Positions 1-52,152 of a stretch of 52,152 nt of DNA are shown here, piece after piece. The first letter of the stretch is position 1; every line of letters begins with the position of its first letter. Source of the stretch: Hydrogenophaga sp. (GTDB lineage: Bacteria; Pseudomonadota; Gammaproteobacteria; Burkholderiales; Burkholderiaceae_C). The translations under genes were made by a program, and so were the position numbers. The DNA lies in contig JAGKSX010000023.1 in assembly GCA_018993155.1 (NCBI GenBank), positions 1 through 52,152 of the forward strand, given 5' to 3'. The notes beneath the pieces are model-generated. The model was not told where the DNA came from and searched no databases. It was given only the letters and a program-made list of their open reading frames with translations.

Positions 1-857
1 CCCCCCCCCCGCCCCCGCCATTCCCGAGGGGAGCAACCCAGGCGCTGGCTGAACAGGCGCGAGAGCGCAGGCGCGCTGGCATAGCCCAGTGCGTCGGCAA
101 TCTCCTTGACCTGGCGCCCCTGCCGCAGCTGTGTCTGCGCCAGGCTCAATCGCCAGTCCGCTAGGTAGTTGGCGGGCGTCTGCCCGACGGCGGTCTTGAA
201 CGCCGCAGCGAACGCGCTGCGCGACATGCCTGCTTCCTGCGCCATGGTGGCCAGGCTCCAGGGCGCGCCGGGTTGCTCGTGCAGCCCCACCAGCGCGCGC
301 GCCAGCCGAGGGTCCGCCAGCCCGTTCAGCAGCCCGGGCGGGATGCCGGCTTCGGCCGGATGGTCGATCAGCCAGCGCAGCAGCTGAATCAGCACCACCT
401 CGAACAGGCGATCCGCCAGCAACCGCTGGCCGCAGCGCAGCCGCTCGGTCTCGGCGAACAGCAGGGCGAGTGCCGGCTCCAGCCCTTCCACCCGCGCCAG
501 GGGCAGCAGGATCAAAGGGGGCAGGGCGCGCACCAGCGGGTTGCGCTCGCCGCCGTCGAACGCCAGTTCGGCGCAGACGAAATCTGAACCGTCCTGTGGC
601 GGGTTGCGGAACTCGTGCGCCAGCGCCCGTGGGTAGAACAGCAGGCTCGGTTCCGTGATGGTCAGCCGGCGTGGCAGTGCGGTCTTGGCGCCGTGCCGCA
701 ATTCCAGTTCGCCGCGCCGCATCACATGCAGGAAGCCGCGCCCTGGCTCCGCAGGGAAGCGGCTGACGCCGCACAGCGGCCCGTTGCGGAACAGGTGCGC
801 CCGCACCTTGAAGCGGTCCAGCAGGCTGGACAGGCGGTCGATCGGCAGGTTGCTCAT
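1..857 (-). CDS. AraC family transcriptional regulator (3' end cut by window edge)
   Basis: An open frame starts at an ATG at 857 (MSNLPIDRLSSLLDRFKVRA) and runs off the left edge. The N-terminal two thirds resemble the cupin-type ligand domain of AraC regulators (cupin_6 type, for example an FLHVMRRGELEL strand). The last ~100 residues form a double helix-turn-helix, with MAQEAGMSRSAFAAAFKTAVG as the first and VKEIADALGYASAPALSRLF as the second; GCSPREW is the usual AraC C-terminal motif. Only a few C-terminal residues should be missing, and the last codons fall in a C-rich edge that may be unreliable. The gene is divergent from the gene at 980 across a 122-bp gap, so it probably controls that unit; the effector is unknown. 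Confidence 0.88.
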   Translation of the reverse strand, partial: MSNLPIDRLSSLLDRFKVRAHLFRNGPLCGVSRFPAEPGRGFLHVMRRGELELRHGAKTALPRRLTITEPSLLFYPRALAHEFRNPPQDGSDFVCAELAFDGGERNPLVRALPPLILLPLARVEGLEPALALLFAETERLRCGQRLLADRLFEVVLIQLLRWLIDHPAEAGIPPGLLNGLADPRLARALVGLHEQPGAPWSLATMAQEAGMSRSAFAAAFKTAVGQTPANYLADWRLSLAQTQLRQGRQVKEIADALGYASAPALSRLFSQRLGCSPREWRGRGG

Positions 858-979
858 GTGTTGGACGATTAGGTATGTCGCATGGACGATTCGTTCCCAA
901 TGGTACTTCCTGCCGGGGCACACTGGCGCACAGCAGCTGCTTCATTCCTCCCACCCGAATCCACTGAAAGGACCACACC

Positions 980-1522
980 ATGTCACGCGTTCCATTGATC
1001 GATCCTGCCCAAGCCACTGGCGAGCGCAAGCAAGTGCTTGACCAGATTCATGGCGCCTTCGGGGCGACGCCGGCGATGTTCCGGGCGGTCGCCAACTCCA
1101 GTGCCGCCCTCAAAAGCATGTGGGGCAGTTTTGGCGCCTTGGGTGGTGGCGTGATCTCGCCGAAGCTGGGCGAGCAGCTCGCCGTCGCCATCGCTGACCG
1201 CAACCAGTGCGAGTACTGCCTGGCCGCCCACAACGCACTGGGCCGCAAGGCCGGTGCAACGGCCGCCGAGATGGCCGCCGCGCAGCAGGGCAAATCCGAC
1301 GACCCGAAAACTTCCGCCGCGCTGCGCTTTGCCTTGAAGGTCGTCAACGACCGTGCCCAGCTCAGCGACGCCGACGTTCAGGCGCTGCGCGGGGCCGGTT
1401 TCAACGACGAGCAGATCGTTGAGATACTCGCCCACGTGGCACTGAACCTTTTCACCAATTACGTGAACGTGGCTTTCGCGGTGCCGGTCGATTTCCCTGC
1501 CGTGAAGCTGAGGCCGCGATGA
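980..1522 (+). CDS. Carboxymuconolactone decarboxylase (AhpD-like) family protein
   Basis: This 180-residue protein has the AhpD/CMD fold signature CEYCLAAH at about residues 77-84. Its CxxC pair plus His is the peroxidase/disulfide active site in AhpD-like members. That suggests a cytoplasmic redox protein rather than a true decarboxylase, because the aromatic-degradation enzymes usually lack the CxxC pair. The ATG is preceded by a good ribosome site (GAAAGGA). The stop overlaps the next ATG (ATGA), so it is co-translated with the MOSC gene. The divergent AraC gene at 857 is the likely regulator, and the 122-bp gap between them holds the shared promoter region, though I see no clear operator there. 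Confidence 0.87.
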   Translation: MSRVPLIDPAQATGERKQVLDQIHGAFGATPAMFRAVANSSAALKSMWGSFGALGGGVISPKLGEQLAVAIADRNQCEYCLAAHNALGRKAGATAAEMAAAQQGKSDDPKTSAALRFALKVVNDRAQLSDADVQALRGAGFNDEQIVEILAHVALNLFTNYVNVAFAVPVDFPAVKLRPR

Positions 1523-2235
1523 GCGAGGCGCCGGTGGTCATCGGTCGGCTGCGGGCTGTGCTGACCGGCAAGGCCCGGGCCTACACCCGGGCCGGGAGCG
1601 TCAGCGCGATCGACAAGCAGCCTCAGGCTGGCGCGCTCATGGTGGGTGCGCTCGGTCTGGACGGCGACGAGCAGGGCGACCCGCGCGTGCACGGCGGGCC
1701 CGACAAGGCTGTGCATTGCTACACCTGGGCGCACTACGGCGCCTGGCGGCGCGAGCTGCCGGGCGAGACGGCTGCCGCCTTGTTGCGCCAACCCGGTGCC
1801 TTCGGTGAAAACTTCAGCCTGGAACCCGGCCTGGACGAAACGAACGTCTGCATCGCCGACCAATGGGCGGTCGGTGGTGCGCTGTTCGAGGTGAGCCAGG
1901 GCCGTCAGCCTTGCTGGAAGCTCAACGACCGCTTTGGCGTGCCCGACATGGCGCGGCGCGTGCAGCAGGGCGGCCACGCTGGCTGGTACCTGCGCGTCTT
2001 GCGGCCGGGGCTTGTTCAAACGGGCGATGCCGTCCGCCTCGTGGCGCGACCGCACCCGGACTGGACACTGGAGAGGCTGTTGCATGCCATCGCCGAGCGC
2101 GATGGCGATCCGCACACGCTGCAGCAGATCCTCGCCTTGCCGCTGCCGCCTTCCTGGGCCAGGCTGTTCCGCCGCCGGCTCGAGACGGGGCAGATCGAAT
2201 CCTGGGCGCTGCGCCTGGATGGGGAGGGCGGCTGA
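1519..2235 (+). CDS. MOSC domain-containing protein (YiiM-like)
   Basis: This 238-residue protein matches the YiiM type of MOSC domain. It has a GDEQGDPRVHGGPDKAVH segment near residues 50-70, FGENFSLEPGLDE near residue 95, and the GRQPCWKL motif (about residues 130-137) whose Cys is the conserved putative sulfur carrier. YiiM relatives reduce N-hydroxylated bases using the molybdenum cofactor; substrate and cofactor use here are inferred from family only. The ATG overlaps the previous stop by 4 nt, which indicates an operon with the AhpD-like gene. Confidence 0.87.
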   Translation: MSEAPVVIGRLRAVLTGKARAYTRAGSVSAIDKQPQAGALMVGALGLDGDEQGDPRVHGGPDKAVHCYTWAHYGAWRRELPGETAAALLRQPGAFGENFSLEPGLDETNVCIADQWAVGGALFEVSQGRQPCWKLNDRFGVPDMARRVQQGGHAGWYLRVLRPGLVQTGDAVRLVARPHPDWTLERLLHAIAERDGDPHTLQQILALPLPPSWARLFRRRLETGQIESWALRLDGEGG

Positions 2236-2250
2236 AGTTCGAGTCGAGTT

Positions 2251-2526
2251 CTAGCGGACGCGCTGTGTGCGCATGCGCTTCTCGACGTCCTTCATAAGGT
2301 CCGAAGGGGTGACGTCAAGTGCGTCGCAAAGCTTGAACATGAGGCGCACGCTCGGACTGTTCTTTCCGAGCTCGATCAGCGAGATGAAGGTCCGAGCCAC
2401 GTCAGCACGAAGTGCGAGCTCGGTCTGGCTCCACTTGCGACGCGTCCGCAGGCTGCGCAACGCCTGCCCGAATGCTTGATCTGGTTCCACGGTGCTTGCT
2501 CTCTGAGATGAGCAAGGGTGGGTCAA
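2251..2526 (-). CDS. XRE family helix-turn-helix regulator (small)
   Basis: A single-domain HTH protein of at most 91 residues. The Cro/C1-type domain spans about residues 20-80: WSQTELALRADVARTFISLIELGKNSPSV is the HTH, followed by LFKLCDALDVTPSDLM. There is no ATG start. A TTG at 2526 has AAGGAG 3 nt upstream, and a GTG at 2490 is the alternative, so the exact start is uncertain. An 18-bp perfect palindrome lies 15 bp upstream of the TTG, between this gene and the divergent gene at 2637, and is a strong candidate operator for autoregulation. The neighbouring MOSC gene is convergent with it. Confidence 0.8.
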   Translation of the reverse strand: MTHPCSSQRASTVEPDQAFGQALRSLRTRRKWSQTELALRADVARTFISLIELGKNSPSVRLMFKLCDALDVTPSDLMKDVEKRMRTQRVR

Positions 2527-2540
2527 TGGCTCCTTGATTG

Positions 2541-2558
2541 TGACCTATATATAGGTCA
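2541..2558. promoter_or_regulatory. Perfect 18-bp palindrome, putative XRE operator
   Basis: TGACCTATATATAGGTCA is identical to its reverse complement. It lies in the divergent gap between the XRE regulator and the small gene at 2637, and its TATATA centre could serve as a -10 element in either direction. Autoregulation is inferred from position and symmetry. Confidence 0.6.
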
Positions 2559-2636
2559 GAATGGTGGTCGCATTGCTGGCCGAGTGATATCCCCGGCATG
2601 TCATCGATTCACAACTGAACAATGGAAATCTCAAGC

Positions 2637-2903
2637 ATGGCAATCAAACTCTTCTTCCGTAACGCGCTCGCCCGCGTCCACCGCAAGAACTTCGCGACCC
2701 AGGTGTGGTCCCTGTCCTCTCAGGCGCTCGATAAAACCTGTCAGCTCGCCGCCATCTTGGAGCGCTACGACGGGCGCGACGGAGTACCCATGCCCGAAGT
2801 CGACCGCAAGGCGATTTACGACGAGTTGAATTTTCAGTTTGGCGTGCTGCTGGACACGATCTGCGAGCTGCAAACCATCGCCGCTCAACAGTCAAAGGCT
2901 TGA
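2637..2903 (+). CDS. Small hypothetical protein (88 aa)
   Basis: I do not recognise this gene. It would encode a soluble, mostly helical protein of 88 residues (MAIKLFFRNALARVHRKNF...) with a basic N-terminus and an acidic middle. The ATG at 2637 has GGAA about 9 nt upstream; an in-frame ATG at 2622 would add five residues but has no clear ribosome site. It is divergent from the XRE regulator with the palindrome between them and ends in a strong terminator, so it looks like a real single-gene unit controlled by that regulator. It shows no membrane segment, signal peptide or toxin motif. Function unknown. Confidence 0.6.
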   Translation: MAIKLFFRNALARVHRKNFATQVWSLSSQALDKTCQLAAILERYDGRDGVPMPEVDRKAIYDELNFQFGVLLDTICELQTIAAQQSKA

Positions 2904-2924
2904 AGCGCGGAGCGTCAGAAACAC

Positions 2925-2954
2925 AAACGCCACCCAGCGGGGTGGCGTTTTTTT
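2925..2954 (+). terminator. Rho-independent terminator
   Basis: AAACGCCACCC pairs with GGGTGGCGTTT around an AGCG loop and runs into a T tract. It ends the small gene at 2637-2903. T-rich sequence on the other strand suggests it also ends the convergent lipase gene. Confidence 0.88.
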
Positions 2955-2972
2955 GTTTGAGCGTGCGGCGTT

Positions 2973-4115
2973 TTAACGGCAGTCGTTGGCCGGTGTCTGG
3001 TTCGACAGCACGGACGAAATGAAGCGCAGCGAATCCGCGCTCGACGCCATGATCACCGAGCCGTGATCCTGGCCCGCGTACTCCCTGTACTGGATGCGCG
3101 CGCCCTTGGCACACAGAGCGCCCATCATCTGCCGCGTGGTGGGCGGGGTGACCGTGGTCTGGTCCTTCTCGGCCTGTGCGATGAACAGGGGCACTTGCAT
3201 TTGGAGCTGGGTGGGGTCCTGCGTGGCAAAGAACTTCACCATCTTGTCGAACTCCGGCCCCTTCTTCAGGTATTGGCCTGGCGCCAACACGGGCATGCCA
3301 AACAGGCCGCCGATGCAGGTGGTCTTCGCCGCTTCGATCTGAGGCTTCATGGCCGGGTGCGTGAGCTTGTCCAGATCGAGGCTCGGGTCCGCCACTTTCG
3401 CCGCCAAAGCCGTGATGGCGACGAAGGGCTGAGCGCTGGCCGAGACGGGTTGGCCGTCGGCCACGTCGTTCAGGAACTTCAGCACGCCGGGCCCGGTGGG
3501 TGCCAGCGCCACGGCGGCCTTCAGCGGGTAGGCCGGCGTGCGCTCCTTCATTGAGGCCACCCAGATGGATGCACCCCCGCCCTGGCTGTGCCCGGCGGCG
3601 ATCCATTCCTTGCTGAGCTGGATGGGCAGGTCGTGGGCGGCGGTGACGAGGTCGGCCATGGCGTAGGCGTTGCTGCGGCCTTCGAGGTCAGGCCGGCCTG
3701 CGAAGGCGCCCCAGCCCTCGTAGTCCGTGCGCAGCACGGCGTAGCCCTGCTTCAACAGCAGGTTCTGGTACTCCAGCCGGGACGGCGCTGCCGCCAGAGA
3801 GGGGGCGCATTGTGGCGCCACGCCGGTGGTGCCGGTGCCCCAGCTCACGACCGGGTAGCCGCCAGCCGGCGGTGGCGTTTTCGGCAGATCGATCAGGCCT
3901 TGGACCACGGTGTTCTGCCCCGAGTGCGAGGTGGTGATGTAGGACACCATCCAGCGTTGCGAGGATTCCGTGAGCAGGGAACGGGTCTGGGGCTGGACGT
4001 TGACCACCTGGCCGGGGCTGGGCATGGCGTTGCGAGCACCGGGCATGCTGCTGCACGCGGCGAGGATGGACAAGCTGCCGACAAGAAGCGGGAGGCGGAG
4101 AAGCTGGGAACGCAT
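2973..4115 (-). CDS. Secretory-lipase-like alpha/beta hydrolase, lipoprotein
   Basis: This protein of 380 residues starts with a lipoprotein signal (MRSQLLRLPLLVGSLSILAAC; lipobox LAAC, acylated Cys about residue 21), so it is probably anchored in the envelope. The nucleophile elbow GHSQGG sits near residue 175 and a downstream GQDHGS likely supplies the catalytic His, as in secreted lipases of the LIP type. The start at 4115 has AAGGAG 9 nt upstream; a longer upstream frame lacks support and would bury the signal peptide. Esterase or lipase activity is inferred; the substrate is unknown. An AT-rich palindrome lies about 30 bp upstream. Confidence 0.82.
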   Translation of the reverse strand: MRSQLLRLPLLVGSLSILAACSSMPGARNAMPSPGQVVNVQPQTRSLLTESSQRWMVSYITTSHSGQNTVVQGLIDLPKTPPPAGGYPVVSWGTGTTGVAPQCAPSLAAAPSRLEYQNLLLKQGYAVLRTDYEGWGAFAGRPDLEGRSNAYAMADLVTAAHDLPIQLSKEWIAAGHSQGGGASIWVASMKERTPAYPLKAAVALAPTGPGVLKFLNDVADGQPVSASAQPFVAITALAAKVADPSLDLDKLTHPAMKPQIEAAKTTCIGGLFGMPVLAPGQYLKKGPEFDKMVKFFATQDPTQLQMQVPLFIAQAEKDQTTVTPPTTRQMMGALCAKGARIQYREYAGQDHGSVIMASSADSLRFISSVLSNQTPANDCR

Positions 4116-4146
4116 GGATGGGTGCTCCTTCGGGAATGAAACAAAT

Positions 4147-4162
4147 GTTTTATATATAAAAC
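4147..4162. promoter_or_regulatory. AT-rich 16-bp palindrome upstream of the lipase gene
   Basis: GTTTTATATATAAAAC is a perfect palindrome 32 bp upstream of the lipase ATG. It may be part of the promoter (TATATA) or an operator; which one cannot be told from sequence. Confidence 0.4.
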
Positions 4163-4218
4163 TGCGATTCACATAAGAATCAATCTGATGGTACTGATGG
4201 TCAGCCGATGACTCCATG

Positions 4219-4242
4219 GGAATTTCCCGGTGCCGAAATTCC
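4219..4242. repeat. Inverted repeat, 8-bp arms
   Basis: GGAATTTC and GAAATTCC flank an 8-bp spacer in the 387-bp gap between the lipase gene and thrS. No gene or T tract is attached. The rest of this gap holds the thrS leader and terminator, and I see nothing else in it. Confidence 0.35.
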
Positions 4243-4369
4243 AAGGAAGAAACGACGCGTTGGCGCGTGCCACGGCGCTGATGCGGGCAGGGCGGAGGCA
4301 TGTCCGGGTTTTGTGGGAAAATGCCTGTTCTTCTTCTGAATCAGCAAGAGCGAGAAAGGCAATCTGGTT

Positions 4370-4411
4370 ATGACACCGCGAACTATGGAGACCACCTCCA
4401 CGGCCCTTTGA
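4370..4411 (+). CDS. Putative threonine-rich leader peptide of thrS
   Basis: A 13-codon frame, [13 protein letters not shown]-stop, has five Thr codons (ACA, ACT, ACC, ACC, ACG). GAAAGG lies about 11 nt upstream of its ATG. It sits 49 nt before an intrinsic terminator that itself ends just upstream of thrS. This is the arrangement of ribosome-mediated attenuation: slow translation at Thr codons when charged tRNA-Thr is scarce would favour read-through into thrS. Seen: frame, codons, terminator. Inferred: regulation. The competing antiterminator is not obvious; only a short CGCGC upstream could pair with the GCGCG of the terminator arm. Confidence 0.55.
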
Positions 4412-4460
4412 GGCCTGCAGTTCGCGCCTGCCTGATCGATTTCCTTTTCTCCCCCACACC

Positions 4461-4485
4461 AGCGCGGCCCCTGCCGCGCTTTTTT
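4461..4485 (+). terminator. Intrinsic terminator in the thrS leader (putative attenuator)
   Basis: AGCGCGGC pairs perfectly with GCCGCGCT around a CCCT loop, followed by TTTTT. It ends 17 nt before the thrS ATG, with no gene other than the Thr-rich leader upstream on this strand, so it makes most sense as an attenuator. Confidence 0.8.
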
Positions 4486-4502
4486 GTTTTCTGGACCTCC
4501 CC

Positions 4503-6410
<1,908 letters not shown>

Positions 6411-6518
6411 TTTCAAACATCTGGCTGGATGCCCCTGCTGCCATGGCGCACTTCGTGTGCGTGAGGCGGCCGGGTGGCCGCCAATTTGCCTGAACCGGCC
6501 CACACAAAGGAACTCACC

Positions 6519-7133
6519 ATAGCTACCAACTTTCGCGACCGCCGCCAACGTGAAGAGCGCGCACACAGACTGAACCGGGAAATCATGGCCCCCGAGGTTC
6601 GCCTCAACGGCCCCGAGAACGAGCCCTTGGGCATCGTCAGTTTGCAGGAAGCGCTGCGCATGGCCGGTGAGCTGGATGTGGACCTGGTCGAAATCGCGGC
6701 CACTGCCGTCCCTCCGGTGTGTCGCCTGATGGACTACGGCAAGTTCAAGTACCAGGAGCAGAAGAAGGCGGCGGAAGCCAAGGCCAAGCAGACGGTCATC
6801 GAGATCAAGGAAATCAAGTTCCGGCCCGGTACCGACGACGGCGACTACAACATCAAGATGCGCAACATCCGGCGCTTTCTGGACGATGGTGACAAGTGCA
6901 AGATCACGCTGCGGTTCCGCGGCCGTGAGATCACCCACCAGGATCTGGGGCTGGCCCTGCTGAACCGCATTCGCGATGAGTTGGCCGATTCGATCGTGGT
7001 GGAGCAGTTTCCCAAGCTCGAAGGGCGCCAGATGATCATGATGATCGCGCCCGGCCGCAAGAAGGCCGGTGGTGCGGCCAAGCCCGCCGAGGCCGCTGCA
7101 GCGGCGCCTGCGGCAAGCCAGTCGGCCGCCTGA
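6519..7133 (+). CDS. infC: Translation initiation factor IF-3 (AUA start)
   Basis: IF-3 of 204 residues: the N-domain begins [18 protein letters not shown], includes [13 protein letters not shown] in the linker, and is followed by the C-domain with [18 protein letters not shown] and an Ala-rich tail. No ATG precedes the conserved N-terminus. AAAGGA lies 7 nt upstream of an ATA codon at 6519, immediately before the conserved ATNFRDR. IF-3 genes are known for rare starts (AUU in Escherichia coli) that IF-3 itself discriminates against, giving autoregulation, and the ATA here would work the same way. A GTG at 6474 in frame has no such ribosome site. Confidence 0.95.
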
Positions 7134-7318
7134 GGGCGGTTGGCGGCCAAGAACAGCATTGGACGGGCAGGGTAGTCTCCTGCCGGTCCGAGGCGCTGGC
7201 TGAAAAGCCGGACGCCGAATCGGGGAGCCGAAAGGCTGCCCATAAAAGTGGCTCGGGGCCAACAAGTCCGCGGAAGGTTCGCGGCGCCTCACGAGCACAA
7301 ATGAAAAGGAGCATGAAG

Positions 7319-7522
7319 ATGCCCAAAATGAAGACCAAGAGCAGCGCGAAAAAGCGTTTTCGCGTTCGTCCCGGTGGCACCGTCAAGCGCGGTCAAGCCT
7401 TCAAGCGTCACATCCTGACCAAGAAGACCACCAAGAACAAGCGCCACCTGCGTGGAGCAGTCACCGTGCATGAGACCAACATGGGTCACATGGCACAGAT
7501 GCTGCCCGGCACGGGCATTTGA
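7319..7522 (+). CDS. rpmI: 50S ribosomal protein L35
   Basis: 67 residues, starting [20 protein letters not shown], with [20 protein letters not shown] near the end; a complete bL35. The start at 7319 has AAAAGGAG 8 nt upstream; two in-frame ATGs at 7301 and 7313 lie too close to that site. The 185-bp gap after infC contains several GC-rich stems and may hold an L20-responsive leader, but I cannot demonstrate one. Confidence 0.97.
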
Positions 7523-7547
7523 TCAACGACGAACAAGGAGAACACAC

Positions 7548-7907
7548 ATGCCTCGCGTCAAACGTGGTGTAACGGCTCGCGCCCGACACAAAAAGGTTCT
7601 GGCTCTGGCCAAAGGTTTCCGCGGCCGCCGCGGCAACGTCTTCCGCATCGCCAAACAGGCGGTGATGAAGGCTGGGCAATATGCCTACCGCGATCGCCGC
7701 ACGAAAAAGCGCGTCTTCCGTCAACTGTGGATCGCCCGTATCAACGCTGGCGCCCGTGCTTGCGGCCTGACGTACAGCCAATTCGCCAACGGCCTGAAGA
7801 AGGCCCAGATCGAAATCGACCGCAAGGTGCTGGCCGATCTGGCGGTGAACGATCCGGCTGCCTTTGGCAGCATCGTGGAGCAAGTCAAAGCCAAGCTGGC
7901 CGCTTGA
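7548..7907 (+). CDS. rplT: 50S ribosomal protein L20
   Basis: 119 residues, [20 protein letters not shown] onward, with [20 protein letters not shown] and [20 protein letters not shown]; a complete bL20. AAGGAG lies 7 nt upstream of the ATG. It is 25 nt downstream of rpmI, in the conserved operon. L20 commonly represses its own operon by binding the mRNA leader (family knowledge; not shown here). Confidence 0.98.
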
Positions 7908-7954
7908 TTCACGGCAGGAGCACGCCGCCTCACGGCGGCGCGCCCCGTCGCTCA

Positions 7955-8004
7955 AAGGGGTTGAGGCTTGAGGGATTCCCTCGCTGGCTTCAACCCCTTT
8001 TTTA
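7955..8004 (+). terminator. Terminator between rplT and pheS
   Basis: AAAGGGGTTGA (7955-7965) pairs with TCAACCCCTTT (7990-8000) around an inner GAGGG/CCTC hairpin, followed by a T tract. It ends 24 nt before pheS, so it either ends the ribosomal-protein transcript or attenuates pheST. Confidence 0.75.
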
Positions 8005-8028
8005 TTTCCCAACGATTCAAGCACACAC

Positions 8029-9081
8029 ATGAACGAGTTGGACGCATTGGTCGAGAGCGCCCGTGCCGGGTTTGTTCAAGCCGCCACGCCGGCCGATCTG
8101 GAAAACGCCAAGGCGCAGTACCTGGGCAAGTCGGGCCGCATCACCGAGCTGATGAAGGGCCTGGGCGCCCTCTCCGTGGAAGAGAAGAAGACCCGTGGCG
8201 CGGCCATCAACCAGGCCAAGCAGGCGATCGAAGGCGCGCTGACCGAGCGGCGCCAGGCTTTGGCCGATGCCGAGTTGCAGGCGCAACTCAAGGCCGAGGC
8301 GCTGGACGTGACCTTGCCCGGTCGCCAGCGCGGCCAGGGCGGCCTGCACCCGGTGAGCCTGACGCTGGAGCGCATCGAAGCGATCTTCGGCTCCATGGGC
8401 TTCGAGGTGGCCGATGGCCCCGAGATCGAATCCGACTGGTTCAACTTCACCGCCCTGAACACGCCGGAAGACCATCCCGCGCGCTCGATGCACGACACGT
8501 TCTACGTGGAGGGGGGCAGCGAGAAGGCGCCCAACCTCCTGCGCACGCACACCAGCCCGATGCAGATCCGCCACGCGGTGCAGCACGTCAAGCGCCACCG
8601 CGCCGACCTGGATGCCGGGCGCCCGATGCCCGAGATCCGCGTGATCGCGCCCGGTCGCACCTACCGGGTGGACAGCGACGCGACGCACTCGCCGATGTTC
8701 CACCAGTGCGAAGGCCTGTGGGTGGGCGAGAACGTCAGCTTCAAGGACCTGAAGTACGTCTTCACGGATTTCTGCCGCACCTTCTTCGAGTCCGATGATC
8801 TGGTGCTGCGCTTCCGCCCCAGCTTCTTTCCCTTCACCGAGCCCAGCGCGGAGATCGACATCCAGTTCCAGCACGGCCCCCTGGCGGGGCGCTGGCTGGA
8901 GGTGGCGGGCTCTGGCCAGGTGCACCCGAACGTGGTGCGCAACATGGGCCTGGATCCTGAGCGCTACATCGGTTTCGCTTTCGGCATGGGGCCGGACCGC
9001 CTGACCATGCTGCGCTACGGGGTCAACGACCTGCGTCTGTTCTTCGACGGTGACGTCCGTTTTCTCGCCCAGTTCCGCTGA
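8029..9081 (+). CDS. pheS: Phenylalanyl-tRNA synthetase alpha subunit
   Basis: 350 residues. The N-terminal coiled-coil arm (about residues 1-90) is followed by a class II catalytic core with [38 protein letters not shown] (motif 2 region) and [17 protein letters not shown] (motif 3). It forms the alpha2beta2 PheRS with PheT, encoded 9 nt downstream. An intrinsic terminator directly upstream could modulate expression; I found no Phe-rich leader peptide. Confidence 0.98.
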
Positions 9082-9090
9082 GACCACGAC

Positions 9091-11526
9091 ATGCAATTTC
9101 CCGAATCCTGGCTGCGTGCCTTCTGCAACCCACCCCTGACCAGCCAGCAACTGGCCGATACCCTGACCATGGCCGGTCTGGAGGTCGAAGAGCTGGAGCC
9201 GGTGGCGCCCCCGTTCACCAAGGTGGTGGTGGGCGAGATCAAGGACGCCGTGCAACACCCCAATGCCGATCGCCTGCGCGTGTGCCAGGTGGACGTGGGG
9301 CAGGGCAGTCTGCTCAACATCGTCTGTGGTGCGCCCAATGCCCGCGTAGGGATCAAGGTGCCTTGCGCGCTGGTGGGCGCCGAGCTGCCACCCGGTGACG
9401 ACGGCAAGCCGTTCCAGATCAAGCTGGGCAAGCTGCGCGGCGTGGAGAGCCAGGGCATGCTGTGCTCGGCGCGCGAGCTCAAGCTGTCCGACGAACACGG
9501 CGGCCTGCTGGAGCTGCCGGCCGATGCCCCGGTGGGGCGCGACATTCGCGAACAGCTGGCGCTGGACGACATGCTGTTCACGCTCAAGCTCACGCCCAAC
9601 CTGGCGCATTGCCTGAGCGTGTACGGCATTGCCCGCGAGGTGTCGGCGCTCACCGGCTCACCGCTGATCGAGCCAGTATTTCCGTCGGTGGCGGCACCGC
9701 TGCAGGACCGCCTGCCGGTGCGCGTGGAGGCGCCGGACCTGTGCGGGCGTTTCACCGGGCGCATCGTGCGCGGCGTGAACACCCGCGCCACGACGCCCGC
9801 CTGGATGGTGGATCGCCTGGCCCGCTGCGGCCAGCGCAGCGTTTCCCCGCTGGTGGACATCTCCAACTACGTGATGTTCGAGCTGGGGCGCCCGTCCCAC
9901 ATCTTTGACCTCGACAAGATCCACGGTGGCCTGCAGGTGCGTTGGGGCCGGGAAGGCGAATCGCTCAAGCTGCTCAATGGCAACACGGTTACGGTGGACG
10001 CGCAGGTTGGTGTGATCGCCGACGATCAAAGCGTTGAATCGCTGGCCGGCATCATGGGCGGCGACTCCACGGCCGTGTCGGACGACACGCAGAACATCTA
10101 CATCGAAGCCGCGTTCTGGTGGCCCAAGTCCATTGCGGGCCGTTCGCGCCGCTACAACTTCTCCACCGACGCCGGTCACCGTTTCGAGCGCGGTGTGGAC
10201 CCGTCCACCACGCGCGAGCACGTGGAGCGCATCACGCAGCTGGTGCTGGACATCTGCGGCGGTCAGGCCGCCGTGCTGGACGACCACGTGGTGCAGCTGC
10301 CCACGCCGCAACCCGTGAGCCTGCGGGTGGCGCGCGCGGCCAAGGTCATCGGCATGCCGGTCGACCAGGCCCAATGCGCGGGTGCCCTGCGCCGCCTGGG
10401 CTTGCCAGTGGAAGAGGGCGATGGCGTGCTCACGGTCATGCCGCCCGCCTACCGTTTCGACCTGCAGATCGAAGAAGACCTGATCGAAGAGGTCGCCCGC
10501 ATCGTCGGCTACGAGAAGTTGCCCGACACGCCGCCGCTGGCGCCCATCACCGCCAAGATCCGCACCGAGGCGCGCCGCGGTCCGTTTGCGGTGCGCCGCA
10601 GCCTGGCCCAGCTGGGCTATCAGGAAACCATCAACTTCAGTTTCGTGGAAGAGCGCTGGGAGCGCGAGCTGGCCGGCAATGCCGATCCGATCCGCCTGCT
10701 GAACCCGATCGCCAGCCAGATGAGCGTGATGCGTTCGTCGCTGCTGGGCAGCTTGCTGGCGGTCTTGAAGTTCAACCTGGACCGGCGGACCGATCGCGTG
10801 CGCCTGTTCGAAGTCGGGCGCGTGTTCTTCAAGGACGCCTCCGTCGTCGAGAGCGACACGACCGTGGCCGGCTTCCGCCAGCCCATGCGCGTGGCCGGCC
10901 TGGCCTACGGTGCCACCGATATGCTTCAATGGGGCACGCCTGAACGTGCCGTGGACTTCTTCGATGTGAAGGGTGATGTGCAGGCCTTGCTGGCCCCGCG
11001 CCGGCCCGAGTTCAAGGTGGCCGAACACCCGGCGATGCACCCAGGGCGCTGCGCCAGCGTCTGGCTGGACGACCGCTGCATCGGCCATGTCGGCGAACTG
11101 CACCCCCGCTGGCGTCAGGGCTACGACGTGGCTCAGGCGCCCGTGATGTTCGAGCTGGAGCTCGATGCCGTGCTGGACCGCCCCGTGCCGGCCTACCAGG
11201 CGGTGAGCCGCCACCAGGCGGTGGAGCGCGATCTGGCCATCGTGGTCAAGGAGTCGGTGACCTACGCCGCCGTGCTGGAGGCGATCCGCGCGCCGGCCAG
11301 CCCCTGGTTGCGCGACGTCGTGCTGTTCGACGTGTACCGGCCCAAGAAGCAGGCGTCGTCCGGGAGCACGCCCGCGGGGTCGCTGGCCGTGGATGAAAAA
11401 AGCCTCGCGGTGCGGCTGGTGCTCAACCGCGACGACGCTACACTGACCGAAGAGGACATTGACGCGACCGTCAACGCCGCCGTCGAGGCGGTGGCCCAGC
11501 GTGTGGCTGGCCGGTTGCGCGCCTGA
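9091..11526 (+). CDS. pheT: Phenylalanyl-tRNA synthetase beta subunit
   Basis: 811 residues, the usual bacterial length. The N-terminal B1/EMAP-like tRNA-binding domain (VVVGEIKDAVQHPNADRLRVC) is followed by the B3/B4 editing domain, B5 (VARIVGYEKLPDTPP), the catalytic-like core and the C-terminal FDX-ACB domain (SRHQAVERDLAIVVKESVTY). It pairs with pheS, and ihfA begins 25 nt downstream, as in many proteobacteria. Confidence 0.98.
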   Translation: MQFPESWLRAFCNPPLTSQQLADTLTMAGLEVEELEPVAPPFTKVVVGEIKDAVQHPNADRLRVCQVDVGQGSLLNIVCGAPNARVGIKVPCALVGAELPPGDDGKPFQIKLGKLRGVESQGMLCSARELKLSDEHGGLLELPADAPVGRDIREQLALDDMLFTLKLTPNLAHCLSVYGIAREVSALTGSPLIEPVFPSVAAPLQDRLPVRVEAPDLCGRFTGRIVRGVNTRATTPAWMVDRLARCGQRSVSPLVDISNYVMFELGRPSHIFDLDKIHGGLQVRWGREGESLKLLNGNTVTVDAQVGVIADDQSVESLAGIMGGDSTAVSDDTQNIYIEAAFWWPKSIAGRSRRYNFSTDAGHRFERGVDPSTTREHVERITQLVLDICGGQAAVLDDHVVQLPTPQPVSLRVARAAKVIGMPVDQAQCAGALRRLGLPVEEGDGVLTVMPPAYRFDLQIEEDLIEEVARIVGYEKLPDTPPLAPITAKIRTEARRGPFAVRRSLAQLGYQETINFSFVEERWERELAGNADPIRLLNPIASQMSVMRSSLLGSLLAVLKFNLDRRTDRVRLFEVGRVFFKDASVVESDTTVAGFRQPMRVAGLAYGATDMLQWGTPERAVDFFDVKGDVQALLAPRRPEFKVAEHPAMHPGRCASVWLDDRCIGHVGELHPRWRQGYDVAQAPVMFELELDAVLDRPVPAYQAVSRHQAVERDLAIVVKESVTYAAVLEAIRAPASPWLRDVVLFDVYRPKKQASSGSTPAGSLAVDEKSLAVRLVLNRDDATLTEEDIDATVNAAVEAVAQRVAGRLRA

Positions 11527-11551
11527 TACGAACAAAATGGAGAATGCCCGC

Positions 11552-11878
11552 ATGGAACTCGCCGTGGAAAGCCTGGAAACGCCTGCCCTGACCAAGGCAC
11601 AGCTCGCCGAGCTGCTGTTCGACCAGATTGGCCTGAACAAGCGCGAATCCAAGGACATGATCGATGCCTTCTTCGATCTGATCACCGACAGCCTGGTGGA
11701 CGGCACCGACGTGAAGATTTCAGGTTTTGGCAATTTCCAGATCCGCACCAAGGCGCCCAGGCCCGGGCGCAACCCGAGAACGGGTGAGCCCGTGGCCATC
11801 GAAGCGCGTCGTGTGGTGACCTTCCACGCCAGTCCCAAGCTCAAGGAGCAGGTGCAGACCGCCATCATTGGGGGTTGA
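11552..11878 (+). CDS. ihfA: Integration host factor alpha subunit
   Basis: 108 residues of the HU/IHF family: LTKAQLAELLFDQIGLNKRE, then the signature FGNFQIRTKAPRPGRNPRTG covering the DNA-intercalating arm. With IhfB (not here) it bends DNA. An ATG at 11552 is chosen because GGAG lies 9 nt upstream; an ATG at 11537 would add five residues. It follows pheT, the usual context, and ends at a strong terminator. Confidence 0.96.
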   Translation: MELAVESLETPALTKAQLAELLFDQIGLNKRESKDMIDAFFDLITDSLVDGTDVKISGFGNFQIRTKAPRPGRNPRTGEPVAIEARRVVTFHASPKLKEQVQTAIIGG

Positions 11879-11932
11879 GCGCACCCTGGGACGACAGCGG
11901 CCGACCGGCCGCCACTGCGGTCTTCACAACAC

Positions 11933-11958
11933 AAAACGCCCCGACTTGGGGCGTTTTT
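11933..11958 (+). terminator. Terminator after ihfA
   Basis: A CGCCCC/GGGGCG stem extended by A/T pairs around a GACTT loop, followed by TTTTT. It ends the thrS-to-ihfA unit. Confidence 0.88.
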
Positions 11959-12069
11959 GTTGGTGGGCGGGGCCGTTGCAACATTTCACACGGAAATGTT
12001 CACCATGCCGTGCACACACGCACCAGTTAGAGTAGATTTCAAGGTTCGGTCCGTACCGCCTTGATTTTC

Positions 12070-12522
12070 ATGGAAAAAACGCTCCCACCCATTCCCGCCA
12101 AGCGCTACTTCACCATTGGTGAAGTGGGCGAGCTGTGTGGCGTCAAGCCGCACGTGCTGCGGTACTGGGAGCAGGAGTTCACACAGCTCAGGCCCATGAA
12201 GCGGCGCGGCAATCGCCGTTATTACCAGCACCATGAGGTGTTGATGATCCGCCGCATCCGCGAGCTTCTGTACGACCAGGGGTTCACCATCAGCGGTGCA
12301 CGCAACAAGCTGCAGGAAATCGTTCAGGCCGAGCGCGACAAGCGCCGCAACGAGGAAGATGAAGCCATTGACGTGATCGACCTCGATGAAGTTGTTCATG
12401 GTGATGTGGTGATCCCCCTGATCGAAGCCGAATACCCCGTGCACACCGGTTCGGGTGGCCTCCTGCACGACGTTCGGCGTGAACTGCTTGAAATTCGTGA
12501 GCTTCTGAGGCACTCTGCCTGA
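12070..12522 (+). CDS. MerR family transcriptional regulator
   Basis: 150 residues. The winged-HTH is at the N-terminus: YFTIGEVGELCGVKPHVLRYWEQEF, then RGNRRYYQHHEVLMIRRI. A helical dimer segment follows, ending acidic, with no Cys-rich metal site. This MerR-like gene commonly follows ihfA in betaproteobacteria; its target is unknown. The ATG at 12070 is preferred over a TTG at 12061. Confidence 0.88.
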   Translation: MEKTLPPIPAKRYFTIGEVGELCGVKPHVLRYWEQEFTQLRPMKRRGNRRYYQHHEVLMIRRIRELLYDQGFTISGARNKLQEIVQAERDKRRNEEDEAIDVIDLDEVVHGDVVIPLIEAEYPVHTGSGGLLHDVRRELLEIRELLRHSA

Positions 12523-12541
12523 TTTGCCCTCATTTGGACGC

Positions 12542-12547
12542 TATAAT
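12542..12547 (+). promoter_or_regulatory. -10 element of the tRNA-Pro gene
   Basis: A consensus TATAAT ends 11 nt before the tRNA 5' end. No good -35 at 17-bp spacing was seen. Confidence 0.6.
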
Positions 12548-12558
12548 TTGAGGCTTGT

Positions 12559-12635
12559 CGGCGTGTAGCGCAGCCTGGTAGCGCACTTGCATGGGGTGCA
12601 AGGGGTCGCGAGTTCGAATCCCGCCACGCCGACCA
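12559..12635 (+). tRNA. tRNA-Pro (anticodon GGG)
   Basis: The acceptor CGGCGTG pairs with CACGCCG and the 3' CCA is encoded. The anticodon arm is CTTGC-ATGGGGT-GCAAG, giving anticodon GGG. The T arm carries GTTCGAATC. Total 77 nt. It is followed at once by a strong terminator. No integrated element is attached, although tRNA 3' ends are frequent integration sites. Confidence 0.97.
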
Positions 12636-12644
12636 TTTTTACGA

Positions 12645-12674
12645 AAGCCCGGAATCGAAAGATTCCGGGCTTTT
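12645..12674 (+). terminator. Terminator after tRNA-Pro
   Basis: AAGCCCGGAATC and GATTCCGGGCTT form a perfect stem with a GAAA tetraloop, followed by TTTT. Confidence 0.92.
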
Positions 12675-12835
12675 CTGTTTTTGGCCCCGCGGAAAAACCG
12701 AATCCCAGGAAAATCAAAACGCTTTACGCACTTGTTGAGAAAGTGCTGTCAAATGGTCACGCGGATCTGACAGAATTCTCCCCACTTTGAGGGAGCGCCA
12801 AACCGGCAATATGTCCGCTTTTGACCCGTATTTGC

Positions 12836-12863
12836 TTACTTTTTGTTGCGCGTGGTCTATACT
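12836..12863 (+). promoter_or_regulatory. Putative sigma-70 promoter of the GYWKN/HprK-like operon
   Basis: TTACTT at 12836 and TATACT at 12858, with a 16-bp spacer, lie about 75 bp upstream of the first gene. The -10 matches five of six bases and the -35 is weak. The rest of the 263-bp gap after the tRNA terminator shows no other feature. Confidence 0.4.
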
Positions 12864-12938
12864 TGCGCTACCAAAGGCTCAAGCACCCATTGGGCTTCCA
12901 TCCGCACCTGGGCCTGTCTTGCAAGAGAGGTAAACAAG

Positions 12939-13526
12939 ATGATCGATTCTTCCACTCCGTCTCAGCAACCCGCTTCTGGCGTGTCGCGTCGCCGTCTGGT
13001 GCGCGCAGGTCTGTCGGCTGCTCCTGTGATGGCCGCCTTGAAGAGCAACAGCGTGCTGGCTGGTGACCATACCTGCATCCGCCCGTCGTCGTTCTCGTCG
13101 CTGGCCGCTGCGCACATGAAGGTCAGCCAGGGGCGCGCGATCAAGACCGACTACGAATGCAAGTCGCATGGCTACTGGAAGAACAGCGAAGCGGGCTTGG
13201 CGACGAAGTTCAAGGAAACCAAGTTCCTGTCCACGACCACAGGCTTCACTCGCGATCCCGGCAACGTCTACGGCAAGATGACGATCCAGGAAGTGCTCGA
13301 CCAGGGCGGCAACCGCAACAACGCGGCATTGGCGCGCCATGTGGCGGCCGCTTTCCTGACGGCCACCGCGTTCAACAACGATTCGACGCGCGTGCTCTTG
13401 ACCAAGAGCCAGTGCCGCGCGATCTGGAATGGTCAAGGTGTGTGGTCGCCCTTTGCGGGGACGACCTGGACGCTGTCGCAGACGATGGCCTACTTTGACA
13501 TGATCTACGGTCCAGCCTTCCTGTGA
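12939..13526 (+). CDS. Tat-signal secreted protein with GYWKN motif
   Basis: 195 residues. The N-terminus carries a twin-arginine-like signal (SRRRLVRAG followed by a modest hydrophobic stretch ending near VLAGDH), so export by Tat is likely. The mature part has CKSHGYWKNS at about residues 75-84. It is followed by YGKMTIQEVLDQGGNRNNAA and ARHVAAAFLTA, the pattern of GYWKNH-type domains in bacterial surface proteins. Three Cys lie in the mature part. It is the first gene of an overlapping operon (its TGA overlaps the next GTG), so it may be the substrate of the PqqD/HprK-like machinery. I know no biochemical function. A longer upstream frame is rejected because it would put 32 residues before the signal. 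Confidence 0.78.
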   Translation: MIDSSTPSQQPASGVSRRRLVRAGLSAAPVMAALKSNSVLAGDHTCIRPSSFSSLAAAHMKVSQGRAIKTDYECKSHGYWKNSEAGLATKFKETKFLSTTTGFTRDPGNVYGKMTIQEVLDQGGNRNNAALARHVAAAFLTATAFNNDSTRVLLTKSQCRAIWNGQGVWSPFAGTTWTLSQTMAYFDMIYGPAFL

Positions 13527-13816
13527 CCCTGGCTCAGGCTCAGGTCAACTTCGGTTGTGCCCGGGCCGATCATTTCGCGATTCAGCATTGGCCGGATGGT
13601 GTGGTCGTGTACGACGACGCCAGCGGCAGTCTTCACGCGCTGACACCCATCGCTGGCGAGGCGTTTGGCCTGATCCAGGCCGGGCAGGCCCGCGATGCCC
13701 AAAGCCTTGCCCAGGCCATGGGCCTTGTCGAGCCCGCGGCCGAGGAACTGGACATGCTGCAGTCCTTGCTTGTGCAATTCGAGTCCATGGGTCTGGTCGA
13801 GTGCACGCAGGGGTAA
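13523..13816 (+). CDS. HPr-rel-A system PqqD-family peptide chaperone
   Basis: 97 residues with the PqqD-like winged-helix pattern: WPDGVVVYDDASGSLHALTP, then EAFGLIQ, then a helical C-terminus. PqqD proteins bind precursor peptides for modifying enzymes. The version next to an HprK-related kinase belongs to the uncharacterised HPr-rel-A cassette. A GTG start overlaps the previous stop (GTGA). The target peptide is not known; the co-transcribed Tat protein is the obvious candidate. Confidence 0.8.
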   Translation: MTLAQAQVNFGCARADHFAIQHWPDGVVVYDDASGSLHALTPIAGEAFGLIQAGQARDAQSLAQAMGLVEPAAEELDMLQSLLVQFESMGLVECTQG

Positions 13817-14733
13817 GGTCCACGCAGGCGCTGGCCGCACTCCCACCAGCGGAACTGGCGCACCGCCTGCGTTCCGACGGTCTCTTTCTGCGCGTCCCCC
13901 CCTTTGTCATGCACATTCGCAGCCCCATTCCGGTGGTTGCGCAGGGTCTGCAGGCGCTCTATCCCGACCATGAGGTGTTGACGGGGGACGACGTTTTTGC
14001 CGACTTCCACGTGAAGGTGAAGCCCAAGCGGCACCTGCTCAAGACGGTCTGTGTGTTCGAGATGGACGGCTTCCAGCCGTTCACGCCCCTGGCGCACGGC
14101 GAGGCGTTCGCGTTCCTGGAGTGGGGCATGAACTGGTGCGTGACCAGCTATTGCCACACCTGGATCACGATCCATTCGGCGGTGCTGGAGCGGGGCGGGC
14201 GGGTGCTCGTCCTGCCGGCGCCACCGGGCTCGGGCAAGAGCACATTGTGCGCGGCCCTCATGCTGAGTGGCTGGCGTCTGTTGTCCGACGAAATGGCCTT
14301 GCTCGATCCGGTGTCGGGCCTGGTGACGCCGTCGCCACGCCCCGTGAGCCTGAAGAACGAGTCGATCGAGGTCATCCGGAAGCGGGCGCCCAATGCGAAC
14401 TTCGGGCCGGTGGCCCGGGACACGATGAAGGGCACGGTGGCGCATATGCGCATTTCGCCAGACAGCCTCGCGCGCGCAGACCAGGCGGCCCGGCCGGCCT
14501 GGGTGGTCTTCCCCCAGTTCAAGCGAGAGGCCCCGCTGACCGTGGAAGCGCGTCCCAGGCCCAGTGCGCTGGTGGAGCTTGCGTCCAACAGTTTCAACCA
14601 CCACGTGCATGGGCGTGCTGGCTTTCAGGCCTTGGCGGCGCTGGTGGACGAGTGCGGCTGCCATGACTTGCAATACGGCCACCTCGACGAGGCCATTGCC
14701 TGGTTCGAGGCCCTGGCCGCCACACCCGCATGA
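13801..14733 (+). CDS. HprK-related kinase A
   Basis: 310 residues from a GTG at 13801 that overlaps the PqqD gene by 16 nt. The P-loop PPGSGKST is at about residues 141-148 and LLSDEMALL at about 160 resembles the HPr kinase Walker B/base region; PRPVSLKNES and a late FNHHVHG follow. It resembles the C-terminal kinase domain of HprK/P but no HPr or PTS gene is nearby, so the target is probably not HPr. It sits between the PqqD-like and nucleotidyltransferase genes, the HPr-rel-A order. The start could be a few codons later; there is no ATG before the conserved part. Confidence 0.85.
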   Translation: MHAGVRSTQALAALPPAELAHRLRSDGLFLRVPPFVMHIRSPIPVVAQGLQALYPDHEVLTGDDVFADFHVKVKPKRHLLKTVCVFEMDGFQPFTPLAHGEAFAFLEWGMNWCVTSYCHTWITIHSAVLERGGRVLVLPAPPGSGKSTLCAALMLSGWRLLSDEMALLDPVSGLVTPSPRPVSLKNESIEVIRKRAPNANFGPVARDTMKGTVAHMRISPDSLARADQAARPAWVVFPQFKREAPLTVEARPRPSALVELASNSFNHHVHGRAGFQALAALVDECGCHDLQYGHLDEAIAWFEALAATPA

Positions 14734-15836
14734 CGCTGCCCCGCATCGACACCCTCGTGGCAGCCCTGAAACAGCCGGACAGCCTGGCCGCCTTGGGCCC
14801 AGGCGCCTGGGATCTGCTCATCCGCCAGGCCCGTCAGGCCGACGTGCTCGCCCGCATTGGCAGCGGTGCCCAGGCCTCGGGCGACTGGGATCGTTTGCCA
14901 GCGGCGCCCCGACGGCATCTCGGCTCGGCCATGGCGCTGGCGGCCCGACAGCACACCGAGCTGCGCTACGAGGTGGTCGAGATTGCGCGCGCGCTGGAGC
15001 CCATGGGTTTGCCGGTGGTGCTGCTCAAGGGGGCGGCCTACGCCATGGCCGGGCTGGATGCGTCGCGGGGCCGTATGGTGTCGGACGTGGACATCCTGGT
15101 GCCCAGGCAGCGCCTGGCGGAGGTGGAGTCGGCGCTGATGATGGGTGGCTGGGTGTCCATGAACCGCGACGCCTACGACCAGCGCTACTACCGCACCTGG
15201 ATGCACGAGCTGCCGCCGCTCAAGCACATGAAGCGTGGCACGGTGCTCGATGTCCACCACGCCATCATGCCGCTGACAGCCCGGCTCAAGCCCGACTCCG
15301 ATCTGCTCTTGGCCAGTGCCCGGCCGGCGGGTGACGATCCGCGCATTCAGGTGCTGTGCCCGGCCGACATGGTGCTGCACAGCGCGGCGCACCTGTTCCA
15401 TGAGGGCGATCTGGAACTGGGTCTTCGGGGTCTGGTCGATCTGGAGGCGTTGCTGCGCGAGTTCGCCGCGAATCCGGACTTCTGGCCCGAACTGCTTGCG
15501 CGGGCTCGCGCCTTGCAGCTGGAATGGCCCCTGCACCAGGCCTTGCGCTATGTCGGCCTGCTGCTCGATGCACCCATCCCCCCGGCGGTGACTGAGGCGC
15601 TGCGCGCCAGCCCCGCTGTGCGCATGGCGCCCTGGCGCCAGCGCGTGATGGATGCGCTCTTCCTGCGCGCCTTGCGCCCCGCCCATGCGTCCGCATCGGA
15701 TGGATGGACGCCCGCCGCCCGGTTCGTCCTGTACCTGCGCGGTCATTGGCTGCGCATGCCGCCGGTCATGTTGGTGTGGCATCTGCTGCGCAAGCTGGTC
15801 AAATCAATGCGGGCCGAGCCCGTGGACGCGAAATGA
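14730..15836 (+). CDS. Nucleotidyltransferase-fold family protein (PF14907 type)
   Basis: 368 residues. LPVVLLKGAAYAMAGLD and RMVSDVDILVP at about residues 93-130 carry the nucleotidyltransferase core with a DxD motif (DVD), and DVHHAIMP follows near residue 175. Members of this family occur with HprK-related kinases and PqqD-like proteins; nucleotidyl transfer to a peptide, sugar or lipid is possible but unproven. The ATG overlaps the kinase stop by 4 nt (ATGA). Confidence 0.85.
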   Translation: MTLPRIDTLVAALKQPDSLAALGPGAWDLLIRQARQADVLARIGSGAQASGDWDRLPAAPRRHLGSAMALAARQHTELRYEVVEIARALEPMGLPVVLLKGAAYAMAGLDASRGRMVSDVDILVPRQRLAEVESALMMGGWVSMNRDAYDQRYYRTWMHELPPLKHMKRGTVLDVHHAIMPLTARLKPDSDLLLASARPAGDDPRIQVLCPADMVLHSAAHLFHEGDLELGLRGLVDLEALLREFAANPDFWPELLARARALQLEWPLHQALRYVGLLLDAPIPPAVTEALRASPAVRMAPWRQRVMDALFLRALRPAHASASDGWTPAARFVLYLRGHWLRMPPVMLVWHLLRKLVKSMRAEPVDAK

Positions 15837-16594
15837 AGCGACGCCTTTTCCTTGCTTTGGGCCTCGGGATGATCGCTCTCCTGGGCGGGGCCGGCGCCTG
15901 GGCGGGGTTGGCTGACACGGTGGTGCGCGTGAAGCCGTCCGTGGTGCTGGTCGGCACGTTCAGGAGCACGGACAACCCGCGGTTTCAACTGCGGGGCGCG
16001 GGCTTTCTGGTCGCGCGCGGTGATCTGGTGGTGACCAATGCCCATGTGCTGCCGTCGGAGGCCGACGAGGCGTCGCTGGTGGTCCAGGTGCGCGTGGGGC
16101 AGGGCGATTGGCAGATGCGCACGGCCACGGTGCTGGAGACCGATGTGGCGCGCGACCTGACGCTGCTGCGCGTGTCGGGCGCGCCCGGGCCCGCGCTCAA
16201 GATCGGCGATTCCCGGCGCGTGAGAGAGGGCGATGACCTGGCCTTCATGGGTTTTCCGATTGGAGGCTCATTGGGGTTCTCGCATGTCACGCACCGCGCG
16301 ACCGTGTCCACCATCACCTCGGCGGCGTTGCCCAGCCCGTCGGCAGAGCGGCTGCGCGAGCAAGCCATCCGCAGCCTGCGCAATGGCACTTTCGACATCT
16401 TCCAGCTCGACGCCACGGCCTATCCGGGCAACAGCGGCGGGCCCTTGTTCGATCCGGACACGGGCGAGGTGATGGGGGTGATGAACATGGTGCTCATCAA
16501 GAACACGCGCGAATCGGCGCTGAGCCAGCCCTCCGGCATCTCGTATGCCATACCCGCGCGCTATGTGCAGGAACTGGTGGATCGCCACCGCTGA
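15833..16594 (+). CDS. Trypsin-like serine protease (S1C/Deg type), secreted
   Basis: 253 residues. The N-terminal signal or anchor MKRRLFLALGLGMIALLGGA indicates export. The triad is visible: His in VVTNAHVLP, Asp in DVARDLTLLRV, and Ser in YPGNSGGPLFD. No PDZ domain follows, unlike DegP. The start overlaps the previous stop (ATGA), so it belongs to the HPr-rel-A operon. A role in cutting the Tat-exported protein at 12,939 is an inference from linkage. Confidence 0.88.
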   Translation: MKRRLFLALGLGMIALLGGAGAWAGLADTVVRVKPSVVLVGTFRSTDNPRFQLRGAGFLVARGDLVVTNAHVLPSEADEASLVVQVRVGQGDWQMRTATVLETDVARDLTLLRVSGAPGPALKIGDSRRVREGDDLAFMGFPIGGSLGFSHVTHRATVSTITSAALPSPSAERLREQAIRSLRNGTFDIFQLDATAYPGNSGGPLFDPDTGEVMGVMNMVLIKNTRESALSQPSGISYAIPARYVQELVDRHR

Positions 16595-16603
16595 GGCCTT
16601 TCC

Positions 16604-17722
16604 ATGAGCGCTGCGATCGAACAGGTCGATGCCCTGGTGGTGGGCGCCGGTGTGGTGGGGCTCGCCGTGGCGCGTGCCCTGGCGCTGGCGGGGCGCGAGG
16701 TGATGGCGCTCGAGCGCGAGGCCGACATTGGCACGGGCACGAGTTCGCGCAACAGCGAGGTCATTCACGCCGGCATCTACTACCCGGCGGGCTCGCTCAA
16801 GGCGCAACTCTGCGTTCAGGGCAAGCAGGCCCTGTACGCCTATTGCGCGGAGCGGGGCATCGCCCATCAGCGTTGCGGAAAGCTCATCGTGGCCAACACG
16901 GCTTCGCAGCTGGCGGCGTTGCCATCGATCATCGAGAAGGCCCGTGCGAACGGGGTGCACGACCTGCTGCTGCTCAACCGCGAGCAGGCGCTTGAACTCG
17001 AACCGCAGCTGGCGTGCCTGGGTGCGGTGCATTCACCTTCCACGGGCATTGTGGACAGCCATGGCCTGATGCTCTCGCTGCAAGGCGATCTGGAGAACGC
17101 GGGCGGCATGGTGGTGTGCCACGCGCAGGTGGATCACCTCGCGGCAACCGATGCCGGCATCGACGTGCAGACCGTCGACGGCACGCGCCTGCGGGCGCGC
17201 ACGGTGATCAATGCCGCCGGTCTCGGTGCCTGCGATCTGGCCCTGCGCGTCCGCGGATTGGCAGCCGACCACGTGCCCAGGGCCTGGTTTGCGAAGGGCA
17301 ACTATTTCACCCTGTCGGGCCGATCCCCTTTCGAGCATCTGATCTACCCCGCGCCCGAGCCGGACAAGCACCTGGCCGGTCTGGGCGTGCACCTCACGCT
17401 GGACCTGGGAGGGCAGGCCAAGTTCGGACCGGACGTGCAGTGGGTCGATCGGGCCGACGACCTGCAGGTGGACCCGGCCCGGGGTGAGGCGTTCTATGCA
17501 GAGGTCCGCCGCTACTGGCCCGGCTTGCCCGATGGTGCCTTGCAGCCGGGCTATGCGGGCATGCGGCCCAAGATCAGCGGGCCGCATGAGCCAGCGGCCG
17601 ACTTCGTGATCCAGGGGCCGGCGGTGCATGGGGTGCCGGGGCTGGTCAACCTGTTCGGCATCGAGTCCCCGGGCCTGACCAGTTGCCTGGCCATCGCGAA
17701 CCAAGTGCTTGCGCTGGCCTGA
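16604..17722 (+). CDS. FAD-dependent oxidoreductase, L-2-hydroxyglutarate oxidase-like
   Basis: 372 residues of the DAO fold. The dinucleotide-binding [17 protein letters not shown] lies at about residues 14-30. [18 protein letters not shown] is typical of LhgO/L2HGDH-type enzymes, and [20 protein letters not shown] lies near the C-terminus. It probably oxidises a 2-hydroxyacid such as L-2-hydroxyglutarate. It begins 9 nt after the protease and may share its transcript, but a metabolic role is more likely than a role in peptide maturation. Its stop directly abuts the convergent pyrD stop. Confidence 0.85.
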
Positions 17723-18808
17723 TCAGCTGTCGGCGAGGGCCTGGATCGCCCGCGCCGATTCCCAGACCAGGGACGGCCCCTGGTAGATCAGGCCGGTGTA
17801 GATTTGCACGATGTTGGCACCCGACTGGATCTTGCTCACCGCATCGTCCGCGCTCATCACGCCGCCCACGCCCACGATGGGAAAGCTCTTGCCCAGGCAG
17901 GCGCGCAGCTGGCGGATCACCCGGTTGCTGGCCTGCAGCACGGGAGCGCCCGACAGGCCCCCGGTTTCCTGCGCGTGCGGCAGGCCCGCGACCGCTTCGC
18001 GGCTCAGCGTGGTGTTGGTCGCGATCACGCCGAAGGCGCTGGTCGCCACGCCGTCGCTGTCCGCGCCGTAGCGCATGAGCGTGGTGGCGATGATCTCGAC
18101 CTGCGTTTCGTCCAGGTCCGGCGCGATCTTCACGAACACCGGGATCCGGCGGCCATGGCGCTGTGCCAGCAGCTCGCGCCGTTCCGCGACGGCACCGAGC
18201 AGGGCGTCCAGGGCCTCATCGCTCTGCAGGCTGCGCAGGTTCTGCGTGTTGGGGCTGGAGATGTTGACGGTGACGTAGTCGGCGTGGGGGTAGACCCCGT
18301 CGAGGCAGGTCAGGTAGTCGTCGATCGCGCGCTCGATCGGCGTGCTGGCGTTCTTGCCGATGTTCAGGCCCAGCAGCATGGGGCTCACGCCCTTCTGTTG
18401 GCGAAAGCGCGCCTGTTTCACGTTGGCGATGAACGCGTCCAAGCCTTCGTTGTTGAAACCCAGGCGGTTGATCAGCGCCTGGGCCTTGGGCAGTCGGAAC
18501 ATGCGGGGCTTGGGGTTGCCGGCCTGGGCCTTGGGCGTGACGGTGCCCACCTCGACGAAACCGAAACCCATGGCCGCCAGGCCGTCGATGCAGCGCGCGT
18601 TCTTGTCCAGGCCGGCGGCCAGGCCCACGCGGTTGGGAAACTGCAGCCCGGCAAGGGTGTACGGGTCGTGCACGCGCGGTTCGCCGTAGAGGCAGGTCAG
18701 GGGCGAGTTCTGCAGCCGCGCAATGGAGCCCAGGGTGAGTTCGTGGGCGGCTTCGGGGTCCAGACCGAACAGAAAGGGGCGTGCGACGGCGTAGGGAAGA
18801 AGCGACAT
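17723..18808 (-). CDS. pyrD: Dihydroorotate dehydrogenase (quinone), class 2
   Basis: 361 residues. An N-terminal amphipathic region ([19 protein letters not shown]) for membrane association is followed by the barrel with [25 protein letters not shown] (catalytic Ser) and [12 protein letters not shown] (FMN phosphate). It oxidises dihydroorotate to orotate in pyrimidine synthesis and passes electrons to quinone. It is divergent from rpiA across 38 bp. Confidence 0.97.
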
Positions 18809-18846
18809 TGGATAATCCGACTTGTTGTTCCAACCGATTGTCTCAA

Positions 18847-19518
18847 ATGACCCAAGACGAACTCAAAGCCCTGGTGGGCCAGGCCGCCCTGCAATACGTG
18901 ACCCCGGGCGACATCGTGGGGGTCGGCACCGGCTCGACCGTCAACAAGTTCATCGATGCGCTGGCCGGCATGAAGGACCAGATCCCGGGCGCCGTGTCGA
19001 GCTCGGAAGCGTCCACCGCGCGCCTGAAGGCGCTGGGCATCCCGGTCTTCGAGGCCAATGCCGTGGGCGAACTCTCGGTCTACATCGACGGCGCGGACGA
19101 GATCGACGGCCAGGGCCACATGGTCAAGGGCGGCGGCGCCGCGCTCACGCGGGAGAAGATCGTGGCCGCGCAATCGCGCCGCTTCGTCTGCATCGCCGAC
19201 GACTCCAAGCTGGTGAAGGTGCTGGGCCGCTTCCCCTTGCCGGTGGAGGTGATTCCCATGGCGACGGCGCGGGTGGTGCGCCAGTTCGCGCAGATGGGCG
19301 GCACCGCCCAGGTGCGGATGAAGGATGGCGCTCCCCTGGTCACCGACAACGGCCAGCACATCCTGGATGTGACCGGCCTGCAGATCAGCGACCCGTTGGC
19401 GTTCGAGAGCCAGGTCAACCAATGGCCGGGGGTGGTGACGGTGGGGGTGTTCGCCCACCAGAAGGCGGGCGTGTGCCTGCTGGGCACGCCGGATGGCGTG
19501 AAGACACTGACGTTCTGA
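18847..19518 (+). CDS. rpiA: Ribose-5-phosphate isomerase A
   Basis: 224 residues. [40 protein letters not shown] and REKIVA are the RpiA active-site motifs (Asp and Glu of the DGADE segment, Lys of KGGGAAL). It interconverts ribose-5-P and ribulose-5-P in the pentose phosphate pathway. The ATG at 18847 matches the family N-terminus (MTQDELK). Confidence 0.97.
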
Positions 19519-19551
19519 GAGGTTGGGCCGCCACCGAAGACGGCCTGGCGA

Positions 19552-20208
19552 TCAGAAACGGATGCCGGCGGGGTTCTGAGGGGGCGGCGTCACGGGCACT
19601 TCGGCCGGTGCCGAGGGCGCTGTGGGTTGTTCGCGCGCGGCAGAAGACGCGCCCGCCGCTTCAGCGGGCCGCGCCGTTGCCACCAGAGGCGTGGCGGCCG
19701 GGCGGCGGTAGCTGGAGGGCAGGGCGGATTGCTTGGGGTAACCGGCGGCGTCCAGGAACTGCGACCACTCGGTGTCCGAATAGCCCTTGATCTGCTGGCT
19801 GCCGATGGTCAGGAAGGGCAGAGAGGCCTCGCCGCTGAGGCGCTTGAGCGCTTCACCATCCTGTGGCGTCTCGACCGTTTTCTCGCTGTAGGGAATGCCA
19901 CGCGCATTGAGCAGGTTGCGCCCGCTGTTGCAGGGGGCGCAGTCGCGACTGGTGTAGAGCGTGACCGGGTAACGGCTGCTGGTCTGGCGCAGTTCAAAGG
20001 GCAATTGGGCGCTTGCGCCGGCGGAGGCGCCCGCCGCCGTGCCCACGGGCCGTGCCGGGGTGGTTGCTGGCGGTGGTTGGGCGGAGTAGGTGACCTTGCC
20101 ATCTGGCCCCACGATCCGATAGACGCCTTGCGCGAGCACGGGGGCGGCGAGCAGGCCGGCCAGCACGGCCAGGGCAAGCAGTCGGGGTGCGGGGTAGTGG
20201 GCGTTCAT
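19552..20208 (-). CDS. Glutaredoxin-like protein with DUF4124 domain, exported
   Basis: 218 residues. A signal peptide (LLALAVLAGLLAAPVLAQG) is followed by a DUF4124 stretch (VYRIVGPDGKVTYSAQPP), then a glutaredoxin-like domain with CAPC near residue 90 and LPFLTIG for the cis-Pro turn. The C-terminus is Pro/Ala-rich and disordered. It is probably periplasmic and redox active. AGGA lies 7 nt before the ATG at 20208. Partner and substrate are unknown. Confidence 0.85.
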   Translation of the reverse strand: MNAHYPAPRLLALAVLAGLLAAPVLAQGVYRIVGPDGKVTYSAQPPPATTPARPVGTAAGASAGASAQLPFELRQTSSRYPVTLYTSRDCAPCNSGRNLLNARGIPYSEKTVETPQDGEALKRLSGEASLPFLTIGSQQIKGYSDTEWSQFLDAAGYPKQSALPSSYRRPAATPLVATARPAEAAGASSAAREQPTAPSAPAEVPVTPPPQNPAGIRF

Positions 20209-20239
20209 GGCGGTTCCTATTGGCAGGCCACGGGACAAA

Positions 20240-22321
20240 TCAAGCCATGCCCTGGTGGCGCAGCAGGGCGTCGATGCTCGGCTCGCGGCCCCGGAAGGCC
20301 TTGAACGACTCCATGGCCGGGCGGCTGCCGCCGGCTTCCAGGATCGCCTGACGATAGCGGCGCCCCGTGGCGACGTCCAGCGTGCTGTGGCCATTTTGCA
20401 GCGCCGCTTCCTCGAAGGCGGCGTAGGCGTCGGCCGACAGCACTTCGGCCCATTTGTAGCTGTAGTAGCCTGCGGAGTACCCGCCGGCGAAGATGTGGCT
20501 GAAGGTGTGCGGCGTGCGGCTGTAGGCTGGCGGTTGCAGCACGGCCACTTCGTCGCGCACCTGTTGCTGCAGCGCCAGAATGGCCGCACCACTCGAAGCG
20601 GGCTCGGGCAGGCTGTGCAGCAGCATGTCGAACAGCGAGAACTCCACCTGGCGCAGCGTCTGCAGGCCGCTCTGGTAGTTCTTGGCGGCCAGCATCTTGT
20701 CGAACAGTGCGCGCGGCAGCGGCTCGCCAGTGTCCACGTGGGCCGTCATGTGCTTGAGCACATCCCACTCCCAGCAGAAGTTCTCCATGAACTGGCTGGG
20801 CAGCTCGACCGCGTCCCACTCCACGCCGCTGATGCCAGAGACATCGCGCTCGTTCACCTGCGTGAGCATGTGGTGCAGGCCGTGGCCGAACTCGTGGAAC
20901 AGGGTGATGACGTCGTCGTGCGTGAGCAGTGCGGGCTTGCCGTTCACTCCCTCGGCGAAGTTGCAGACCAGGTGCGCCACCGGCGTCTGCAGCACGCCCG
21001 TGTCGGGCCGCAGCCAGCGCGCGCGCACGTCGTCCATCCAGGCGCCGCCTCGCTTGCCGGTGCGGGCGGCAGGGTCCAGGTAGAACTGCCCGACCAGCTC
21101 GGTGCCCTGGGGCCCCGAGCGCTCGATGCGGTAGAACGCCACGCCCGGATTCCACACCGGCGCCTGGTCGGGGCGGATGGCCACCTCGAACAGGGTTTCG
21201 ACGATCTGGAACAGACCGGCCAACACCTTGGGGGCGGTGAAGTAGGGTTTGACTTCCTGTTCGCTGAAGGCGTAGCGCGCTTCCTTGAGCTTCTCGCCGA
21301 TGTAGGGCCAGTCCCAGGCCTGGGGATCGTTCAGGCCGAGTTCGGTGGCCGCGAATTCGCGCAGGTCGGCCAGGTCTTTCTCGGCATGGGGCCGGGCCTT
21401 GGCGGCCAGGTCGCGCAGGAAGGCGATCACCTGCTCGGGCGACTCGGCCATCTTGGGCACCAGCGACACGTCGGCGTAGTGGCGGTAGCCCAGCAGGCGT
21501 GCCTCTTCGTGGCGCAGTGCGAGCAGCTCGCCCATGATCGCGGTGTTGTCGAACTTGGTCGCCTCGCCAGCGGCCTGATCGCTGGCGCGGGTGGCGTAGG
21601 CGCGGTAGAGCTTCTCGCGCAGCGGGCTGCTGTGGGCGAACTGCATCACCGGCAGGTAGCAGGGCATCTTCAGCGTGAGCTTGTGGCCGGTCTTGCCGTC
21701 GGCCTGGGCCGCCGCGGCGGTGGCCTGGAGCACGTCGTCGGGCACGCCGGCCATCTCGTCGGCCGTGGCGATCAGCGAAAAGGCGTCGGTGGCGTCCAAT
21801 GCGTTTTCGCTGAACTTCTGGGCCAGCTCGGCCTGGCGTTCCTGCAGCCAGGCAAAGCGGGCCTTGGCCTCACCTTCCAGGGCCGCGCCACCCAGCACGA
21901 AGCCGCGCATGGCGTTGTGGTGGGCCTGGGCCTGTTCGGCATTGAGCGTGGCGGGGTCCATGGCCTTGTACTTGGCGTACAGGCGCTCGTCGGCACCCAG
22001 CCGCGTCCAGAACTCGGTGACCTTGGGCAGCGCCTCGTTGTAGGCGGCGCGCAGCTCGGGGGTATCGGCCACGCTGTTGAGGTGGCTCACCGCGCCCCAG
22101 GCGCGCGACAGGCGCTCCGCAGGCACGTCCAGCGTGAGGGAAATCCGGGCCCAATCGTTGGGAAAACCGGGTGCCGTGACCTCTTCCAGCGCCGTGCTCG
22201 CGGCCTGCAGCAGCAGGTCCATCGCGGGACCCACCGCCGCCGGTGTGATCGCGTCGAAGCGGGGCAGGTCGCTGAAGTCGAGCAGGGGATTGAGGGTGGC
22301 TGGGGCGGTTCGGTCGTTCAT
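20240..22321 (-). CDS. prlC: Oligopeptidase A (M3 metallopeptidase)
   Basis: 693 residues, the expected length. HEFGHGLHH near residue 474 is the zinc site, with a downstream acidic third ligand in the SGVEWDAVELPSQFMENFCW segment and GGYSAGYYSYKWAEVLSAD near the C-terminus. It is a cytoplasmic peptidase that degrades oligopeptides, including cleaved signal peptides. It lies 31 nt upstream of the glutaredoxin-like gene on the same strand. Confidence 0.97.
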   Translation of the reverse strand: MNDRTAPATLNPLLDFSDLPRFDAITPAAVGPAMDLLLQAASTALEEVTAPGFPNDWARISLTLDVPAERLSRAWGAVSHLNSVADTPELRAAYNEALPKVTEFWTRLGADERLYAKYKAMDPATLNAEQAQAHHNAMRGFVLGGAALEGEAKARFAWLQERQAELAQKFSENALDATDAFSLIATADEMAGVPDDVLQATAAAAQADGKTGHKLTLKMPCYLPVMQFAHSSPLREKLYRAYATRASDQAAGEATKFDNTAIMGELLALRHEEARLLGYRHYADVSLVPKMAESPEQVIAFLRDLAAKARPHAEKDLADLREFAATELGLNDPQAWDWPYIGEKLKEARYAFSEQEVKPYFTAPKVLAGLFQIVETLFEVAIRPDQAPVWNPGVAFYRIERSGPQGTELVGQFYLDPAARTGKRGGAWMDDVRARWLRPDTGVLQTPVAHLVCNFAEGVNGKPALLTHDDVITLFHEFGHGLHHMLTQVNERDVSGISGVEWDAVELPSQFMENFCWEWDVLKHMTAHVDTGEPLPRALFDKMLAAKNYQSGLQTLRQVEFSLFDMLLHSLPEPASSGAAILALQQQVRDEVAVLQPPAYSRTPHTFSHIFAGGYSAGYYSYKWAEVLSADAYAAFEEAALQNGHSTLDVATGRRYRQAILEAGGSRPAMESFKAFRGREPSIDALLRHQGMA

Positions 22322-22394
22322 GCGTTCTCAGATGTGGCGGTATGAGGGAAGTTCAAGGCGCGGCCCTGCACGAACGGGGAGCCAGAGGCTATCG

Positions 22395-22871
22395 CTATTG
22401 GGATTGCGCGCTCTTCTTCACGCTCTTTTTCATGACCTTGGCGCGCTTGACCTGGCCACCGGGCGTGAGGCGCTGGTTGCCCAGCACGCGCACCACCTTG
22501 ACCTCGGGGCGCTGGCCGCCGCGCTTGCTGAATTTCAGCACCTTGACGTCGCGCGGGCCCGGCTTGCGATCCTCATCGACGACCTTTTCCTTCTCCGGCA
22601 TGGGGCGCCAGAGCACCAGCAGCTTGCCGATGTGCTGGATCGGCGCAGCGTCCAGCTCGTCGGCCAGGGTCTGGAGCATGGCTTCGCGGGCGGTGCGGTC
22701 GTCGTTGAGCACCCGGATCTTGATCAGGCCGTGGGCCTTGAGCGCGGCGTCGGCTTCTTTCTTCACCGAGGCGCTCAGACCGTCACCCCCGATGTGGACG
22801 ACGGGATCGAGGTGGTGGGCCTCGGCTCGGTGGACTTTGCGCTGGGCGGGGGTGAGTGTGATCTGAGGCAT
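22395..22871 (-). CDS. yhbY: YhbY-family RNA-binding protein (CRM domain)
   Basis: 158 residues. The CRM/YhbY domain occupies about residues 1-95: LTPAQRKVHRAEAHHLDPVV, then HIGGDGLSASV, then KIRVLNDDR. A lysine-rich tail follows (KRAKVMKKSVKKSAQ), longer than in E. coli YhbY. It acts in 50S ribosome assembly. It is divergent from rlmE with 38 bp between them; the yhbY/rlmE/ftsH arrangement is conserved in proteobacteria. Confidence 0.92.
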   Translation of the reverse strand: MPQITLTPAQRKVHRAEAHHLDPVVHIGGDGLSASVKKEADAALKAHGLIKIRVLNDDRTAREAMLQTLADELDAAPIQHIGKLLVLWRPMPEKEKVVDEDRKPGPRDVKVLKFSKRGGQRPEVKVVRVLGNQRLTPGGQVKRAKVMKKSVKKSAQSQ

Positions 22872-22909
22872 GGGACAATTATCGTTTACACAGACCCCAG
22901 GCGTCCCTC

Positions 22910-23587
22910 ATGGGCATGAAAGTCAAAACACAGAGCAAGAAGGTCAACAAGGCCTGGCTCAACCAGCACGTCAACGACCCGTACGTGCGCCTGGCGCAGA
23001 AGGATGGCTACCGTGCGCGGGCGGCCTACAAGCTCCAGGAAATCGACGAAACGCTGGGGCTGGTGCGGCCCGGACAGGCGGTCGTGGACCTGGGCTCCAC
23101 GCCCGGGGCGTGGAGCCAGTACCTGCGCCGCCGGCTCAGCCCGAACGGGGCGGCCGTGGGCGAATTGCATGGCACCATCGTTGCGCTGGACATGTTGCCC
23201 ATGGAGGCGGTGGAAGGCGTGCACTTCATCCAGGGCGATTTCCGCGAGGCGGCGGTGCTCGCCGAACTGGAGCAGTCCCTGGTGGAACGGGGTGTGCAGC
23301 AGGTCGATCTGGTGGTGTCGGACATGGCGCCCAACCTCTCGGGCATCGGCATGACCGACGCCGCCCGGATCTCCGATCTGGTCGAACTCGCGGTGGATTT
23401 TGCCGTTCATCACCTCAAACCCGACGGTGCGCTGGTGGTCAAACTGTTCCATGGTGGCGCCTATGACCCCATGGTGGCGCTGTTTCGCGAGACCTTTCGC
23501 ACGGTCAAGGCGGTCAAACCCAAGGCCTCCCGGGACAAATCCTCGGAAACCTTCCTGGTGGGACTGGGTCTCAAAAAGGTCGGTTGA
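22910..23587 (+). CDS. rlmE: 23S rRNA 2'-O-methyltransferase (U2552)
   Basis: 225 residues of the FtsJ/RrmJ family. The SAM site is VVDLGSTPGAWSQYL, the DMAPNLSG motif holds the catalytic Asp, and VVKLFHGG and KPKASRDKSSETFLV carry the catalytic Lys residues and Glu. It methylates U2552 in late 50S assembly. An ATG at 22916 would shorten it by two residues. ftsH lies downstream, as usual. Confidence 0.97.
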   Translation: MGMKVKTQSKKVNKAWLNQHVNDPYVRLAQKDGYRARAAYKLQEIDETLGLVRPGQAVVDLGSTPGAWSQYLRRRLSPNGAAVGELHGTIVALDMLPMEAVEGVHFIQGDFREAAVLAELEQSLVERGVQQVDLVVSDMAPNLSGIGMTDAARISDLVELAVDFAVHHLKPDGALVVKLFHGGAYDPMVALFRETFRTVKAVKPKASRDKSSETFLVGLGLKKVG

Positions 23588-23731
23588 GGGGCTTGACGCC
23601 CTGGCGCCATTGAAAAATGCCAACCCTTTGATTGACATTGCCACGTCGTGCCCCAGGGGCATGGGGGCTTGAAAGTCCTAGAATGGGAAACATATGAGCT
23701 TGTCAGTCACTATCGTCTCCAGGAGCTGCAC

Positions 23732-25651
<1,920 letters not shown>

Positions 25652-25675
25652 GCGGCGCGGATTTTTCATGCACAT

Positions 25676-25693
25676 ACGGGGCTTCGGCCCCGT
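25676..25693 (+). terminator. Hairpin after ftsH (possible weak terminator)
   Basis: ACGGGGC and GCCCCGT around a TTCG loop, with TGTCGTTTCT downstream rather than a clean T tract. It may allow read-through to folP. Confidence 0.4.
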
Positions 25694-25722
25694 TGTCGTT
25701 TCTACCGTTCTTTTGTTTTCCC

Positions 25723-26553
25723 ATGCGCTGGCAAACCAACCGTTTCGATATCGATCTCACGAGCCCGCGCGTCATGGGCATCGTCAACGTCACGCCCGAT
25801 TCGTTTTCCGATGGCGGGCTGCATGCCGGCACAGCCGCCGCGCTGCGGCATTGCGAGCAGTTGCTGAAGGAAGGGGCTCACATCCTTGACATCGGTGGTG
25901 AATCGACGCGCCCGGGCAGCCCTGCGGTGCCGCTGGATGAAGAACTGGCGCGCGTGCTGCCCGTGGTCCGGGAGGCGGTGCGCCTGGACGCGCCGATTTC
26001 GGTGGACACCTACAAGCCCGAGGTGATGCGGGCGGTGCTCGACGCGGGGGCTGACATCGTCAACGACATCTGGGCGCTGCGGCGCGGTGACGCGCTGCAG
26101 GCGGTGGCGGCGCACCCGCGCTGCGGCGTGTGCCTGATGCACATGCACCGCGATCCCCAGACCATGCAGGTGGCCCCCATGGACGGCGACGTGTTGCCCG
26201 ACGTGCTCGCCTTCCTGGCCGAACGGGCCGGCGCGCTGATGGCGAATGGCGTGGCGCGCGAGCGCATCGTGCTCGACCCCGGCATCGGTTTTGGCAAGAC
26301 CGTGGCCCAGAACCTGAGCCTGCTGGCGCGCCAGGCGGAGTTGCTGCCCTTGGGATATGCCCTGCTGGCCGGCTGGTCGCGCAAGTCCACACTGGGTGCG
26401 GTCACCGGCCACGAGCGGCCCGCCGACCGCGCGGCGGCCAGTGTGGCGGCGGCCTTGCTGGCGGTGGAGCGCGGTGCGCGCGTGGTGCGTGTGCACGACG
26501 TGCGTGACACGGTGGACGCGCTCAAGGTCTGGCAGGCATTGCAAATCAGCTGA
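25723..26553 (+). CDS. folP: Dihydropteroate synthase
   Basis: 276 residues. VMGIVNVTPDSFSDGG near the N-terminus, DIGGESTRPGS, VNDIWALRRGD, DPGIGFGKT and a late RVHDVRDTVDAL are the DHPS motifs. It joins PABA to the pterin in folate synthesis and is the sulfonamide target. The order ftsH-folP-glmM is the classic proteobacterial one. Confidence 0.97.
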   Translation: MRWQTNRFDIDLTSPRVMGIVNVTPDSFSDGGLHAGTAAALRHCEQLLKEGAHILDIGGESTRPGSPAVPLDEELARVLPVVREAVRLDAPISVDTYKPEVMRAVLDAGADIVNDIWALRRGDALQAVAAHPRCGVCLMHMHRDPQTMQVAPMDGDVLPDVLAFLAERAGALMANGVARERIVLDPGIGFGKTVAQNLSLLARQAELLPLGYALLAGWSRKSTLGAVTGHERPADRAAASVAAALLAVERGARVVRVHDVRDTVDALKVWQALQIS

Positions 26554-26619
26554 CCGTCAGGGCCGCCCGCGATAATGCGGGGACCAGAATCCCACAACAA
26601 GAGAGAGGACAGGAGCAAC

Positions 26620-27963
26620 ATGGCCCGCAAATACTTTGGCACCGACGGCATCCGAGGCACCGTCGGGCAGGCCCCCATCACCCCCGATTTCGTGTTGCGC
26701 CTGGCGCATGCGGTGGGACGCGTGTTGCGGCGCACCGAGGCGCACCCCACCGTGCTGATCGGCAAGGACACGCGCATTTCCGGCTACATGCTGGAGTCGG
26801 CGCTCGAATCGGGTTTCAACTCGGCGGGGGTGGACGTGGTGCTGCTCGGCCCAGTGCCCACGCCTGCGGTGGCTTACCTCACCCGGGCGCAGCGTGCCAG
26901 CTTGGGGGTGGTCATTTCGGCCAGCCACAACCCGTTTGCCGACAACGGCATCAAGTTCTTCAGCGCCCTGGGGGCCAAGCTGCCGGACGACTGGGAACTC
27001 GCGGTCGAGGCCGCGCTGGAAGAGCCGCCCGTGTGGGTGGAGTCGGCCTTGTTGGGCAAGTCTCGCCGGTTGGACGACGCGGCCGGCCGCTACATCGAAT
27101 TCTGCAAGAGCACCTGCGCCTACCACCTCACGCTCAAGGGACTGAAGATCGTGGTGGATGGCGCCAACGGGGCGGCCTACCAGATCGCGCCCGCCGTGTT
27201 CCATGAACTGGGCGCCGAGGTCATCAAGATCGGTTGTTCGCCCGATGGCCTGAACATCAACCACCACGTGGGTGCCACCCACCCGCAGGCCTTGCTGGAG
27301 GCCGTGAAGGCCCATGGCGCCGACTACGGCATCGCGCTCGATGGCGATGCCGATCGCATCCAGATGGTCGATGCCCAGGGCCGCCTCTACAACGGCGACG
27401 AGCTGCTGTACCTGATCGTGGCGGACCGCATCGCGCGCGACGAAGACGTGCCGGGCGTGGTGGGCACGCTCATGACCAACATGGCGGTGGAGGTCGCGCT
27501 CAAGTCGCGCGGCGTGAAGTTCGTGCGCGCCAAGGTGGGAGACCGGTACGTGCTGGAAGAACTCGAGCGCCATGGCTGGATCCTGGGCGGCGAAGGCTCC
27601 GGCCACCTGCTGGTGCTGGACCGCCACACCACCGGCGATGGCCTGGTGTCGGCCCTGCAGGTGCTGCACGCCTGCGTCGACAGCGGCAAGACCATGGCCC
27701 AGTTGCTGGCCGACGTGACGCTGTTTCCGCAGACCCTGATCAACGTGCGGCTCAAGCCCGGTCAGGACTGGAAGACCAACACCTTCCTGGACGAAGAGAC
27801 CCGCGCGGTGGAGGCCGAACTGGCCGACAGCGGCCGCGTGCTGATCCGCGCCAGTGGCACCGAGCCCCTGCTGCGTGTGATGGTGGAAGCGCGCGACGCC
27901 AAGCAGGCCCAGGCCTGCGCCGAGCGTCTGGCCGCTGCGGTGCAGGCACAGGTGCCGGCGTGA
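26620..27963 (+). CDS. glmM: Phosphoglucosamine mutase
   Basis: 447 residues. [10 protein letters not shown] at the start, SASHNP with the phosphorylated Ser at residue 102, DGDADRI for the metal, and [14 protein letters not shown] near the end. It converts glucosamine-6-P to glucosamine-1-P for peptidoglycan and LPS. AGGAG precedes the ATG by 4 nt. Its stop overlaps the next gene's GTG. Confidence 0.98.
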
Positions 27964-28451
27964 CCACGGCCGGCATCACCACGCTGCGCGCCGACTACGC
28001 CAACCCCGCGCACGCGGCGGCGCTGGTCCTGCTGCTCGATGCCTACGCCAGCGATCCCGCGGGTGGTGGGCAGGGGTTGTCGGCCTTTGCCAAAGCGAAC
28101 CTGGTGGCTTGCCTGGCGGCGCGGCCGCAGGCCTACAGCGTGCTGGCCTTTGACGGCGGGCAACCGGTGGGCCTGGTGAATTGCATCGAAGGCTTTTCGA
28201 CCTTCGCCTGCAAGCCGCTGGTGAACGTGCACGACGTGGCCGTGCTGGCCAGCCACCGGGGCCGCGGCATCGCCGAGCAGATGCTGGCCCAGGCCGAACT
28301 CATCGCGCGCGAGCGCGGCGCGGTGAAGCTCACGCTGGAGGTGCTGTCCGGCAACCAGCCCGCCATGCGCCTCTACGAGCGCATCGGCTTTGCCGGCTAC
28401 CAGCTCGACCCGGCCATGGGCAGCGCCCAGTTCCTGCAGAAGTGGCTCTGA
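27960..28451 (+). CDS. GNAT family N-acetyltransferase
   Basis: 163 residues with GNAT motif A ([19 protein letters not shown]; the RGRGIA loop binds acetyl-CoA) and motif B ([19 protein letters not shown]). It starts at a GTG that overlaps the glmM stop (GTGA), so it is translated with glmM. The substrate is unknown. Confidence 0.9.
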
Positions 28452-28455
28452 GCGT

Positions 28456-29658
28456 TCAGTAGAGCAGGTGGGGCCGGCGCGCCTCGGCCCAGGCGGCTTC
28501 GTCGGCCGCCGCCGCGGCGTCCAGCACATCGGGCGCTGCCGACACATCGTCCACCCACTCGCGCAACAGCGGCCCGCCGTTGATGAGGTCGATCGCCAGC
28601 CGGTCGTGCTCGTACTCGTAGGCGAAATCACGCCACAGCGGGTAGTCCGGCGCCTGCAGCCGCAAGGCCCGGAACGCCAGCGCCTGCAGGCGCCAGGGCT
28701 TGAAGGCCGCGTGGTCGTAGTGCGTCGGGTCCTCCACATGGATCTGCACGCCGGCGCACAGCTGGCCCACGTGCTTGTGGAAGGTGGGCTCGAAGAAACA
28801 CTCGCGCAAGACGCAGCCCCTGATCCACTGCGGAGCCAGGCCCTGCATGTCGGTGATCAGACGGCGGGTGTCGATGCCGGGCGCACCGAAGAGCTCCAGG
28901 GGCCGCGTGGTGCCCCGGCCTTCGCTGAGCGTGGTGCCCTCAAGCATCACGGTGCCGGCGTAGGCACGCGCCATCGACAGGTTGGCCGCGTTCGGGCTGG
29001 GGTTGACCCAGGTGCGGCCTTCGGGCCAGCCGAACCCCGGTGCCGCCTCGGGCTGCCAGCCGGCCATGGTGATCACGCGGTATTCCAGTTGCAGGCCGAG
29101 CGTGGCGATGAACCAGTGGCCCAGCTCGCCCATGGTCATGCCATGGCGCATGGGCATGGGACCTGCGCCCACGAAGCTTTCCCAGCCTTCGCGCAGCGTG
29201 AGGCCTTCGATGGGGCGGCCCGCCGGGTTGGGGCGGTCGAGCACCCACACCGCCTTGCCGTGCCGCGCGGCGGCCTCCAGCACATAGCGCAGCGTGGTGA
29301 TGAAGGTGTAGATGCGGCAGCCGAGGTCCTGCAGGTCGACCAGCAGCACGTCGAAGCTGTCCATCATGGCGTCGGTCGGCCGCCGCACCGTACCGTAGAG
29401 GCTGAACACCGGGATGCCGAGTCGGGGGTCGTTGAAGTCGGGCGACTCGACCATGTTGTCCTGCTTGTCGCCGCGCAGGCCGTGCTGCGGGCCGAAGGCG
29501 GCGCTGAGCCGGACGTCGGGCAGGGCGGCCAGGGCGTCCAGCGAATGCGTCAGGTCGCGCGTGACCGAGGCCGGGTGCGCGAGCAGGGCCACGCGCCGCT
29601 CTTTCAGGGGGGCGCGCAGGGCAGGGTCTTGCAGGAAGCGTTCGATGCCGAATTGCAT
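28456..29658 (-). CDS. NamZ-like exo-beta-N-acetylmuramidase (DUF1343)
   Basis: 400 residues matching DUF1343: FGPQHGLRGDKQDNM, IPVFSLYG, DVLLVDLQDLGCRIYTFITT, VLDRPNPAGR and LSEGRGTTRPLELFGAPGID are family blocks. NamZ removes terminal MurNAc in muropeptide recovery. No signal peptide is visible, so a cytoplasmic role is likely. It is convergent with the GNAT gene. Confidence 0.88.
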   Translation of the reverse strand: MQFGIERFLQDPALRAPLKERRVALLAHPASVTRDLTHSLDALAALPDVRLSAAFGPQHGLRGDKQDNMVESPDFNDPRLGIPVFSLYGTVRRPTDAMMDSFDVLLVDLQDLGCRIYTFITTLRYVLEAAARHGKAVWVLDRPNPAGRPIEGLTLREGWESFVGAGPMPMRHGMTMGELGHWFIATLGLQLEYRVITMAGWQPEAAPGFGWPEGRTWVNPSPNAANLSMARAYAGTVMLEGTTLSEGRGTTRPLELFGAPGIDTRRLITDMQGLAPQWIRGCVLRECFFEPTFHKHVGQLCAGVQIHVEDPTHYDHAAFKPWRLQALAFRALRLQAPDYPLWRDFAYEYEHDRLAIDLINGGPLLREWVDDVSAAPDVLDAAAAADEAAWAEARRPHLLY

Positions 29659-29668
29659 GGGGTCTTGT

Positions 29669-30241
29669 TCAGGGCAGGGGTGCGGCCAGCCGCAGGGCGC
29701 GGCCGTCGGGGTGGTGGAAGTCGGGGCGTTCGCTGGGGTGGTGCAGCGCCCAGTAGCTCAGCTGGCCATTGCGCTCCTCGATCACGGCGCACAGGCCCAG
29801 GCACAGCGCGGAAGGGCTGCGGGGCAGGGCGGCGGCCGTCAGTCGCGCGGTGAGCGTGAAGGCGCGGGCCGTGGTGTGGGCCAGCGGTGGGCGCAGCTGC
29901 GCGCGGTCGCGGGCTTCGGCCGCCTTATCGCGCTGGCGTTCGGATGAGAACCGGTAGGCGGCCCACTCGCTCGACGGCGAGAAATTGAACTCGCGGTAGG
30001 CGGCCTCGCCGTCGGCGGCCACGAAGGCCTCCAGGCAGGTGTGCCGCCACAGGCCGTCGGTGGGCACGGGCGCGGCCGGTTCCGGGATGCGCAAGGCCGT
30101 GGTGTCCCCCCGCAGCGCGTAGCGCAGCCGCAAGCCATCGGCATGGACGCGGACCTCCACCGACACCGCCAGCACCACACCGCAGGGCGTGGCGGGGTGG
30201 CAGCGCAACTGCGCACGGAGGGGGGCGGGGTTGGGGTTCAC
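29669..30241 (-). CDS. DOMON-like domain protein
   Basis: 190 residues from a GTG. The single domain looks like a beta-sandwich DOMON-like fold, with WRHTCLEAFVAADGEAAYREFNFSPSSEWAAYRF in the middle and LSYWALHHPSERPDFHH near the C-terminus. No signal peptide is visible. Ligand and function are unknown. It lies 10 nt upstream of the NamZ-like gene on the same strand, probably one transcript. Confidence 0.75.
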   Translation of the reverse strand: MNPNPAPLRAQLRCHPATPCGVVLAVSVEVRVHADGLRLRYALRGDTTALRIPEPAAPVPTDGLWRHTCLEAFVAADGEAAYREFNFSPSSEWAAYRFSSERQRDKAAEARDRAQLRPPLAHTTARAFTLTARLTAAALPRSPSALCLGLCAVIEERNGQLSYWALHHPSERPDFHHPDGRALRLAAPLP

Positions 30242-30402
30242 AGCCCCGTATTCTGGCAGGCCCCCTGGGGGTGGGCCGTTGTCACCAAAACTTCATGCGA
30301 TTGCCATGCGGGAGACACCCGTGGTTCGCACACTGCCTGTTCATGACCACAGCTTCACTCAACTCCGCGCCCCTGGTGGGCGCACTGACCCAGGAGCCCG
30401 CC

Positions 30403-31245
30403 ATGAAAGAACTGCCCACCCCCACGCTGGACCTTTCGCCGGTCTCGTTGCCACGGGGGTCACTTCATCCCCGCCCGCTTTTCTCGCCAGCGCCGCAGCC
30501 CGTCAGCGGTGGCATCGCCGTCTCCTGGGCGCGGCATCTGGACGAGGTTCGTGAAGCGCAAAGGCTGAGGTTCGATGTGTTCGCCACGGAAATGGGCGCG
30601 CGCCTGCCGCAGCAGGTGCCCGGCCACGACGTGGACCTGTTCGACGATTTCTGCGAACACCTGCTGGTGCGCGATGCCGCGAGCCAGCGCGTGATCGGCA
30701 CCTACCGCGTGCTGACCCCGGCCCAGGCCAAACGCGTGGGCAGCACCTACAGCGACACCGAATTCGACCTGACCCGCCTGCGTGCCGTGCGCGAGCGCAT
30801 GGTCGAACTGGGCCGCAGCTGCGTGCACCCCGATCACCGCCACGGTGGCGTGATCATGGCGCTGTGGGGCGCGCTGGCCGAGTTCATGGTGCGCAACCAG
30901 CTCGACACCATGATCGGCTGCGCCAGCATCCCGATGCAGCACGAAGGCCCGCACGGCATGGTGGGCGGGGGCCATGCGGCGGCCAGCATCTGGCGGCAGG
31001 TGAAGGCGACGCACCTGGCGCCCATCGACTGCCATGTGCGGCCCCGCCTGCCGCTGCCGATCGAGCAGCTCGACGACACACTCGACGTGGAGCCGCCCGC
31101 GCTGATCAAGGGCTACCTGCGCCTGGGCGCCAAGGTGCTGGGCCCACCGGCCTGGGACCCAGACTTCAACGCGGCCGATCTGCCCATGCTGATGCGCATC
31201 TCGGACCTGCCGGCGCGCTACCGCAAGCATTTCCTGGGGGCCTGA
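30403..31245 (+). CDS. OlsB-like GNAT acyltransferase
   Basis: 280 residues. The Acetyltransf_5 core starts near residue 45 (EVREAQRLRFDVFATEMGA) and includes DLFDDFCEHLLVRD, IGTYRVLTP, ELGRSCVHPDHRHG and IGCASIPM. It is closest to OlsB, which transfers a 3-hydroxyacyl group to ornithine in ornithine-lipid synthesis. I see no OlsA-type partner next to it, so the lipid made is not certain. The start at 30403 has AGGAG 6 nt upstream; an ATG at 30343 lacks one. It is followed 1 nt later by the LpxH-like gene. Confidence 0.8.
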   Translation: MKELPTPTLDLSPVSLPRGSLHPRPLFSPAPQPVSGGIAVSWARHLDEVREAQRLRFDVFATEMGARLPQQVPGHDVDLFDDFCEHLLVRDAASQRVIGTYRVLTPAQAKRVGSTYSDTEFDLTRLRAVRERMVELGRSCVHPDHRHGGVIMALWGALAEFMVRNQLDTMIGCASIPMQHEGPHGMVGGGHAAASIWRQVKATHLAPIDCHVRPRLPLPIEQLDDTLDVEPPALIKGYLRLGAKVLGPPAWDPDFNAADLPMLMRISDLPARYRKHFLGA

Positions 31246-31246
31246 C

Positions 31247-32179
31247 ATGGCCCCCCCCGCCGCGCTTCGCGCGATCCCCCAGGGGGCGGCACTGGCGGCC
31301 TGGCAAAGCCAGTTCCGCGGTGTCCTGGACGATGGAGGCGCCGCGCCGCCGCCCGACGACGATCCCCACGGCGATGGCGGCGAAAAGGCCCGCTACCGCG
31401 CCGTTTTCATTTCCGACCTGCACCTGGGCACGGCGGGTTGCCAGGCGAGGCCGCTGCTCGATTTCCTCAAGCACCACCCCAGCCACACCCTGTACCTGGT
31501 GGGAGACATCATCGACGGCTGGCAACTGCGCCGCAAATGGTATTGGCCGCAGGCGCACAACGACGTGGTGCAGAAACTGCTGCGTCGCTCGCGCAAGGGC
31601 TGCCGGGTGGTGTTCGTGCCGGGCAACCATGATGAATTCGCGCGCCAGTTCGACGGCCACAACTTCGGCGGCATCGAGGTCGCGAACGAGGCGGTGCACA
31701 CCACGGCCGACGGCCAGCGCCTGTGGGTGGTGCACGGTGACCACTTCGACGGCGTGATCCAGTGCGCCAAGTGGCTGGCGTACCTGGGCGACAACGCCTA
31801 CGAACTCACGCTGCGCCTGAACCGCCACCTCAATTCGCTGCGGGCGCGCCTGGGCCTGCCCTACTGGTCGCTTTCGCAGTACCTCAAGCACAAGGTCAAG
31901 AGCGCGCTGAACTACGTGACCGACTTCGAGCGCGCGGTGGCGGCCGAAGCCCGCTCGCGCGGCTACCAGGGTGTCGTCTGCGGTCACATCCACCGGGCCG
32001 AGATGCGTGAGATCGATGGAACGCTGTACTGCAACGACGGCGACTGGGTGGAGAGCCTGACCGCGCTGGTCGAGCACCTCGACGGACGGCTCGAGCTCGT
32101 GCACTGGAACACCGACATCGAAAGAAAGCTGTCACACGAGTGGTCGCCAGAACCGCAGACGGAACGCCAGGCTTTCTGA
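31247..32179 (+). CDS. UDP-2,3-diacylglucosamine diphosphatase-like metallophosphoesterase
   Basis: 310 residues. All calcineurin-like blocks are present: ISDLHLG (Asp about 57), VGDIIDGW, PGNHDE, VHGDHFD and CGHIHRAE. It resembles the LpxH-like phosphoesterases that hydrolyse UDP-diacylglucosamine in lipid A synthesis. About 45 low-complexity N-terminal residues precede the domain. The OlsB-like gene upstream and the glycosyltransferase downstream support an envelope-lipid role; whether it is the main LpxH of the cell is not known. Confidence 0.82.
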   Translation: MAPPAALRAIPQGAALAAWQSQFRGVLDDGGAAPPPDDDPHGDGGEKARYRAVFISDLHLGTAGCQARPLLDFLKHHPSHTLYLVGDIIDGWQLRRKWYWPQAHNDVVQKLLRRSRKGCRVVFVPGNHDEFARQFDGHNFGGIEVANEAVHTTADGQRLWVVHGDHFDGVIQCAKWLAYLGDNAYELTLRLNRHLNSLRARLGLPYWSLSQYLKHKVKSALNYVTDFERAVAAEARSRGYQGVVCGHIHRAEMREIDGTLYCNDGDWVESLTALVEHLDGRLELVHWNTDIERKLSHEWSPEPQTERQAF

Positions 32180-32207
32180 GCCTTGCCGCACCAGGGAGAG
32201 AGACAAC

Positions 32208-33308
32208 ATGAAGATCCTGATCGTGACCGATGCCTGGCAACCCCAGGTCAACGGCGTGGTGACCACGCTCGTGGAACTGGCGCGGCAGCTGCAGGCCAGC
32301 GACCATGAGGTGGTGGTGATCCATCCGGGCCAGTTCCGCACACGGCCTTGCCCTGGCTATGCAGGCATCGACGTCGCGCTGTTTCCCGGCCGCCGCATGC
32401 GCGAATTGATCAACGCGGCCGAACCGGAGGCGATCCACATCGCCACCGAAGGCCCGCTGGGCTGGGCCGCGCGGCGCCATTGCCTGCGGCGCAAACTGGC
32501 TTTCACCACCGCCTTCCACACCAAGTTTCCCGAGATCCTGCACGCGGCCCTGGGCGTCCCCGTGTCGTGGGGGTACGCGCTGTGTCGCCGCTTCCACCGC
32601 CCCAGCAGCGGCGTCATGGTGCCCACGCAGGGCGTGCTCGACATGCTCAAGGCGCGGGGTTTCGGCCAATTGCGCGCCTGGACGCACGGTGTGGACACGC
32701 GCCTTTTTTCGCTGATGGACCCACCCACCAGCTATGCGCCGCTGGGGCCGCTGGCGCACCCTGTCAGCCTGTTCGTGGGCCGCCTCTCCTACGAGAAGAA
32801 CGTCGATGCCTTCCTGCGCATGGACCTGCCTGGCAGCAAGGTGGTGTGCGGTGTGGGGCCGTTGACCTCGGCGTTGCGCCAGCGCTACCCGAATGTGCAT
32901 TGGCTCGGGGTGCTGCCCCGCCATGAGCTGGCGCAGGTGTACGCCGCGGCGGACGTGTTCGTGTTTCCCAGTCGCAGCGAGACCTTTGGCCTGGTGATGC
33001 TCGAGGCCATGGCTTGTGGCGTGCCGGTGGCCGCCTACCCGGTGGACGGCCCCTTGCAGGTGGTTGGCAACAGCGGGGCCGGTGCCCTGCGCGACGATCT
33101 GCACGAGGCCTGGAAGGACGCGCTCAAGATCAAACGCCACGAAGCGCGGGATCGCGCCCTCCAGTTCGGATGGGGGCGGGCGGCGACGCTGTTCGTGTCC
33201 CACCTCAGCGTCCTGCCCAGACCGCGCCGACCGAGGTCTGCGGTTCGCGCCATGCAGGAGGTGGATGGCAAGGCACTGTCACACAAACGTCTTCCAATCG
33301 TTGAATAA
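32208..33308 (+). CDS. Glycosyltransferase family 4 (MgtA/GtfA-like)
   Basis: 366 residues of a GT-B fold. The N-terminal domain begins MKILIVTDAWQPQVNGVVTT and the C-terminal nucleotide-sugar domain has SLFVGRLSYEKNVDAFL, VFVFPSRSETFGLVMLEAMA (the E-x7-E motif) and GVPVAAYPVDGP. Relatives transfer mannose or other hexoses to lipid acceptors. It lies 28 nt after the phosphoesterase with GGGAGAGA before its ATG, so it may be co-transcribed with it. Its C-terminus overlaps the putative Pho promoter of ppk. Confidence 0.86.
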   Translation: MKILIVTDAWQPQVNGVVTTLVELARQLQASDHEVVVIHPGQFRTRPCPGYAGIDVALFPGRRMRELINAAEPEAIHIATEGPLGWAARRHCLRRKLAFTTAFHTKFPEILHAALGVPVSWGYALCRRFHRPSSGVMVPTQGVLDMLKARGFGQLRAWTHGVDTRLFSLMDPPTSYAPLGPLAHPVSLFVGRLSYEKNVDAFLRMDLPGSKVVCGVGPLTSALRQRYPNVHWLGVLPRHELAQVYAAADVFVFPSRSETFGLVMLEAMACGVPVAAYPVDGPLQVVGNSGAGALRDDLHEAWKDALKIKRHEARDRALQFGWGRAATLFVSHLSVLPRPRRPRSAVRAMQEVDGKALSHKRLPIVE

Positions 33309-33309
33309 T
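33276..33309 (+). promoter_or_regulatory. Putative PhoB box and -10 for ppk
   Basis: CTGTCAC-ACAA-ACGTCTT (33276-33293) has two 7-mers in 11-bp register, the second degenerate. AATAAT begins 10 bp downstream (33304), the same geometry as at pstS. It lies inside the 3' end of the glycosyltransferase gene. Confidence 0.55.
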
Positions 33310-33384
33310 CGACACATGGTGCGCCAGGGATCGCCGGCCGGGAGCGGCGGGCAGCGGGCGAACCCTTCGATTCCAGCGGCATCC

Positions 33385-35463
33385 ATGAGCGGCAACACCC
33401 TGCATCAGAAGCTACCCCTCCTCGATCGCGATCACAGCATCCTCGCCTTCAACGAACGCGTGATGGACTGGGCGCGCCGGGCCGACGTGCCGTTGCTGGA
33501 GCGCCTGCGCTACCTGAGCATCGTCTCCAGCAACCTGGACGAGTTCTTCGAGGTCCGCGTGGCGCCCCACCTGACCGCTGCCCGGGCCAACGAACAGCGC
33601 GGCCCGTTCACCTCGCTGTCCTACGAACAGCTCTCGGACAAGGTGCATTCGCTGGTCGCCCAGCAATACGCCATCTACAACGACGAGTTGCTGCCGCTGC
33701 TGGAGAAGAAGGGCATCAAGCTCATCTCGCACGGCGAGCGCAATCCGCGCCAGCGCCGCTGGGTCAAGGAGTTCTTCATCAAGGAAGTGCAGCCGCTGCT
33801 GATGCCGGTGGGTCTGGACCCGGCCCACCCGTTCCCGCAGGTGGCGAACAAGTCGCTCAACTTCATCGTGCGCCTCACGGGCAGGGACGCTTTCGGCCGA
33901 GAGAACGAGATCGCCATCGTGAAGGTGCCGCGCATCCTGCCGCGCTTCTTCCGCATGCCACCGGTCAAGGGCTCCAAACAGACGCACTTCGTCTCCATCT
34001 CCAGCCTGATCCGTTCGCACCTGAACGACCTGTTTCCGGGGCGCCAGGTCACCGAGTTTTCCCAGTTCCGTGTCACCCGCCATTCCGATCTGGCGGTGGA
34101 CGAGGAAGAGGTGAAGAACCTGCGCACCGCCTTGCGCAAGGGCCTGCAGCAGCGCCACTATGGCCAGGCCCTGCGGCTGGAGGTCTCGGCCGGCTGCTCG
34201 GTCCACCTCTCCAACTTCCTGCTGGAGCAGTTCGCGCTGACCGAGCGGGCGCTGTACCGCGTGCCCGGCCCGGTCAACCTCGTGCGTCTGAACCAGCTGA
34301 TCGACCAGGTCGAAGCACCCGCGCTGCGCTTCGAGAGCTACAGCGCGGGCTGGCCGGCCCAGCTCACACCCGGGCAGTCGTACTTCGAGCGCCTGCGGCA
34401 GGGCGACGTGCTCATCCACCAGCCCTTCGAGAGTTTCGATGCGGTGCTGGGCTTCCTGCGCGAAGCGGTGGAAGACCCCGACGTGCTGGCCATCAAGCAG
34501 ACCATCTACCGCACGGGCGCCAAGTCGGAGCTGATGAACCTGCTGCGCGAAGCCGTGCGCCGTGGCAAGGAAGTCACGGCGGTGGTGGAGCTCAAGGCGC
34601 GCTTCGACGAAGAGGCCAACATCAACTACGCCGAGCGGCTGGAGTCGGTGGGCGCCCAGGTGGTCTATGGCGTGGTGGGACTCAAGACGCACGCCAAGAT
34701 GCTGCTGGTGACGCGCCGCGAGGCCACGGGCCTGCGCCGCTACGCCCACCTGTCCACCGGCAACTACAACCCCGGCACGGCACGTCTCTACACCGACCTG
34801 AGCTACCTCACGGCCGATGACGCGCTCACCGCCGACCTGGAGCAGATCTTTCTGCACCTGGCGAGCCAGAACCGCCTGCCCAAGCTCAACAAGGCCCTGA
34901 TCGCGCCGTTCCATCTTCACAAGGCCATGCTCGACAAGGTGGAGGCCGCGGGTGCCGCCGCCAAGGCCGGGCTGGACGCTCGCATCGTCCTGAAGATGAA
35001 CGCCCTCACTGACGAGCCGATGGCGCGCGCGCTGGCCGTGGCCTCTCAGCAGGGCGTGAAGATCGACCTGATCGTGCGCGGCGCCTGCATCCTGCCTGCG
35101 CAGGTGCCGGGCTTTACCGACAACGTGCACGTGCGCTCGGTGATCGGGCGCCTGCTGGAGCACTCCCGGGTGTTCTACTTCCGCACTGGCGAGGTGGAGG
35201 AACTCTGGCTTTCCAGCGCCGACTGGATGAACCGCAACATGCTGCGGCGCATCGAGCTCGCATGGCCTGTGACCGACAGCGCGCTGCGCCATCGCATCAT
35301 CGACGAGTGCCTGCAGGCCTACCTGCACGACACCAAGGACGCCTGGCTGCTGCGGCCGGACGGAAATTACGTGCCGGCCGGGGCCAATGGCAACGGCCGG
35401 GGCCGCATCACCTTGCATTCGGCGCAGGCCAGCCTGATGGCCTTGTATGGCAGCAAAGGCTGA
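33385..35463 (+). CDS. ppk: Polyphosphate kinase 1
   Basis: 692 residues. The N-domain (LDRDHSILAFNERVMDWARR) and head domain are followed by the catalytic pair of PLD-like domains. GLKTHAKMLLV near residue 436 carries the phosphorylated His, YAHLSTGNYNPGTARLYTD follows, and a second HxK-like region is VHVRSVIGRLLEHSRVFYF. It makes polyphosphate from ATP. An in-frame ATG at 33316 would fall at the inferred transcription start, so 33385 is preferred. A PhoB-type promoter lies upstream. Confidence 0.96.
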   Translation: MSGNTLHQKLPLLDRDHSILAFNERVMDWARRADVPLLERLRYLSIVSSNLDEFFEVRVAPHLTAARANEQRGPFTSLSYEQLSDKVHSLVAQQYAIYNDELLPLLEKKGIKLISHGERNPRQRRWVKEFFIKEVQPLLMPVGLDPAHPFPQVANKSLNFIVRLTGRDAFGRENEIAIVKVPRILPRFFRMPPVKGSKQTHFVSISSLIRSHLNDLFPGRQVTEFSQFRVTRHSDLAVDEEEVKNLRTALRKGLQQRHYGQALRLEVSAGCSVHLSNFLLEQFALTERALYRVPGPVNLVRLNQLIDQVEAPALRFESYSAGWPAQLTPGQSYFERLRQGDVLIHQPFESFDAVLGFLREAVEDPDVLAIKQTIYRTGAKSELMNLLREAVRRGKEVTAVVELKARFDEEANINYAERLESVGAQVVYGVVGLKTHAKMLLVTRREATGLRRYAHLSTGNYNPGTARLYTDLSYLTADDALTADLEQIFLHLASQNRLPKLNKALIAPFHLHKAMLDKVEAAGAAAKAGLDARIVLKMNALTDEPMARALAVASQQGVKIDLIVRGACILPAQVPGFTDNVHVRSVIGRLLEHSRVFYFRTGEVEELWLSSADWMNRNMLRRIELAWPVTDSALRHRIIDECLQAYLHDTKDAWLLRPDGNYVPAGANGNGRGRITLHSAQASLMALYGSKG

Positions 35464-35467
35464 CGAC

Positions 35468-35965
35468 ATGGAAAACCGGACCATGGACCTGATTCTGTGG
35501 CGGCATGCCGAGGCGCACGACCACCCCGAGCCATTGACCGGGCGGCCCGGTGATTCCCAGGATCTGGCGCGGCGCCTGACCCCGCGCGGCGAAAAACAGG
35601 CCACCCGCATGGCCGCCTGGCTGGATCGGCAACTGCCCGAGGGCGCCCGCATCTGGAGCAGCCCGGCCGTTCGCTGTGAAGAGACGGTGCTGGCGCTGGG
35701 GCGCAAGTACAAGCTGCGCGACGACCTCTCGCCCGACGGCGACCCGCTGGCCTTGCTGGAACTGGTGCAATGGCCCTACGGCAAATCACCGGTGGTGGTG
35801 GTGGGCCATCAGCCCACGCTGGGGCGCGTGGTGGCCCGCCTGCTGGGCCTGACCGAAGAGGACTGTTCGGTGAAGAAGGGCGCCGTGTGGTGGCTGCGCC
35901 ACCGCGAGCGCGATGGCGTGGGCCAGACCGTGGTGGTCACGGTGCAGACGCCCGAGCTGATCTGA
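35468..35965 (+). CDS. sixA: Phosphohistidine phosphatase SixA-like
   Basis: 165 residues. LILWRHAEAHD has the RHG-type nucleophile His, TPRGEKQATRMA and VVVGHQPTLGRVVA carry the second His and Arg sites. SixA removes phosphate from phosphohistidine proteins. AAAGG lies 8 nt before the ATG at 35468; 35483 is an alternative start. It is 4 nt downstream of ppk, so it shares the ppk transcript, and abuts the convergent H1-like gene. Confidence 0.9.
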   Translation: MENRTMDLILWRHAEAHDHPEPLTGRPGDSQDLARRLTPRGEKQATRMAAWLDRQLPEGARIWSSPAVRCEETVLALGRKYKLRDDLSPDGDPLALLELVQWPYGKSPVVVVGHQPTLGRVVARLLGLTEEDCSVKKGAVWWLRHRERDGVGQTVVVTVQTPELI

Positions 35966-36454
35966 TCAGGCGGCTTTTTTGGCGGGTGCCGCGCGGCGGA
36001 CCACCGGGCGCTTGGCGGCGGCCTTGGGTGCGGGTGCCGATTTTTTTGCGCTTGCCTTCTTGGCCACGGGCTTGGCGGCAGGGGATGCCACCTTGGCCGC
36101 AGCTTGGGTCGCGGGTGCGGCCGGCTTGGCAATCGCCTTGGCTGCGGGTTTCGCGGCCTTCCTGGCGGTGGGTTTTGCCACGGGCTTGGTGGCCGTCGGC
36201 TTGCCGGTCACCGTCGGACGGCCCGTCTTGAGCGTGGGCACGGCGGCGAGTGCCACCTTGTACGCCGCGTCATTCAGGCCCTGCAACACCATCAAACCAG
36301 CGCGCAGCAGTTCGCTCTTCTTGACGCTGGTGCCCAGTGCGATCGCGCGGGTCTTGAGCTGGTCGATGGCGGCGAACTCGGTCTTGGGGATGGTGAAGCT
36401 GTCGCGCACCAGCTTGGGTTTCTTGGGGCTGGTTTTGTTGCTCTGACTGGCCAT
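35966..36454 (-). CDS. Ribbon-helix-helix protein with histone H1-like Lys/Ala/Pro tail
   Basis: 162 residues in two parts. The N-terminal ~60 residues (VRDSFTIPKTEFAAIDQLKT, then LGTSVKKSELLRAGLMVLQG) have the strand-helix-helix pattern of ribbon-helix-helix DNA-binding proteins. The last ~90 residues are a low-complexity Lys/Ala/Pro tail (KPAAKAIAKPAAP, KKASAKKSAPAPKAAAKR) like histone H1 or AlgP tails. GGAG lies 7 nt before the ATG. It sits between the ppk-sixA and ppx genes and has a well-matched PhoB box 74 bp upstream. I infer a Pho-regulated basic protein that may bind DNA and/or polyphosphate; this is not established. Confidence 0.8.
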   Translation of the reverse strand: MASQSNKTSPKKPKLVRDSFTIPKTEFAAIDQLKTRAIALGTSVKKSELLRAGLMVLQGLNDAAYKVALAAVPTLKTGRPTVTGKPTATKPVAKPTARKAAKPAAKAIAKPAAPATQAAAKVASPAAKPVAKKASAKKSAPAPKAAAKRPVVRRAAPAKKAA

Positions 36455-36527
36455 GAATGCACTCCGGGGATGACAAAAGGGGCCGGAGTATAAACCGTAT
36501 ATACCGTTTTCCGTCTACCTCGGAACC

Positions 36528-36545
36528 GTGACAGCTGTGTGACGG
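36528..36545 (-). promoter_or_regulatory. Putative PhoB box upstream of the H1-like gene
   Basis: On the minus strand CCGTCAC-ACAG-CTGTCAC, two 7-mers in 11-bp register, with one mismatch in the first to CTGTCAC. TAGACG follows 10 bp downstream as a poor -10; a better TATACT lies further on, near 36490. Confidence 0.6.
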
Positions 36546-36553
36546 TGTGGGCG

Positions 36554-38038
36554 CTACCGGATGTCCGCCGTGAACTTCCAGGCCGACTTCTGCCAGGCCA
36601 CCACTTCTTCACCCAGCAGCCAGGCCGACTGCGGATAGCGTTTGGCCCATCCCGGGTTGGTCGAGAGCTTGAAGGCGCGCGGCTTGTAGCTCAGCTTGAC
36701 CGACTGGTACTCCGGCATCTGGCGGGCGTGGCAGAGCAGCACGGCCAGGCGCAGCGCCATGAGCTGCTTGGCGAACAGCTCGTCCATCAGGGCGTCTTCG
36801 AGCTTGCGCAGCTTGCCGCGTTGGCCCATCACCAGCTGGCTCATGCGGTGCAGTTCGGGCAGGGAAAAGCCCGGGGCATCCATGTTGTCCAGGATGTACG
36901 CGCCGTGGTGGTGGGAGCGTTCGTGCGAGATGTGCGTGCCGATCTCGTGCAGGCGCGCCGCCCACGCCAGTTTCTGCGAGTAGCGCTCGTTCTGCGCGTC
37001 GAGCGCCGCGATCTGGGCGAAGAGGGCGGTGCTGACCTCGCTGACCCGTTGGGCCTGCGCGTCGTCGGCCGAGAAACGGTGGGCCAGCCAGCGCACGGTG
37101 CGCTCGCGCACGTCGCCACCGTCGGTGTCGCGATCGATCAGGTCGTAGAGCGCACCGTGGCGAAGCGCGCCCTGGGCCGGCACCATCTGCTCGATGCCGA
37201 AGAGGTCGAAGATGGCGCGCAGCACGCTCACACCCCCTCCGATCACCGGGCGGCGGTCGTCCTTCAGGCCTTCCAGGCGCAACTGGTCCGCGCTGCCCGC
37301 CTTGATCATCCGCTCGGTCAGCCAGTCCAGTCCGGCGCGCGTGACCACGCCGGAGGCCCAGCCATTGGCCGCCAGCATGTCGGCGACCGCCCCCACGGTG
37401 CCCGAGGAGCCGTAGGCGATGGTCCACTCGGGCGGCGGAAATTTGTCCAGCGCCTCGTCGATCACGGCCTTGGCCGCCACTTCGGCGGTCTTGAAGGCCG
37501 ATGCGGTGAACTGGCCGCGCGGAAAGTAGCGCGTGGACCAGGCCACGCTGCCCAGGCGGTACGACTCCATCGCGCGCGCCGTGTAGCCCTGGCCCAGGAT
37601 CATCTCGGTCGAGCGCCCGCCAATGTCCACCACCAGCCGCTTTTCGTCCGAGTGGGGCAGCAGGCGGGACACACCCTGGTAGATCAGGCGGGCTTCTTCA
37701 TGGCCCGACACCACATCGATCGAGAACCCCAGGATGGCCTGGGCGTTGCGCAGGAACTCGTCGCGGTTCTTCGCTTCGCGCAGGGTCTGTGTGGCCACGG
37801 CCCGGACTTGCTGTTTCTTGAAGCCGTGCAGCCGCTCGGCGAACCGCGCCAGGCACTCCCAGCCTCGCTCCATGGCGGCCTGGCTGAGGTTCTTTTCCTC
37901 GTCCAGCCCGGTGCCCTGGCGCACGGTTTCCTTCAGGTATTCGATGCGCTCGATATGGCCCGAGTGGTAACGGCCGATCTCCAGCCGGAAACTGTTGGAG
38001 CCGAGGTCGATGGCGGCGAGGAGGGTTCCGTTTTGCAT
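36554..38038 (-). CDS. ppx: Exopolyphosphatase / Ppx-GppA phosphatase
   Basis: 494 residues. The Ppx/GppA actin-like domain has AAIDLGSNSFRLEI at the start, TQTLREAKN, GHEEARLIY, VVDIGGRSTEM and YGSSGTVGA. The C-terminal half is the HD-like domain (LHEIGTHISHERSHHHGAYI). It removes terminal phosphate from polyphosphate and/or hydrolyses pppGpp. It is divergent from pstS, so the genes that make, use and release phosphate reserves are adjacent. Confidence 0.94.
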   Translation of the reverse strand: MQNGTLLAAIDLGSNSFRLEIGRYHSGHIERIEYLKETVRQGTGLDEEKNLSQAAMERGWECLARFAERLHGFKKQQVRAVATQTLREAKNRDEFLRNAQAILGFSIDVVSGHEEARLIYQGVSRLLPHSDEKRLVVDIGGRSTEMILGQGYTARAMESYRLGSVAWSTRYFPRGQFTASAFKTAEVAAKAVIDEALDKFPPPEWTIAYGSSGTVGAVADMLAANGWASGVVTRAGLDWLTERMIKAGSADQLRLEGLKDDRRPVIGGGVSVLRAIFDLFGIEQMVPAQGALRHGALYDLIDRDTDGGDVRERTVRWLAHRFSADDAQAQRVSEVSTALFAQIAALDAQNERYSQKLAWAARLHEIGTHISHERSHHHGAYILDNMDAPGFSLPELHRMSQLVMGQRGKLRKLEDALMDELFAKQLMALRLAVLLCHARQMPEYQSVKLSYKPRAFKLSTNPGWAKRYPQSAWLLGEEVVAWQKSAWKFTADIR

Positions 38039-38175
38039 GCGAGACGACGGCGCGGGGCCGAGGGGTGGCCCCAGGGGCTGGATTGAGCGGGAAAGCCCGG
38101 ATTGTGACGCATGGCCGTGAAGCGCCGCCTGTCGGGGGACTCACGGTCGATCGCCTGTTGTGTGACAAGCGTTCG

Positions 38176-38209
38176 ATGTCACATGGATGTCATATTGCCT
38201 GCCTAAAGT
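38176..38209 (+). promoter_or_regulatory. PhoB box and -10 for pstSCA
   Basis: ATGTCAC-ATGG-ATGTCAT (38176-38193) is a near-consensus pair of 7-mers in 11-bp register. TAAAGT starts 10 bp downstream at 38204, giving a class II PhoB promoter about 40 bp before the pstS ATG. The rest of the 210-bp ppx-pstS gap shows nothing else. Confidence 0.78.
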
Positions 38210-38248
38210 CCTCCTTGTTCTGAATCCCCAACCGCTAGGAGTCACTTC

Positions 38249-39280
38249 ATGATCAACAAACGAATTTTCCTCAAGACCGTGGCCGCAGCCGCCATGGCGA
38301 CCGCTGGCATGGGTTCCGCACTGGCCGCCGACATCACCGGCGCAGGCGCTTCTTTCCCCTACCCGATCTATGGCAAGTGGGCTGAGGCCTACAAGAAGGA
38401 AACCAACGTTGGCCTGAACTACCAGTCCATCGGTTCTTCGGGTGGCATCCGCCAGATCAAGGCCAAAACTGTGGCCTTTGGTGCTACCGATGCCCCTGTC
38501 TCCGGTGAAGACCTCGACAAAGACGGCATGGTGCAATTCCCAGCCATCATTGGTGGCACGGTGCCCGTGATCAACCTCGAAGGCTTCAAGCCGGGCGAAC
38601 TGCGCGTGACCGGCCCCGTGCTGGCCGACATGTTCCTGGGCACCATCACCAAGTGGAACGACCCCAAGTTGGCCGCCCTGAACCCTGGCAAGGCGCTGCC
38701 TGACCAGGCCATCACCGTCATCCACCGCTCGGACGGCTCGGGCACCACCTTCAACTTCACCGACTACCTGTCCACCGTGAGCAAGGACTGGGCCGACAAG
38801 GTGGGCAAGGGCGCTGCCGTGAAATGGCCGGCCGCTTCCTCCGTCGGCGGCAAGGGCAACGAAGGCGTGGCCGCCAACGTGAGCCGCGTGAAGGGCTCGC
38901 TGGGCTACGTGGAATACGCGTACACCAAGAAGAACAACATGCCTTTCCTGCAACTGCAGAACAAGGACGGCAAGTACGTGAGCCCGGACGACAAGTCGTT
39001 CGCCGCCGCGGCTGCTGGCGTGAACTGGTTCAGCGTGCCGGGCATGGGCGTGTCCATGGTCGATGCCAAGGGCGCCGACAGCTGGCCCATCAGCACCGCC
39101 TCGTTCATCCTGATGTACAAGCAGCCGACCGACAAGGCCCAGTCCGCCGAAGTGCTGAAGTTCTTCGACTGGTCCTTCAAGAGCGGCAAGCAGATGGCCG
39201 CCGATCTGGACTATGTGGCCCTGCCCGACAGCCTGACGAACGAGATCCGTTCCAAGGTCTGGTCGCAGATCCAGAAGTAA
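38249..39280 (+). CDS. pstS: Phosphate ABC transporter substrate-binding protein
   Basis: 343 residues. A Sec signal peptide (MINKRIFLKTVAAAAMATAG, cut after ALAA near residue 25) is followed by ITGAGASFPYPIYGKW, IGSSGG, VAFGATDAP and HRSDGSGTTFNFTDYL, the phosphate-contacting loops. It captures phosphate in the periplasm for PstCAB. AGGAG precedes the ATG and a PhoB box lies upstream. Confidence 0.98.
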   Translation: MINKRIFLKTVAAAAMATAGMGSALAADITGAGASFPYPIYGKWAEAYKKETNVGLNYQSIGSSGGIRQIKAKTVAFGATDAPVSGEDLDKDGMVQFPAIIGGTVPVINLEGFKPGELRVTGPVLADMFLGTITKWNDPKLAALNPGKALPDQAITVIHRSDGSGTTFNFTDYLSTVSKDWADKVGKGAAVKWPAASSVGGKGNEGVAANVSRVKGSLGYVEYAYTKKNNMPFLQLQNKDGKYVSPDDKSFAAAAAGVNWFSVPGMGVSMVDAKGADSWPISTASFILMYKQPTDKAQSAEVLKFFDWSFKSGKQMAADLDYVALPDSLTNEIRSKVWSQIQK

Positions 39281-39370
39281 TCAGCAACCGACTTGTCCGA
39301 TGACATCCGCCGGCTGGAAAGGGCTGGCCGGCGGATCCCGTTGCTCTCAGGATCACAATACGGAGTCAAC

Positions 39371-40369
39371 ATGAGCGTGGGAACAACCATGAGTTCGAAA
39401 TCTGCGCCGGTAGCGTCCGGCAATCCCAGCATGGTGTCGATTGCCAAACGGCAACGCATCGAAGACATCTTCTTTCACCGGGTCACCCAGGGCTTCTCGC
39501 TGCTGGTGCTGGTGGCCCTGATGGGCATCATCATTTCCCTGTTTGTCAATGCCTGGCCGGCTTTCCAGAAGTTCGGCCTGGGTTTCGTCTGGCGTGTCGA
39601 ATGGGACGTCGTCAACGAGGAGTTCGGCGCCGCGATCGCCATCGTGGGCACGCTGGCCAGCGCCGGCATCGCCTTGCTGATTGCCGTTCCCCTGGCCTTC
39701 GGCATCGCGCTTTTCCTGACCGAAAATTGTCCCGTCTGGCTGCGCCGCCCCCTGGGCACGGCCGTTGAGCTGCTGGCAGCCGTGCCGTCCATCATCTACG
39801 GCATGTTCGGTCTGTTCGTTTTCGCTCCCCTGTTCGCTGACTACGTACAGCCGGGCATGCAAGGTCTGCTGGGCTCGATGCCGCTGATCGGGCCCTTGTT
39901 CGGTGGTGCCACCAACGGCATCGGCATCCTGGCCGCCGGCATCGTGCTGGCCTTCATGGTGCTGCCCTTCATTGCCGCCGTGATGCGCGACGTGTTCGAG
40001 ATCGTGCCGCCCATCCTGCGTGAATCGGCCTATGGCCTCGGTTGCACGACCTGGGAGGTGGTGCGCCGCGTGGTGCTGCCCTACACGCAAAAAGGCGTGA
40101 TCGGCGGAATCATGCTGGGCCTGGGCCGCGCGCTGGGGGAGACCATGGCCGTGACCTTCGTGATCGGCAACGCCAACCGCCTGCCGACTTCGCTGTTCTC
40201 GCCCGGCACCTCGATCGCCTCGACGCTGGCCAACGAGTTCGGTGAAGCGGCCGACTTCCACCTCTCCACCCTGTTCGCCCTCGGTTTCCTGCTCTTCGTC
40301 ATCACCTTCATCGTGCTGTCGGCTGCCAAGATCATGCTGCTGCGCGCTGAAAAGGCCAAAGGTCTCTGA
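39371..40369 (+). CDS. pstC: Phosphate ABC transporter permease PstC
   Basis: 332 residues with six predicted membrane helices, the first near residues 35-60. The EAA-type loop is [26 protein letters not shown], followed by [22 protein letters not shown] lies 8 nt before the ATG at 39371; an ATG at 39389 is possible. It follows pstS by 90 bp and precedes pstA by 11 bp. Confidence 0.97.
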
Positions 40370-40380
40370 GACACCCCACC

Positions 40381-41244
40381 ATGGAATTCAACCACCGCCT
40401 CTACAAGCGCCGCCAGCGCGCCAACGCCATCGGCCTGACCTTGTCCATGGGCGCCATGGTGCTGGGCCTGTTCGTGCTGCTCTGGATCCTCAGCGTGCTG
40501 TTCAGCAACGGCCTGTCCGCGCTGGACTGGAACATGTTCACCCAGTCCACGCCGGCGCCGGGCACGGACGGCGGCGGCCTGGCCAACGCCATTGTCGGCA
40601 GCCTGATGATGGTGGGCTTCTCGGTGCTGGTCTCCACGCCCATCGGCATCTTTGCCGGCGTGTACCTGGCCGAGTACGGCGATACCAGCAAGACCGCCGA
40701 GCTCACGCGTTTCGTGACCGACATCATGCTGTCGGCCCCTTCCATCGTGCTGGGCCTGTTCGTGTACGCCATCGCCGTGGCCACGCTGGGCAATTTCTCC
40801 GGCTGGGCCGGCAGCCTGGCCCTGTCGCTGATCGCAGTGCCTGTGGTGGTTCGCACCACCGAGAACATGCTGCGCCTGGTGCCAGGCAGTCTGCGCGAAG
40901 CCGCTTTCGCCCTGGGCGCACCGCGCTGGAAAGTGGCCACGCTGGTGACGCTGCGCGCGGCCAAGAGCGGCGTGATGACCGGTTTGTTGCTGGCCGTGGC
41001 CCGCATCAGCGGCGAAACCGCGCCGCTGCTGTTGATCGGGATGCGCATCTTCGTGGCGACCCCGCCCGAAGGCTTTTCCTCGCCCGCCACGGTGCTGCCG
41101 ATGCAGATCTTCCTGTGGTCGGACGAAATCGACCGCGGCTTTGTCGAGCGGACCAGTGCGGCTATCATCGTGCTGCTGGTGTTCCTGCTCGCCATGAACG
41201 GCCTTGCCATCTACCTCCGCAACAAGTTCGAGAAACGCTGGTGA
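40381..41244 (+). CDS. pstA: Phosphate ABC transporter permease PstA
   Basis: 287 residues with six membrane helices. [38 protein letters not shown] and [22 protein letters not shown] (EAA loop) are PstA motifs. The C-terminus ([13 protein letters not shown], ending RNKFEKRW) is of the type common in alphaproteobacterial PstA, while the DNA style still matches the left segment. The window appears to switch organism at or just after this gene, so it is the last gene I assign to the left genome. Confidence 0.96.
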
Positions 41245-41600
41245 CTGTAATCCATCCCAACATGGCCGACGACAACGCGAAGATTCGCGCGCGGGACGTC
41301 TGCGTCTACTACGGCGACAAGAAGGCGATTGACGAGGTGTCGATCGACATCTCGCCCAATTACGTCACCGCCTTCATCGGCCCGTCGGGCTGCGGCAAGT
41401 CGACCTTCCTGCGCTGCATCAACCGCATGAACGACACGATTGGCGCGGCCAAGGTCACCGGCCTGATCGAGCTGGACGGCGAAGACGTCAACGCCGCCCG
41501 CATGGACCCGGTGCAGCTGCGCGCACGGGTGGGGATGGTGTTCCAGAAGCCCAATCCCTTCCCCAAGTCGATCTATGAAAACATCGCCTATGGCCCGAAG
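41241..41600. other. Probable junction between two genomes
   Basis: pstA and everything left of it reads as Comamonadaceae-like; PstB beyond its Walker A region and everything to the right reads as Sphingomonadales-like. The break probably lies between the pstA stop and the conserved ATP-binding part of pstB ([11 protein letters not shown] and following), where distant species share long identical DNA. I cannot place it more precisely by eye. Confidence 0.65.
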
Positions 41601-42029
41601 ATCCATGGCTTTGCCGAAAAGAAGGCCGATCTTGATGTGATCGTGGAACGCTCGCTCACGCGCGCGGGCCTGTGGGACGAAGTCAAGGACCGGCTCGATG
41701 ATTCGGGCACGGCGCTTTCGGGCGGTCAGCAGCAGCGCCTGTGCATTGCCCGCGCGATTGCGGTTGACCCGGAAGTGATCCTGATGGACGAACCGGCCTC
41801 GGCATTGGATCCGATTGCGACCGCCAAGATCGAGGAGCTGATCGATGAACTCTCCGGGCGTTACGCCATCGTGATCGTCACCCACTCGATGCAGCAGGCC
41901 GCACGGGTAAGCCAGCGCACCGCATTCTTCCACCTCGGCAAGATGGTGGAGTATGGTCCGACATCGGAAATCTTCACCAATCCCATCGAGGAGCGGACGA
42001 AGGATTATATTACAGGACGTTACGGCTGA
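41262..42029 (+). CDS. pstB: Phosphate ABC transporter ATP-binding protein
   Basis: 255 residues from ATG 41262; a GTG at 41241 overlapping the pstA stop (GTGA) would add seven residues. Walker A is GPSGCGKST near residue 37, followed by [20 protein letters not shown], signature [14 protein letters not shown], Walker B VILMDEP and the His switch VTHSMQQ. It powers PstSCA. The C-terminus ([13 protein letters not shown]) and codon style fit Sphingomonadales rather than the Comamonadaceae-like genes to the left. phoU starts inside the stop (TGATG). Confidence 0.95.
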
Positions 42030-42697
42030 TGGCTGAACATACCGTCAAGGCATTCGACGAAGACATCACCCGCCTGCGCGGGCTGATTGCCGAAATGGGC
42101 GGCCTCGCTGAAGTGGCGATTGCCGAAAGTCTGGATGCGCTGGTGCGCGGGGACGAGGCGCTGGCCGAACAGGTGGTGGCCCGTGACAAGCGCATGGATG
42201 CGCTCGAAATGGAGGTCGACAAGCTGGCGGTGCGGATCATCGCGCTGCGCGCGCCGATGGCCGATGACCTGCGCGAAGTGATCGCGGCGCTGAAGATTGC
42301 AGGCGTGCTTGAACGCATTGGCGATTATTCGAAGAACATCGCCAAGCGCACCGGCATGATCGAAGGCCGCGCCCGGTTTGAACCGCTCACCTTGCTGCCC
42401 ACCATGGGCGAGCTGGCGGGCGAGATGGTGCATGATGTGCTGACCGCCTATGCCGCGCGCGATCCGGATCTGGCGCGCGAGGTGATTGCCACCGATGCCA
42501 AGGTCGACGGGTTCTACAACTCGATCTTCCGCAATCTTGTCAGCTACATGGTGGAAAATCCTTCGACCATTTCGAGCGCGGCGCAATTGCTCTTCGTGGC
42601 CCGCAACATCGAACGCATCGGCGATCATGCGACCAACGTGGCTGAAATGGTGCACTTTGCGGCCACCGGCACCTATCCGCCCGAAGGCGATCGCTAA
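42029..42697 (+). CDS. phoU: Phosphate signalling protein PhoU
   Basis: 222 residues. It has two PhoU helical repeats with the metal motifs IAGVLERIGDYSKNIAKR (about residues 90-108) and LFVARNIERIGDHATNVAEM (about residues 190-210). It links Pst transport to PhoR/PhoB signalling. It overlaps pstB by 1 nt. The sequence type is alphaproteobacterial. Confidence 0.96.
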   Translation: MAEHTVKAFDEDITRLRGLIAEMGGLAEVAIAESLDALVRGDEALAEQVVARDKRMDALEMEVDKLAVRIIALRAPMADDLREVIAALKIAGVLERIGDYSKNIAKRTGMIEGRARFEPLTLLPTMGELAGEMVHDVLTAYAARDPDLAREVIATDAKVDGFYNSIFRNLVSYMVENPSTISSAAQLLFVARNIERIGDHATNVAEMVHFAATGTYPPEGDR

Positions 42698-42731
42698 GTC
42701 CTGAGACGGGGGTAGCGGCCGGATGGTCGCC

Positions 42732-42802
42732 GGGGGGCGTCTGCATCGTCGCAGACCCCCTCCAGACCCCTGACAGACCCCCTCTCGCCCCCCGCCAGAC
42801 CC
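42732..42802. repeat. Hairpin and 11-bp tandem repeats between phoU and phoB
   Basis: GGGGGGCGTCTGC pairs with GCAGACCCCC (42732-42760). CAGACCC then recurs at 42752, 42763, 42774 and 42796 in an 11-bp period with one degenerate unit. Confidence 0.55.
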
Positions 42803-42821
42803 TGCCTCGGCGGGCCTTTTT
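42791..42821 (+). terminator. Probable terminator after phoU
   Basis: CCCGCC pairs with GGCGGG across a 12-nt loop, followed by CCTTTTTG. Confidence 0.5.
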
Positions 42822-42845
42822 GCAATGTTTCGCGTGAAACATTGC
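42822..42845. promoter_or_regulatory. parS-like palindrome
   Basis: The core TGTTTCGCGTGAAACA (42826-42841) differs by one base from the well-known ParB site TGTTTCACGTGAAACA. The palindrome extends four more bases on each side (GCAA and TTGC), so each arm is 10 bp. ParB binding is an inference. Confidence 0.5.
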
Positions 42846-42932
42846 GGTTCGGGCCGCGTTTCATCAAACTGTCGTGTATGTGACACATAGCGTCGGCGAC
42901 GCCCGCCCATGCGGGTCCGAGGAGGCCTTCCA

Positions 42933-43622
42933 ATGTCCGCTGCCAAACTGCTGCTGGTCGAAGATGATCCCGCACTGTCCGAGCTGCTCGAATACCGGTT
43001 CCAGAACGAAGGCTATGCCGTGCGCTGCACCGGCGACGGGGACGAGGCGCTGATTCTGGCGGCGGAGGAAACCCCCGATCTGATCATCCTCGACTGGATG
43101 ATCGAAGGCACCAGCGGCATCGAAGTGTGCCGCCGCCTGCGCCGCGACAAGGAGACGGCGCACGTCCCGATCATCATGCTCACCGCCCGCGAGGCGGAGG
43201 ATGACCGGGTCCGGGGGCTGGAGACAGGCGCCGATGATTACCTCACAAAACCCTTTTCGCCCCGTGAGTTACTGGCCCGCGTCGCCGCCGTGATGCGCCG
43301 CATCCGTCCGGCGCTGGCGGGTGAGACAATCGAGGTGGGCGACCTCAAGCTCGATCCTGTCGCCCACAAGGTCCAGCGCCGCGGACGCGCGCTTCAGCTG
43401 GGGCCGACCGAATACAGGCTGCTGAAATTCTTCATGGAAAGCCCCGGCCGGGTGTTCAGCCGCGGCCAGCTGCTCGATGGGGTATGGGGCACGGGTTCGG
43501 ACATCGAACTGCGCACGGTCGATGTCCACATCCGCCGCCTGCGCAAGGCCATCACCATCGAAGGCGCACGCGATCCGATCCGCACCGTGCGCTCGGCAGG
43601 CTACGCGCTCGAAGCCGTCTGA
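42933..43622 (+). CDS. phoB: Phosphate regulon response regulator PhoB
   Basis: 229 residues. The receiver domain carries VEDDPALSE, the phospho-Asp in LIILDWMIEG near residue 53, and LTAREAEDDRVRGLETGADDYLTKPF. The C-terminal winged helix has LGPTEYRLLKFFMESPGRVF and RTVDVHIRRLRKAI. GAGGAGG lies 8 nt before the ATG at 42933. No phoR is in the window. It ends 2 bp from the convergent dnaE2 stop, with no terminator between them. Confidence 0.95.
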   Translation: MSAAKLLLVEDDPALSELLEYRFQNEGYAVRCTGDGDEALILAAEETPDLIILDWMIEGTSGIEVCRRLRRDKETAHVPIIMLTAREAEDDRVRGLETGADDYLTKPFSPRELLARVAAVMRRIRPALAGETIEVGDLKLDPVAHKVQRRGRALQLGPTEYRLLKFFMESPGRVFSRGQLLDGVWGTGSDIELRTVDVHIRRLRKAITIEGARDPIRTVRSAGYALEAV

Positions 43623-43624
43623 AG

Positions 43625-46600
43625 CTAGTGAAAATCGCGTGATTTCGGCAGGATACGATGATCGCGCGGATGGCCCGTCACATTGGGAACCGGGGCCCCG
43701 CGTTCGGGCATCGGCCGGTTGACCTCGTCGGCCCGGGCGAGCGGCGCATCGAGCAGGTCATCCGACAGCGCGTGAAGCGCCGCCGTCGCATCGGTCATGG
43801 CGTGCGCGATGACGTGGATCACCTCGTCGTCATATTCCACCCGCCCGCGCACCTCCATCAACCGCGCGCTCATCACCACCTTGCGCTGCTTTTCCTTGAG
43901 ATCGGGCCAGACGACAAGGTTGATGACCCCGGTCTCATCCTCAAGGGTGATGAAGGTCACCCCCTTGGCAGATCCGGGCCGCTGGCGGATCAGCACCACG
44001 CCTGCGACCTGCACCATGCTTCTGAATTTCCTTGATTTCAAATCGCAGGCCCGGACAAATCCGCGTGCGGCAAGATCGGCGCGCAGGAAGGCCATGGGGT
44101 GCGCCTTGAGGCTGAGGCGCGTGGTCTGGTAATCGGCCACAACTTCCTCGGAAAGCGGCATGGCAGGCAGGCGGATCGCGGCCCGCTCCGCCCCCTCCTC
44201 GCGCACCCCGGCCGCGCGGAACAGCGGCAGATCGGCGGCGGGGATCAGGCTCCTCGCATCCCACAGCGCCTGCCTGCGGGTGAGCCCCAATGACGTGAAG
44301 GCATCGGCGCTGGCGAGCCGCTCGATATGCGCAGGGCTGAGGCCCGCCCGCGCGCGCAGATCGGCAATGTCGCGGTAAGGCCCACTGCCCTCGCGCGCGC
44401 TCACCAGCGCGGCGGCGATGTGTTCGGGCAAGCCATCGATCTGGCGCAAGCCAAGGCGCAAGGCCTCACCCGCCAGCGTGCAATCCCAATGGCTTGCGTT
44501 CACATCCACCGGCAGCACCCGCACGCCGTGCTCGGCCGCATCGCGCACGATCTGCGCAGGCGCATAGAAACCCATCGGCTGCGAGTTCAGCAGCGCCGCT
44601 GCAAAGGCGGCGGGGTAGTGGCACTTGAGCCAGCTCGACACATAGACCAGCTGCGCAAAGCTTGCCGCATGGCTTTCGGGAAAGCCATATTCGCCAAAGC
44701 CCCTGATTTGATTGAAACATCTCTGCGCGAAATCGCGGTCATAGCCGCGCGCGACCATGCGTTCGACCATCATGTCCTGAAGCTCGTCCACCATGCCCCG
44801 GCTGCGGAAGGTCGCCATCGCCTTCCTCAGGCGGTTGGCTTCGAGGCTGGAGAACTTCGCGGCATCGAGCGCGATCTTCATCGCCTGTTCCTGAAAGATC
44901 GGCACGCCCAGCGTCCGCCCGAGAATGCTGGTGAGTTCATCGGGCGGGCCATGTTCGGGGGCAGGCGCGGGGATTTGCACGGCTTCCGCCCCCCGGCGGC
45001 GCTTGAGGTAGGGGTGCACCATATCGCCCTGGATCGGTCCGGGGCGGACAATCGCGACCTGAATGACAAGATCATAGAACTCGCGCGGGCGCAGGCGCGG
45101 CAGCATGTTCATCTGCGCGCGGCTTTCGACCTGAAACACGCCCAGCGAATCGCCCCGGCGCAGCATGGCGTAAGTCTCGGGATCCTCGCGCGGGACCGTG
45201 GCCAGCGTCAGGGCGCGGCCGTGATGCGCCGCGAGCAGATCGAGGCATTTGCGGATGCAGGTCAGCATGCCCAGCGCCAGCACATCCACCTTCAGGATGC
45301 CCAGCGCCTCGATATCGTCCTTGTCCCATTCGATGAAGCTGCGCTCGGGCATGGCCCCGTTGCCAATGGGAACAGTCTCGGTAAGCGGCCCCTGCGTGAG
45401 GATGAACCCGCCGACGTGCTGGCCCAAGTGGCGCGGCATCCCGATCATCTGCTCGGTGAGCTTCAGCACCCGGCGCAAGTGCGGATCGGTGATATCGAGC
45501 CCCGTTTCAGCGGCGTGCTTTTCGGAAATCTCGCGCCCCCACCCGCCCCACACGGTGCGGGCCAGCACGCCGGTAACGTCCTCGGACAGGCCCATCGCCT
45601 TGCCCACCTCGCGGATCGCCATGCGCGGGCGATAGTGGATGACGGTGGCGCACAGCCCGGCGCGGTGGCGGCCATATTTCCTGTAGATGTACTGGATCAC
45701 TTCCTCGCGCCGCTCATGCTCGAAATCGACGTCGATATCGGGCGGCTCCTTGCGCTCTTCGGAAATGAAGCGATCGAACAGCAACTGGTGCTTGGCAGGA
45801 TCGACGCTGGTGATGCCAAGGACATAGCAAACTGCGGAATTGGCCGCAGAGCCGCGCCCCTGGCACAGAATCGGCGGATCGCACCCGCGCGCAAAATCGA
45901 CGATGTCCTTGATGGTGAGGAAGTAGCGCGCCAGATCGAGCTTCGCGATCAGCGCCAGTTCGCGCTCCAGCGTGGCGCGCACGGTGTCTGGCACGCCTTC
46001 AGGGTAACGCCGCCCTGCCCCGGCCCAGACCTCGCCTTCGAGGAAGGCTTGCGGGGTCTGACCATCGGGATAAATCTCCTCGGGATATTCGTAAGCCAGT
46101 TCATCGAGGCTGAAATTGCACCTGTCCGCCACCTCGCGCGCAGCGGCGATGGCATGGGGCCAGCGGGCAAACAGGCGTTGCATTTCCTGCGGGGACTTCA
46201 GGTGCCGCTCGGCATTGGGGTGCAGCAGGTGCCCGGCTGCCGCGACGGTGGTCTTGTGCCGGATCGCGGTCATCACGTCCTGCAGAGCGCGGCGTTCGGG
46301 GGCGTGGTAGTGGACATCGTTGGTGGCGAGGAGCCCGAGGCCGTTCGCCCGCGCAAGGCTGTCCAGACGTTCGATCCGGGCGATATCGGCACCGCGGTAG
46401 AGGTAGCTTGCGGCGATGTGGCGGAGCGTGGGGAGTTGCTGCGCGATATCGGCAACAAGATCGGCGAAGCTGGCGGTGCGCTCCATGCTTCCCCCGCCCC
46501 GGACCTGATCCGGGGGGGCGCTCTCTTGCAGGTCGGCTTCGGAAGGGAGCGGGATCCCTGCTCGGGGGCCGGGACGGCGAAAGGGGATAACATTGCTCGG

Positions 46601-47101
46601 CACCTGAATGCTGAACCCCGCATCCAGATCATCGGGTGGGAGCAGGATCAGCTGAACACCCTCGCTGTGCGCTGCAAGCAGCGCGAGGTCGATCTCGCAC
46701 ACGCCCTTGTCCTGCCATTCGCCCGAAAGCGTCTGCATCCGCCCGGTGCTGATGAGGCGCGTGAGCCGACCATAAGCGGCGCGGTCTTCGGGGTAGGCAA
46801 GAAAGGCCAGCCCCTCGACTGTCTCGATACGGCAGCCGATCACCGGGCGCAGCTTGAGCGTCTTTGCCTCGGTGTGGAGGCGCACCACGCCGGCAAGCGA
46901 ATTGACGTCGGCAATCCCCAGCGCATCATAGCCCTGCCCATGCGCTGCCAGCACCAGATCGACCGCATCGGAAGCGCCGCGCAGGAAGCTGAAGCAGCTG
47001 ACAAGGCCCAGCTCCACGAAGGGCGCGCGCGGCGGGGGCACTACGCCATCGGGATCGATGTCGAGCCTACGCTTGTCGGGGGTGAGCGGGGCGTCGGGCA
47101 T
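43625..47101 (-). CDS. dnaE2: Error-prone DNA polymerase DnaE2 (ImuC)
   Basis: 1158 residues from ATG 47101, right after the upstream stop; a TTG at 47122 is less likely. An N-terminal PHP domain (FVELGLVSCFSFLRGASDAV) is followed by the PolIII-alpha palm with DIDVDFEHERREEV for the catalytic Asp pair, a thumb/finger region and an OB domain near the C-terminus. The end ILPKSRDFH is typical of DnaE2. It extends damaged templates with ImuA/ImuB. Residues ~170-204 look like an in-frame insertion of a palindromic repeat. It sits last in the LexA-boxed operon. Confidence 0.95.
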   Translation of the reverse strand: MPDAPLTPDKRRLDIDPDGVVPPPRAPFVELGLVSCFSFLRGASDAVDLVLAAHGQGYDALGIADVNSLAGVVRLHTEAKTLKLRPVIGCRIETVEGLAFLAYPEDRAAYGRLTRLISTGRMQTLSGEWQDKGVCEIDLALLAAHSEGVQLILLPPDDLDAGFSIQVPSNVIPFRRPGPRAGIPLPSEADLQESAPPDQVRGGGSMERTASFADLVADIAQQLPTLRHIAASYLYRGADIARIERLDSLARANGLGLLATNDVHYHAPERRALQDVMTAIRHKTTVAAAGHLLHPNAERHLKSPQEMQRLFARWPHAIAAAREVADRCNFSLDELAYEYPEEIYPDGQTPQAFLEGEVWAGAGRRYPEGVPDTVRATLERELALIAKLDLARYFLTIKDIVDFARGCDPPILCQGRGSAANSAVCYVLGITSVDPAKHQLLFDRFISEERKEPPDIDVDFEHERREEVIQYIYRKYGRHRAGLCATVIHYRPRMAIREVGKAMGLSEDVTGVLARTVWGGWGREISEKHAAETGLDITDPHLRRVLKLTEQMIGMPRHLGQHVGGFILTQGPLTETVPIGNGAMPERSFIEWDKDDIEALGILKVDVLALGMLTCIRKCLDLLAAHHGRALTLATVPREDPETYAMLRRGDSLGVFQVESRAQMNMLPRLRPREFYDLVIQVAIVRPGPIQGDMVHPYLKRRRGAEAVQIPAPAPEHGPPDELTSILGRTLGVPIFQEQAMKIALDAAKFSSLEANRLRKAMATFRSRGMVDELQDMMVERMVARGYDRDFAQRCFNQIRGFGEYGFPESHAASFAQLVYVSSWLKCHYPAAFAAALLNSQPMGFYAPAQIVRDAAEHGVRVLPVDVNASHWDCTLAGEALRLGLRQIDGLPEHIAAALVSAREGSGPYRDIADLRARAGLSPAHIERLASADAFTSLGLTRRQALWDARSLIPAADLPLFRAAGVREEGAERAAIRLPAMPLSEEVVADYQTTRLSLKAHPMAFLRADLAARGFVRACDLKSRKFRSMVQVAGVVLIRQRPGSAKGVTFITLEDETGVINLVVWPDLKEKQRKVVMSARLMEVRGRVEYDDEVIHVIAHAMTDATAALHALSDDLLDAPLARADEVNRPMPERGAPVPNVTGHPRDHRILPKSRDFH
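46490..46590. repeat. Palindromic repeat embedded in dnaE2
   Basis: CCCCGGA and TCCGGGG around CCTGA (46497-46515), with GGGATCCCG nearby (46551), resemble the abundant CCGGATCAAGTCCGG-type intergenic repeats of sphingomonads. Here the sequence is read in frame by dnaE2 and encodes a low-complexity segment with ESAPPDQVRGGGSMERT. Confidence 0.5.
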
Positions 47102-47102
47102 G

Positions 47103-48563
47103 TCAGCCCGCCAGTTCGCCAAGCCGCTTGCGCACCGCCGTCAGATCGGCCGCGAACAGCGCCGCCTGTTCCTCACGCGCCGCCCCGTCCAACCGCAGCA
47201 GGTAAGAAGGGTGGACGGTGACCCACAGCTCCGCTCCGTCATCGAGCACGATCGCCCGCCCCCTTTCGCGGGCAACGCTGACCGTGCGGCCCAGCAAGCC
47301 CCGCGCCGCGCTTGCCCCCAGTGCCAGCACGATCCGGGGCCGCACCAGCGCCCGTTCTGCCTCAAGCCACCAGCGGCAGGTGTCGATCTCCTTGGCCGTG
47401 GGCGACTGGTGGAGGCGGTGCTTGCCCTTCTGCGTGAACTTGAAGTGCTTGACCGCATTGGTGACATAGGCCGCGCCCCGATCAATCGCGGCGCGGGTCA
47501 GATGGTCGTCCAGCAATTGTCCCGCCGGGCCAACGAAGGGACGGCCCGCCAGATCCTCCTGATCGCCGGGCTGTTCGCCGACGATCATGAGCGGCGCGTG
47601 TTCCGGTCCCTCGCCCGCCACGGCGCGGGTGCCGCAGTCTGCGATTGGGCAATCGCGGCAGGCAGCAGCGCCTTGTGCCACTTCGGCAAGCGTTGCAGGT
47701 CGCGCCCGTTCCGCCCGCGCGCCTGCCGCGACCATCGCCGCCTCGCGCGCCTGTGCGCCCGCAATGAGCTGCGGGATAAGCTCTGCCTCGGGCAGGTTCT
47801 TCCAGTATTTCTTGGGCATTTCCGACAGCATCGCGCCGACCTTCAGCCGCGCCGGATTGAAGATCGAAGCATAGTAGGACCGCCACAGCGCCTCGACCGG
47901 ATCGCCGCCGGGGGCATCCTCGCGGCGGGCCGGTGGACCTTCGTGCATCACCTCGCCATCCCAGTGGATGCTGCCGCGCGGGGTGAGGATCGACCAGCGC
48001 ATATTGGCAAAGCGGCGCATGAAGAAGCCCGCTTCGGCGCGCAGGATGTGGTGATCGGGCTCAAACCAGGCGACAAAATGCGGGGTGCCGTCCTCCTCCT
48101 GCACTTCGCGGAAGCGGACGAAGGCGTGCATCTTGTGGGCATCGCGGCGCACTGATTTAGCGAGTTCCTCGATGCGGCGCACCTGCGGATCGGCCTTGTC
48201 TTCCATCAGCCGTGGCTGACGCTGCAGCCGCCACAACGCCTGATAGAGCAAGCCGAAACGCGCTGGGTCCGAATGCAGCGCGGCGCTGCGGGCGATGGTC
48301 AGAAACCGCTGGCTGGCGCGCACGGGCGGAGCATCGGCAGGCGGTGGAGGCAGGCGCTTGTCCCCGCGAGAAGGGCCTTCGGCGGCGAACAGATCGCCCG
48401 TCCCGCCCGGCTCGATCCAGCTGACGCGGTCGGGCGGCACATCGCACTGCACCAGCCCCCGCGCCCGCTCGCGCCAGAAGGCGAAATCATCAGGCGCAGG
48501 CAGGTGGACGGCGTAATGAGAGCCGAGGCTGACGTGCTGCCCTGAACGACTTTGGGCGGCCAT
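47103..48563 (-). CDS. DUF4130 domain - UdgX family uracil-DNA glycosylase fusion
   Basis: 486 residues. The N-terminal ~260 residues match DUF4130, including HKMHAFVRFREV and HHILRAEAGFFMRRFANM. The C-terminal ~200 residues are UdgX-like: Cys-rich CRDCPIADCG (Fe-S ligands), GEQPGDQEDLAGRPFVGPAG, then the UdgX loop GKHRLHQSP whose His is the residue that bonds covalently to uracil sites in UdgX, then VTVHPSYLLR. It is translationally coupled to the radical SAM gene (shared TGATG). The DUF4130-UdgX/radical SAM pair is a known co-occurring set of unclear role. Confidence 0.88.
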   Translation of the reverse strand: MAAQSRSGQHVSLGSHYAVHLPAPDDFAFWRERARGLVQCDVPPDRVSWIEPGGTGDLFAAEGPSRGDKRLPPPPADAPPVRASQRFLTIARSAALHSDPARFGLLYQALWRLQRQPRLMEDKADPQVRRIEELAKSVRRDAHKMHAFVRFREVQEEDGTPHFVAWFEPDHHILRAEAGFFMRRFANMRWSILTPRGSIHWDGEVMHEGPPARREDAPGGDPVEALWRSYYASIFNPARLKVGAMLSEMPKKYWKNLPEAELIPQLIAGAQAREAAMVAAGARAERARPATLAEVAQGAAACRDCPIADCGTRAVAGEGPEHAPLMIVGEQPGDQEDLAGRPFVGPAGQLLDDHLTRAAIDRGAAYVTNAVKHFKFTQKGKHRLHQSPTAKEIDTCRWWLEAERALVRPRIVLALGASAARGLLGRTVSVARERGRAIVLDDGAELWVTVHPSYLLRLDGAAREEQAALFAADLTAVRKRLGELAG

Positions 48564-49801
48564 CAGAACAGCTCCAGCTGCTCGGACCTCTGCGCCAGCA
48601 GCCCGCGCAGGTCGGCGCGGTCGGTGAGCAGCGTCGGACGCCAGTCGATGGTGCAGATGAAGGGCCGCACCTTGGCCACCGACACGGTCAGCCGCGCCAC
48701 ATCGTCAAGCCGCAGCTTGCGGTGCCTGCGCGAGGCAAGGATGCGTGCCACCGCCTTGGTGCCCAGCCCAGGCACGCGCAGCAGCATTTCCTTCGGTGCG
48801 CGGTTAACATCGACCGGGAAACTCTCCCGGAACTTCAGCGCCCAGGCCAGTTTGGGGTCGATATCCAGGGGCAGATTGCCATCCGCCTCGGCCGCATCGA
48901 CCACCTCCTGCGGCGCGAAACCATAGAAGCGCATCAGCCAATCGGACTGATAAAGCCGGTGCTCGCGCAGCAAGGGTGGGCGCTTCAGCGGCAGCACGGC
49001 AGAAGCATCGGGGATTGGCGAGAAGGCGCTGTAATAGACCCGCCTGAGGCCGAAATCCCCGTAGAGCCGGCTCGCCTTGCCGATGATCGCGCTGTCCGAG
49101 GCATCATCCGCGCCCACGATCATCTGGGTCGATTGCCCTGCCGGCGCAAAGCGCGGCGCGTGGCGGAAGCGTTTGCGTTCGTCCTTGGCCTCAACGATTC
49201 GTGCCTTGGTACGCGCAAGCGCGCCTTCGATCTGCCCTGCATTCTTGTCCGGCGCGAGCCGGGTCAGGCCCGCCTGCGTGGGCAATTCGACATTGATCGA
49301 GACGCGGTCGGCATAAAGCCCTGCGGCATGGATAATCTCCGCATCTGCCTCAGGGATGGTCTTGAGGTGGATATAGCCGCGAAAGTCATGCTCTTCGCGC
49401 AGAATGCGGGCGACCTCGACCAGCTGCTCCATCGTGTGATTGGCGCTTCTGACGATGCCGGAGGACAGGAACAGCCCCTCGATATAGTTGCGGCGGTAGA
49501 AATTGAGGGTGAGGTCCACCACCTCCTGCGGGGTGAAGCGCGCGCGCGCGACGTTCGAGCTCTTGCGATTGATGCAGTAGTGGCAATCGAAGATGCAGTG
49601 ATTGGTCAGCAGGATCTTGAGCAGCGAGATGCACCGCCCGTCAGGCGCATAGGCGTGGCAGATACCCATCCCCTCGGTCGAACCGATGCCCTTGCCGCCC
49701 AGCGAATGCTTTTTCGCCGTGCCGGATGAAGCACACGAGGCATCATACTTGGCCGCATCAGCGAGGATTTCGAGACGTTGGCGGAGCGATTGCTGGGGCA
49801 T
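48563..49801 (-). CDS. Putative DNA modification/repair radical SAM protein
   Basis: 412 residues. CIFDCHYC near residue 70 is the CxxxCxxC cluster of radical SAM enzymes; HLKTIPEADAEIIHAAGLYA, SINVELPT and FAPAGQSTQMIVGADDASD follow. A helix-hairpin-helix DNA-binding region lies near residues 340-380 (VPGLGTKAVARILA). This is the radical SAM family that travels with DUF4130/UdgX. A LexA box lies 25 bp upstream of the ATG, so it heads a probable SOS operon with udgX and dnaE2. Its substrate is unknown. Confidence 0.9.
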   Translation of the reverse strand: MPQQSLRQRLEILADAAKYDASCASSGTAKKHSLGGKGIGSTEGMGICHAYAPDGRCISLLKILLTNHCIFDCHYCINRKSSNVARARFTPQEVVDLTLNFYRRNYIEGLFLSSGIVRSANHTMEQLVEVARILREEHDFRGYIHLKTIPEADAEIIHAAGLYADRVSINVELPTQAGLTRLAPDKNAGQIEGALARTKARIVEAKDERKRFRHAPRFAPAGQSTQMIVGADDASDSAIIGKASRLYGDFGLRRVYYSAFSPIPDASAVLPLKRPPLLREHRLYQSDWLMRFYGFAPQEVVDAAEADGNLPLDIDPKLAWALKFRESFPVDVNRAPKEMLLRVPGLGTKAVARILASRRHRKLRLDDVARLTVSVAKVRPFICTIDWRPTLLTDRADLRGLLAQRSEQLELF

Positions 49802-49825
49802 GGGAACGTGGGAACACCTTTCAGT

Positions 49826-49840
49826 GTTCCTTATATGTTC
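49826..49840 (-). promoter_or_regulatory. LexA (SOS) box, alphaproteobacterial type
   Basis: GTTCCTTATATGTTC is a perfect GTTC-N7-GTTC, the LexA site of alphaproteobacteria. It lies 25-39 bp upstream of the radical SAM ATG, in the 77-bp gap to the PilZ gene. It indicates damage control of the radical SAM-udgX-dnaE2 genes. Confidence 0.82.
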
Positions 49841-49878
49841 TCACAATCCTTCTGCCAAATGCAAAGCTTGCAAGCCTG

Positions 49879-50211
49879 TCAGAGGACGCGGCGCAGGCTC
49901 GGCCCACTATCGGGGGCAGCGCCGCCTTCAACCAGGAAATCGATCACTGCCGGGTGCATCGCGCCTTCGAATGCCACCCCGGCAATGCTGCCATCGACCC
50001 AGGCGATCGAGCCGAGCGGAGCGTTGATGCCGCCCATTTTCATGGTCACACGGTCACCCACCTCGGCAAAGCCCGGCTTTGCGCGGATCTTGCATCCGCC
50101 TTCGGACAGATCGAGCAGATCGACGAACACCACGCGCGAACGCACGCGGCTCTTCACAGTCAGGCTCATGGGCCGACGTTCGGCAGCACGAGGGATCGAG
50201 TGCAGGTTCAT
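49879..50211 (-). CDS. PilZ domain-containing protein
   Basis: 110 residues from ATG 50211. The PilZ core is seen: an Arg-rich N-terminal stretch (RAAERRP), DLSEGGCKIR for the D-x-S-x-x-G motif, and GSIAWVDGSIAGVAFEGAMHP. PilZ domains bind c-di-GMP. The gene lies between imuB and the LexA-boxed operon on the same strand. It may simply be an insertion in the mutagenesis island; no functional link is shown. Confidence 0.82.
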   Translation of the reverse strand: MNLHSIPRAAERRPMSLTVKSRVRSRVVFVDLLDLSEGGCKIRAKPGFAEVGDRVTMKMGGINAPLGSIAWVDGSIAGVAFEGAMHPAVIDFLVEGGAAPDSGPSLRRVL

Positions 50212-50268
50212 GGCCGAAAGGATCGCACGAATCGGTAAAGGAATGCTGATCAAAACCAAGGTAATGTA

Positions 50269-51891
50269 TCAGGCGTACAAGCCGTGCAGGAACCAGTCAG
50301 GCACCCCGCCTCGCCCATCACCGACAAGCCCAAGGCGGTAGATCCAGTAGCGCCGCCCGGCCTCGTCCTCGATCCGGTAATAGTCTCGCAAGCGCGTGGT
50401 GGAGCGTTCACGCCACCACTCGGGCGCGATGCGCTCCGGCCCCTCGACCCGTGCCACCTCGCGCACCTCGCCCCGCCAGCGGAAGCGCTGGGGGATGCCA
50501 TCGGGCGCGGCATGGAGGACTGTGATCGGCTCCGCGCGGTCGAGCAGCTTGAGAGGCCGGGTGTGGAAGGCAAGCGAAGGCTGGCGCGCAGGCACGGGGG
50601 CAAGCGGCGGCTGCCAGCCTTGCGCGCGTTCGGGAATATGGCTGGCGCGGGCCACAGGACGGGTGACGGCGCGCGGACCGAGGCGGACGGTCAGCCGGTC
50701 GATACAGGCGGCAAGCGCGGTGCCGTGATCCTTGGCCGCCGCATCAAGATCGGCCTGCGCAAGGTGCAGCGGCTCGCTCCAGCTGGCACGCAGCTGCACC
50801 ATCTCGATCCCGAACCCGGCCTCCACATCATCGAGCCGCGCGGCGAACAGCCGGGTGATATGTCCTGCCTCGCGGGTGGCAGCGGCAAGTTCGATGCGGC
50901 GTTGCAGAACCTCTCCATCAACGCGCCACAGCGCCAGTTCGAGCCGCCGGGCGCCCTCCCCCCGTGCTTCAAGGGCGCGCACCATGGCGGCGGCAAGATC
51001 GTCCAGCACCCGGTCAAGCAAGGCCCGGTGACGCAGCGGTTCCATCAGGCGGCGCTGGACCAGCGGCATGGGCTGCGCGATCACCGGCAGCAGTGGCTCG
51101 GGCACTTTGCCAAGCAACTGATCAAGACGCAGCAGCGGGTTGGCGGCGGGAGACTGGCGGTTGCGGAAACGCCGACGCAGGCCATCACGTGCGGCAGCCT
51201 CCTGCGCGGGATCATCGCTCGCCCCGCCCAGACCGGCCAATTCCCCAAGGCGTTTGATGCCCAGGCGGCGCAGCACGGTGAGCACATCATCATCAAGCCG
51301 CAGCGCCGCGACCGGCAGATCGCTCAACAGGTGCAGCGGATAATCTTCAGGCGCGAGGATCGCGGCGCCCTGCCCGTAATGCGCAAGCGCCCAGGCCGCG
51401 CCTGCCGTGGGCGCAATGGCCGCGCGGGCGGTGAGGCCGTGCTGCGCAAAGGCGGCTGCAACATCACCCAGCAGCCGTTCCTCACCCCCGAACAGGTGGG
51501 CCGCGCCGGTGACATCGACCAGCAAGCCATCGGGTGGATCGAGCGCGCTCCACGGTCCCCAGCGCTGCGCCCAAAGGGCAAGCTTTTCGAGTGCCGCCAG
51601 ATCGCCCGCCGGATCGGCCGGGACAGCAGCGAGTTCGGGGAAGAGCGCACGGGCATCCGCCAACAGCATCCCGGGCCGCGCACCTGCTGCAAGGCCTGCA
51701 TCATTGGCAGCGGTGATGCGCGGGCCGTGCGCGGTTTCGAGAATCAGCGCGGTAGGGGCACTGTCCGCCTCAGGCGTGGACGCGCGCCGCCAGCGATCGA
51801 CCGACAGTCGGGCGAGCCAGACGGACAAAATCCGGCGCGGCGGCGGCTTCAAGGTCGGGATCGCTGGCGAAGCGCAGGGTTCCGGCATCAT
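50269..51891 (-). CDS. imuB: ImuB, Y-family polymerase-like mutasome protein
   Basis: 540 residues from ATG 51891. The UmuC-like N-terminus begins near RRILSVWLARLSVDRWRR; GLLVDVTGAAHLFGGEE follows, then little-finger-like and C-terminal regions ending in FLHGLYA. ImuB proteins lack the Y-family catalytic residues and act as the beta-clamp hub linking ImuA and DnaE2. The chosen start overlaps imuA by 122 nt; a start further downstream is possible. Confidence 0.9.
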   Translation of the reverse strand: MMPEPCASPAIPTLKPPPRRILSVWLARLSVDRWRRASTPEADSAPTALILETAHGPRITAANDAGLAAGARPGMLLADARALFPELAAVPADPAGDLAALEKLALWAQRWGPWSALDPPDGLLVDVTGAAHLFGGEERLLGDVAAAFAQHGLTARAAIAPTAGAAWALAHYGQGAAILAPEDYPLHLLSDLPVAALRLDDDVLTVLRRLGIKRLGELAGLGGASDDPAQEAAARDGLRRRFRNRQSPAANPLLRLDQLLGKVPEPLLPVIAQPMPLVQRRLMEPLRHRALLDRVLDDLAAAMVRALEARGEGARRLELALWRVDGEVLQRRIELAAATREAGHITRLFAARLDDVEAGFGIEMVQLRASWSEPLHLAQADLDAAAKDHGTALAACIDRLTVRLGPRAVTRPVARASHIPERAQGWQPPLAPVPARQPSLAFHTRPLKLLDRAEPITVLHAAPDGIPQRFRWRGEVREVARVEGPERIAPEWWRERSTTRLRDYYRIEDEAGRRYWIYRLGLVGDGRGGVPDWFLHGLYA

Positions 51892-52152
51892 CGCTGAGGG
51901 TCCATTGGCCAGGCAGGTGGGTGCGGGCGCGGAACAATTCGGCATGCCAGGTGGCAGGCCCCGGGGCGGCAGGGTCCCAGCAGCTAGGCAGCGATGGCGC
52001 AGCACGCGCCTGCCAGCGCATCCGAGCCGAGGACAGATCGGGCTGCGCATCCAGTCGCACCAGCCACAACCTGACCCCGTGGCGCTCCGCCGTCAGGCTG
52101 AGCCGGCGCGAGGCGGGAAAACTGAGCGCGCGCGGCTTGCCTGCCATCTCAC
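51770..52152 (-). CDS. imuA: ImuA (partial, 5' end beyond the window)
   Basis: Only the C-terminal ~126 residues are present. GKPRALSFPASRRLSLTAER, PDLSSARMRW and WHAELFRARTHLPGQW match the C-terminal part of ImuA, a RecA-like SulA-related protein of the ImuA-ImuB-DnaE2 mutasome. The frame is open at the right edge, so the start and any LexA box lie outside. Confidence 0.88.
   Translation of the reverse strand, partial: EMAGKPRALSFPASRRLSLTAERHGVRLWLVRLDAQPDLSSARMRWQARAAPSLPSCWDPAAPGPATWHAELFRARTHLPGQWTLSDDAGTLRFASDPDLEAAAAPDFVRLARPTVGRSLAARVHA

Follow-up and report, generated by a model that had tools for sequence, protein, structure and literature searches.

A contig of a draft genome that is almost certainly a mis-join of two genomes inside pstA

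An operon that keeps its gene order while its genes change lineage raises the question of whether its two parts ever stood together in one cell. The window analysed here, the whole stretch of 52,152 nt, is an entire contig (C34) of a draft assembly in 176 contigs, G000 (4.90 Mb, 94.2% complete and 3.3% contaminated). As a preliminary description of the sequence had stated, the order pstS-C-A and then B-phoU-phoB is intact and runs unbroken through it, and that description also proposed a chimera of two genomes joined at the pstA/pstB border. Our analysis leads to a related reading, with a probability of about 0.96: the window is a two-genome chimera, mis-joined during assembly inside pstA, at a short word that the two genomes have in common. 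The features of the window are collected in the table.

Features of the window, with the basis of each assignment
Feature	Coordinates	Strand	Basis
Left parent, DNA of the genus of G000	1..41010	.	congener matches and tetranucleotide score
Left-part genes thrS, infC, pheS, pheT, rpiA, ftsH, folP, glmM, ppk, ppx, pstS, pstC, 5′ pstA			names read from translations, without family search
Hybrid pstA reading frame, 287 aa	40381..41244	+	Pfam BPD_transp_1; NCBIfam TIGR00974 above cut-off
Seam, 23-nt word where both parents agree	41011..41033	+	left alignment ends, right alignment starts
Right parent, Erythrobacter/Porphyrobacter DNA, reaching the contig end	41034..52152	.	alignment to locus L061
pstB, Erythrobacter type	41262..42029	+	TIGR00972 above cut-off
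phoU, Erythrobacter type	42029..42697	+	Pfam PhoU; 100% aa identity to two Porphyrobacter
phoB, Erythrobacter type	42909..43622	+	Pfam Response_reg, Trans_reg_C
dnaE2, error-prone DNA polymerase, Erythrobacter type	43625..47122	-	NF004225 above cut-off
Fused TIGR03915 + UdgX-family protein	47103..48563	-	TIGR03915 and TIGR03914 above cut-offs
Putative DNA modification/repair radical SAM protein	48563..49801	-	TIGR03916 above cut-off
GTTC-N7-GTTC box	49826..49840	.	pattern match in the window
imuB-like Y-family polymerase homologue	50269..52050	-	Pfam IMS, IMS_C, DUF6504 above cut-off

The seam and the hybrid PstA

A DNA query covering 39,500-42,700 was run against 60 relatives, namely 35 congeners and 25 genomes from other families. 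The 3′ half of pstA was aligned in 30 of the 35 congeners with an identity of 75-91%, and in 28 of these 30 the alignment ended exactly at 41,033 (query position 1534), the two exceptional ends lying at 41,047 (G027) and 40,976 (G019). Past this point, congener alignment restarted ~330 nt further on, within pstB, and at 66-70% identity. A query of 40,700-41,400 against 399 genomes drawn from the family gave the same result: among the matches listed, all but the window's own stopped at 41,033, save one at 41,047. From the opposite side, among the matches listed for 114 genomes of the genus Erythrobacter, nearly all best alignments started at 41,010-41,011 or at 40,997, with the exceptions of G101 and G141, which started later, and of G112 and G122, whose best scores were weak. 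The abrupt change of lineage in the pst operon that had been described earlier is therefore real, but its proposed place at the pstA/pstB border (41,241-41,600) is rejected, since the alignments put the change inside pstA, at the GETAPLL codons, ~210-230 nt further left.

Per-position counts against the window were made for 19 of 19 left loci and 77 of 80 right loci. These 80, retained from 512 passing loci, have titles naming Erythrobacter, Porphyrobacter and their kin, Sphingomonadales or unspecified Alphaproteobacteria. Agreement with the window was 93% for left and 3% for right loci at 41,005-41,010, 91% and 86% over the seam word at 41,011-41,033, and 43% and 97% at 41,034-41,039. On the respective foreign side of the seam it was 50% for the right loci (40,910-41,004) and 35% for the left loci (41,034-41,130). 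Within the word, position 41,032 is left-like, being matched by 100% of left vs 12% of right loci, so the shared word may be exactly 21 nt rather than 23 nt if the right parent lacked the T there. The word is identical in both lineages as judged from the relatives tested, which stand in for the parents themselves, and the longest word common to a left and a right relative locus was 22 nt, with a median of 8 nt over 1,463 pairs.

The protein encoded across the seam carries the same change. Up to the residues RIS the hybrid PstA is left-type, GETAPLL is common to both lineages, and from LIGM onwards it is Erythrobacter-type; it scored 254.9 bits against TIGR00974 (cut-off 193.45), a threshold that a hybrid of two PstA halves would also pass. 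Left proteins were 89-100% and right proteins 26-31% identical to its N part (medians of 95.3% for 18 left PstA and 28.7% for 76 right PstA), and 18-23% and 70-100% identical, respectively, to its C part (medians of 21.1% and 90.1%). The PstA rows were chosen by the pattern R-x-x-GETAPL, which gave no row from 1 of the 19 left and 4 of the 80 right loci, so only the residues surrounding the pattern are informative: the window reads [14 protein letters not shown], all 18 left PstA read [14 protein letters not shown], and all 76 right PstA begin with RALGETAPL. PstA family trees, which had been proposed as a check, were built for the two halves, each comprising the window together with 18 left and 21 right rows, the right ones limited to loci with numbers under L050. 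The N part of the window was placed among the left rows and the C part among the right rows, and the branch separating the left and right groups had a support of 100/100 in both trees, with the bootstrap of the C-part tree being unsettled.

Two lineages and two compositions on one contig

The right part had been called Sphingomonadales-like. It does belong to another lineage, and the right parent can be given more closely as Erythrobacter/Porphyrobacter: Erythrobacter dokdonensis (L061, the same as G065) aligned in a single piece over 41,011-52,150 with 81% identity, and the right-type DNA extends, in the second genome's own order, from the seam to the contig end. The stretch from 41,011 to about 42,697 was matched at 83-90% in the better-matching genomes of the genus Erythrobacter, the phoB region at 83-87% in the named right genomes, and the PhoU of the window was 100% identical in amino acids to those of Porphyrobacter sp. 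IPPAS B-1204 and TH134. Against the congeners, pstB of the window matched at 66-71% DNA identity, short pieces aside. The right parent species itself was not found, the nearest Erythrobacter-genus genomes being 85-90% identical to parts of the right side.

The left part follows the genus of G000. Loci L109-L113 were 81-88% identical to it across about 32-41 kb, and five congeners covered most of 4.3-33 kb with main matches of 79-87% whose order and orientation are those of the window. These five were used to check for a further join left of the seam. G003 and G028 were found collinear with the window at 4.3-12.7 and 16.6-33 kb; in G001, G023 and G024 the main pieces kept the same order and orientation, with additional stretches, tens of kb or longer, between them, and G001 has one piece elsewhere in its genome. 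The first 4.3 kb had little match in the five congeners, and we take this stretch and that of about 12.7-16.6 kb, both of poor or variable congener matching, for accessory DNA. The left parent species itself was not found, the nearest congener being 91% identical across pstC-pstA. Each side of the window thus tracks its own, different lineage as far as the seam.

Two features inside the left part were observed in passing. The segment 12,640-16,605 is mostly absent from congener G003, in which the matches stop at 12,640 and restart at 16,605 with ~1.3 kb between them; its ORFs, read by eye, comprise a possible exported protein, a kinase-like protein and a nucleotidyltransferase-like protein. 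At 31,254-31,330, an interspersed repeat of roughly 75 nt lies within a predicted ORF starting at 31,247. It has at least 40 matches in G000, itself included (40 of 119 candidates scored), the others being 76-90% identical, and is also abundant in the five congeners; as DNA it folded no better than shuffles (z -0.43). The first start codon of this ORF may be false, or the repeat may encode its first residues.

The change of composition style that had been described was confirmed by tetranucleotide scores, with opposite signs on either side of the seam; a comparison of left and right profiles had been proposed as a check. Taking congener loci vs Erythrobacter loci as references, both of which contain homologues of the tested genes, all left chunks scored +17 to +79 per kb and all right chunks -32 to -65; at the seam, the preceding 1,011 nt scored +79 and the following 4 kb -58. 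By correlation, 20,001-25,000 was slightly nearer the right reference (0.704 vs 0.684) and 15,001-20,000 was about equally near the left and right ones (0.565 and 0.557). The correlation between the two parts of the window was 0.58, as compared with 0.74-0.88 for four 11.1-kb left chunks against the rest of the left part. All 24 loci on other G000 contigs, which were those retrieved by the earlier searches, were left-like (+12 to +48). To avoid the homologues present in these first references, a second round used independent ones, namely other G000 contigs vs Porphyrobacter DNA beyond the homologous stretch. The region 15,001-41,011 then scored +13 to +65 and 41,034-50,000 scored -50 to -56, with 1-15,000 and the last 2.1 kb (50,001-52,152) near zero; the chunks flanking the seam again had opposite signs (+13 for 35,001-41,011 and -56 for 41,034-45,000). 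The composition flips at the seam, less sharply with the independent references.

The stranded native operon and the origin of the join

Native DNA from downstream of the join, taken from congener G003, matched another contig of G000, C115, over 2.3 kb with 85% identity. This contig of 3,547 nt aligned over practically its whole length to five congeners (78-84%); it starts 147 nt inside the native phoB and carries phoR, its first two genes matching Response_reg/Trans_reg_C and PhoR/HisKA/HATPase_c in Pfam, and in G003 coordinates its edge lies 1,946 nt beyond the seam. The same G003 query revealed no native pstB-phoU in the rest of G000 (40 of 400 candidates scored), and the native continuation was accordingly found only in part, on C115. 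Since C115 holds a cut phoB and the window another one, G000 has two phoB genes on paper, the native copy cut by a contig end and the Erythrobacter-type copy.

The complementary searches were made with the two flanks of the homologous locus in Porphyrobacter TH134, ~9 kb on its upstream and ~13 kb on its downstream side. For the Erythrobacter DNA expected on these sides (8,982 nt upstream and 13,062 nt downstream; 40 candidates scored, of 261 and of 296 respectively), G000 gave only matches of 67-84% and at most 0.9 kb, which are read as conserved genes; the searches covered these two flanks, and Erythrobacter DNA may lie elsewhere in the assembly. The longest of the matches, 0.9 kb at 73% (L133, G000:C60:1060-1972) to the first 1 kb of the TH134 locus, is probably a conserved gene rather than contamination, because the DNA around it has a left-like composition (+16.5 per kb).

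A mis-join across a stretch shared by homologous operons, as suggested in the preliminary description, is supported by the shared word, by the right-type DNA running to the contig end, by the flip in composition, by the lack of flanking Erythrobacter DNA among the G000 candidates scored and by the stranded phoB-phoR. Two bacteria, the G000 organism and an Erythrobacter/Porphyrobacter, each with a pst operon, would have been sequenced together, and their pstA genes would be identical over 21-23 nt at the conserved GETAPLL codons. Over this word the assembler would have crossed from the first genome into the second, with the frame kept because both genes encode the same residues there. The native G000 operon would thereby have been cut off, its 3′ phoB and phoR being left on a separate 3.5-kb contig and the ~1.9 kb between (the end of pstA, pstB, phoU and the start of phoB) being lost from the assembly, in which it was not found. 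We infer that both organisms were present in one sample, that the assembler was the joining agent, and that the size of the word reflects a small k-mer. Assemblers iterating to large k should normally resolve a shared word of 21-23 nt, so that this account presupposes low coverage or a scaffolding step. The GUNC authors' description of misassemblies as relatively rare beside mis-binning (PMC8201837) also counts against a mis-join. Mis-binning of the whole contig was rejected as an explanation, as both lineages sit on a single contig.

Had the join been made in a cell, at least 11.1 kb of Erythrobacter DNA would have entered the genome of the G000 organism by recombination at the word in pstA, as a replacement or an insertion, and left a hybrid PstA. 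The open, in-register hybrid frame and the kept gene order agree with such a transfer, an identity of 21-23 nt is also compatible with a rare recombination event, and a native phoB-phoR on C115 would suit an insertion, yet beside the word the two lineages agree at only 35-50%, which is too little for ordinary homologous recombination, and the phoB-phoR contig, short and broken 1,946 nt beyond the seam, would also need placing. Right-type DNA is still present at 52,152, where the contig stops before any far boundary, and native DNA could resume beyond it. Up to the query end at 42,700, however, pstB-phoU of the window exceeded 71% identity in 0 of 35 congeners, short pieces aside, and the junction was shared by none of these 35 and by none among the matches listed for the 399 family genomes, a search that a transfer private to the species would escape. 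Taken together, it is very improbable that Erythrobacter DNA would have recombined into so distant a bacterium through 21-23 nt to give a working hybrid PstA, and the earlier judgement that a homologous replacement of everything downstream is less likely than a mis-join holds. Such a join, if true, would add both a further PhoB and an SOS mutagenesis cassette to a cell that already has its native phoB-phoR.

A ligation or PCR chimera formed in the library, rather than an error of the assembler, would likewise join two genomes at a common word, and PCR template switching is a mechanism for joining at a shared word. Such a product would be present as one or a few molecules, however, and the assembler must still have favoured these over the native path, which leaves this origin with a very slight chance. 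The assembly mis-join thus remains the preferred reading; it is almost certainly an assembly mistake and holds no biological novelty.

Interspecies chimeric contigs are described, as here, as fragments of two genomes wrongly assembled as one (PMC8201837, PMC3901335), and are defined as a known assembly error (PMC8201837). A study of simulated viral data linked the formation of chimeras with functions or sequences that are conserved (PMC3901335), and the present join falls at a conserved stretch of homologous genes. Its parents are distant, whereas the results section of the same paper has chimeras tending to join close relatives; its discussion places most joins at class, order and phylum level, for simulated viral and viral-bacterial data (PMC3901335). 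As compared with a pstSCAB-phoU-phoB(-phoR) operon, gene content and order are the same on both sides of the seam, but pstA is here a splice of two lineages and the native phoB-phoR lies on another contig.

Genes carried by the right part and their attribution

The GTTC-N7-GTTC box claimed earlier beside the dnaE2-imuB genes is real. It begins at 49,826, and each of the 52 right loci (of 80) that were alignable here has such a box no more than 200 nt upstream of the corresponding gene, the TIGR03916 radical-SAM gene; from its consensus we take it to be a LexA-type box. Further matches to the pattern occur in the left part, at 2,237 and 21,329, about the number estimated by chance. The box precedes a run in the order TIGR03916, fused TIGR03915-UdgX and dnaE2 (43,625-49,840), and its position before the radical-SAM gene in 52/52 loci, together with this succession of genes, suggests that the whole run may be under SOS control. 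The name imuB for the frame at 50,269-52,050 is our assumption. The contig terminates just upstream of it (minus strand; 52,051-52,152), and its end probably falls within imuA, which in the usual gene order lies upstream of imuB. A 125-aa frame at 51,770-52,147 was matched by no NCBIfam model.

The finding is mainly a warning on data quality, and no new biological system comes out of it. The contamination figure of 3.3%, which refers to the whole assembly, gives no clue to the contig affected. The right 11.1 kb (41,034-52,152) should not be attributed to the G000 species: taken as native, it would lead to the false claims that G000 has two phoB genes and a radical-SAM/UdgX/DnaE2/ImuB cassette, and that genes were transferred between distant lineages.
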